Source: Campylobacteraceae bacterium | GTDB taxonomy: Bacteria; Campylobacterota; Campylobacteria; Campylobacterales; Sulfurovaceae | Direction of reading: 5' to 3' | DNA: 38,389 bases | NCBI GenBank assembly: GCA_027014605.1 | Contig: JALWDJ010000042.1 | Coordinates: 1-38,389, forward strand | In this document: piece by piece, positions 1 through 38,389 of the stretch | How positions within the stretch are numbered: the stretch's first letter is position 1 | Layout: the number at the start of each line of letters is the position of its first letter | Made by a program: the position numbers and the translations under genes | Notes under the pieces: generated by a model | What the model saw: only the letters and a program-made list of their open reading frames with translations | Told to the model about the DNA's origin: nothing | The model's database searches: none

Positions 1-76
1 CTTGATTTTCTATTTACTTATATTTAGTTGTTAAAGACCATTTTTTATCTCTACAAACTCTAATTGGTTTGTGGAG
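1..76 (-). promoter_or_regulatory. rRNA leader with boxB-like hairpin and boxA antitermination motif
   Basis: Read on the minus strand, the leader starts near position 74. A hairpin has arms at 76-67 and 58-49 (9 of 10 pairs, 8-nt loop). Then comes TGGTCTTTAACA at 40-29, which matches the NusB/NusE boxA consensus TGCTCTTTAACA at 11 of 12 positions. A hairpin followed by boxA is the order seen in E. coli rrn leaders, where it loads the antitermination complex. The remaining 28 bases would lead towards a 16S gene outside the window. The motifs are seen directly; the rRNA identity is inferred. Confidence 0.72.
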
Positions 77-80
77 GCGT

Positions 81-147
81 ATTATAGACAAATTTTTCTT
101 TTATGTCAAGGATTTTTTGAAAAAAAAATCTTTTTTTTATATTTTTA
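81..147 (-). promoter_or_regulatory. Consensus sigma-70 promoter with UP-like element, reading left (probable rRNA operon promoter)
   Basis: On the minus strand there is a perfect -35 TTGACA (positions 109-104), a 17-bp spacer and a perfect -10 TATAAT (86-81), followed by a GC-richer discriminator (ACGCCTCC). Upstream of the -35, positions 110-147 are uninterrupted A and T tracts, as in the UP elements of stable-RNA promoters. A boxA motif follows downstream, so I infer that this drives an rRNA operon lying to the left of the window. Both hexamers are exact consensus, which is rare for ordinary genes. The promoter assignment is strong; its target is an inference because the RNA gene is outside the window. 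Confidence 0.8.
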
Positions 148-183
148 TCTATTAACTTACATATAATTAATAAATATGTTTTC

Positions 184-849
184 TTATAAATTCGGCTCTC
201 CTACAATAAAAGCATGTCCAGTCTCTGCCTCTATTGTAATTGTAAAATTATCATCTACTCCATTATTATCTTGGTCTATTTTATCTAATATAAATGTCAT
301 ATTACAATCTTGCTTCATTATATTTGAAAAATCTGGAGTATTATATGTTGTATTTCTATAGTGTGGACGACCTAGATAATCAAAAAGTATCTCTCTTCTA
401 TCACAACCACCTGAGACTATAACTCCACTATCTTTAATACCAAATCTTTTTGTTAAAAGTACAGAGGGTGTCTCATCATTTGCAAGATTTAAACAATCAT
501 TAGAAAAAATATATTTACCATCTATAGGATTAATGGCTGCTTCCTCTTTAGAAATACCATTAATCCCTCCTCCTAAACTTATATCAGAACCAACTCTATA
601 GGCAATATTATCACTACACTTTCTAATAGCAAACTGCCAATATGCTCTCTGCCACATAGGATTATTATCACTTCTATGTTTATTATCATTAAGTGCTAAT
701 TGTTGTGCTAATCTAATATGAGACAAGATAGTCTCACTCGCCTCCTGTTTTAAATCTCTAGTAGTGCTATCCATAGCAACAGATGCTAAAATAGCTAAAA
801 CAATAATAACAAAAACAACTTCAATAAGTGTAAATGCAGACTTTTTCAA
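184..849 (-). CDS. Type II/IV pseudopilin-like protein (prepilin N-terminal methylation signal)
   Basis: A 221-residue protein beginning MKKSAFTLIEVVFVIIVLAI, a class III prepilin signal: a short basic leader, cleavage expected after Ala5 (Ala in place of the usual Gly), Phe6 as the new methylated N-terminus, and the conserved Glu at mature position 5 (Glu10). About 20 hydrophobic residues follow and form the assembly helix. The remainder is a globular periplasmic domain with three to four cysteines (for example in NDCLN, GGCDRRE and KQDCNM) that could form disulfides. Proteins of this kind are minor pilins or pseudopilins of type II secretion or type IV pili. No other pilus genes are nearby, so the machine it serves cannot be told. 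It is divergent from hisB, and its 3' end runs into the presumed rRNA promoter. Confidence 0.8.
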   Translation of the reverse strand: MKKSAFTLIEVVFVIIVLAILASVAMDSTTRDLKQEASETILSHIRLAQQLALNDNKHRSDNNPMWQRAYWQFAIRKCSDNIAYRVGSDISLGGGINGISKEEAAINPIDGKYIFSNDCLNLANDETPSVLLTKRFGIKDSGVIVSGGCDRREILFDYLGRPHYRNTTYNTPDFSNIMKQDCNMTFILDKIDQDNNGVDDNFTITIEAETGHAFIVGEPNL

Positions 850-927
850 AAAATAACCTTATTTTATATTATATGCTTATGATTATATCATATATTTAAT
901 ATAAATTTAATTTTAAAATAAACTCTC

Positions 928-938
928 TATCAGTGATA
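928..938. promoter_or_regulatory. Short perfect palindrome in the hisB upstream region (possible operator)
   Basis: TATCAGTGATA is an exact dyad with a central G, about 40 bases upstream of hisB. A TATACA-like -10 candidate lies some 13 bases downstream of it, so a bound protein would cover the -35 region. The sequence resembles the core of the TetR operator. No tetR-like gene is present here, so the identity of any binding protein is unknown and chance is possible. Confidence 0.25.
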
Positions 939-979
939 AAAGTGTATTTTATACATATTTTTTTTAATTAGGAAATGGT

Positions 980-1552
980 ATGGTAGAAGTATATCGAAAT
1001 ACAAAAGAGACAGAGATAACTGTTAAACTTAAACTTAGAGATTTAGGAGATTATAATATAGATACAGGTATAGGTTTTTTTAACCATATGTTAGAAGCTT
1101 TTAGTAAACATTCTCATATTAATTTAGATATTTTATGTAAAGGTGATACTTATATTGATGATCATCACTCTGTTGAAGATATAGGGATTGTACTTGGTCA
1201 AGCCTTTGCAAAGGCTGTATATCCTATAGAAAATATTGAGAGATATGGAAATGCTACGGTTGTAATGGATGAAGCATCTGTAAGTTGTGATTTGGATATA
1301 TCTAATCGACCATTTTTAATATTTGATATGCCAATAGATGGTAAAATCGGTTCATTTGATGTTGAATTAGTTGAAGAGTTTTTTAGAGCCTTTGCATTTA
1401 ATGCAAAATTGACTATTCATTTAATAGTAAATAGAGGTAAAAATAGACACCATATAGTAGAGGCATCTTTTAAAGCTTTAGCTGTGGCACTTAGAAGGGC
1501 ATTAAGTATCAATGAAAAGTCTGGAGTACCTAGTACAAAGGGAGTCTTATGA
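980..1552 (+). CDS. hisB: Imidazoleglycerol-phosphate dehydratase
   Basis: The enzyme dehydrates imidazole-glycerol phosphate to imidazole-acetol phosphate in histidine biosynthesis, in the cytoplasm. The 190 residues match the length of monofunctional HisB. Both metal-binding motifs are visible: DDHHSVEDIG near residue 60 and HHIVEASFKALA near residue 155, together with the N-terminal GIGFFNHML motif. The start is set by an AGGA sequence six bases before the ATG. It lacks the histidinol-phosphatase domain found in enterobacterial HisB. The stop overlaps the kdsC start (ATGA), giving a translationally coupled hisB-kdsC-lptC operon that mixes histidine and LPS genes; a similar hisB/LPS gene linkage is, as I recall, common in Campylobacterota. 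Confidence 0.96.
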   Translation: MVEVYRNTKETEITVKLKLRDLGDYNIDTGIGFFNHMLEAFSKHSHINLDILCKGDTYIDDHHSVEDIGIVLGQAFAKAVYPIENIERYGNATVVMDEASVSCDLDISNRPFLIFDMPIDGKIGSFDVELVEEFFRAFAFNAKLTIHLIVNRGKNRHHIVEASFKALAVALRRALSINEKSGVPSTKGVL

Positions 1553-2046
1553 GTATAGAGCTTATAGTTTTAGATGTCGATGGAACTATGACTGATGGGA
1601 AAATTGGATATACTCAAAATGGAGATGAGATTAAATCTTTCTGTGTTAAAGATGGTTTAGGTATCTCATCTTGGATTAGACTTGGTAAAAGTGTAGCAAT
1701 TATCACAGGAAGAGAATCTAAAATAGTAGAAAAAAGAGCCAAAGAGTTAGGAATTAAACACTTATATCAAGGAGTTCATAACAAAAAAAAGGTTCTAGAG
1801 GAGTTATTAAATAAATTAAATTTGACTATAGATAGAGTTGCATCTATTGGAGATGATTTAAATGATTTTTATATATTAAACGCTTCTAAATTATCATTTG
1901 TACCTAATAATTCATCATCTTATGTTAAAAAGATTGCTTCAATTATATTATCTAAAAATGGGGGAGATGGAGCTGTAAGAGAGATGATTGAATATCTTAT
2001 TAATTTAGAAAATTTAAAAGAGGATTATCTAAAATTATGGCATTAA
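1549..2046 (+). CDS. kdsC: 3-deoxy-D-manno-octulosonate 8-phosphate phosphatase (HAD family)
   Basis: Removes phosphate from KDO-8-phosphate to yield KDO for the LPS inner core. The 165-residue protein is the size of the cap-less, tetrameric C0-type HAD phosphatases. The motifs are complete: LDVDGTMTDG (nucleophile and acid Asp at about residues 9 and 11), ITGRES (motif II), the Lys in the GVHNKKK segment, and GDDLND (motif IV, Mg2+). The ATG overlaps the hisB stop, and its own 3' end overlaps lptC by 10 bases. Linkage to lptC supports a KDO/LPS role over other small HAD phosphatases. Confidence 0.93.
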   Translation: MSIELIVLDVDGTMTDGKIGYTQNGDEIKSFCVKDGLGISSWIRLGKSVAIITGRESKIVEKRAKELGIKHLYQGVHNKKKVLEELLNKLNLTIDRVASIGDDLNDFYILNASKLSFVPNNSSSYVKKIASIILSKNGGDGAVREMIEYLINLENLKEDYLKLWH

Positions 2047-2540
2047 GGGTAGAATATATTCTAATATTATCGATAATAGTAGTAGGAGTCTTTATATTTA
2101 TAGAGAAACCTAAGAATATAAAAGTAATTGAATCAAACTCTACAAAAGAGCTTTTTTTTAAAAACTTCTCTCTATTAGAGATAGATGAACATGGAATAAA
2201 AAATCAACTAAATGCTAAAGAGGCTACAAAAGATAAAAACTCTTTTTATCTTATAGATATAAATATTACACATGATAAAACAGATAATATATTAGCTAAA
2301 AAAGCCATATATATGAAAGATTTTATCTACTTAAAAGATAGAGTTACTTTAAAAAGAAAAGGTGAATTTCAATTCTCAACAAATGATTTAAACTATAGAG
2401 TAAAAGATAAAATAGCCTACACAAATAGTGGATTTATCTTAAAAATAAATCAAAATAGAATAAATGGCACTAATCTCTATTATAATTTAAAAACTAAAGA
2501 GATAAGTGCTAAAGAGATTAATGCCTCTATTGATTACTAA
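2037..2540 (+). CDS. lptC: LptC-like LPS export protein
   Basis: A 167-residue bitopic protein with one N-terminal membrane helix (about residues 7-22) and a periplasmic domain with the alternating polar/hydrophobic strands of the LptC/LptA beta-jellyroll. LptC belongs to the LptBFGC complex that extracts LPS from the inner membrane and passes it to LptA. The call rests on topology, size and its place directly after kdsC, as in the enterobacterial kdsC-lptC-lptA order; sequence conservation in this family is low. The usual lptA is absent: the next gene, pgk, is convergent and overlaps the stop codon. Three bacterial N-glycosylation sequons (ESNST, DINIT, EINAS) lie in the periplasmic part. 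Confidence 0.78.
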   Translation: MALRVEYILILSIIVVGVFIFIEKPKNIKVIESNSTKELFFKNFSLLEIDEHGIKNQLNAKEATKDKNSFYLIDINITHDKTDNILAKKAIYMKDFIYLKDRVTLKRKGEFQFSTNDLNYRVKDKIAYTNSGFILKINQNRINGTNLYYNLKTKEISAKEINASIDY

Positions 2541-3748
2541 TTTTTTCTATCAAGTCCCTCAAATCCTGGTAAAACTTTTCCCTCTAATATTTTTAAACTT
2601 GCTCCTCCTCCTGTAGAGATATAACTAAAATTTTCTCTCTCTCCAGCTCTCTCAACAGCATCAGCTGTATCTCCACCACCAACTATTGTATAGGCGTAAC
2701 TATCAACAATAGCCGTAGCCAATCTATTTGTTCCCCTTGAAAACCTATTAACCTCATAAATTCCCATAGGTCCATTCCAAATAATGGTATTTGATAGGTG
2801 GACAGCTTCAGAAAATAGTTTAAGAGTAGCAGGTCCAATATCAACAGCACTAAAATTATCTTCAATATCTTGAATTGGTACGACTCTTACATCTGTAGGA
2901 TTTTCTATAGAGTTAGTAGTGACTGCATCAAATGGAAGATATAGATTGACTTTATGTTTTTTTAAATCTTCTATTACTTGCTTAGCTACTCTAATATAAT
3001 CTTTCTCATAAAATGATGATTTCATATCATATCCTAACGCCTCTAAAAAGGTATTACTCATAGCACCACCAATAATAAGCTTATCTATCTTTGGTATAAT
3101 CTCACTAAGAAGAGTAATTTTAGATGATATTTTAGCACCACCAAGAACTAAAGCTATTGGTGGAGTTGGATTTTCTAACGCTTTACTAAATGCCTCTATC
3201 TCTTTTATCATTAAAAAACCTGCAACTTTTGTTTTTACAAATTTAGTTATCCCATAGGTTGAAGCGTGTTTTCTATGGGCAGTTCCAAAAGCATCATTTA
3301 CATAGACATCACAAATTGATGCTAACTTTTTAGATAACTCTTCACTATTTTTCTCTTCTCCCTCATAAAAACGGATATTTTCAAGTAAAAATACTCTCTC
3401 TAAAGAACAAGTTGCTATCTCATCTTTCGACTCTTCAAAATTTTCTACAAATTCAACTTTTCTATGTAAAAGTTTCTCTAATCTTTTCTGAATTGGTTTT
3501 AGACTATATTTTTTATTATATCTACCTTTTGGTCTTCCTAAGTGTGAAATAAGAGTAATAGAACATGCATCATTATCTATACAGTAATTAATTGTGGGCA
3601 AAGCCATTCTTATTCTTCTATCATCAGAGATATTTTGATGTTCGTCCATAGGAACATTAAAATCTACTCTAATAAGTACTCTCTTACCTGCAATATCTAC
3701 ATCTTTAATACTTTTAACACCTGCCATATATTTAATATTACTTATCAA
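2537..3748 (-). CDS. pgk: Phosphoglycerate kinase
   Basis: Catalyses the reversible transfer of phosphate between 1,3-bisphosphoglycerate and ADP in glycolysis or gluconeogenesis. The 403 residues have the two-lobe family layout: VRVDFNVPMD and SHLGRPKG in the N-terminal substrate domain, and GGAKISSK and the GGGDTADAV/STGGGASL motifs in the C-terminal nucleotide domain. The start is a TTG: AAAGGAG at 3762-3756 leaves 7 bases to it, whereas the first internal ATG (residue 8) is about 28 bases from any Shine-Dalgarno. It starts three bases after the stop of the upstream nucleotidyltransferase fusion, so the two are co-transcribed. It overlaps the convergent lptC by four bases. Confidence 0.96.
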   Translation of the reverse strand: MISNIKYMAGVKSIKDVDIAGKRVLIRVDFNVPMDEHQNISDDRRIRMALPTINYCIDNDACSITLISHLGRPKGRYNKKYSLKPIQKRLEKLLHRKVEFVENFEESKDEIATCSLERVFLLENIRFYEGEEKNSEELSKKLASICDVYVNDAFGTAHRKHASTYGITKFVKTKVAGFLMIKEIEAFSKALENPTPPIALVLGGAKISSKITLLSEIIPKIDKLIIGGAMSNTFLEALGYDMKSSFYEKDYIRVAKQVIEDLKKHKVNLYLPFDAVTTNSIENPTDVRVVPIQDIEDNFSAVDIGPATLKLFSEAVHLSNTIIWNGPMGIYEVNRFSRGTNRLATAIVDSYAYTIVGGGDTADAVERAGERENFSYISTGGGASLKILEGKVLPGFEGLDRKN

Positions 3749-3751
3749 TAT

Positions 3752-6259
3752 CTACTCCTTTGACCACTTCTCAATTTTTTTAGAATACTCCTCTAAAATA
3801 CCCTCACCTCTACTATTATTTTCTGCTTGTATATATATATTTAAATTATCAGTATATAAATCTGGTATCATTAAAATCCAGTCGTTATTATCTAGCCAAA
3901 TTTTAACTCCATCTATTGTTGATGATTTTTTACCTTTTGCATCATTTAAAAACATACGCATCATTTTACCTTTTAATGCTTGAGTACATCCTATTTGTGT
4001 AGTTTTATAGTAAAATTTTGGTAGAGAACTAATAATAGTAGAGAGCTTTACATTATGGGTTAACATCATTTCTAATATTTTTAAAGTTGCATACATAGAG
4101 TCTCTATGTGTTGCAAAATCTGTAAATGTAAAGTTTCCTTCACCAGTTGCAACTAAATCATATTTTCTTAAATCTTTATCTTTAAAATTTGAATACTGCC
4201 CTCTCTCTATCTCTACATTTTCAAACTTTACGATATCTGATGCCCATGTAGGTAAAAATACTCTCTTTTTAATACCTATTTTTTTAGCTTCCATATCTAA
4301 AAGCATAAGTACAACAAATAGTGAGGCCTGTTTATCAAGTAGATAACCATTATCACAAACTATATCTAACCTCTGTCCATAAGGATATAGAATAAATCCA
4401 GCATTAAGTTTAAGTGCCTTAATGACTTCACTCATATCTTTATTTGACTGTTTTATTAGACTCTTAATATTTGCTAATCTAGTACTATCTTCATGAGCAT
4501 TAAATATAATATTATCTATATTTAAATCATTCAAAATATTTGGAAATATCTCTGAAGCAATACCATGCATCATATCAACTGCTATTCTGAAATTTGCATT
4601 TTTTAACTTATCTATTTTAAGAAGTAACTCTATCTCCTCTTTATATTTTTTATACTCTTGTTCATGCTCTAAATTATATATTTCACCTATTTTAGAGTAA
4701 TCAACACGACGAAATGATTCTTTAAAAAAAGATTTTTCTATCTTTTTAGCTATATTGCTATCTATTCTTAAAGCTTCATGATTAAAAAATGTAATAACTG
4801 TACTTGTTGGGTCATCTATCTTCTGATTAAAATATATACCTCCAACACATTTATTATCTATAGCAATATGACAACGCATAATAGCAGATGGAATTGCACT
4901 ATAATCAACTACATTTACACCCGAAGAGAGTATTCCACCTAAAAAAGCTCTCTTTAACATTCTTGAATTTTTGTGATAATCTCTTGCCACTAATATAGTT
5001 GAGCCAACAGGAAGCTGTGCTCCAAAAGCCTCTGCTAATTTTGTTACCATCTCACAAGATAACTCTACATTAGATTTTCCAATAACTCTTCCATGTTCAA
5101 ATATGGAGTTTTTATATCTACTACCTAAAATCAAGTTACTACTAACAATTGAGGCATCTTCAATTTTTTTATCTGCCCAGATAGTTACATCTTTTTCTAC
5201 TCTAACTAAATCTCCAATCTCACAACCCTCAGCCAAAATCATTCCTGCCTTAGCTGTAACATTTTTACCTATTATATTATTGTTACAAATTACACAACTA
5301 TCAAATTTTGCACCTTTACCAATAGATACATCTTCCCATATTATACTATTTCTAATATTACTATCTTTTCCAATAGTAACTCTATCTCCAATAACAACAT
5401 TATTTAATTTAATACCCTTTTTAAGGGTAACATCTTCTCCTAAGACTACTGTTCCAATAATCTCTATGCTATTATCTAATTTATACACCTCATCACTATA
5501 GAGTACTCCATCAGGGAAAATCTGTTTTTTACCCTTGATTTTAAAATCTAATCTATTAGATAAGATGTCATCATGAACCTCTCTATAGCTTTCAGGATTA
5601 CCTACATCTCTCCAATACCCTTTGGCATAACCTGCCATTAAGTCAACCCCTCTACTCATTAAGAGAGGAAATAAATCTTTAGCAAAGTCAAAATTCTCTT
5701 TCTCTGGAATATAATCTAATATTTCAGGCTCTATTATATATATACCTGTATTTATGGTATCACTAAATACTTCTCCCCAACTCGGTTTTTCCAAAAACTT
5801 TTCAATCTTCCCATCTTCATTTGCAATAACTACTCCAAACTCTAAAGGGTTATCTACAGAGGTTAGGGTAATAGTTAATTTTGACTCTTTTGATTTATGA
5901 TAGTCAAATATCTTTTGAAAGTTAAAATCTGTTACTAAATCTCCACTAATAATAATAAAATTATCATCTCCAATATGTTCTTGTGCTAATTTAACAGCAC
6001 CTGCTGTTCCATAATCATCATCAGGTACAACATAAGTAATTTTAATTCCAAAATCACTTCCATCTCCAAAATAATCTTTTATAATTTCTGGCTTAAAATA
6101 GAGTAATATAATAAATTCTTCAATCCCTAAATCTTTTAGGGTCATCATTGTATGTTCCATCATTGGTCTATTTGTAATTGGTAACATTGGTTTTGGTCTT
6201 GAGTTTGTAAGTGGTTGTATTCTTGTTCCAAAACCACCTGCCATAATAACTGCTTTCAT
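3752..6259 (-). CDS. NDP-sugar pyrophosphorylase fused to a degenerate phosphomannomutase-like domain
   Basis: An 835-residue three-part protein. Residues about 1-240 are a nucleotidyltransferase (MAGGFGTRIQPLT, KPMLPI, and ISGDLVTDF with the metal-binding Asp) of the mannose-1-phosphate guanylyltransferase or glucose-1-phosphate type. Residues about 260-380 are hexapeptide repeats forming a left-handed beta-helix. Residues about 385-835 have the phosphohexomutase fold. The mutase part looks inactive: the phosphoserine loop (normally TASHNP) is replaced around 478-484 by NQKIDDP, and the Mg2+ loop (normally DGDGDR) reads YPYGQR near 624. I recall similarly degenerate loops in related fusions from other phyla. 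The role is likely sugar-nucleotide supply for surface polysaccharide, or regulation of it; the sugar cannot be told. It heads an operon with pgk. Confidence 0.85.
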   Translation of the reverse strand: MKAVIMAGGFGTRIQPLTNSRPKPMLPITNRPMMEHTMMTLKDLGIEEFIILLYFKPEIIKDYFGDGSDFGIKITYVVPDDDYGTAGAVKLAQEHIGDDNFIIISGDLVTDFNFQKIFDYHKSKESKLTITLTSVDNPLEFGVVIANEDGKIEKFLEKPSWGEVFSDTINTGIYIIEPEILDYIPEKENFDFAKDLFPLLMSRGVDLMAGYAKGYWRDVGNPESYREVHDDILSNRLDFKIKGKKQIFPDGVLYSDEVYKLDNSIEIIGTVVLGEDVTLKKGIKLNNVVIGDRVTIGKDSNIRNSIIWEDVSIGKGAKFDSCVICNNNIIGKNVTAKAGMILAEGCEIGDLVRVEKDVTIWADKKIEDASIVSSNLILGSRYKNSIFEHGRVIGKSNVELSCEMVTKLAEAFGAQLPVGSTILVARDYHKNSRMLKRAFLGGILSSGVNVVDYSAIPSAIMRCHIAIDNKCVGGIYFNQKIDDPTSTVITFFNHEALRIDSNIAKKIEKSFFKESFRRVDYSKIGEIYNLEHEQEYKKYKEEIELLLKIDKLKNANFRIAVDMMHGIASEIFPNILNDLNIDNIIFNAHEDSTRLANIKSLIKQSNKDMSEVIKALKLNAGFILYPYGQRLDIVCDNGYLLDKQASLFVVLMLLDMEAKKIGIKKRVFLPTWASDIVKFENVEIERGQYSNFKDKDLRKYDLVATGEGNFTFTDFATHRDSMYATLKILEMMLTHNVKLSTIISSLPKFYYKTTQIGCTQALKGKMMRMFLNDAKGKKSSTIDGVKIWLDNNDWILMIPDLYTDNLNIYIQAENNSRGEGILEEYSKKIEKWSKE

Positions 6260-6308
6260 CTTTTTATCCTATTTATATAGTTATATTCTGTTATATTGAT
6301 TATTATCA

Positions 6309-6330
6309 TTTCATATAATATTAAATGAAA
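6309..6330. promoter_or_regulatory. 22-bp near-perfect dyad upstream of the nucleotidyltransferase-pgk operon
   Basis: Positions 6309-6330 form a dyad centred on AATATT, with outer arms TTTCAT/ATGAAA and one mismatched pair. It lies 50 bases before the start codon, inside a 289-bp AT-rich gap (6260-6548) that otherwise holds only the carA terminator. Its size and symmetry suit a dimeric repressor site, but AT-rich DNA produces such dyads by chance more often than mixed sequence does. Confidence 0.3.
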
Positions 6331-6536
6331 CTTAAAGTAAGCTTTATTGAATATTAAGAATAAAGATTAAAATCATTATATCAACTTATTAATTTGTATA
6401 AGAGATCTTTTGATTAATTAATATTTTTATATATTTGAATTATAACAGATAATAGATATATTTAAAATAGTGAGATTTTGATAAAAAATATTTTTAATGT
6501 TAATTAAGATTAATATTTAATTTAAGTTAAAATTAT

Positions 6537-6563
6537 AAAAAAGAGAGATTACAATATCTCTCT
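6537..6563 (-). terminator. Rho-independent terminator spanning the carA stop codon
   Basis: On the minus strand an 8-bp perfect stem, AGAGAGAT (6563-6556) with ATCTCTCT (6549-6542), closes a 6-base loop and is followed by five U residues and further A/U. The carA stop codon (6551-6549) straddles the end of the loop and the start of the descending arm. It would terminate the hisZ-purA-DUF507-carA transcript. Confidence 0.7.
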
Positions 6564-7667
6564 AAATTTAGTAAATATATAACTACTCTCATGAGGACCT
6601 GGACTTGCTTCTGGATGGTGTTGAACTGATATTATTGGAGACTCTTTATATTTTAACCCCTCAATAGTATTATCAAATAGATTAGTATGCGTAACTGTTG
6701 CTATCTCTGTTATGTTATCTGGTACATTATAGTTATGATTTTGTGCTGTTATCTCTATACTACCTGTATTAGAGTTTTTAACAGGATGATTTCCACCATG
6801 GTGTCCAAATTTAAGTTTATATGTATCATATCCATGTGCAATAGATAATAGTTGATGTCCTAAACAGATGGCAAACATTGGAACTTTAGCATTAATTAAC
6901 TTTTTAATTTTACCTTGCTCCTCTTTTAAAATTAGAGGGTCACCAGGTCCATTTGAGAGGAACACTCCATCTATCTCTTTAGATTTAAATCTCTCTATAA
7001 TAGTCTCTGCCTTTATGAAGTTTGGAACTACCTCTACTTCCATACCCGCATAAGTTAACTCATTTAGTATATTTCTCTTAACTCCAAAATCTAAAGCCAA
7101 TATTTTTTTTGTAGTTTTTGGTTTTTGATATTCAAAATCTCTTATGCTATATCTTGACTCTTTATGAATATATGGTTTCTTAGTAGATACCTCTTTAATA
7201 TAATTAATCTCTTCAATTCTAGGAGAATTATCCAATATCTCTTTTAACTCTTTTTTAGAGCTAATCTTAGTTGAAGCTATCATCATCATAGAGCCACTAT
7301 CTCTTAACATTTTAGTTAAAAAACGGGTATCAATATCTGTTATACCTAAAATATTATATCTCTTTAGTAGAGTATCCAAAGACTCTTCAGCTCTAAAATT
7401 AGATGGTCTCTTTTGGTATGAACGAACTATTATCCCTTTACAGTAAGCTCTTCTACTCTCCATATCTTGAGAGTTACAACCAACATTTCCAATCTCTGGC
7501 ATAGTAAAAGTGACAAACTGTCCTGCATAACTTGGGTCTGTTACTATCTCTTGATAACCTGTAATAGAAGTATTAAATACAATCTCCCCAATACTAGTTC
7601 CAACTGCACCAAAACTATTAGCTTCTAAAAATATACCATTTTCAAAATATAGCCAAATTTTCTGCAT
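6549..7667 (-). CDS. carA: Carbamoyl-phosphate synthase small (glutaminase) subunit
   Basis: Hydrolyses glutamine and channels ammonia to the CarB subunit, which makes carbamoyl phosphate for arginine and pyrimidines. The 372 residues match the family. The N-terminal half has the CarA-specific fold (TGYQEIVTDPSYAGQ, then the RxFRAEESLD region); the C-terminal half is a class I amidotransferase with the nucleophile Cys in AICLGHQ near residue 265 and the His/Glu pair in HHPEASPGP near 350. Its start overlaps the end of the DUF507 gene by one base. It is the last gene of a four-gene operon; carB is not in the window, which is common in bacteria that keep the two subunits apart. Confidence 0.96.
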   Translation of the reverse strand: MQKIWLYFENGIFLEANSFGAVGTSIGEIVFNTSITGYQEIVTDPSYAGQFVTFTMPEIGNVGCNSQDMESRRAYCKGIIVRSYQKRPSNFRAEESLDTLLKRYNILGITDIDTRFLTKMLRDSGSMMMIASTKISSKKELKEILDNSPRIEEINYIKEVSTKKPYIHKESRYSIRDFEYQKPKTTKKILALDFGVKRNILNELTYAGMEVEVVPNFIKAETIIERFKSKEIDGVFLSNGPGDPLILKEEQGKIKKLINAKVPMFAICLGHQLLSIAHGYDTYKLKFGHHGGNHPVKNSNTGSIEITAQNHNYNVPDNITEIATVTHTNLFDNTIEGLKYKESPIISVQHHPEASPGPHESSYIFTKFREIL

Positions 7668-8218
7668 TATATCATTCCCCTCTTCTGTAACTCTTCTTTA
7701 TATAGTCTCTCATAGATTAACTCATACTCAAGAGAACCAGGAATATACTCCTTTTTCATCTTCTTAATATTCTCATAAACTGTAGTATCTATCTCATCAT
7801 AAGCATTAGCAAAAGCCTTAAAAGCCTTAAAAATCACATTTCTTACCTTATTATCATTTACATCATAATCTATAAGATAATTCTCATATAGTTCATCTAA
7901 AATAATATGAGATATTTCATTATAACGGTCATCATAATTCATAATAACACCATACTCTGGAGCTAAGCGTTTTTTTATCATAAAAAACAGTTCTCTCTCT
8001 TTTATATGTTGTATCTCTATCTCATCCTCATTCTCTAAAAGTAACTCTTCAACTTTAGCATCAAGCCTTTTCTCTTTTTTAAGATTTTCATCAATAATAT
8101 CTTTACAAATTTTTACAACAGCATCTTTACCCTTTGGAAGTGATACAAATGGAGTATTTGCTAAGTCTATTCCTATTTTTGATGCAACATAAGCTGTCTG
8201 TTTTGGTTTTAATCTCAT
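7667..8218 (-). CDS. DUF507 family protein
   Basis: A 183-residue, highly charged, probably all-helical cytoplasmic protein with no signal peptide or membrane segment. The opening MRLKPKQTAYVASKI, the central RELFFMIKKRLAPEYG and the C-terminal GSLEYELIYERLYKEELQKRG are typical of DUF507, a family I recognise from Campylobacterota and Aquificota. Its biochemical function is unknown. It lies between purA and carA with a one-base overlap to carA, so it is co-expressed with nucleotide and arginine precursor synthesis; that is context, not evidence of function. Confidence 0.8.
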   Translation of the reverse strand: MRLKPKQTAYVASKIGIDLANTPFVSLPKGKDAVVKICKDIIDENLKKEKRLDAKVEELLLENEDEIEIQHIKERELFFMIKKRLAPEYGVIMNYDDRYNEISHIILDELYENYLIDYDVNDNKVRNVIFKAFKAFANAYDEIDTTVYENIKKMKKEYIPGSLEYELIYERLYKEELQKRGMI

Positions 8219-8230
8219 GAGTTACTCCTC

Positions 8231-10338
<2,108 letters not shown>

Positions 10339-10394
10339 TATTTGCTCTCATTAATTATTTTCTCACTATTGCAAAATCGAAAGGATTATATCTA

Positions 10395-10447
10395 AAATCT
10401 AATTAGGAGTTGATAATCTAAATTAATCTATTAATTTAATTAGATTT
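10395..10447. repeat. 11-bp inverted repeat upstream of the DUF3015 gene
   Basis: AAATCTAATTA (10395-10405) and TAATTAGATTT (10437-10447) are exact reverse complements 31 bases apart, in the 188-bp gap between hisZ and the DUF3015 gene. A TATAAT hexamer lies about 27 bases downstream on the plus strand. It could be a paired operator or a long-range stem in the divergent leaders; nothing shows which. Confidence 0.3.
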
Positions 10448-10526
10448 AACTAACAGTAATTGTGATTGTTAAAGTATAATTATGTTATTATATTAATTCA
10501 TAAGAATTTATAAAAAGGATTTTATA

Positions 10527-10967
10527 ATGAAAAAAGCTCTATTAATAATAGCAACAACTGCTCTTTTAACTACAACATCTTTTGCAAATGAAAATACAGG
10601 TTGTGGACTTGGTAGTCAAATACTTAAAAATCAAGACTCTGTAATGATGCAAGTTTTTGCTGCAACAACTAATGGAACTTCAGGAAACCAAACATTTGGT
10701 ATTACTTCAGGAACATCTGGTTGTGCAAAACCATCTAAATTGGTATTTAATGATAAAGCAAATAGATTTGTTGCAGAAAATATGGATAGTTTAGCGTTAG
10801 ATATTTCAAATGGTCAAGGAGAATCACTTAATACTCTTGCAACACTTTTAAATGTAAAAAATAAAGAACTATTTGCATCAAAACTTCAAGCAAATTTTGA
10901 TAAAATATATACATCTCCAGATATAACTTCTGCTAAAGTTATTGATAATATTATCTCATTAGGATAA
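10527..10967 (+). CDS. DUF3015 family secreted protein
   Basis: A 146-residue protein with a Sec signal peptide (MKKALLIIATTALLTTTSFA, cleavage expected near Ala20). The mature part begins with GCGLGSQILKNQDSV and carries FGITSGTSGCAKP; the paired Gly-Cys motifs and the conserved FAATTNGTSGNQTFGI segment are hallmarks of DUF3015. Its function is unknown and it is expected in the periplasm or outer membrane. AAGGA precedes the ATG. The DUF4105 gene starts 10 bases after its stop. I recall these two families occurring together in other proteobacteria, which suggests a shared envelope process. Confidence 0.82.
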   Translation: MKKALLIIATTALLTTTSFANENTGCGLGSQILKNQDSVMMQVFAATTNGTSGNQTFGITSGTSGCAKPSKLVFNDKANRFVAENMDSLALDISNGQGESLNTLATLLNVKNKELFASKLQANFDKIYTSPDITSAKVIDNIISLG

Positions 10968-10977
10968 TTAATACTAA

Positions 10978-12783
10978 ATGTTAGTAGCAATTCAAAGAGC
11001 AGTTATACTCTTTTTAGGAGTGCTACTAATAATAAATAGTTCTCTTTTTGCAAGTTTTCATATTTCAAAAGATAAACTATCTAAACTCTCTAAAAATCCT
11101 CAATGGCATAAACTACTACACTTCAAAAAGGGTAGAAGTGAGATAGATGATAAGAGATTTTTTTTTGCTAAAAATGGGAAAATAGACCCAAAAGCAGAAC
11201 TAAAAGCATCTATTAAACAGCTTATTTCAGATAAGAGTGATGATGAGAACTCTACACTCTGTCGTTACCCCTCTCGCTCTAGATGGATTTTAAAAAAATT
11301 ACCTAATTTAAAGAAAGAGATATTTACTCCTAGTTGTAAAAAACTAAATAATGAATTAAAAGAGTTGGGAGCAAAAGAGATAACCCTTGTTTTAGTCTCT
11401 TCACATATAAACTCTCCTGCTTCTGCATTTGGTCATACATTTTTAAGAATTGATAATAATCCAGATACCCCCCTACTCTCCTATGCAGTTAACTATGCAG
11501 CACAAACTAGGGAAGAGAATGGTTTTATATATGCCTATAAAGGACTATTTGGTGGATATAAAGGGCGTTACTCTATAGACCCATACTATAAAAAACTAAA
11601 AGAGTACTCCGACTTAGAACAGAGAGATATTTGGGAATATACTCTAAATCTAACTCAAGAAGAGATAAATAGGTTAGTTCTACATATTTTTGAAATTCGT
11701 CACTTCTATGCAGACTACTTCTTTTTATCTGAAAATTGCTCCTATAATATATTATGGCTAATAAATATTGCTAAGAAAGATAGCAATTTCATTAATAATT
11801 TTAACTTAAAAGCTATCCCTATTGATACAGTAAGAGCAGTTATATCTAAAAATTTGGTAAAAAATAGTATCTATCGTCCATCACAGAGAAAAAAAATTTT
11901 GGCATTAAGTAAAACTATTAAAGAAAATAGAGATGCTTTAGAATTTGCAAAAAGTAGAGAGTATAATTTAACAAAAATAGAAAATCTAAATAGAGAAGAT
12001 AAGATTTCTTCAATTGAATTAGCAACAGCTCTACTAAAAATAGAGCGTTCTGATAATAAAATAGATGAAAAGGAATATCTAAAGGACTTTTTAAAATTAT
12101 TAAAAGCAAGAAGTAAATTAGGAAAAATAGAGAGAGAAAAAATTCCACAACCTCCATCACCTGAGAGTGGTCATCTATCAGCAAAAAGTTCAATATCATA
12201 TAGTAACAATAATAGACTAAAGTTAGAAACAAAAGTATCATATCATGATATTTATGATAGTGATTATGGCTATATTTCAGGAGGATATATTAGTTTTTTT
12301 GATACAAGAATAGAGTATAAAAATAAAAAAGTGAAAATTGATAAAATAGATTTTTTAAGAATAAAATCTTATGCTTTACAAGATGCTATATTTAAACCAA
12401 TCTCATGGGAGGTTGCAACAGGAGGAAAAAGAATTTTCAATAATAAACTAAATAGCTATCTGAAAGCAGGTGGAGGTATCACTTTAGGAAATAATATATT
12501 CTATGGATATACAACTATTACTCCAACTATCTACTATAGAATAGATGATAAAGAGAGTATATCTATAAATAGTGGTTTACTATATAATCCATCAAAATAT
12601 TTAAAATTTGGACTTCTTATATCAGATGAGTGGTTTAGAGATAAAAAGAGCATAAAAGAGTTTAAGCCATTTATAACATATAGTTTTGACCAAAAATCTG
12701 CTCTAAGTTTAAGATATAACTATAAAAATATAGACAAATTAGAAGAGAGAGAACTATCTCTCTCTTGGTTTTGGTACTACTAA
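10978..12783 (+). CDS. DUF4105 (Lnb-like) envelope protein with C-terminal beta-rich domain
   Basis: A 601-residue exported protein; the N-terminus (residues 6-26) is a signal sequence. The DUF4105 domain spans about 130-300 and has the two residues expected for a Cys/His hydrolase of the Lnb/permuted NlpC-P60 type: His153 in ASAFGHTFLRID and Cys254 in SENCSYN. Residues about 390-601 alternate polar and hydrophobic residues, are Tyr-rich and end LSLSWFWYY with a terminal aromatic, suggesting an outer-membrane beta-barrel. The substrate is unknown; a lipid or peptidoglycan amide/ester is plausible. It is co-transcribed with the DUF3015 gene and convergent with nosZ, with a 3-bp gap. One sequon (DENST) is present. 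The start is less certain than the product. Confidence 0.82.
   Translation: MLVAIQRAVILFLGVLLIINSSLFASFHISKDKLSKLSKNPQWHKLLHFKKGRSEIDDKRFFFAKNGKIDPKAELKASIKQLISDKSDDENSTLCRYPSRSRWILKKLPNLKKEIFTPSCKKLNNELKELGAKEITLVLVSSHINSPASAFGHTFLRIDNNPDTPLLSYAVNYAAQTREENGFIYAYKGLFGGYKGRYSIDPYYKKLKEYSDLEQRDIWEYTLNLTQEEINRLVLHIFEIRHFYADYFFLSENCSYNILWLINIAKKDSNFINNFNLKAIPIDTVRAVISKNLVKNSIYRPSQRKKILALSKTIKENRDALEFAKSREYNLTKIENLNREDKISSIELATALLKIERSDNKIDEKEYLKDFLKLLKARSKLGKIEREKIPQPPSPESGHLSAKSSISYSNNNRLKLETKVSYHDIYDSDYGYISGGYISFFDTRIEYKNKKVKIDKIDFLRIKSYALQDAIFKPISWEVATGGKRIFNNKLNSYLKAGGGITLGNNIFYGYTTITPTIYYRIDDKESISINSGLLYNPSKYLKFGLLISDEWFRDKKSIKEFKPFITYSFDQKSALSLRYNYKNIDKLEERELSLSWFWYY
12753..12776. other. 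Perfect 10-bp hairpin at the end of the DUF4105 coding sequence
   Basis: AAGAGAGAGA (12753-12762) and TCTCTCTCTT (12767-12776) form a 10-bp stem with a 4-base loop, seven bases before the DUF4105 stop and 10 bases past the end of the convergent nosZ. There is no U tract on either side, so it is not a textbook terminator. It could protect both 3' ends or slow polymerase between convergent genes. Confidence 0.4.
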
Positions 12784-12786
12784 ATA

Positions 12787-15390
12787 TTAAAATAGATTAG
12801 CATTTTTATCTACCCATTTTAGATACTCAATAATATCCTTAACCTCTTGCTCTTTCATATGCTGATTTGGCATTCTTAAGTTAAAGTAATCGATCATCCC
12901 TTTTACATAAGGCTCTTTATACTTACTAGCTGGGTTCATAATAAAATCTTTAACCCACTGTTCACCATTCTCATGTCTTTGTAAAACACCTGTTAAATCA
13001 GGACCAGAACTTACTTTACCAATAACATGACAACCACTACAACCACCTTCCCCAAATGCTCTCTCACCAGCTTGTGCTGCAGGAGATTGAGGAGTAGCTA
13101 CTTTTCTTACAAGTAAATCTTTAGCTCTAATCCCAACATCAGCAGTCTTAACCATATATTGCCAAATCATATTTTCAAATAGAACAGCTTTTTCATAATC
13201 TCCAGCTTTAACCGCTTCGTCAGATTTCTCTTTCTGCTCTTTAATCTTACTATATTGGTCAAGTGCATCCTCTACAAGGTTTTTAACAACAGGATATTTT
13301 TCATAATGGTTAGCTTTTAAGAACTTAACAACACTCTGAATAACAGCATCAGTTGCACTGTTAACTGCAACAGTCTTATCATATTCAGCTTTTAACTGCT
13401 CTTTTGACATAGATTTCATCTTAAGCTTTTGAGCTGAAACATATTTTTTATTAGGGTCCTTAACCATTAGATAACCCATCATTTCTAGGTGTAACGCAGA
13501 ACAGAACTCTGTACAATAATATGGAAATACTCCCTCATTATCTGCTTTAAAAGTTAATGATACTGTTTTTCCTGGTTCTAAGGATGCATGAACATTATAA
13601 TCATCTACAGTAAATCCATGAGTCTCATCTTCTGCTCTCTCAAGATTTGTTAAGTAGAATGTTACAGTGTCACCTTTATTTACAGTAACTCTCTCTGGAT
13701 TAATATGAGAACGAACTACAGTTCCATATACATAGACATGATTACCCTTTCTCTCAATATGCTCCTGCCCTGCTAGAGTCTTACCTGGATGAGAATTACC
13801 TGTAAATGGATTTGTTCCCATCTTATATCTAACTTCAGGATGTAACTTACTAGCTCTAATTGCTACAGCTTGATGAGGTTCACCTAGAGGTATTGGCATA
13901 TCTACGAGCATATCCATCTTTTTACCACTAATATCAATTAGTTGATGATTTTGTGGATGAAGTGGACCAACTGGGTCAAATCTATCAATTGCAAGTTTAT
14001 TTAGTGCTATGATATATTTTCCTTGTGGGTCTTCAGATTTACCCTCCATTCCACATAGGTGACCAATATTATAATGAACATTTATTTTATCTAAAACTTT
14101 AAGATTTTTATAATCCCATTTTACAACTTGACTATCAACATAAAGTGAAGTATAGATTACACCATCTTTCCATTTTGCACCAAATTGATTGTGTAAAGGT
14201 CCAAGACCTAATTCAACTTGACCGTGAAGTGCCTTTTTCATGTCTAAAATAGGGATACCATACGGATCTTTTCCTGAATATTCATGATTATCTATAAGTT
14301 TTTTAATTTTAGACCACTTATATACAGATGCGTGAGTATCCAATTTACCACAAACAACAATATATTCACCATCAGGAGATACATCAACACCGTGAGGTGA
14401 TTTTGGTTCAGGAACTAAAAATAGTGCATCATTTTTAACAGCTACTTCAATAGGAATAACTTTATGACCATTTATAATTTTTACATTTTTAGGGTCTTTT
14501 GATAATTTGTAAAGTTTCTCCCAATTATATACATGTAGATAGTCTGTATCATTTCTACTACAACCAGCTTCAAATGGAGGCATACCAACCTCTATTCCAC
14601 CTGTGTACATCTCTGAGTTAAATGAGTTTGTAAATCCCCAACCAGCAGATGCCTCTTTACCAGAGTCTGATAAATCTTGCATATATGGTGGTAACTCAAT
14701 AGTAAAAGAGTCATTTGCATCAATTCTTCCAATTTTTGGATCAAAGCTCCATACTGTTACACCACCTCTATAAGTCTCTTTATACTCTTCTATTGGGTGA
14801 TAGTTATTATCTAATGGTGCAGCATATTGACAAGCCTCTAAAATATGTTTAGAGTTTGGTGTAAAAAATGAGCCACCATGTTCAGATTTAAATACAGGAT
14901 TTACAACAATCTGCTTAGTTACAAAGTCATTTAAATCAATTACTGCAATTCTAGGATTTGCTTTATCATTAATAACAAGCCATTTACCATCATATTTACC
15001 ATTAGTCTCAGATAGTGCTGGGTGGTGTGTATCTCCCCAAGTTATCTGTTTACCTCTAATTTTACCTTCTGCTAAAATTTTTTTTGTATCGTCATCATAC
15101 CCATACCCTTGCCAAGGTTCAGGTGTAAATACAGCTATATATTTAAGTATCCTCATAGTTGGAACACCATAAACAAGCATATGACCAGATTGTCCACCTG
15201 AACTAAATACGATAAACTCATCTCTACCACCTGTTGGTGTATAGGTTTTAGCTGCATGGATTATATCAGTCTCAGTTAAACCTCTTTTTTTCATTATCTT
15301 AGATAACTCACCACTACTAGCAGTTAAAAATGTTGCCGCAACTGTAGTACCAATAAGTATCTTAGATAACTTATCAAAGATATTACCCAT
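12787..15390 (-). CDS. nosZ: Nitrous oxide reductase, clade II, with C-terminal cytochrome c domain
   Basis: Reduces N2O to N2 in the periplasm. The 867-residue protein has a Sec-type signal peptide (residues 1-25, no twin arginine), the sign of clade II rather than clade I NosZ. The beta-propeller carries seven His candidates for the CuZ tetranuclear cluster: DTHHP (two, about 121-122), EHGG, SPHGV, GLGPLHN, NIGHL and GEPHQ. The cupredoxin domain holds the CuA site, HGFTVDDYN and CTEFCSALHLEMMGY near 626-637. A linker leads to a haem c domain with CSGCH near 784-788, which lets small cytochromes donate electrons directly. AAGGAG lies before the ATG. It is transcribed away from its maturation genes and follows the regulator and sensor-like genes. 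Confidence 0.98.
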   Translation of the reverse strand: MGNIFDKLSKILIGTTVAATFLTASSGELSKIMKKRGLTETDIIHAAKTYTPTGGRDEFIVFSSGGQSGHMLVYGVPTMRILKYIAVFTPEPWQGYGYDDDTKKILAEGKIRGKQITWGDTHHPALSETNGKYDGKWLVINDKANPRIAVIDLNDFVTKQIVVNPVFKSEHGGSFFTPNSKHILEACQYAAPLDNNYHPIEEYKETYRGGVTVWSFDPKIGRIDANDSFTIELPPYMQDLSDSGKEASAGWGFTNSFNSEMYTGGIEVGMPPFEAGCSRNDTDYLHVYNWEKLYKLSKDPKNVKIINGHKVIPIEVAVKNDALFLVPEPKSPHGVDVSPDGEYIVVCGKLDTHASVYKWSKIKKLIDNHEYSGKDPYGIPILDMKKALHGQVELGLGPLHNQFGAKWKDGVIYTSLYVDSQVVKWDYKNLKVLDKINVHYNIGHLCGMEGKSEDPQGKYIIALNKLAIDRFDPVGPLHPQNHQLIDISGKKMDMLVDMPIPLGEPHQAVAIRASKLHPEVRYKMGTNPFTGNSHPGKTLAGQEHIERKGNHVYVYGTVVRSHINPERVTVNKGDTVTFYLTNLERAEDETHGFTVDDYNVHASLEPGKTVSLTFKADNEGVFPYYCTEFCSALHLEMMGYLMVKDPNKKYVSAQKLKMKSMSKEQLKAEYDKTVAVNSATDAVIQSVVKFLKANHYEKYPVVKNLVEDALDQYSKIKEQKEKSDEAVKAGDYEKAVLFENMIWQYMVKTADVGIRAKDLLVRKVATPQSPAAQAGERAFGEGGCSGCHVIGKVSSGPDLTGVLQRHENGEQWVKDFIMNPASKYKEPYVKGMIDYFNLRMPNQHMKEQEVKDIIEYLKWVDKNANLF

Positions 15391-15457
15391 ATCTTCTCCT
15401 TATTAAATTTTAGTATTAAATACAGTGAAATATTAATATAAATTTAAATAGAAAGGT

Positions 15458-15471
15458 TTGACTTAGGGCAA
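15458..15471. promoter_or_regulatory. Crp/Fnr-family box upstream of nosZ
   Basis: TTGAC-TTAG-GGCAA matches the dyad of FNR/NNR-type sites (TTGAY-N4-RTCAA) except for one base in the second half. Its centre lies about 74 bases before the nosZ ATG. An A/T-rich -10 candidate (TATATT, 15440-15435 on the minus strand) would put the transcription start near 15424-15427 and the box near -40, the class II activator position. A Crp/Fnr regulator is encoded 0.8 kb away. The site is seen; the binding protein is inferred. Confidence 0.5.
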
Positions 15472-15490
15472 AATATTCTTGCTTTTTATT

Positions 15491-16237
15491 TTAATATTTT
15501 TTTAATTTTTTTAATTCAGCTTTTAATCGTTTTAATTTAATATTTGAGTGCATTAACTCCTCTAATGCCTCAATTATTAAATCCTCTTCCTCTCTTAAAT
15601 CAATATTAATAAGTATATCTTCAGCTTCATTATCTATCTTATCTATATCTTTTATTGATTTATCTATTTTATTTATTAATCTGTCTAAACTATTATCTAT
15701 TTTTAGAATGTGATATGCTAAATATAATAACAGTATAAATAGAAATGCTAATAGGATATACTCTACTTTTTTATAGAAATTAGAGATTAAAATATTACGC
15801 TTTTGATTTATATCTAATAGTCTATCAAACTCTATAACTAACTCTATATTTTGATTATATATATCTTTGACTATTTTTTCTAAAACTATATTTGAATATG
15901 GAGTTATAGTTTTCATCTCTCTTTTAAACTCTTGAGTCTTATAATAAAATCTATTTAAGAGTTTAATTATATGCGCAGCTTCTCTTTTTTCTAAAATAGA
16001 ATTTATATTTTGATAAAAGTGTTTAATTGAGCTATCTAATTTATTAGTTGATACAACACTATGTCTATATATATAAAATATCTCTTTAGATATATCTTGA
16101 GTAGATGCTTTTTGTTGATTTATCTTTTTTATAAAATTTATATTATTTTGATTTTCATCTGAGATTATATTAAGAAGCAGAACTAATGCTAATAATAGTA
16201 TTAAAATAGTTGTGCCAATTATTTTTATTCTTTTCAT
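15491..16237 (-). CDS. Orphan two-TM sensor-like membrane protein
   Basis: A 248-residue protein of no family I can name with confidence. It has a short basic N-terminus, TM1 (about 6-23), an all-helical periplasmic segment of some 135 residues (24-158), TM2 (159-178), and a cytoplasmic tail of about 70 residues that is acidic and then lysine-rich, with coiled-coil character. This is the topology of chemoreceptor or histidine-kinase input modules (the periplasmic part resembles four-helix or DAHL-type sensor domains), but no kinase, HAMP, methyl-accepting or cyclase domain follows. It contains no cysteine. It lies 8 bases after the Crp/Fnr gene and 100 bases before nosZ, so a role in sensing N2O/NO/nitrate or in membrane support of NosZ is possible but unproven. 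Confidence 0.6.
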   Translation of the reverse strand: MKRIKIIGTTILILLLALVLLLNIISDENQNNINFIKKINQQKASTQDISKEIFYIYRHSVVSTNKLDSSIKHFYQNINSILEKREAAHIIKLLNRFYYKTQEFKREMKTITPYSNIVLEKIVKDIYNQNIELVIEFDRLLDINQKRNILISNFYKKVEYILLAFLFILLLYLAYHILKIDNSLDRLINKIDKSIKDIDKIDNEAEDILINIDLREEEDLIIEALEELMHSNIKLKRLKAELKKLKKY

Positions 16238-16245
16238 ATATTATC

Positions 16246-16896
16246 CTAATTTTTATAGATTTCTTCTAGTCTATCTCTATTTATTATAGAAATAATACCT
16301 TGTTTAATAGAAATTATATTATCTCTTTTTAATCTACTTAATACTCGTGATAGAGTAGCTGGTTGAATATGCAAAATTAGTGCAATATCATGTCTTTTTA
16401 ATCTATTAAATCTATTTAAATCATCTCCTAACATCATAGCAACTTTAGATACGGCATCAAATATAAACTCTCTATCTATTAAAAGTTTTATTTTATTAGA
16501 TTGATAAAGTACTCTATTTACAAATTTTAAAGTTAATATATTAGAATTTAAAAATTTTTTTTTAAAAAATTTATAATCAATAGTCAAAATTGATGAGACC
16601 TCTATTGATGATATATTGGAAAAAAAAATCATACTATCTTCTGTTAAATTATCTATTTGAGAGATAAGCATATCTTTTTCTATAAAATATAAAAATATCT
16701 CATTATTATATTTATCTATCTTATAAGCCTTAGCTAAACCTCTAATTAAAAATATTAATTTATCTGTTCTATCCTTTTCATAAAATAAAATAGAATTTTT
16801 CTTATAGTTTTGAACTGTAGAGATTGAATATAGCATATCAATTTGATTACTATCTAAACCTTTAAATAGTGATAGCGATTTAATTATATTTCTCAT
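16246..16896 (-). CDS. Crp/Fnr family transcriptional regulator (Cys-less, nos-linked)
   Basis: A 216-residue protein with an N-terminal cyclic-nucleotide-binding-like beta-roll (about 1-115), a dimerisation helix (about 120-145) and a C-terminal winged helix-turn-helix (RHDIALILHIQPATLSRVL, about 168-186). It contains no cysteine at all, so it cannot bind a [4Fe-4S] cluster like FNR; it also lacks the cAMP-binding RxS motif. This suits the Nss/NNR/DNR-like regulators that respond to NO, N2O or nitrate, and Nss proteins control respiration in Wolinella. It is divergent from nosB and upstream of the sensor-like gene and nosZ, with a Crp/Fnr-type box before nosZ, so control of this cluster is the natural inference. 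Confidence 0.88.
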   Translation of the reverse strand: MRNIIKSLSLFKGLDSNQIDMLYSISTVQNYKKNSILFYEKDRTDKLIFLIRGLAKAYKIDKYNNEIFLYFIEKDMLISQIDNLTEDSMIFFSNISSIEVSSILTIDYKFFKKKFLNSNILTLKFVNRVLYQSNKIKLLIDREFIFDAVSKVAMMLGDDLNRFNRLKRHDIALILHIQPATLSRVLSRLKRDNIISIKQGIISIINRDRLEEIYKN

Positions 16897-16992
16897 TTCC
16901 TACTTTTTAATATTATTGATGAAACAATTATAACATTTTTAAAAGAATTTAAAACAACCTTTAAAAATTAGTTAATTTTTATAGTCTTATTG

Positions 16993-17001
16993 TGATATAA
17001 T
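16993..17001 (+). promoter_or_regulatory. Extended -10 promoter of the nosB operon
   Basis: TGATATAAT is a perfect extended -10 element 58 bases before the nosB ATG. The -35 region is poor (TAATTT), as is usual for activator-dependent promoters. A GTTAA half-site at 16971-16975 and its imperfect partner centre about 40 bases before the predicted start, where a Crp/Fnr activator could bind. The element itself is clear; the activator site is weak. Confidence 0.5.
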
Positions 17002-17058
17002 TCAACACACATATATTTAAATTATATTTATTATAAATATAACTAAAGGACAAGTAGT

Positions 17059-17838
17059 ATGCATCCAAGTTTAATTAAATCTCGAGTTTTTGCAGGATTA
17101 GCATTAATTATTTTAATAGTAGCATTTATACTACCCATAGTATCTTTTCATGGTGTAATGAATAAAATTGATAGTGGAAAAACTGATGAGATATCAGAAT
17201 TTTCTAAAACTATCTGGAATATCTATAATCATGGTAGATATAAATCGGTATCGACACCAAAAGAGGCATACAATAATCTTGATAAGATGATAGAAGAGAG
17301 TGCAGAGATTGGAGTTGCTTCAATTCCAATATGGGCAGTATCACTTGAAGCACCAAACTACCCAAAAGAGGCATTTCCACAAGGTATTCCCGTATTTTTT
17401 CACTTTGATGGATATAGTGGAGAGGTTCATGAGATGAATACTATTAATCACTATGTAGGTATGGACCCTATGTGGGTTGGAGGGCATATTGAAAGAGCTA
17501 TTGGACCTTATGCGCTACTAACTTTAGCACTAATTATGATATTATTTATAGCTTATAATAATAAAATATTAACATATTTAATGCTTATCCCTGTAATCTT
17601 ACCACTACTATTTGTAGCAGATTATGCCTATTGGCTCTATTGGTTTGGACATAACCTACATGATTGGGGGGCTTTTAAGATTAAACCATTTATGCCAACA
17701 GTATTTGGAGATGGGAAAATAGCACAATTTACAACCCACTCCTACCCAACTATTGGATTTTATTTATTAATTGCAATTAGTCTATTGAGTCTATTAGCAT
17801 TTTTTGCAAGACGAAAAGCATTAAAAGAGACAAAATAG
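17059..17838 (+). CDS. nosB: NosB-like membrane protein of clade II nitrous oxide respiration
   Basis: A 259-residue inner-membrane protein with one N-terminal helix (about 8-30), a soluble loop of about 110 residues rich in Trp, His and acidic residues, then three C-terminal helices (about 150-168, 170-190, 229-248). The segments HFDGYSGEVHEM and FGHNLHDWGAFKIKPFMP carry conserved-looking His/Met residues. Position at the head of the nosDGC1C2HFY series identifies it as NosB, a membrane protein confined to clade II clusters and needed for N2O respiration in Wolinella succinogenes; its exact job is unknown. AAAGGA precedes the ATG. In Wolinella nosB follows nosZ directly; here nosZ is on the other strand. 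Confidence 0.82.
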   Translation: MHPSLIKSRVFAGLALIILIVAFILPIVSFHGVMNKIDSGKTDEISEFSKTIWNIYNHGRYKSVSTPKEAYNNLDKMIEESAEIGVASIPIWAVSLEAPNYPKEAFPQGIPVFFHFDGYSGEVHEMNTINHYVGMDPMWVGGHIERAIGPYALLTLALIMILFIAYNNKILTYLMLIPVILPLLFVADYAYWLYWFGHNLHDWGAFKIKPFMPTVFGDGKIAQFTTHSYPTIGFYLLIAISLLSLLAFFARRKALKETK

Positions 17839-17842
17839 TTAT

Positions 17843-19060
17843 ATGTTATCATCTATTAAGTATCTTATACTATTTTCCACTCTATTAGTAGCAAATATAT
17901 TACAAGATACTATTGATAAAGCCTCATCTGGAGCTATATTAAAACTTCCTAATGGAGTCTATAGAGGCTCTATTTTAATAGATAAACCCATCTCTATAAT
18001 TGGAATGGGAGATAGTGTTATTATAGATGGACTTGGAAAAGGTAGTGTTATTACTGCTAAAGGTTCTTATATTACACTAAAAAATTTAACTATCACTAAT
18101 AGTGGTTCACGACATGAAAATCTTGATGCAGGAATTAAACTTAGCAATGGTAGTCAAAATGAGATAAGTAACTGTAGAATTAAAAACTCTCTATTTGGTA
18201 TAGATTTACAGATGGTAAATAGCTCTATTATTCAAAATAACTATATAACTTCGAAAAATTTACCACTTGGACTTAGAGGTGATGGGCTAAGACTTTGGTA
18301 TAGTAATGATAATGTCATAAAAGGTAACCATCTATATAAATCAAGAGATATGGTTGTATGGTACTCACACGGTAATAGAATTGAGAAAAATCAAGGAGAG
18401 TGGAGTAGATATTCGCTACACTTTATGTATGCAGGTAAAAATTTTGTAAAAAATAACCACTATAAATTCAATAGTGTTGGTATCTTTTTTATGTATTCAC
18501 AAGATACCATAGCTACAGGTAATATTATAGAGAGTTCACTTGGTGCTACAGGTATGGGAATAGGATTAAAGGATGCATCAAACTTTACTCTAAAAGATAA
18601 CACTATACTATATTGTGCACAAGGAATGTATATAGATAGAAGCCCTTTTGAACCAGATACACATAATTGGATAGAGCATAATAGACTCCTCTATAATGCA
18701 GAGGCGATACATTTTCACTCTTTGAGTATTAATAATATTATTAAAAATAATACTATACAAGGAAATATAGAGGATATTGTAAATGATAGTAAAGCAGATA
18801 GGGGTAAGGAGGAGACAAATTTAGTTATCAATAACTATTGGGATAACTATAAAGGGTTTGATAGAGATAATGATGGTATAGGAGATACATCTCATCAAGT
18901 ATATAAATATGCTGACCAGATGTGGGTTTATAATCCTGATGTAAAATTTTTTTATGGAAGTCCAATAATATCAATACTAAATTTTTTAGCAAAATTAGCT
19001 CCATTCTCAAAACCACTATTTTTGCTAGAGGATAAAAAACCAAGAATAGATAAAATTTAA
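17843..19060 (+). CDS. nosD: NosD, periplasmic copper-insertion protein
   Basis: A 405-residue periplasmic protein with an N-terminal signal peptide (about 1-17) and a right-handed parallel beta-helix made of CASH/PbH1 repeats (NGVYRGSILIDKPISIIG, then repeated N-x-I and G-N-x-I rungs from about 60 to 320). The C-terminal NNYWDNYKGFDRDNDGIGD motif is typical of NosD. With the NosFY ABC transporter it is needed for assembly of the CuZ cluster of NosZ. It starts four bases after nosB. The last 35 residues include a hydrophobic stretch (IISILNFLAKLAPF), as is common in NosD. Confidence 0.94.
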   Translation: MLSSIKYLILFSTLLVANILQDTIDKASSGAILKLPNGVYRGSILIDKPISIIGMGDSVIIDGLGKGSVITAKGSYITLKNLTITNSGSRHENLDAGIKLSNGSQNEISNCRIKNSLFGIDLQMVNSSIIQNNYITSKNLPLGLRGDGLRLWYSNDNVIKGNHLYKSRDMVVWYSHGNRIEKNQGEWSRYSLHFMYAGKNFVKNNHYKFNSVGIFFMYSQDTIATGNIIESSLGATGMGIGLKDASNFTLKDNTILYCAQGMYIDRSPFEPDTHNWIEHNRLLYNAEAIHFHSLSINNIIKNNTIQGNIEDIVNDSKADRGKEETNLVINNYWDNYKGFDRDNDGIGDTSHQVYKYADQMWVYNPDVKFFYGSPIISILNFLAKLAPFSKPLFLLEDKKPRIDKI

Positions 19061-19070
19061 AAGGAATAGC

Positions 19071-19805
19071 ATGGCTAAAGTAGAAACAGATAGAAGAAAG
19101 TTTATAAAATACTCTACTCTAGGAGTATTTGCACTTATTACAGTAGGTGGAGTTGCTATAAGTCCCTATTTGGTAAAACCTGAAAATAGATTAAGACCAC
19201 CAGGGGCATTAAGTGAAGATGAGTTTTTAGGACTCTGTATTAAATGTGGACAGTGTCTTCAAGTCTGTCCCTATCACTCTATTAAACTAGCAGATATTGC
19301 TAAAGGAATGGGGGTTGGAACACCTTATATAGATGCTACTAGAAGAGGTTGTTATGCCTGTAGTGCTGTTCCATGTGTTTTAGCATGTCCAAGTGGTGCA
19401 TTAGATCATAATTGCTCTAAGCCTGAAGATATAAAAATGGGAGTAGCCATATTAGAAAATCCTAATACCTGTTTAGCAATTAATAAAACTCCTCTACCAG
19501 ATAACTATCTTGATAAGATGATTAAATTTAATAACTCTGTAAGAAATAGAACTCCTGAAGAGGATGAGTTACTTAAAAAGATGAGTGGTTATAAAGGAAA
19601 ACAGTGTACTCTATGTGCTGATATCTGTCCTATTCCAAATCCTATCAGTGCTATTGCTATGGTTCCTCATAGTAAAGGTGGATATAAACCTGAGATTTAT
19701 GATGGATGTGTTGGTTGTGGTGCTTGTGAAGATATATGTCCAACCTCTAAACCATCAATTATTATAAAGCCTAGAACTACATATAATGAGATTTATCAAA
19801 GTTGA
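19071..19805 (+). CDS. nosG: NosG, Tat-exported four-cluster ferredoxin (NapG-like)
   Basis: A 244-residue periplasmic iron-sulfur protein. The N-terminus has a twin-arginine signal (TDRRKFIKYS at 6-15, followed by a hydrophobic stretch). Four [4Fe-4S] motifs follow: C56-x2-C-x2-C-x3-C66, C94 to C106 (the variant CYACSAVPC-x3-C), C179 to C186, and C213-x2-C-x2-C-x3-C223. NapG/NosG partners the membrane ferredoxin NosH as a quinol dehydrogenase that feeds electrons to the periplasm. Here it is flanked by nosD and the cytochrome genes, so the acceptors are probably NosC1/NosC2 and NosZ. A tatA gene occurs 10 kb downstream. Confidence 0.93.
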   Translation: MAKVETDRRKFIKYSTLGVFALITVGGVAISPYLVKPENRLRPPGALSEDEFLGLCIKCGQCLQVCPYHSIKLADIAKGMGVGTPYIDATRRGCYACSAVPCVLACPSGALDHNCSKPEDIKMGVAILENPNTCLAINKTPLPDNYLDKMIKFNNSVRNRTPEEDELLKKMSGYKGKQCTLCADICPIPNPISAIAMVPHSKGGYKPEIYDGCVGCGACEDICPTSKPSIIIKPRTTYNEIYQS

Positions 19806-19813
19806 GGATAGAG

Positions 19814-20389
19814 ATGTTAAATAATCAAAAAGTAAAATTCCTATTTATAATACTAATATTAATTTTAGTTGGTTGTGAAGATAATAAAAAGAGAGATAAA
19901 CAATCAACTCAAATCTCAACTCCCAAAATTGAAGTTATTGAAGGTAATGGCACAAAAGAGATTAAAGTAGAAGCTAAAAAAAAGGATAATATTACTATTA
20001 AATCAAAAAATAGTAACTCTTTTTATTATGATAAAAAGGGTGGTAATGAGAAAGAGTCACATAGAACTGCTCTTGATGCCTATACTCATATTAGAAGTCC
20101 TTATGAGAGAGTTCAGGTATCTCTATTAGTTAGACAACTAAGTAGTAATTTTAGATTAAAATGTTCTGCTTGTCATGATGATTACGCTAATGGAGTAGTA
20201 GGACCATCACTTTTAGGTAGAGATGAAGATTATATCTATAATAAGATTATGGATTTTAAAACAGGTAAAAGAGATAATCCTTTTATGAAAGATTTATTAG
20301 CAAAAATGAGTAATAAAGAGATTAAAGGTATTGCAAAAGAGATATATGAATTTAATATTCAAATTCAAAAGATGAGGATAAAAAGATGA
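19814..20389 (+). CDS. nosC1: NosC1, monohaem cytochrome c lipoprotein
   Basis: A 191-residue monohaem cytochrome. I chose the ATG at 19814 because GAGG lies six bases upstream; the in-frame TTG at 19802 has no Shine-Dalgarno. The N-terminus is hydrophobic and ends in a lipobox (LILVGC, lipid anchor at Cys21), followed by a charged linker of about 80 residues and the haem site CSACH (117-121) with a compact C-terminal helix domain. It matches the position and type of NosC1, proposed to carry electrons from NosGH towards NosZ. The nosC2 start overlaps its stop. A sequon (EGNGT) occurs in the linker. Confidence 0.85.
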   Translation: MLNNQKVKFLFIILILILVGCEDNKKRDKQSTQISTPKIEVIEGNGTKEIKVEAKKKDNITIKSKNSNSFYYDKKGGNEKESHRTALDAYTHIRSPYERVQVSLLVRQLSSNFRLKCSACHDDYANGVVGPSLLGRDEDYIYNKIMDFKTGKRDNPFMKDLLAKMSNKEIKGIAKEIYEFNIQIQKMRIKR

Positions 20390-20886
20390 AAAATATAGTT
20401 GTAGGAGTATTAACACTCTTAATCTTAGCTACTATGGGATATGTTGCTTCTCAAGGTGAAGCATATAATGGTGGAGAGCATGGAAAAGTGATAAAAGATA
20501 TAGGTAAAAAGAGTACAAAAGTTACTAAAATAACTAATGAAAAGAGTGATAGAGAGAAAGAGCAAGAAGAACTAACTCATCTAAGGGAGAAAGCTGGAAA
20601 TATCGGTGGATTTAAAGTTAGTGATGAGTATAAGAGTAAATGTGCATCATGTCATGGAGTTGATGGTAGTGGTATGCAGTATGGTAAAAAACTTATGGGA
20701 CCTAAAATATTTGGACAGAGTGAAGAGGAGATATATAAAAAGTTAGATGACTTTAAATCAGGAAGAGTAGAGAATATGATTATGAAAGGATTATTAATGC
20801 ATCTAAGTCAAGATGATTTAAAGAGATTTGCAAAAGAGATAGGAGAGTTTCCAGCTCGTGCTAAAGCACTAAAAGATAAAAAGTAG
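20386..20886 (+). CDS. nosC2: NosC2, small monohaem cytochrome c
   Basis: A 166-residue cytochrome with an N-terminal hydrophobic segment (about 4-21; a signal peptide or uncleaved anchor), a charged linker of about 55 residues, and one haem site CASCH (86-90). Met residues in GMQYGKKLMGPKIF are candidates for the distal ligand. Its C-terminal region (EEEIYKKLDDFKSG through KRFAKEI) parallels NosC1, so the two look like diverged duplicates. It overlaps nosC1 by four bases (ATGA) and precedes nosH. By analogy with Wolinella it belongs to the electron-transfer module to NosZ. Confidence 0.85.
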   Translation: MKNIVVGVLTLLILATMGYVASQGEAYNGGEHGKVIKDIGKKSTKVTKITNEKSDREKEQEELTHLREKAGNIGGFKVSDEYKSKCASCHGVDGSGMQYGKKLMGPKIFGQSEEEIYKKLDDFKSGRVENMIMKGLLMHLSQDDLKRFAKEIGEFPARAKALKDKK

Positions 20887-20904
20887 TAGAGATTAGGAAT
20901 AGAG

Positions 20905-21810
20905 ATGGATATATACAACATTAGAGCAACAATTAGAAATACAACTTTTTTATCTACATTTTTTAAAAAAGATAGAGATGGAAAAACAAAGATTAGTTAT
21001 AGAATGAAGAGATGGATATTGGTTATCTCTATTCATCTACTATTCTTTTTATCATTCTTTATAGATATTCAGACACTAGAGGGGACACTTAATGGCTCAA
21101 GATTTTTAGGATTTCATCTTATAGATGTATTTACAACGCTAGAGATGTTTCTAGCAAAACACCATCTACATACAAATATTATAATTGGCGTTACTACTAT
21201 AATTATATTTTATCTATTGGTTGGTGGTAGAAGTTATTGTGCTTGGGTATGCCCTTATGGACTCTTAAGTGAGATTGGAGAGAAGTTACACGATAAATTA
21301 GTAGCTAAAAAGATAATTAAAAATAGAAAATTTGACCATAGAGTAAAATATCTCTTTTGGACTATGTTTCTAATTCTCTCTGCTACAAGTGGATATTTGG
21401 TATTTGAGACTTTTAATGTTGTTGGAATTTTAAGTAGATTTATAACTTATGGTTGGAGTTTAGCACTTGCTTGGGTATTGGTTGTATTTTTAATAGAGGT
21501 ATTCTACTCAAGAAGAGCATGGTGTAGTTATGTATGTCCAATAGGTACAACTTATGGTATGATAGGAAAAGCATCGGCATTTAGAGTTGAGTGGAATGAT
21601 AATTGTGACCACTGTATGGTCTGTCATGATGTCTGTTTTGAAAATCAGGTATTAGAAATTACAAAAGCAAAATATGATAAACAGAGAGAAGAGAAAAAAA
21701 TCAAAAAAGAGTATATAACAGGAGCTGATTGTACTCTATGTGGTAGATGTATAGATGTCTGTCACGCTGATGCTCTAAAGTTTGATTTTAGGTTAAAGAG
21801 TTTAGTTTAA
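20905..21810 (+). CDS. nosH: NosH, membrane-bound ferredoxin quinol dehydrogenase (NapH-like)
   Basis: A 301-residue protein with about four membrane helices (35-55, 90-108, 148-168, 182-202). Two Cx3CP motifs (C112/C116 in YCAWVCPYG and C207/C211 in WCSYVCPIG) lie at membrane boundaries as in NapH, and two [4Fe-4S] sites follow on the cytoplasmic side (C234-C244 and C276-C286). NapH/NosH oxidises menaquinol with its partner NapG/NosG. The second ferredoxin motif is canonical; in the first, the Pro after the last Cys is replaced by Phe. It lies between nosC2 and nosF in the usual clade II order. Confidence 0.93.
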   Translation: MDIYNIRATIRNTTFLSTFFKKDRDGKTKISYRMKRWILVISIHLLFFLSFFIDIQTLEGTLNGSRFLGFHLIDVFTTLEMFLAKHHLHTNIIIGVTTIIIFYLLVGGRSYCAWVCPYGLLSEIGEKLHDKLVAKKIIKNRKFDHRVKYLFWTMFLILSATSGYLVFETFNVVGILSRFITYGWSLALAWVLVVFLIEVFYSRRAWCSYVCPIGTTYGMIGKASAFRVEWNDNCDHCMVCHDVCFENQVLEITKAKYDKQREEKKIKKEYITGADCTLCGRCIDVCHADALKFDFRLKSLV

Positions 21811-21811
21811 T

Positions 21812-22450
21812 ATGATAGAGATAAAAAATGTTACTAAAAGATTTGATAAGACTATCTCTCTAAATAATATAACTATAGATTTTAATATAGGTGAGTCTAT
21901 TGCTCTAATGGGTGCAAATGGAGCAGGTAAAACAACTCTTATTAGAGCGATTTTAGGTTATTATCATCTTGATAGTGGCTCTATCTTCGTAAATAGTTTA
22001 AATCCTATTAAAGATAGGGTAGAGGTTTTAAAACATATCAGTTTTGTACCTCAACTTCCACCACCTATAAAATTAAATATTGGTGAATTATTAGACTATG
22101 TATCTATAAGTTCAGATATTAGTATTGATTTAATTAGAGAGTATGCTAATGAGCTGAAGTTAGATATAGATAGCAATCTAAAAAAGTCATTTTTTAAACT
22201 AAGTGGAGGAATGAAGCAGAAACTTCTTATTGCCATAAGTTTAGCAAAGCAGAGTGATATTATTATCTATGATGAGCCAACAGCAAATCTTGACCCAAAA
22301 GCAAGAGAAGATTTCTATAGACTTTTAGAAAAAAGCTCTAATAATAAAATTATGCTATTTGTAACTCATAGATTAGAAGAGGTTAGCTCTTTAGTTAATA
22401 GAGAAGTATATATGGATTTGGGAAATGTTATTTCAGATAAAAAAATTTAG
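21812..22450 (+). CDS. nosF: NosF, ABC transporter ATPase
   Basis: A 212-residue ABC ATPase with Walker A GANGAGKTT (34-42), Q-loop near 81, signature LSGGMKQ (130-136) and Walker B IIIYDEP (150-156), followed by the H-loop His in FVTHRLEE. It is somewhat short but complete. NosF energises NosY and, with NosD, supplies a copper or sulfur species for CuZ assembly. It starts one base after nosH and overlaps the next gene by 26 bases. Confidence 0.94.
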   Translation: MIEIKNVTKRFDKTISLNNITIDFNIGESIALMGANGAGKTTLIRAILGYYHLDSGSIFVNSLNPIKDRVEVLKHISFVPQLPPPIKLNIGELLDYVSISSDISIDLIREYANELKLDIDSNLKKSFFKLSGGMKQKLLIAISLAKQSDIIIYDEPTANLDPKAREDFYRLLEKSSNNKIMLFVTHRLEEVSSLVNREVYMDLGNVISDKKI

Positions 22451-22901
22451 CCTATTACTATTAATATTATTTATTGGTTGTAGCAATAGTAAAGACTCTA
22501 GCTCAATGAAAAAGATACATTGGGATAGAGATATGTGTGAATATTGTAAAATGGTTGTAAGTGATAGAAGTTATGCTGTAGAGGTAATAAATCCTAAAAC
22601 CAATAGATATTACCTATTTGATGATATTGGTTGTACTATATTATGGTTTAAACAGAATAATATAGCTTGGGAGAAAGATGCAATAATATATATTAGTGAT
22701 GCAAAGAGTCAAAAATTTATTAATGCAAAAGAGGCATATTATACTTTAGGTAAATTAACGCCTATGGATTATGGATTTAGTGCCTATAAATCAAAAGATG
22801 AGGTAAAAGCAAAAGAGTTTTTTAGATATGATGAGATGAGATTAAAAATCTTAAGAGGAGAAACTATGCAAAATCCATCAATTAGAAAGGTATATAAGTG
22901 A
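22425..22901 (+). CDS. nosL: NosL-like copper chaperone lipoprotein
   Basis: A 158-residue lipoprotein (lipobox ILFIGC, Cys19). The motif DMCEYCKMVV (Cys38, Cys41, Met43) and the following YYLFDDIGC are the NosL family signature for Cu(I) delivery to NosZ on the periplasmic side; the rest has the two-lobed NosL pattern (KFINAKEAYYTLG). It lies between nosF and nosY, overlapping nosF by 26 bases and nosY by four, so it is translationally coupled to the transporter. A second, Cys-free NosL-like protein follows nosY. Confidence 0.85.
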   Translation: MLFQIKKFSLLLLILFIGCSNSKDSSSMKKIHWDRDMCEYCKMVVSDRSYAVEVINPKTNRYYLFDDIGCTILWFKQNNIAWEKDAIIYISDAKSQKFINAKEAYYTLGKLTPMDYGFSAYKSKDEVKAKEFFRYDEMRLKILRGETMQNPSIRKVYK

Positions 22902-23746
22902 ATATAAGAAATTCAAAATATAAAAATCTATTTTTAGTCTCATATTTAGATTTAAAAGAGTCTATTAGGTCAAAATGGTTTTTAATATACTCCATAGTCT
23001 TTGGTGGCTTAATAGCACTATTTTTTATAGCAGGGGTAACAGAGTCACAAGTGATGGGTTTTAGTGGTCTTAGCAGACTGCTACTTATGTATATACAGAT
23101 TACAATAGTCATATTACCTATCTTTATACTTATTACAACTGTTAGGTCAATATCTAATGATAGAGATAGCCATATATTAGAGTATATGTTATCTTTCCCC
23201 ATATCTCTAAAAGAGTACTATTGGGGAAAACTATTAGGTAGATTTATAACTGTATATCTACCTGTTCTATTTGCAATGATTATAGCTGTAGTCTATGGTG
23301 TTACAAAGGGTGCAACTGTTCCTTGGGAACTTTTTTTTCTATATATAGGGCTTCTATTTGCTATGAGTAGTTCATTTTTAGGTATCTCTTTTCTAATATC
23401 ATCATTTGTAAAATCTAGTGAAGTAGCTCTTGGATTGGCATTTTTTATATGGATATTTCTACTTAGTTTTATAGATATTGCTCTAATCTCGCTAATGTTA
23501 AGCCAAAGAGTTAGTAGTGAGTTAATTATATTTATTAGTCTCATTAACCCTATGGAGATTTTTAGAGTCTCTGCTATATCTCTATTTGACCCACAACTAA
23601 CTGTAATGGGACCTGTTGCATTCTATATCTTAGATATATTTTCACAAAAGGTATTTGTACTACTATCTATCTTATATCCTACACTCTTAGGGTTAGGGTT
23701 AGCATTTTTAGGTAATAGAATATTCCAAAAAAAAGATTTAGTATAA
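22898..23746 (+). CDS. nosY: NosY, ABC transporter permease
   Basis: A 282-residue integral membrane protein with about six helices (from roughly residue 28, ending 245-270) and the SNDRDSHILEYMLSFPISLKEYYWGKLLGR segment typical of ABC-2/NosY permeases, where the coupling helix meets NosF. The start is a GTG with AAAGG seven bases upstream, overlapping the stop of the NosL-like gene. With NosF and NosD it forms the transporter for CuZ maturation. Confidence 0.93.
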   Translation: MNIRNSKYKNLFLVSYLDLKESIRSKWFLIYSIVFGGLIALFFIAGVTESQVMGFSGLSRLLLMYIQITIVILPIFILITTVRSISNDRDSHILEYMLSFPISLKEYYWGKLLGRFITVYLPVLFAMIIAVVYGVTKGATVPWELFFLYIGLLFAMSSSFLGISFLISSFVKSSEVALGLAFFIWIFLLSFIDIALISLMLSQRVSSELIIFISLINPMEIFRVSAISLFDPQLTVMGPVAFYILDIFSQKVFVLLSILYPTLLGLGLAFLGNRIFQKKDLV

Positions 23747-23756
23747 GGAGTTACAT

Positions 23757-24242
23757 ATGAGAAAAATTTTACTTATTAGTTTAAGTTATTTTCTATTTGC
23801 ATCAGAGAATAATAGCACTTTAGATATTATAAGTTATAATAAAAATGCAACAGGTTTTATTAGAAATCTAAAGCTATACAAATATCCATCTTGGGTATCC
23901 AAAATTATATTGAGTAGTGGTAAGGAGCTATATTTCTCTTCACCAAAATCTATGTTTGAGTTCTATCTAAGACCTGCTAAATGGCCAGAGTTTAAGATAA
24001 AGAGTGAAGATGATTTTAAAGAGATTTATGTAACAGATTTTAAAACACTTAAACCAATTAATGCTAAGGGTGCTTTTTTTGTATATGGTAGCAATAAAAT
24101 ATCTCCAGCAGGAGATGATTTAATCCCTTTTAGCTCATATCAAGAGGCCAAGAACTTTATGAAATCTAATAACGGTAAGAGAATTTTTAACTTTAAAGAG
24201 ATAAGCCAAGGGCTTATTAATTGGTTAAATGATAGTTTATAA
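23757..24242 (+). CDS. Second NosL-like protein, lacking the copper-binding Cys/Met motif
   Basis: A 161-residue exported protein (signal peptide about 1-16, MRKILLISLSYFLFA). It follows the NosL pattern: a Lys/Tyr-rich segment, SGKELYFSSPKSMFEFYL, then KPINAKGAFFVYGSNKI, DDLIPFSSYQEAKNF and a final GKRIFNFKEIS. There is no cysteine anywhere, and the usual Cys-x2-Cys-x-Met site is replaced by KYPSWVSKII. AAGGAG lies six bases before the ATG. Place in the cluster (after nosY) corresponds to nosL of Wolinella. It may bind copper through other residues, partner the first NosL, or have a structural role. One sequon (ENNST) is present near the N-terminus. Confidence 0.7.
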   Translation: MRKILLISLSYFLFASENNSTLDIISYNKNATGFIRNLKLYKYPSWVSKIILSSGKELYFSSPKSMFEFYLRPAKWPEFKIKSEDDFKEIYVTDFKTLKPINAKGAFFVYGSNKISPAGDDLIPFSSYQEAKNFMKSNNGKRIFNFKEISQGLINWLNDSL

Positions 24243-24245
24243 TAT

Positions 24246-24254
24246 AAAAAAAAA
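24246..24254 (+). repeat. Poly-A (A9) tract at the pbpC 5' end
   Basis: Nine A residues lie between a good ATG-initiated leader (24229) and the pbpC reading frame. One more A would fuse them into a complete signal anchor. It is a candidate slippage or phase-variation site, or an assembly error. Confidence 0.6.
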
Positions 24255-24299
24255 TCAATTTTAATTTTAAAAAAACTTCTTTTATCCATTTTAATTATA

Positions 24300-26453
24300 G
24301 TGGGTATATTTTTAATTATAAACTATCTATACCCATTAGATACAACAAGACTATATAAACAAAAATCAACCCTTATATATGATAAAAACCATAAACTATT
24401 AACAATAAAGTTAAGTAGTGATGGATATTTAAGAATACCAATAAAGAGAAAAGATATAAGTTTAGACATAAAAAGGGTTGTTTTAGGATATGAAGATAGA
24501 TATTTCTATAACCATTTTGGGGTAAATATTTTCTCAATATTTAGAGCAATATACTCAAATATTATAAACTTACATAAAATTGGAGCATCAACAATTACTA
24601 TGCAAGTAGCAAGAATGATGCATCATAAAAAAAGAACATTTACCCAGAAGTTAATAGAGATGTTTCAAGCTATTCAATTAGAAATACGATACTCTAAAGA
24701 TGAGATACTAAATCTATATCTAAACAATGCACCCTATGGTGGAAATATTGAGGGGTTTGCATCTGCCTCTTTTAAATATTTTAATCTTCCTCCATCATCT
24801 CTCTCTCTCTCTCAAATAGCATATCTCACATCCATTCCTAAAAATCCAAATAGAAATAGACCTAAAAAGGGGAGAGATATAAATAGAGCCAAAAATAGAC
24901 TATTAGATAGACTATATAAATTAGAACTATTAACTAAAAAGGAGTATATAGAAGCAAAAGATGAAAAAATAGAGGTTAATATTAGACCACTTCCAAATAA
25001 GATACCTCATCTAAGTAGATATATTAACAGTGGAGATGAGGTAAATACAACAATAGATTTAACTCTACAAAATAGAATTCAAAAGATTATTTCATCACAT
25101 ACAAAAGAGTTAAAAAAGTATAGAATATATAATAGCTCTGCTATTGTTATTGATAACTCCAATATGGAGATATTGGCATATATTGGCTCACAAGACTTTT
25201 ATGACTCCAAGCACGGTGGGCAGAATGATGGATTAAAGGCTTTAATATCTCCCGCTTCTACTCTAAAACCATTTATATATGCCAAAGCTTTAGAGAAGGG
25301 GCTTATTACTCCTCTAAAAAAACTATATGATGTTCCACTATTTATTGATGGATATAAACCTACTAACTACTCAAAAAAATATCTAGGAGAGGTTACAGCT
25401 TCAGAGGCACTTCAATTCTCTCTAAATATTCCAGCTGTTGAATTAGATAGACTACTTAAAAATAGTTCACTCTACTATATATTAAAAGATGCAAATATAT
25501 CTTCTCTAAATAGAGATAAAAGCTATTATGGTAGCTCTTTAGCACTTGGTGGTTGGGGATTATCTCTATTAAATAATGGTGAACTATTTGCATCTTTAGC
25601 AAATGGGGGAGTATTTCAAAAATCAAGCTATATATTAAACAAGAGTTATCCTAAAAAGAGAATTTTAACTAAAGAGTCATCTTATCTAATTAGTAATATA
25701 TTAGCAGATGCTCCACGAGTTAGTTTCTCTTCCTATTGGGAGTTTATAAAAGATATGCCAAAAGTGGCATTTAAGACAGGAACATCAGCACATGCTAAAG
25801 ATATGTTAACTATGGGATACACTCCCAAATATACAGTTGGAGTTTGGTATGGGAATTTTTCTGGAAAATCAAGCAGACCATATAATGGAGAGTATGCTAC
25901 AGGATTATATACCTCATCACCTACTCTATTTGAGATTTTTCAACTATTAAAAGATACTAATTGGTTTAAAAGACCCAAAGGGGTTATTAGAAAAAAGATA
26001 TGTCAAGATACTATTATAATAGATGAGTGTAAAAATAGAGTAACAGATGATGTAATTAAAGGCGTTAAATTATATACTCCATGCTCTGCTATGAGAGCAG
26101 AGGTATTGTCATATCTAATAGATAGTAGAGAGATAAAATCTATTAAAGAGTTATCTAAACATAAGTGTTATAGTGAGTGGATAGGATATAAACCTCTCAT
26201 TACAAATCCTATCAATAATAAAACATATATATATAATAGACTACTACCAAACGAACTTAAAAAAACTATGTTGCAGTGCTACTCATTTGAAGCAAACTCC
26301 ACTATATATTGGCTAATAGATAATAATCCTCCTATAGTAGCCAAATCAGGAGATAAGATATATAGATATTTAACTCCTAAAAAACATACAATATCGTGTT
26401 TAGATGAGGGAGCTAAAATGAGAACAGTTACAATATATAATAAGGAGATATAA
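24300..26453 (+). CDS. pbpC: Penicillin-binding protein 1C; 5' end apparently out of frame
   Basis: A bifunctional peptidoglycan synthase: a GT51 transglycosylase (EDRYFYNHFG, then GASTITMQVARM; about 60-230), a transpeptidase with SxxK S320TLK, SLN and KTGTS near 492, and a PBP1C-type C-terminal domain (about 580-717). The listed GTG has no ribosome-binding site and cuts the membrane anchor in half. The frame stays open upstream to 24243 with no ATG. An ATG at 24229, overlapping the previous gene, would encode MIVYNIKKKSILILKKLL and continue in this frame if the A9 tract at 24246-24254 had ten A residues. So the true start is probably 24229, with slippage, phase variation or a sequence error in the tract. 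Three sequons (EVNTT, DANIS, EANST) are present. Its usual alpha-2-macroglobulin partner gene is not adjacent. Confidence 0.88.
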   Translation: MGIFLIINYLYPLDTTRLYKQKSTLIYDKNHKLLTIKLSSDGYLRIPIKRKDISLDIKRVVLGYEDRYFYNHFGVNIFSIFRAIYSNIINLHKIGASTITMQVARMMHHKKRTFTQKLIEMFQAIQLEIRYSKDEILNLYLNNAPYGGNIEGFASASFKYFNLPPSSLSLSQIAYLTSIPKNPNRNRPKKGRDINRAKNRLLDRLYKLELLTKKEYIEAKDEKIEVNIRPLPNKIPHLSRYINSGDEVNTTIDLTLQNRIQKIISSHTKELKKYRIYNSSAIVIDNSNMEILAYIGSQDFYDSKHGGQNDGLKALISPASTLKPFIYAKALEKGLITPLKKLYDVPLFIDGYKPTNYSKKYLGEVTASEALQFSLNIPAVELDRLLKNSSLYYILKDANISSLNRDKSYYGSSLALGGWGLSLLNNGELFASLANGGVFQKSSYILNKSYPKKRILTKESSYLISNILADAPRVSFSSYWEFIKDMPKVAFKTGTSAHAKDMLTMGYTPKYTVGVWYGNFSGKSSRPYNGEYATGLYTSSPTLFEIFQLLKDTNWFKRPKGVIRKKICQDTIIIDECKNRVTDDVIKGVKLYTPCSAMRAEVLSYLIDSREIKSIKELSKHKCYSEWIGYKPLITNPINNKTYIYNRLLPNELKKTMLQCYSFEANSTIYWLIDNNPPIVAKSGDKIYRYLTPKKHTISCLDEGAKMRTVTIYNKEI

Positions 26454-26458
26454 GCTTT

Positions 26459-26477
26459 TTTTGTTAGAATAACAAAA
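26459..26477. other. Small hairpin between pbpC and the GT39 gene
   Basis: TTTTGTTA and TAACAAAA pair around a 3-base GAA loop, just after the pbpC stop. It is A/U-rich with no U tract on the plus strand, so it is at best a weak attenuator or an operator. Confidence 0.25.
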
Positions 26478-26498
26478 CTTTATATAAAAGAATTAAAA

Positions 26499-28253
26499 AT
26501 GAACAGTAAACAATTATTAACTCTACAGACAATATCAACTTTACCTCTTCTGCTATTTGTGCTAATATATGCTAACAATATATCTATATTGTATCTATCT
26601 ATACCTATAGTTTTAACTATATTTTTAATATATAATTTTATTAGTTTTAGGAAAAAGACTACTATTACAAAGCCCCCTCTACTACTAATATTAGTTATTA
26701 GTTTTCTATTTTATTCATTTTATCATCTTGGCTCAAAAGAAGCACCTCAAACATTTGAGAAGATTGATATTAATACAAATGCAAAACAGATAATATTTGA
26801 TTTAAAAGAGGAACATAAAGTAGATAAGATATGCTACTATATGGGCATTGATAGAAATATAAAATTTAGATTAGGTGCTTTTGAAAATGGAAAATGGAGA
26901 AGATTTTATAAGTATGATAAGAATTTTCCATACTCATTTCGTTGGAACTGTAAAAAAGTTAATATTAAAACATCTAAAATAGGTATTTTAGTATCTAAGG
27001 GAGAGGCTTTTCTTGGAGAGATACGATTTATAGATAAAAATCGTACAATTCCATTTACTACTAGATACGCTAAAAAATTAAATGATGAGACAGATATTAA
27101 AGTAGATACCTCATACTATGGAGGGATGTTTTTTGATGAAATATATTTTGGTAGAACTGCCTATGAGATACTTCATAAACTTAAAATATATGAGACAACA
27201 CACCCATTCTTAGGAAAAGCTCTTATTAGTCAAGGAATTAAACTATTTAAAATGACTCCTTATGGTTGGAGATTTATAAATGTACTATTTGGAGCTTTTA
27301 TGATAGTAGTTGTCTATTATTTAGCTCTATTAATCTTTAAAAACTATCTATATGCCTTTAGCTCTGCACTACTTATTACATATAGTTTTATGCACTTAAC
27401 TCAAGTAAGACTTGCTATAGTTGATACATTTGGAGTTACCTTTGTTCTAATATCATACTACTTCTTATATAGGTTTATACTAAATCAGAAATTACAATGG
27501 TTACTAATAAGTGGTATATTTTTTGGATTAGCAAGTGCTATTAAATGGTCTGCTGTATTTGCATCACTTGGATTTCTATTAATATCTATATATCTATTGG
27601 TTTCAAAATATCCTCTTAAAAAGAAATTTAAAGGATATAGATTAATTTTATATGGAATTTTGAGCTATATTATAGTAGGAGTTGGAATTTACTACTTAAC
27701 ATTCTATATCTATATGGAGAATAATAGTTTTTCCGATATCATCAAATATCAAGTAGATATGTATAAGTATCATACTGCACTAAAAGCTACACACCCATAT
27801 AGCTCTGAGTGGTGGAGTTGGATTATTGACTATAGACCAATGTGTTACTATAGAAAGATAGTAGGAGATAGATTTACCTCTATTACAGTATTTGGAAATC
27901 CTGCAATATTTTGGATTGGAGTAGCAGGAATACTATATTTAATATACTCTTTTATAAAATATAGAAAATTAGAAGTAGCATTTCTTATATTTGCATTTTT
28001 AGGACTATATCTACCATATATCTTTGTAGGAAGATTAATGTTTATATACCACTTCTATTATGCTGTTCCTTTTATGATACTATCTATAGTATATCTGTTT
28101 AAAGAGCTTATTAATAGAGATAAAATTATATATATATATTTAACCATAGTTATATCTCTCTTTTTAGCATACTACCCTGTACTTAGTGGATATCAGATTG
28201 CTAAGTGGTATGTTGATAACTATTTGGTATGGTTTAATGGTTGGTGGCTATAA
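26499..28253 (+). CDS. GT39-family (PMT/ArnT-like) polyprenyl-phosphate-dependent glycosyltransferase
   Basis: A 584-residue polytopic membrane protein that would transfer a sugar from a lipid-phosphate carrier to protein or lipid on the periplasmic face. The acidic pair typical of GT39/GT83 is in FFDEIYFGRTA (Asp213-Glu214), followed by a THPFLGK motif (compare HPPLGK of PMT enzymes). Two or three helices precede residue 75, and about nine follow 250. Unusually, a soluble segment of about 130 residues (80-210) with a beta-sandwich, discoidin-like look (KQIIFDLKEEHKVDKICYYM onward) lies before the acidic pair. ATG start 45 bases after pbpC, across a small hairpin. The acceptor is unknown. Confidence 0.85.
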   Translation: MNSKQLLTLQTISTLPLLLFVLIYANNISILYLSIPIVLTIFLIYNFISFRKKTTITKPPLLLILVISFLFYSFYHLGSKEAPQTFEKIDINTNAKQIIFDLKEEHKVDKICYYMGIDRNIKFRLGAFENGKWRRFYKYDKNFPYSFRWNCKKVNIKTSKIGILVSKGEAFLGEIRFIDKNRTIPFTTRYAKKLNDETDIKVDTSYYGGMFFDEIYFGRTAYEILHKLKIYETTHPFLGKALISQGIKLFKMTPYGWRFINVLFGAFMIVVVYYLALLIFKNYLYAFSSALLITYSFMHLTQVRLAIVDTFGVTFVLISYYFLYRFILNQKLQWLLISGIFFGLASAIKWSAVFASLGFLLISIYLLVSKYPLKKKFKGYRLILYGILSYIIVGVGIYYLTFYIYMENNSFSDIIKYQVDMYKYHTALKATHPYSSEWWSWIIDYRPMCYYRKIVGDRFTSITVFGNPAIFWIGVAGILYLIYSFIKYRKLEVAFLIFAFLGLYLPYIFVGRLMFIYHFYYAVPFMILSIVYLFKELINRDKIIYIYLTIVISLFLAYYPVLSGYQIAKWYVDNYLVWFNGWWL

Positions 28254-28369
28254 CTTATACTGTTTTTTATAGTTTTTAATAGTTATTAAAAATATGACTA
28301 TTTAATTAAACTACATTAAACAGAAATTATACTAAAATTGTCAATCCGTTACTAAATTTGGAGAAAAAA

Positions 28370-29437
28370 ATGAAAATATTATTAATAAATAGTAATCCAG
28401 TTGTATCACGATTAACAGCCCTTAGTGCAAGAAAAGAGAGTGTCTCTTTAGATGAGATTAGAGATATAGCAGATTTAAAAAAGAGTGATTATAATGATTA
28501 TAATATAATTTTTGTAGATTCAGAACTGTTAAGTCCAGAAATTTTAAATTTTTTAAAAAATTCAGATATAAAAAGAAGAGTAATATTTTATACACAAGAT
28601 GATAAGGAGATAGATGATATATTTAACTATACTATACTAAAACCATTCTTACCATCAGAAGTATCATCTATTCTTCGTGAAGCAAAAATGGAATTAGATG
28701 AAGAAGAACATAAAAATAATACACCAAGAGATGAATATTTAAATTTAAATGAACTTATATCTACAAAAAAAGATGATTTAGTACCTCTTGATATTAAAGA
28801 AGATAAAAAATATGATATTTTAAAAGGGAGCGAAGAGGAGTTATTAAAAGAGTTGAAAGCATCTAATAATAATATTGATAAACCTAAAAAAGATAAATTA
28901 GACTTAAATTTAAATGATAATTTATTAATTGAAGAAAATAAAGAGGAGAATATAGCTAAAAAAGATATTTCTAAAAATGAACTATTTGAGTTAGATGATA
29001 AACAAGATAACAGTAGTGAGCTATTTAGTTTAGATAAAGATAGTAATAATGAAATTAAGAGTGAAATTTTAGATTTAGATATAGATAGTAGCAATGAGAT
29101 TAAATTAGAAGATGAGAAGGAGATTCAAAAAAATAAAGATACTAAAGTTTTAGATAAAGAGGAAATACTCAATATTAAATCCCTATTAGACAACAAAGAA
29201 GAGCCTTTAGATGAAAATCTATCTCTTGATGATGTTATGACTCCTACAACTCCATCAATAAATATAAATATAGATAAAGATAAAAGAGAGAAAGTAAAAT
29301 CTGAAAATAATAAAACAGATAAAGTAGTTAAGAAAGTATTTAAAGATACTGTAGGTTCACTTCCAATAGAGGAACTTAGACAACTACTTAGAGGAACTAA
29401 AATACACATTACAATAGAGTTTCCAAAAGAGGTTTAA
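28370..29437 (+). CDS. Pseudo-receiver domain protein with long acidic linker
   Basis: A 355-residue cytoplasmic protein. The ATG at 28370 is chosen because GGAG ends six bases before it; the in-frame TTG at 28358 has no such site. Residues 1-105 look like a response-regulator receiver: MKILLINSN as strand 1, Asp50 in IIFVDSE at the phosphoacceptor place, and Lys91 in ILKPF. However the acidic Mg2+-binding pair is replaced by Ser/Asn (INSN), so phosphorylation is doubtful. Residues about 110-310 are a low-complexity Asp/Glu/Lys/Asn linker. The C-terminal 30 residues (LPIEELRQLLRGTKIHITIEF) look folded and conserved. It overlaps gmk by one base. I do not know its function. Confidence 0.6.
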   Translation: MKILLINSNPVVSRLTALSARKESVSLDEIRDIADLKKSDYNDYNIIFVDSELLSPEILNFLKNSDIKRRVIFYTQDDKEIDDIFNYTILKPFLPSEVSSILREAKMELDEEEHKNNTPRDEYLNLNELISTKKDDLVPLDIKEDKKYDILKGSEEELLKELKASNNNIDKPKKDKLDLNLNDNLLIEENKEENIAKKDISKNELFELDDKQDNSSELFSLDKDSNNEIKSEILDLDIDSSNEIKLEDEKEIQKNKDTKVLDKEEILNIKSLLDNKEEPLDENLSLDDVMTPTTPSININIDKDKREKVKSENNKTDKVVKKVFKDTVGSLPIEELRQLLRGTKIHITIEFPKEV

Positions 29438-30048
29438 TGGGTGGAGCAATATTAGTCTTATCTGGTCCTAGTGGTGCAGGAAAAAGCACTATTATAGAAA
29501 ATGCTAGTAGTAAAATTGGAGATTACTATTTCTCCATCTCTACTACTACTAGAGAGCCTAGAGAAGGGGAGAGAGATGGAGTTGATTATCATTTTGTCTC
29601 TAAAGAGGAGTTTGAAGAAGATATTAAAGCAGGTGCATTTTTAGAGTATGCTACTGTTCACGGAAACTATTATGGGACATCTATAAATCCTGTAAAAAAG
29701 GCTCTAAAGAGTGGTAAACTTGTAATTTTTGATATAGATATACAGGGGCATAGATTAGTAAGAGCCAAAATTGGTGATTTAGTAACTTCAGTCTTTATTA
29801 CACCTCCAACACTTAGTGAATTAAAAAGAAGATTATACTCTCGCTCTACAGATAAAAATTCTATTATAGAGAGAAGAGTAAATAATGCTAAAGAGGAGAT
29901 TAAGGCAATTTGTGAGTTTGATTTTATTATTATTAATGATGAAATAGAGAGAGCTTCTAATGAATTTATTACTATCTCAAATGCATCAAGATTGAAATTA
30001 AGTAAAAAAGAACTAAAAAAACTTATAGTTAATTGGGAAAATAATTAA
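29437..30048 (+). CDS. gmk: Guanylate kinase
   Basis: Phosphorylates GMP to GDP with ATP. The 203 residues match the family. The P-loop is GPSGAGKST (about 10-18); STTTREPREGERDGVDYHFVS is the GMP-binding region, and VIFDIDIQGHRLVR and the LKRRLYSRSTD lid segment follow. The ATG overlaps the stop of the pseudo-receiver gene (TAATG), so the two are coupled. Confidence 0.97.
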   Translation: MGGAILVLSGPSGAGKSTIIENASSKIGDYYFSISTTTREPREGERDGVDYHFVSKEEFEEDIKAGAFLEYATVHGNYYGTSINPVKKALKSGKLVIFDIDIQGHRLVRAKIGDLVTSVFITPPTLSELKRRLYSRSTDKNSIIERRVNNAKEEIKAICEFDFIIINDEIERASNEFITISNASRLKLSKKELKKLIVNWENN

Positions 30049-30077
30049 ATATAAACTTGAAATTAACAAAATATTAG

Positions 30078-30083
30078 TATAAT
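30078..30083 (+). promoter_or_regulatory. Probable -10 element of tatA
   Basis: TATAAT lies 50 bases before the tatA ATG in the 85-bp gap after gmk. TTGAAA at 30057-30062 is a possible -35, with a short 15-bp spacer. A 6-bp stem (ATCTCA/TGAGAT) follows in the leader. Confidence 0.4.
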
Positions 30084-30133
30084 CTCTTAAATAAATCTCA
30101 TAGATTGAGATAAAACAGTTTAAGGATATATAT

Positions 30134-30361
30134 ATGGGAATGCCAAGTATGCCAGAGTTACTAGTTATTCTAGCGATAGTAGTACTACTTTTTGGAGCAA
30201 AAAAGATACCAGATTTAGCAAAAGGTATGGGTAAAGGGATTAAAGACTTTAAAAAAGCTATTAGAGATGATGATGAAGAGGTAGCTAAGGCTAAAGAGAT
30301 AAAGCAAGATGAGACTAAAGAAGCAGTAACTGAAACAAAAGAGAAAGTTAAAAAAGCTTAA
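30134..30361 (+). CDS. tatA: Twin-arginine translocase subunit TatA
   Basis: A 75-residue protein with one N-terminal membrane helix (about 7-21, [20 protein letters not shown]), the FGxKKxP hinge, an amphipathic helix ([17 protein letters not shown]) and a charged, unstructured tail. This is the TatA/E layout; it forms the pore that exports folded Tat substrates. NosG, in this window, is one likely client. AAGGA precedes the ATG. tatBC are not here. Confidence 0.93.
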
Positions 30362-30363
30362 AT

Positions 30364-30384
30364 GATACTCTAAAAAAGAGTATC
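30364..30384 (+). other. Hairpin between tatA and argS
   Basis: GATACTCT and AGAGTATC form an 8-bp stem around an A5 loop, starting three bases after the tatA stop and ending 13 bases before the argS ATG. No U tract follows, so it is not a clear terminator; it may protect the tatA 3' end or modulate read-through. Confidence 0.35.
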
Positions 30385-30397
30385 TCTACGGAAGAAT

Positions 30398-32104
30398 ATG
30401 AAAATCAAATCACAATTAAATCAAATTATAAAAAAGGCATTAGATAGTGCCAATATTAAGACTACAGAAGATATTACTATATCTGATGCTACGAAAGTAG
30501 AGTTTGGAGATTATCAATTTAATGGAGCTATGAAACTCGCTAGAACTCTAAGAAAAAATCCAAGAGAGATTGCATTAGATATTATAGAGCATATTGATAC
30601 TAATACCCTAATATCTAAAGTAGAGATAGCTGGAGCAGGTTTTATAAATATCTGGATAAATAATAATTGGCTATCTAAAGAGTTGACTAAAATAATAGAT
30701 GATAATAGAGTTGGAGTAGGAGTAGTAGAAAATAAAGAGAGAATTGTTGTTGACTACTCGGGGCCTAATATGGCAAAGCAGATGCATGTAGGACATCTTC
30801 GCTCTACTATTATTGGAGATACACTTGCTACTCTATTTGAATTTCTGGGTCACACTGTTATTCGCCAAAACCATATTGGAGATTGGGGAACACAGTTTGG
30901 AATGCTTATAGCATATCTTGAAGAGTTAGGAGAGGATAATAAAAGACAGAACCTTCAAGATTTAGAACAATTCTATAGAGATGCAAAAGTTAAGTTTGAT
31001 GAGAGCCAAGATTTTGCCAATAAAGCAAGAGAGTATGTAGTCAAAATCCAACAAAGTGATACCCAGTGTCTAAAATTATGGAGAGAATTTATAGATGTCT
31101 CTTTAGGACACTGTGAAGAGGTATATTCTAAATTAGGTGTAAAATTAACAAAAGATAATGTAAGAGCTGAGAGTTTTTACAATCCTATGTTACCAAAAGT
31201 CATAAATACTCTAAAAGATAAAGGGTTACTTGTAGAGAGCAATGGTGCAAAGTGTGTATTTTTAGATAACTCTGATACTCCTATTATTGTTCAAAAGAGT
31301 GATGGCGGATACCTATATGCTACTACAGATTTAGCAGGATTGGAATTTAGAGCAAAAAAGTTAAAAGCAGATAGAATATCTTATGTTGTTGATGCTAGAC
31401 AATCTGAACACTTCAAACAGATATTTACTATAGCAAGAAAGGCTAATATCGTTTCTCCTAATGTAAAATTGGAACATATCGCATTTGGTACAATGATGGA
31501 TAAGAGTGGAAAACCATTTAAAACAAGAGATGGAGGGACTATTAAGCTTATAGATTTACTTGATGAGGCAGTCCTTAGAGCAAAAGAGACAATTAAAAAT
31601 AGAGGCAATTATACTAATAGTAAAGATTTATATAGAGTGGCAAAAGTTATTGGAATTGGTGCTATTAAATATGCTGATTTAAGTATAAATAGAGAATCAA
31701 ACTATATATTTTCATGGGATAAAATGTTAAGTTTTGATGGAAATACTGCCCTATATATGCAATATGCTTACGCAAGAATTTCTTCTATATTTAAAAGATA
31801 TAATCAAGAGTTAAATGGTAAGATAGTCATTAGTGATGCATTAGAGCATAGATTAGCCTTAATGATTTTAAAATTTGAAGATACCCTACTAAAGGCATCA
31901 GAAAACGGCTACCCTCACATAATTACATCATATCTATATGATTTAGTAACTCTATTTATGAAATTCTATGAAAATAATCCTATCCTAAAAGATAACATAG
32001 ATAGAGAGACTCAAATTAGTAGATTGCTCTTATCTAAATTGACAGCAAATACCATTAAAAAAAGTTTAGAGATTTTAGGTATTGAGGTTGTTGATAAGAT
32101 ATGA
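30398..32104 (+). CDS. argS: Arginyl-tRNA synthetase
   Basis: Charges tRNA-Arg. The 568-residue class I synthetase has the ArgRS N-terminal domain (1-110, FGDYQFNGAMKLAR), the HIGH-type motif HVGH in DYSGPNMAKQMHVGHLRST near 130, NHIGDWGTQFG, and the GKPFKTRDGGT segment that stands for KMSKS in this enzyme. The C-terminal DALR anticodon domain (YMQYAYARISSI onward) is complete. The GGAAG before the ATG is a fair ribosome-binding site. A small membrane-protein gene overlaps its stop. Confidence 0.97.
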   Translation: MKIKSQLNQIIKKALDSANIKTTEDITISDATKVEFGDYQFNGAMKLARTLRKNPREIALDIIEHIDTNTLISKVEIAGAGFINIWINNNWLSKELTKIIDDNRVGVGVVENKERIVVDYSGPNMAKQMHVGHLRSTIIGDTLATLFEFLGHTVIRQNHIGDWGTQFGMLIAYLEELGEDNKRQNLQDLEQFYRDAKVKFDESQDFANKAREYVVKIQQSDTQCLKLWREFIDVSLGHCEEVYSKLGVKLTKDNVRAESFYNPMLPKVINTLKDKGLLVESNGAKCVFLDNSDTPIIVQKSDGGYLYATTDLAGLEFRAKKLKADRISYVVDARQSEHFKQIFTIARKANIVSPNVKLEHIAFGTMMDKSGKPFKTRDGGTIKLIDLLDEAVLRAKETIKNRGNYTNSKDLYRVAKVIGIGAIKYADLSINRESNYIFSWDKMLSFDGNTALYMQYAYARISSIFKRYNQELNGKIVISDALEHRLALMILKFEDTLLKASENGYPHIITSYLYDLVTLFMKFYENNPILKDNIDRETQISRLLLSKLTANTIKKSLEILGIEVVDKI

Positions 32105-32418
32105 AGCTACTCTATATAATAATTGGACTATTAGCTCCAATCTCTCTTTACTATAAAAGAAGAGATAAAAAAGAGTTAATAATCTCTTCTTTTCTCTTAG
32201 CTAGTATTATTATATTAGCTATCATCGGTAGAAGCTTTAGGTTTATAACTCCTCTATTTTTAATTCATATAACAGCACTTATAATATCTTATATTAGTTA
32301 TATTATCTACATAATAAAAGGGAAACTATATTGGTATCTATATATTCTTCCATTCATAACACTATTATCATATATATTAATAGCATTTTTTGGAAATAGA
32401 CATATACCAGAATTTTAA
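32101..32418 (+). CDS. Small three- to four-TM membrane protein, unknown
   Basis: A 105-residue, very hydrophobic protein with helices at about 2-17, 27-44, 48-70 and 78-97 and a basic cytoplasmic turn (YYKRRDKKE). No family motif is recognised. The ATG overlaps the argS stop (ATGA), so it is translationally coupled and is probably a real gene. Confidence 0.55.
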   Translation: MKLLYIIIGLLAPISLYYKRRDKKELIISSFLLASIIILAIIGRSFRFITPLFLIHITALIISYISYIIYIIKGKLYWYLYILPFITLLSYILIAFFGNRHIPEF

Positions 32419-32553
32419 ATATTTAATATTAAAAAATAGGCAAAATTTACAATTATACAATTTATCAATATATTTTCATCAATAAATCTCAAATATAACA
32501 GAAGTTTAAATTATAAAAGATAAAATTAGATAAAACTATATTAAAGGTATATC

Positions 32554-33006
32554 TTGAAAGAAATTAGATTTATTATTATTTTATCTATAAATCTTTTAGC
32601 AAATAATAACCAATCATTTTTTTCTGCTGGTATCATACATCAAAATATTAATAACTATTCAAATACACAAGCTTTAAATATATGTTTTAACTATATAAAT
32701 TACAATAGATTTGGATTTGATATTGGATATGTACAGAGTTTTTATAAAGCAGAGAATAAAAAAAATAAAAATGAGAATAGTTTTTCAGCACTCTATATTT
32801 TTCCAACATATCTTATACCACTAAATAATCATACAGCATTTAAAGCAAAAGCTGGATATGCTAAAAATGAAAATAGCAATGATGGGTTAGCTTATGGAGT
32901 TGATATTATATTTCAAATAAATCAAAAGAGTGGTTTTAGTATAGGATTTCAAAAAATGAATAAAGATATTAACTACTTTATGGTTAATACTATCTATAAA
33001 TTTTAA
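32554..33006 (+). CDS. Small exported beta-strand protein, outer-membrane-like, unknown
   Basis: A 150-residue protein starting at TTG, with AAAGG six bases upstream. A short signal peptide (about 1-16, IRFIIILSINLLA) is followed by Tyr/Phe/Asn-rich alternating segments (FGFDIGYVQSFYKA, SFSALYIFPTYLIPL, HTAFKAKAGYAKNE, FMVNTIYKF) ending in an aromatic residue. This suggests a small six- to eight-strand outer-membrane barrel. No family is recognised. It is 12 bases upstream of the OmpA-domain gene and so is probably co-transcribed with it. Confidence 0.6.
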   Translation: MKEIRFIIILSINLLANNNQSFFSAGIIHQNINNYSNTQALNICFNYINYNRFGFDIGYVQSFYKAENKKNKNENSFSALYIFPTYLIPLNNHTAFKAKAGYAKNENSNDGLAYGVDIIFQINQKSGFSIGFQKMNKDINYFMVNTIYKF

Positions 33007-33018
33007 AGGAGATAATCT

Positions 33019-33858
33019 ATGAAGATATTTTTACTACTATTATTATGGTTAATGCTAATTTCCATATTATCATATTTCTGTTTTTTAATAAAAAAGGAAG
33101 ATAGAACAAGGTATATAGATAAAAATAATACGATAAAAAAAGAGTATATAAAAGAGTTAAATAGCACTAATGCTACAAAAAATTTAAATACCTATATAAA
33201 AAAAGAAGAGATAAATAGTACAAATATTAAAACATTAAATAATTTAGCAAAAGCTAATAAAAGCAGCAACAAAGAAAATAAAATCATAGAAGATATTACT
33301 ACTTTAGTTAATAGTACAGAAAATAATAATTCATCTATTCTAAAAAAGAATAAAGCATTAGAGGGAAATACAACAGAGAATGGAGATATAAATAGCTCTT
33401 TAGAGGAAAGATTAATTGAACAATACGAGAAGGAGAGTAAAGATACAACTCCACCAACTCCCATAAAAATAGATAATAAAAATAATCTATCCATATGTAA
33501 AAAAAGATTAAAAAATATATTATCCAATAATAAGATATATTTTTATCATAATAGTATAAAAATTCAAAAGAGAAGTTATACTATTTTAGATAAAATTATA
33601 GATATATCTAAGGAGTGTAAAGATGCTAAAATATTAATTGCAGGTTATACAGACTCTTCAGGTACTAAAAAAAATAATCTAAAAATAAGCAAAAGAAGGG
33701 CAAATTCAGTAAAAGAATATTTTATAAAAAAAGGTATTAAAGAAGATAGATTAGAAGCAGTCGGATATGGAGAAGAAAATCCTATTGCCTCTAATAAAAC
33801 AGCTAAAGGTAGAGAAAAAAATAGAAGAATAGAAATTAAAATAAAAGGGGAAAGATAG
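33019..33858 (+). CDS. OmpA-domain protein with Asn/Ser/Thr-rich, sequon-dense linker
   Basis: A 279-residue protein with an N-terminal membrane helix (about 3-23), a disordered linker (25-150), and a C-terminal OmpA-like peptidoglycan-binding domain (about 165-279: ILIAGYTDSSGT, ISKRRANSVKEYF, GYGEENPIASN, GREKNRRIEI). The linker has six exact D/E-X-N-X-S/T sequons, at Asn36, 48, 66, 103, 117 and 125, the recognition site of PglB. A PglB/STT3 homologue lies 2.1 kb downstream. With a helix at one end and a cell-wall-binding domain at the other, it resembles MotB/PAL-like tethers, but the long linker is unusual. AAAGGAG precedes the ATG. Its stop overlaps the next gene by one base. Confidence 0.82.
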   Translation: MKIFLLLLLWLMLISILSYFCFLIKKEDRTRYIDKNNTIKKEYIKELNSTNATKNLNTYIKKEEINSTNIKTLNNLAKANKSSNKENKIIEDITTLVNSTENNNSSILKKNKALEGNTTENGDINSSLEERLIEQYEKESKDTTPPTPIKIDNKNNLSICKKRLKNILSNNKIYFYHNSIKIQKRSYTILDKIIDISKECKDAKILIAGYTDSSGTKKNNLKISKRRANSVKEYFIKKGIKEDRLEAVGYGEENPIASNKTAKGREKNRRIEIKIKGER

Positions 33859-34505
33859 TGAATAGTCTATTAGCAGATATATTTTGGTGTCTATTAATTG
33901 CAGGATTAATAGGTTTAGTTATTGGTTGGTTTATAGGAAAAATTAAATATAAACATGAGGTAAATAGTGTTAAAAATGAACTAAAACTTAAATTAAATAA
34001 ACATAGTGATAGATGGGAAGCAAAACTAGAGAGAATATTAACAGAAGAGAGAGAAAAATTAAGAAAAGAAAGAGAAAGATTTAATAGTGAAAAAGAGGAG
34101 CTAAATAGTAAAATTCAAGAGCTTATAAATCAACAAACTAATAAAAATATAGAATTAGATAAACTTAAAAAAAGACTTTTGATTGCTAAAGATGAAGCTA
34201 AAAAGATAGAACAAAAATTTAAAGAAGAGTTCTTAGAAGATACTAAAAAACACAAAAATAGAGTATCCATGCTTCTAAATAAAGTTGATGTTAGACACAA
34301 TAAAGAGTTAAGTGATTTAATTGAGAGTCTAGTTACAGTAGAGGGTAGAGCTATAAAAGAGGAAGCAGAACTTAGATATAAATTAAAAGATACTGAACAA
34401 AGACTTCAAAATAAAGTTGCTAGTTTAAATAGAGAAATAGAAAATTTAAAAAAAAGAGTACACAACCTTATTAATGCAAAAAAGATTAATATAAATATAG
34501 GTTAA
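33858..34505 (+). CDS. Membrane-anchored coiled-coil protein, unknown
   Basis: A 215-residue protein: one membrane helix (about 8-26, with GLVIGWFIGKIKYK) and then almost entirely charged coiled coil (35-210, heptad-like Leu/Ile spacing, rich in Lys and Glu). The start is a GTG that overlaps the OmpA-domain stop, preceded by GGGGAAAG. It resembles YhcB/ZapG- or RmuC-like membrane coiled-coil proteins in layout only. Context makes it a partner of the OmpA-domain protein, for example as a cytoplasmic scaffold on the other face of the membrane. Confidence 0.6.
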   Translation: MNSLLADIFWCLLIAGLIGLVIGWFIGKIKYKHEVNSVKNELKLKLNKHSDRWEAKLERILTEEREKLRKERERFNSEKEELNSKIQELINQQTNKNIELDKLKKRLLIAKDEAKKIEQKFKEEFLEDTKKHKNRVSMLLNKVDVRHNKELSDLIESLVTVEGRAIKEEAELRYKLKDTEQRLQNKVASLNREIENLKKRVHNLINAKKININIG

Positions 34506-34522
34506 AATTCTAAAGGTTAATA

Positions 34523-36010
34523 GTGCATTCAAGTTTTAGTATAATAGATTGGATACTCTTCTTTTTATACTTTCTTATCTTAATCTTAACTTCAATATTT
34601 TTAAGTAGAGTAGAGATAAAGAGTTCAAGAGAATATTTTACAGGTAATAACTCTGTACCTATGTTTGCTGTAGCAATCTCAGTATTAGCTACATCTCAAT
34701 CAGCAGCCACCTTTTTAGGAGGTCCAGAGTACTCTTTTAGTAAAGATTTAACATTTTTAGGTTTTTATGCCTCTGCATTTTTAGCTATTATATTTGTAGC
34801 TAAGGTTTTAGTTCCAAAATTCTATGAGATTAAGGCAATTACAGTCTATGAGTATCTTGAGCATAGATATAGCCCAAAAGCTAAAGAGTATGCAGGAGTT
34901 ATGTTTTTAGTAGGACGACTATTTGCTAGTGGAGCAAGACTATATATTGGAGCATTAGCTATATCTATGATACTATTTTCAGATATTCTCCCATCTCATA
35001 TTGCCATATCTATAATAATTTTAGTATTAGGAGCATTAGCATATACATATTTTGGTGGAGTTAAATCTGTAATATTCTCTGATATTATTCAAGCAGTTAC
35101 ATATATTGGAGCTGGAGTTGCTGTCTTAATATATCTATATTATGCTCTAAACACAGATTTTTCTACTATTATAGAGACTCTAAATCAAGACCATAAACTA
35201 AAACTTATAGATTTCTCATTTAATGGTGGATTTACAATATGGACACTCTTAACTGGTTGGTTTCTACTAAATATAGCAGCTTATGGACTTGACCAAGATA
35301 TGACACAGAGAGTCCTTACATGTAGAGATAAAAAAGATGGTGAAAAATCTCTTATATATTCGATTATATTTACAATTCCTGTAGCTATGCTATTTTTAGC
35401 TATTGGACTACTTCTATATCTATTTTATCTACACCCAGAAATATCTGGCATTAAAGATGTCTCTATTGATAGAGGATTTAATGGAGAAAAAATTACTATA
35501 TTTATGTTCTATATATTAAATGAGATGCCAGAGGGTTTAAGAGGGTTAGTTACAGTTGGAGCAATTGCGGCCGCACTATCATCTACAAACTCAGTTCTAT
35601 CTGCTATGGCATCAGTTGCTATTGAAGATATATATAGACCTTCGTTTGGTAAAAATAGAGATGAGAGACACTTTCTAAAAGCTAGTAGAGTAGCTGTTAT
35701 TCTATTTGCAATGCTACTCTCCATAATGGCTATGGTTAGCTACTATTGGCAACAATATACATCTCTTCCACTTTTAAACTTTGCTTTAGGTGTTATGGCA
35801 TTTGCTTATGCTTCTTTACTTGGAGTATATGGAGCTGGAATATTTACAGATAGAGGAGATACTAAAAGTGTACTATTTGGATTAATTGGAGGATTTTTAA
35901 CTGTTTTAATCCTACAACCATATATTATAGGATTAAAAATAGACTTCTCTATTCAGATTATAGTTGGGACTATAGTATCATTTTTAATTACTATCTCTAA
36001 AAAGAGTTAG
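34523..36010 (+). CDS. Sodium:solute symporter (SSS family)
   Basis: A 495-residue polytopic transporter with about 13 helices. Family landmarks are SREYFTGNNSVPMFAVAISVLATSQSAATFLGGPEY near the N-terminus (Na+ site region), GGVKSVIFSDIIQ, and TVGAIAAALSSTNSVLSAMAS near residue 350, where conserved Ser/Thr bind Na+. The substrate (proline, acetate, pantothenate or a sugar) cannot be told. The GTG start has AAAGG six bases upstream, 17 bases after the coiled-coil gene. Its end overlaps the convergent stt3-like gene by 14 bases. Confidence 0.9.
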   Translation: MHSSFSIIDWILFFLYFLILILTSIFLSRVEIKSSREYFTGNNSVPMFAVAISVLATSQSAATFLGGPEYSFSKDLTFLGFYASAFLAIIFVAKVLVPKFYEIKAITVYEYLEHRYSPKAKEYAGVMFLVGRLFASGARLYIGALAISMILFSDILPSHIAISIIILVLGALAYTYFGGVKSVIFSDIIQAVTYIGAGVAVLIYLYYALNTDFSTIIETLNQDHKLKLIDFSFNGGFTIWTLLTGWFLLNIAAYGLDQDMTQRVLTCRDKKDGEKSLIYSIIFTIPVAMLFLAIGLLLYLFYLHPEISGIKDVSIDRGFNGEKITIFMFYILNEMPEGLRGLVTVGAIAAALSSTNSVLSAMASVAIEDIYRPSFGKNRDERHFLKASRVAVILFAMLLSIMAMVSYYWQQYTSLPLLNFALGVMAFAYASLLGVYGAGIFTDRGDTKSVLFGLIGGFLTVLILQPYIIGLKIDFSIQIIVGTIVSFLITISKKS

Positions 36011-38024
36011 TTTTAACTCTAAATATAGCAAAAGTTTTATTTCTAGCTACCTCTTCAAATAGATTATGGTTATAATTATTAAAGAGTAATGCTTGAATTA
36101 AAAATGAATTATATATTTTTGGTTTTAAAAGAAGAACATGACCATTATAGATTATAAGAGTTGAACTCTTTAATCCTATATAACGCTTTTTAAAAACTAT
36201 TTTATTTTTATTAAAAATTACAATTTTACTAAAGGTAGTAAAATTACCATTAATTCTTACCTCCCCTTTTTTGGTATCTATACTAAAATTAGCATCTGTT
36301 TTTAACTTAGTTTGAGATTTATCAAACTTTTTAGTTAAATACCCTATATCTATAAAATTACTAGGGTAACCCTTTCCTGTTTTTAGATTAATATTTGAAC
36401 ATAACTCAATGGCAGATAGAGTTGATAACATATTTTTATGAAGTAGTATATATATCTCTCCCTTAATATTAGGGAATTTAAAATCTTTATCTTTTAGTTT
36501 AGCTAAATACTCTATGGGATAGTTTTGTAAAAAGTAGTTCATAACTTTAGAGTAACCTCTTTTTATCCCCTTTCTATACTTATCTACAAAAAATATAGAG
36601 GCATTTCTTACAAAATTTTGATTACTACTTAATACTATCTTAGAGAAGATATAGGTATCCTGTTGATGTTTTCCATTATCTATAAGTGTATTGTTACTGT
36701 TTAGATAGTACCATAACTCCCAACCATAATCCCACCAAGCTATTAAAAAATCATCTTTTTTAAATCTCTTTTTAAAATTATCTAAAAGTCTAATATCATC
36801 TGTTGAGCTAAAAAATGAAGGAGAGATACTATATTTATTATATTTAATAATATTATTAAGTGCAAAAAGAACAACTAAAAAAATAAAAATATAACTAACT
36901 ATTTTATATATTTTTTTAGAATATTCACCCCAAGTTATAAGAATATGTTTAAATATTAAAAAGGCTCCATATACCATTGAAAATGAAAATAGTGTTACTC
37001 CATATAGTGTAAACCTAAGTCCTGCAACCATAGAGAAAAATGATATGATTACCAATGGCAAAGTTAATAACATGCTTCTATATCTAATAATAAGTGCAAT
37101 ATATCCCAAAAAAGCTATTATAAAAAATACCATAGCTCCAGATACTCTATATGCAACTTCAGATATATCAATATCTCTTGCTTCTATTACATTAGTTAGG
37201 TCTGAACTAAATTTTACTTTATTGTTAAATTTAGAATTTATCTCAATAGATGAACCCTTATTTAAATAATCGGTTACTCTACTATAGTAGCTATTATCTG
37301 TAAGGAGTAGTATAGATACTACGATAGCAGTTAAGAGTCCAATATATTTAAAATATCTTTTTCTATTATAGATTATATTATATATAAGAAATATTACTAA
37401 TATAGATAATATTATAGGTGCAGATGAGTGATACCAAAAGGCAAAAAGAGTAAGTGTAAATAAGCTATAGAATATATATTGAGTTTTTATTGTATCAATA
37501 AATCTTATTAGAAAATAGATAGCTAAGAGAGGAAAAAATGCGTTTAAAATATCTGTATCATAATATCCAAGATGGGTTCTATAGTAGTAGCTTGTCATAA
37601 GTGAGCCAATAATAGAACCGTATAGTCCAACTCTTGCTAATTTATAGTGGTTTGACAATAGTATTATAGGGATAACAACTAAAGATGATAAAAAAGCAGG
37701 TAGAAAGAATATAGCACTATTTAAATCTATTCCTGTAAGTTTTACAACTCCATAAATCAAATAAGCAGGAGCATATTCAGATATAAAAGGGTATTTAACT
37801 CCATTTAGTAGTTGCTCTGCATAATACCCATATAGTCCACTATCGGGAGTCCAAAGAGGTATAATATGACTATTATAAAAAAAATCACTACTGTTATGGA
37901 TTTGATAATATAAAATTAATCTTACTGCTATACTAAATGTATAGGCTAATAAGATATATATCATTAAAATTTTATTAGATACTTTTTTATCTTCTAAATA
38001 TAAAAACTCTTTTAATTTATTCAT
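35997..38024 (-). CDS. pglB: STT3/PglB-type oligosaccharyltransferase
   Basis: A 675-residue enzyme that transfers a lipid-linked oligosaccharide to Asn in D/E-X-N-X-S/T on the periplasmic side. The N-terminal half has about 12-13 helices. The catalytic acids are visible: TPDSGLYGYYAEQLL in the first loop, the DxD-type GYYDTDIL near residue 153, and the EL5 Glu in DISEVAYRVSG near 291. WWDYGWELWYYLN near 430 is the sequon-Ser/Thr-binding motif. The C-terminal periplasmic domain ends FNNYNHNLFEEVARN, as in Campylobacter PglB. Length fits PglB (about 710). No pgl biosynthesis genes are adjacent. It is transcribed alone and convergent with the symporter. Confidence 0.92.
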   Translation of the reverse strand: MNKLKEFLYLEDKKVSNKILMIYILLAYTFSIAVRLILYYQIHNSSDFFYNSHIIPLWTPDSGLYGYYAEQLLNGVKYPFISEYAPAYLIYGVVKLTGIDLNSAIFFLPAFLSSLVVIPIILLSNHYKLARVGLYGSIIGSLMTSYYYRTHLGYYDTDILNAFFPLLAIYFLIRFIDTIKTQYIFYSLFTLTLFAFWYHSSAPIILSILVIFLIYNIIYNRKRYFKYIGLLTAIVVSILLLTDNSYYSRVTDYLNKGSSIEINSKFNNKVKFSSDLTNVIEARDIDISEVAYRVSGAMVFFIIAFLGYIALIIRYRSMLLTLPLVIISFFSMVAGLRFTLYGVTLFSFSMVYGAFLIFKHILITWGEYSKKIYKIVSYIFIFLVVLFALNNIIKYNKYSISPSFFSSTDDIRLLDNFKKRFKKDDFLIAWWDYGWELWYYLNSNNTLIDNGKHQQDTYIFSKIVLSSNQNFVRNASIFFVDKYRKGIKRGYSKVMNYFLQNYPIEYLAKLKDKDFKFPNIKGEIYILLHKNMLSTLSAIELCSNINLKTGKGYPSNFIDIGYLTKKFDKSQTKLKTDANFSIDTKKGEVRINGNFTTFSKIVIFNKNKIVFKKRYIGLKSSTLIIYNGHVLLLKPKIYNSFLIQALLFNNYNHNLFEEVARNKTFAIFRVKTNSF
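35998..36020 (-). terminator. Possible terminator overlapping the end of the PglB-like gene
   Basis: On the minus strand AGAGTTA and TAACTCT (36020-36014 and 36009-36003) form a 7-bp stem with a 4-base loop, followed by five U residues that run into the stop codon. The stem is weak and lies within the last codons, as at carA. Confidence 0.4.
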
Positions 38025-38275
38025 TGCTTATTTCCTTATCTTAAATAAAACATATTATAATAAAAAAAAATTAACATTACATTATAAAATATAATTTTAT
38101 TCTTTTTTTAAATTCATTTATAAATTTTATTTTTTTCTCATATATCTTAAATTAAAATATATTTTATTTATAATTAAAGGGTTAATTAACTGTTAAGATA
38201 TATCTATGATTTTTTATAAAATTATTATATAATATTATTATATATTAAATATAAAAATAATAGAAAAGTTAAAAA
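38025..38275. other. Extremely AT-rich intergenic region
   Basis: This 251-bp gap lies between the divergent pglB-like gene and the last ORF. It is almost all A and T in long runs, with one mixed patch (AGGGTTAATTAACTGTTAAG, around 38178-38197). It must hold promoters for both flanking genes, but I see no convincing element. No RNA gene is visible. Confidence 0.4.
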
Positions 38276-38389
38276 ATGAGTCAAGATAAACCTCAAATTA
38301 TAGGAACTTTTGAGATAAGAATTAATAGTAATGCAGATAAGAGCTATCTTTATAACTACATTCATAAATACAAACATTGGCAAAATATT
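38276..38389 (+). CDS. Partial hypothetical protein (5' end only)
   Basis: An ATG followed by 38 open codons runs off the window edge (MSQDKPQIIGTFEIRINSNA, then a Tyr/His/Lys-rich segment ending HWQNI). There is only a weak ribosome-binding site. No signal peptide or family motif is recognisable in the visible part. It could be a real gene divergent from pglB; confirmation needs the adjoining sequence. Confidence 0.4.
   Translation, partial: MSQDKPQIIGTFEIRINSNADKSYLYNYIHKYKHWQNI

Follow-up and report, generated by a model that had tools for sequence, protein, structure and literature searches.

The described systems closest to the locus presented here are the nitrate sensors NarX and NarQ, the chemoreceptor McpN and the Nss regulators of Wolinella succinogenes. 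In McpN, Arg61 of the N-box ([IVL]-[ND]-x-A-G-x-Q-R-M-L-[ST]-Q) forms hydrogen bonds to nitrate, and recognition of this ligand is lost in the R61A variant, according to the part of the source available (PMC6381276). Lysine or serine at the position of this arginine leads to loss of ligand sensitivity in NarX, and the R50K form of NarQ is described as a putative apo form, as given in excerpts of a further study (PMC7247690). Three Nss regulators have been reported in W. succinogenes, of which NssA mediates the response to nitrate, and the Nss-type responses of Campylobacterota to nitrate, NO and N2O are reported as physiology, with no sensor given in the accessible sections of the review (PMC6682613).

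The present work concerns a gene (15491..16237, minus strand) of the window, i.e. the whole 38,389-nucleotide stretch of DNA analysed, which encodes a 248-residue protein. Its reading frame, family comparison and structure model identify it as the short nos-clade form of a family of membrane sensor-like proteins, labelled here TMS. The gene follows that of a Crp/Fnr-family regulator devoid of cysteine (16246..16896, minus strand) after a gap of 8 bp, and it is followed after 100 bp by nosZ of clade II (Sec-dependent; 12787..15390, minus strand), the product of which carries a C-terminal cytochrome c (TIGR04246, 873 bits; Pfam Cytochrom_C). All three genes have the same orientation, such that the arrangement described in the sequence-only reading agrees with the ORF coordinates. 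The regulator is recognised by its subfamily profile and by Pfam (HTH_Crp_2 and cNMP_binding; PF00027, 29.2 bits, and PF13545, 39.5 bits, both above cut-off). Divergently oriented is a nos accessory cluster (17059..24242, plus strand; ORFs, with NosL and the cytochromes identified by Pfam), which we take to comprise nosB, D, G, C1, C2, H, F, L and Y, several of these names being assigned by gene order. On the other side, a 601-residue ORF (10978-12783, plus strand) is convergent with nosZ.

The TMS reading frame contains no internal stop, and it is not a chance ORF, because a 75-76% identical copy occupies the same place in another genome, the dN/dS ratio is low (about 0.18-0.25, from 0.137/0.78 or 0.155/0.615) and relatives are present in many genera. 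The AlphaFold2 model of the protein (48 sequences, mean pLDDT 87.9) is all-helical, with helices at residues 2-59, 65-83, 85-109, 115-211 and 218-247. A probable first transmembrane helix (TM1, about residues 8-25; 16163..16216, minus strand), placed by eye from the hydrophobicity of the sequence, is continuous in the model with helix 1 of the periplasmic bundle. The periplasmic helical domain follows (about residues 26-159; 15761..16162, minus strand), and the fourth helix of the model passes through a probable second transmembrane helix (TM2, about residues 160-177; 15707..15760, minus strand) and reaches residue 211 in the cytoplasm. The two hydrophobic helices, with limits read from the sequence, are separated by about 134 residues. 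In Pfam and NCBIfam, the protein matched no family of kinases, HAMP domains, MCPs or cyclases and gave coiled-coil noise only; the model and both databases agree with the topology initially proposed, namely an input module with transmembrane, periplasmic and cytoplasmic helices that lacks these outputs. The designation of the protein as an orphan does not hold, since relatives of the family occur across the Campylobacterales.

Most of these relatives are about 300-330 residues long and contain a HAMP-like helix-connector-helix segment. In the model of a full-length nos-clade relative, a helix extends to residue 207 and is followed by a 16-residue connector (208-223) and by helices at 224-275 and 283-317; the connector with its flanking helices is predicted to form a HAMP-like arrangement, succeeded by a helical hairpin. 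The segment is absent from the window protein and from its 75-76% identical relative, and the window protein ends about 70 residues past TM2; having lost this segment, the window copy could signal differently or weakly. The most constant positions among 105 sequences are Q47 in the sensor domain and I222 in the last helix (each 100%), together with E218 and D219 (99%). The C-terminal helix bearing E218, D219 and I222 (15512..15586, minus strand) is the presumed output, and it is a candidate for contact with the regulator, because it has been kept through both the change in the nitrate motif and the loss of the HAMP-like segment. Neither a kinase core (DHp and catalytic domain) nor the MCP signalling hairpin was matched in the window protein or in the family members scanned, the best MCPsignal value being a non-significant 0.14.

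The constant partner of TMS is the Crp/Fnr regulator. In a sample of genomes from the same family, a TMS match was obtained in 12 of 150, and a Crp/Fnr gene of one subfamily lies directly upstream in all 12 (with partial reading at L014 and L016). The subfamily was then defined by a profile threshold of E <= 1e-42 across 398 Campylobacterales genomes, 128 of which code for a total of 144 such regulators. TMS lies directly downstream of 140 of the 144 (126 with a listed TMS and 14 added on reading the DNA), is absent in two, and is undecidable in a further two, which end at a contig edge (G480 and G215:C7). The two regulators devoid of TMS (G181, L173:4117-4812; G320, L182:1382-2038) are located beside napA, with no TMS between or after, and they represent natural cases for the action of the regulator without TMS. 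With start codons assigned by a mechanical rule, the paired genes range from overlapping by 47 bp to being 14 bp apart; at L172 the regulator is present and overlaps the extended TMS start. Seven of seven further loci, selected by their match to the nap-clade profile, show the same order of regulator and then TMS. The initial suggestion that orthologues should be checked for Crp/Fnr neighbours is answered by this adjacency, and in the members read the proteins have such neighbours and are free of kinase fusions.

Eight TMS matches had no listed regulator. One of these has a regulator on reading (G182), another begins at a contig edge (G334), and four were left unread (G435, G445, G446 and G455). 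The TMS matches of G029 and G500 proved on reading to be other proteins, and the two L103 proteins of G029 were excluded from the N-box counts given below. Regulator-TMS pairs were also observed in further families (L203, L204 and L206-L209), where the stretch read contained no napA and no nosZ.

The TMS family is divided into two clades, one linked to nap and the other to nos, and the window protein belongs to the latter. Used alone as a query against the genome contigs, the window protein gave no match, whereas the family alignment retrieved 58 loci. The hosts of these 58 named nos-clade loci are mostly Sulfurimonas, in addition to Sulfurovum and metagenome genomes of Arcobacteraceae. In 46 of the 58, TMS is followed immediately by nosZ, at a distance of 10-217 bp; of the remaining 12, three (L118, L167 and L170) lie so close to the end of their contig that it stops within 65 bp, and the others have no nosZ within 500 bp. 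One nos-clade TMS (L108:5235-5882, G459) is broken into two overlapping frames, with an open regulator frame before it and an open nosZ frame after it. Among the 36 nap-clade loci read, napA occurs within 1 kb downstream in 18, and several others adjoin moaA-like genes; many nap-clade proteins are about 450 residues long and have two PilJ stretches.

The division into clades is common to both partners: of 104 pairs, an identical set of 67 makes up the nos clade in the TMS tree and in the Crp tree, with support of 1.0 in each. Across 47 nos loci, the distances of TMS correlate with those of the regulator at 0.79 and with those of NosZ at 0.65, and the partial correlation between TMS and regulator given NosZ is 0.71. 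From the matching clade splits and the distance correlations, the regulator-TMS pair appears to have been duplicated and to have travelled as a unit. TIGR04246 nosZ is present in 11 of the 12 TMS genomes of the same-family sample versus 49 of the 138 others, in which no TMS is listed (Fisher p = 0.0002, uncorrected for kinship). These 49 genomes show that nosZ does not require the pair.

The ancestry of the periplasmic domain becomes apparent through the nap-clade relatives. Pfam PilJ matches were obtained in all 10 nap-clade proteins scanned (E 1e-14 to 1e-34, above cut-off), and the nap-clade profile matches the solved structures of PilJ (5e-16), McpN (8e-12) and NarQ (3e-5). The nos-clade profile in turn aligns with that of the nap clade along its entire length (8.5e-46), and BLASTP with the single window sequence finds a nap-clade protein bearing the nitrate motif at 9e-15. 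The PilJ family itself (PF13675) was not matched by the window protein, and in the nos clade only weakly, in 3 of 48 proteins (best 0.039). On these comparisons, the periplasmic domain of the window protein is a distant relative of, and derived from, the PilJ/NarX-type nitrate-sensor domain, and the profile search against sensor-domain families proposed at the outset leads to this relationship by way of the nap clade. A fold search also places NarQ high, alongside many other helical bundles; on that account this match was not taken as proof of membership.

The nitrate site itself differs between the clades. Of 36 distinct proteins of the nap clade, 25 have the N-box in exact form and 35 have G..RML; in the alignment, the motif residues are kept as R (37/37), G (36/37) and M (37/37). 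None of 68 distinct nos-clade sequences has the N-box. In the window protein, the site in register with it comprises residues 36-47 (16097..16132, minus strand), with N40-x-x-K43 according to the alignments and the published motif definition. At the ungapped equivalent positions of the nos clade, lysine (K43) replaces arginine in 67 of 68 sequences and asparagine (N40) replaces glycine in 63 of 68, while Q47 is present in all 68. A three-residue deletion of the N-box was considered for this clade and rejected, as the residues are substituted without any gap both in the BLASTP match and in the full alignment. Very probably, the nos clade does not bind nitrate in the manner of NarX, because lysine at the arginine position abolishes sensing in that protein, an analogy with the published variants. 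Since the substituted residues are themselves conserved, the sequences suggest a site which is changed rather than dead.

Further matches to the nap-clade (PilJ) profile occur in the genome of the window itself, at L210:932-1831, L211:952-1860 and 2960-4825, and L212:3162-4829, and the L212 protein contains INLAGKQRML near a likely signal peptide. No Crp/Fnr gene of the subfamily lies alongside these matches in the stretch read.

The genes near the pairs are preceded by boxes of the Crp/Fnr type. Among 50 distinct regions upstream of nosZ, 44 contain the exact sequence TTGA-N6-TCAA in the last 200 bp; it likewise precedes napA in 9 of 12 regions and nosB in 16 of 40, compared with about 1% of shuffled regions. 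In the window, the nosZ box (15458..15471, minus strand; TTGCCCTAAGTCAA), found by the box scan 81 bp upstream, has one mismatch. A weaker Crp/Fnr-like box, also with one mismatch, is located in the interval between the regulator and nosB (16992..17005, plus strand; GTGATATAATTCAA); about one shuffled region in five contains a box with a single mismatch. As a diagnostic of the TMS-paired regulator the nosZ box was rejected, given that 11 of 20 control genomes of the family, which have nosZ but no listed pair, contain it in exact form. The boxes fit control by some Crp/Fnr protein, and not by this regulator in particular. The cAMP phosphate-binding motif was scored as absent (0/104) in the partner regulators, by a pattern of our own.

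The genome which we take to be that of W. succinogenes (G528) codes for three Crp homologues by the regulator profile, in agreement with the three Nss regulators reported (PMC6682613). In G449, a genome taken to be that of Sulfurimonas denitrificans, both the nap-side and the nos-side pair are present. One of these lies beside napA and is followed by a TMS bearing G-x-x-R, and it is 45-46% identical to the nap-side regulators of four f18 genomes. This regulator is probably NssA, because these identities approach the 44.8% published for a nap-side regulator of Nitrosophilus labii versus NssA (PMC11539149, from the excerpt available). The window regulator, a nos-side paralogue, is 35.5% identical to the probable NssA. 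The other two Crp homologues of G528, which are more distant and include one beside nosZ, have no TMS neighbour; if the nosZ-side regulator is NssC, the reported N2O response would need no TMS. In the same genome, nosZ (L218:6022-9925) is split in two by an opposite-strand ORF that resembles a transposase, and both halves match nosZ.

The reading favoured here, which we consider reasonably probable, is that of a kinase-free transmembrane sensor which would signal to the adjacent Crp/Fnr protein, being of the nitrate type in the nap clade and having a changed ligand, or independence of ligand, in the nos clade. In a signalling module of two genes, TMS would be the membrane sensor and its Crp/Fnr neighbour the second component. 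A change in the periplasmic bundle would be relayed through TM2 to the cytoplasmic helices. There the C-terminal helix, with its E218-D219-x-x-I222, would touch the Crp/Fnr dimer and thereby determine how actively the dimer binds DNA, with no phosphorylation step. Nitrate is the most likely signal for the nap-side pairs; those on the nos side would probably not answer to nitrate, and may respond to another periplasmic cue or have lost control by ligand. The regulator would then act on the Crp/Fnr boxes before nosZ. Within this scheme, the homology, the pairing, the co-descent, the missing nitrate motif and the boxes are seen in the sequences, and we infer the direct contact, the ligand, the direction of control and the target genes. 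An input module serving the adjacent regulator had already been suggested in the sequence-only reading, and it is strongly supported by the adjacency in 140 of 144 cases, the identical clade splits and the homology to PilJ/NarX.

Other explanations account for parts of the same evidence. A sensor topology without an output might represent the input module of another kinase or of a chemoreceptor array, with the Crp neighbour incidental, and the same genome does encode other PilJ-type proteins; this is improbable, however, as the protein has no MCP tip or kinase domain and its co-descent with the regulator exceeds what NosZ explains. The shorter length of the window copy relative to most of its relatives might likewise mark it as the remnant of a decayed histidine kinase, yet a kinase domain is missing from every family member scanned, the ORF is intact with a dN/dS of about 0.18-0.25, and the C-terminal helix is conserved, which renders such an origin scarcely credible. 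The earlier alternative of support for NosZ is also disfavoured. A protein that helps to assemble or support NosZ or NapA at the membrane, and is not the sensor of the regulator, would be consistent with nosZ following TMS immediately in 46 of the 58 loci of the nos clade and with napA lying within 1 kb downstream in 18 of the 36 of the nap clade, but the regulator is the constant partner, relatives being found by napA or by neither gene, and pairs away from both genes keep it. The periplasmic domain is moreover of a sensor type, and 49 of 138 genomes without TMS have nosZ, so that a supporting role seems quite improbable.

A less remote alternative, which we nonetheless regard as rather unlikely, is that the nos-clade TMS is a tether blind to ligands, which holds the Crp/Fnr protein at the membrane or in one state without sensing a small ligand. 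The signal would then enter elsewhere, through the regulator itself, the state of the membrane or the abundance of the protein. The lack of G-x-x-R in the nos clade, the insensitivity of NarX to ligand when lysine occupies this arginine position (PMC7247690, in the excerpts available) and the missing HAMP-like segment of the window copy are in line with such a tether. Against it stands the conservation of N40 (63/68), K43 (67/68) and Q47 (68/68), which suggests a kept function over free drift.

The kinase-free sensor and its regulator may have a wider significance. The findings suggest a so far undescribed route by which a nitrogen-oxide signal crosses the membrane to the genes of nitrate and nitrous-oxide respiration. 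No description of the regulator-TMS pair was found in the open-access papers searched, a collection outside which most subscription papers fall. Tentatively, and as a possibility only, the pairs could form a distinct kinase-free class across the Campylobacterales, in which a NarX/PilJ-type sensor and a dedicated Crp/Fnr protein were duplicated as a unit and the N-x-x-K of the nos clade reads a different nitrogen-oxide-related cue, possibly N2O; we know of no N2O receptor. The pair offers a simple system in which kinase-free transmembrane signalling to a Crp/Fnr protein could be tested, and the nap and nos clades provide a natural comparison for the question of how a nitrate site acquires a new use.

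In comparison with the known systems, TMS shares with NarX and NarQ the succession of transmembrane helix, four-helix bundle and transmembrane helix, and in most relatives the HAMP-like part; the nap-clade proteins also keep the nitrate-binding G-x-x-R, and their profile matches NarQ. Unlike NarX and NarQ, TMS has neither a kinase core nor a response regulator, its partner being a Crp/Fnr protein, and the nos-clade members lack G-x-x-R. With McpN (PDB 6gcv) it has in common the PilJ domain, with an exactly conserved N-box in 25 of the 36 distinct proteins of the nap clade, but it is devoid of the chemoreceptor signalling domain, and the window protein of the N-box. As for the Nss regulators, the window regulator differs from the probable NssA in being a nos-side paralogue, and a membrane partner of Nss goes unmentioned in the published passages considered. 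It is nevertheless of the same regulator family as NssA, NssB and NssC of W. succinogenes, and the probable NssA gene is itself paired with a TMS.

Follow-up and report, generated by a model that had tools for sequence, protein, structure and literature searches.

The window analysed here, a contig of 38,389 nucleotides from an uncultured Campylobacteraceae bacterium, encodes an OmpA-domain protein of 279 aa (33019-33858, + strand) in which a membrane helix and an OmpA-type peptidoglycan-binding domain are joined by a disordered linker dense in D/E-X-N-X-S/T sequons. Multi-site N-glycosylation of this linker by a canonical PglB is the best-supported reading of the sequence data, and we consider it probable. 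The architecture of the protein, the excess of sequons, the conservation of the motif, the residues of the canonical PglB and the sequon enrichment in exported proteins appear directly from the sequences compared below.

Architecture of the OmpA-domain protein

The ORF starts with an ATG at 33019, preceded by the ribosome-binding site AGGAG at 33007-33011. An N-terminal hydrophobic helix covers approximately residues 3-24 (33025-33090, + strand), and AlphaFold2 predicted a helix from residue 2 with a pLDDT of ~85. No lipobox was seen on inspection of the N-terminal sequence; the helix looks uncleaved and is probably a signal anchor. The linker, residues 26-159 (33094-33495, + strand), is mostly disordered, the pLDDT falling under 50 for almost every position from residue 46 to residue 152. 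The OmpA domain (PF00691) follows at residues 174-269 (33538-33825, + strand), with a Pfam profile match of 6.9e-25 and a Foldseek match of the C domain of 2.7e-13 to OmpA, Pal and related folds. In the AlphaFold2 model of the whole protein, the N-terminal helix was fairly confident and the OmpA domain confident. The pLDDT values and the PF00691 match agree with the preliminary description, made from the sequence alone, of a disordered linker between a membrane helix and a peptidoglycan-binding domain. The same description called the linker surface-accessible, which was not supported: as it would span from a putative inner-membrane helix to the peptidoglycan, the linker is probably periplasmic.

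Cys160, located just before the OmpA domain, and Cys200 are invariant and make a candidate disulfide. Asp212 and Arg227 of the OmpA domain are also invariant and are candidate equivalents of Asp271 and Arg286 of A. baumannii, which bind the peptidoglycan peptide. By sequence, the closest solved structure was the C domain of M. tuberculosis ArfA/OmpATb (Rv0899; 8e-23), a Cys of which aligns with Cys200. Rv0899 likewise combines a membrane anchor with an OmpA-type C domain, and its BON domain has a BON-like counterpart in some orthologues of the tether. However, this BON domain lies between the helix and the OmpA domain of Rv0899, whereas the Pfam profile search found none in the window protein, which, judged by its sequence, is not classed as an ArfA/Rv0899-type TM-BON-OmpA member because of this absence. 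A linker dense in sequons is not a known feature of Rv0899.

Sequon excess in the linker

All six sequons of the preliminary description were confirmed, with exact coordinates and ORF, on the + strand: DKNNT (N36, 33118-33132), ELNST (N48, 33154-33168), EINST (N66, 33208-33222), ENNNS (N103, 33319-33333), EGNTT (N117, 33361-33375) and DINSS (N125, 33385-33399). The earlier estimate was that roughly one would arise by chance. Composition-preserving shuffles of residues 27-127 gave a mean of 0.60; six sequons did not occur in any of 100,000 shuffles, and alternative linker boundaries gave P <=1e-5 for six or more. The reversed motif occurred twice in the whole 279-aa protein.

Conservation of sequons among orthologues

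The orthologue set comprised nine proteins of the same genus, including the window protein (G000). Four were compact (G000, G015, G006 and G017), and in five (G021, G007, G011, G003 and G044) a BON-like domain separated the helix from the linker, the match being weak in one orthologue (22.7 bits vs. a cut-off of 27). The linkers of the compact forms contained 6, 9, 13 and 8 sequons, respectively, and those of the BON forms 8, 9, 9, 7 and 10, all above the 0.45-0.8 expected per linker. In the trio of G000, G015 and G006, five sequon positions (those of N36, N66, N103, N117 and N125) were common to all and the others turned over; the N48 sequon was shared with G006, which has expanded it to four 15-bp units in tandem. 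Five sequon columns were common to all five BON forms. Identity within the trio was 50-56% in the linker and 81-85% in the OmpA domain. The preliminary description had asked whether orthologues keep their sequon number while the rest of the linker drifts, and this is what was found, the number being kept or increased (6-13) in the nine orthologues.

Specifically, the sequon Asn was conserved at 88% (vs. 27% for other linker Asn), the -2 acid at 89% (vs. 62% for the comparison), the +2 Ser/Thr at 92% (vs. 56%) and the two spacer positions at 37% and 49% (vs. a 44% background, that is, drifting like the background), percentages that describe a pattern and are given without a P value, as they were taken over phylogenetically non-independent pairs with an aligner that favours matching motifs. 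In addition, TM-BON-OmpA paralogues of the same genus that lack a low-complexity linker had no sequons. The retention of sequon number amid drift suggests selection for a tether with a heavy coat of sugars.

PglB homologues and the pgl cluster

Two PglB homologues were found in the genome of the window. The canonical PglB (L043:3743-5836), on a different contig from the OmpA gene, aligned with PglB of C. lari at 2.4e-165, with D56, R147, D154, D156, E319, R331, R375 and WWDYG conserved. Arg331 of PglB reads the -2 acid, and the roles of the catalytic residues are known from established PglB work. Genes for a glycosyltransferase, a phosphoglycosyltransferase, an acetyltransferase, an aminotransferase and a dehydratase lie 3' of it; they resemble genes for the synthesis and transfer of a bacillosamine-type sugar, with nearly all matches below the NCBIfam equivalog cut-offs, and their order is similar in G015 and G017. 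The sequons of the orthologues, the canonical PglB and this pgl cluster support the earlier proposal that the disordered tether is multiply glycosylated. PglB was not found in the MAGs G007 (70% complete), G044 (82%) and G071 (82%), all of which have sequon-dense homologues, possibly because of their incompleteness.

The second homologue (675 aa, 35997-38024, - strand; match 1.5e-59) keeps WWDYG, the catalytic residues and the equivalent of Arg331. The PglB homologue noted earlier at 2 kb from the OmpA gene is thus real, but it is divergent and neither the sole nor the best PglB in the genome.

Sequons in exported proteins

In 855 kb of the window genome (43% of the genome), exported and cytoplasmic proteins, approximate classes assigned by a simple hydropathy rule, contained 2.99 and 0.96 sequons per 1000 aa, respectively, vs. 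0.97 and 0.74 for the reversed motif. The -2 acid distinguished the two classes at P = 2.4e-11. With the most heavily loaded proteins left out, exported proteins still showed a 2.57-fold enrichment of Asp at -2, compared with 1.09-fold in cytoplasmic proteins. At least 4 sequons within 100 aa were present in 6 of 164 exported proteins and in none of 439 cytoplasmic ones. Among relatives, G038, which has PglB, showed 2.26 exported vs. 0.41 cytoplasmic; G031, a complete genome in which PglB was not detected, showed 1.23 vs. 0.72, with no significant effect of the -2 acid. G039 has PglB and no significant sequon enrichment in exported proteins, so the presence of PglB alone does not predict enrichment.

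The tether had been described as a dedicated glycosylated protein. This wording is not upheld, as other exported proteins of the same genome are equally or more loaded (21, 9, 9 and 6 sequons).

Several further sequon-dense proteins were observed. A predicted lipoprotein of 526 aa (L055:2175-3755, - strand) with no Pfam match has 21 full sequons vs. 2.1 by shuffling and is more extreme than the OmpA-domain tether. Two adjoining pseudopilin-like ORFs (L064:11904-12647 and 12644-13603, + strand) have 9 and 5 sequons, in each case more than shuffling yields, and are possibly N-glycosylated minor pilins. Another predicted lipoprotein (L085:16613-17380, + strand, 255 aa) carries DKNIS, DSNIS, DINIS and DKNIS in series near its N-terminus. 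A coiled-coil OmpA-domain protein (L035:4333-6078, - strand), whose ORF is possibly cut by the contig end, has 9 sequons in repeats with EQNLT or EDNLT, and similar repeat proteins occur in L019, L023 and L025. In G016, another OmpA-domain protein (L016:1162-1857, + strand) has 6 sequons in a linker rich in Gly/Ala/Val; because of this composition, sequon loading appears independent of richness in Asn/Lys.

Neighbouring genes

The start of the following gene (33858-34505, + strand) overlaps the stop of the OmpA gene. It encodes a 215-aa protein with one membrane helix, a long coiled coil and zero sequons over its whole length. Among the orthologous loci checked, this partner gene follows the OmpA gene in G015, G006, G017, G021 and G011, the G011 copy having one sequon. 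The charges flanking the helix suggest that the coiled coil lies on the cytoplasmic side. TM-BON-OmpA genes of another family in the order have a downstream neighbour whose product carries a comparable membrane helix and in some cases ends in a DUF4332 or helix-hairpin-helix-like tail. Moreover, an OmpA gene with a similar membrane-helix neighbour in G029 (L251) has 8 sequons, and one adjoining a coiled-coil match in G071 (L267) has 6.

Upstream, an ORF of 150 aa (32554-33006, + strand) with no Pfam match looks like a small outer-membrane barrel; it adjoins the OmpA gene in G006 and was not seen beside it in G015. Elsewhere, the window encodes a PMT-family membrane glycosyltransferase with PMT_2 and PMT_4TMC matches (26499-28253, + strand), and a nosZ-like nitrous oxide reductase with a cytochrome c domain together with nosD/ferredoxin genes (12787-21810).

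Proposed function and alternative explanations

In the proposed explanation, the OmpA-domain protein would be an inner-membrane-anchored, peptidoglycan-binding tether with a disordered periplasmic linker that the general PglB pathway glycosylates at multiple sites. Upon emergence of the linker in the periplasm, the canonical PglB on the other contig, rather than the neighbouring homologue, would transfer oligosaccharides to the majority of its six sequon Asn. Crowded along the linker, the glycans may then extend it from a floppy chain into a bottlebrush and keep periplasmic proteases away from it, which would space the peptidoglycan-binding domain away from the inner membrane. A probable partner of the tether, on the cytoplasmic side, is the membrane-anchored coiled-coil protein encoded next to it. 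We offer this stretching and shielding role of the glycans, in a tether joining the inner membrane to the peptidoglycan, as a tentative proposal.

The sequons might instead arise incidentally in a low-complexity linker that is AT-rich, rich in Asn/Lys/Ser/Thr and growing by tandem repeats, with glycosylation unselected. The 21 Asn in 101 linker residues and the four 15-bp tandem units of the G006 linker, which have diverged, fit this idea. However, shuffles that preserve this very composition yield the 0.6 sequons given above, N-rich 94-aa windows of cytoplasmic proteins of the same genome contained a maximum of 2 sequons (276 windows), motif positions stay while spacers drift, and the linkers of G016 and G029 are sequon-dense with another composition. 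This explanation is thus largely refuted, and we consider it highly improbable. Another view is that the linker is glycosylated as an exposed neutral sink for the general system, its glycans having no role of their own. The equal loading of other envelope proteins indicates that loading is not specific to the tether and favours such a sink, but the selective retention of motif positions and the separate sequon gains in different orthologues argue for a benefit, which makes a neutral sink unlikely.

The neighbouring PglB homologue could also be a dedicated enzyme for the OmpA-domain protein, given the distance of 2 kb and its intact catalytic residues and Arg331 equivalent. Against this, it is encoded on the opposite strand, it was not detected in G015, where the canonical PglB alone was found, and in G006 and G017 it and the OmpA gene are on different contigs, while the orthologues of all three genomes have 8-13 sequons. 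Helicobacter pullorum also has two PglB homologues, one near Campylobacter PglB and one divergent, a likeness in gene content, and its PglB2 showed no detectable activity (PMC6025236). The functional link to the adjacent homologue drawn in the preliminary description is therefore not supported, as the linkage is not conserved; the homologue was rejected on synteny as relevant to the tether, and a dedicated role is the least probable of the alternatives.

Glycosylation by the canonical PglB remains the preferred reading, and the linker may represent a wider type. It is conceivable, though we hold it with less than even confidence, that N-glycan bottlebrush linkers form a natural class of disordered periplasmic segments in which sequon saturation is kept by selection, and that this class stiffens or protects envelope tethers and recurs in several envelope proteins and in more than one family of Campylobacterota.

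Relation to known systems and significance

The protein had been thought to be without a described counterpart. An N-glycosylated Campylobacter OmpA-family protein has in fact been reported: that of C. hepaticus has three sequons and shares 89.6% identity with a C. jejuni protein already known to be glycosylated (PMC9816155). It belongs to the same phylum and envelope OmpA family and is modified at D/E-X-N-X-S/T by the pgl pathway, a likeness by family rather than orthology. However, it has three sequons as opposed to 6-13 in one disordered linker. In the literature searched, with most subscription journals outside its reach, neither a protein of such a density nor a linker saturated with sequons in this way was found described, and a literature search for Cj0599 by name gave nothing. 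GlycoTag (PMC4879521) likewise provides protein carriers for the Campylobacter N-glycan; those are engineered multi-sequon carriers for glycoconjugate vaccines, whereas the linkers of the present set occur in nature, most notably the 13-site linker of G006.

In C. jejuni, N-glycosylation has been connected with the stability of the proteome (PMC6478998). What bacteria gain from N-glycosylating dozens of their periplasmic proteins is still poorly understood, and a protein family whose sequons themselves are visibly under selection, with their number retained and their positions turning over, would offer a direct test of glycan function. Additionally, natural multi-sequon linkers may serve as templates for glycoconjugate carriers.
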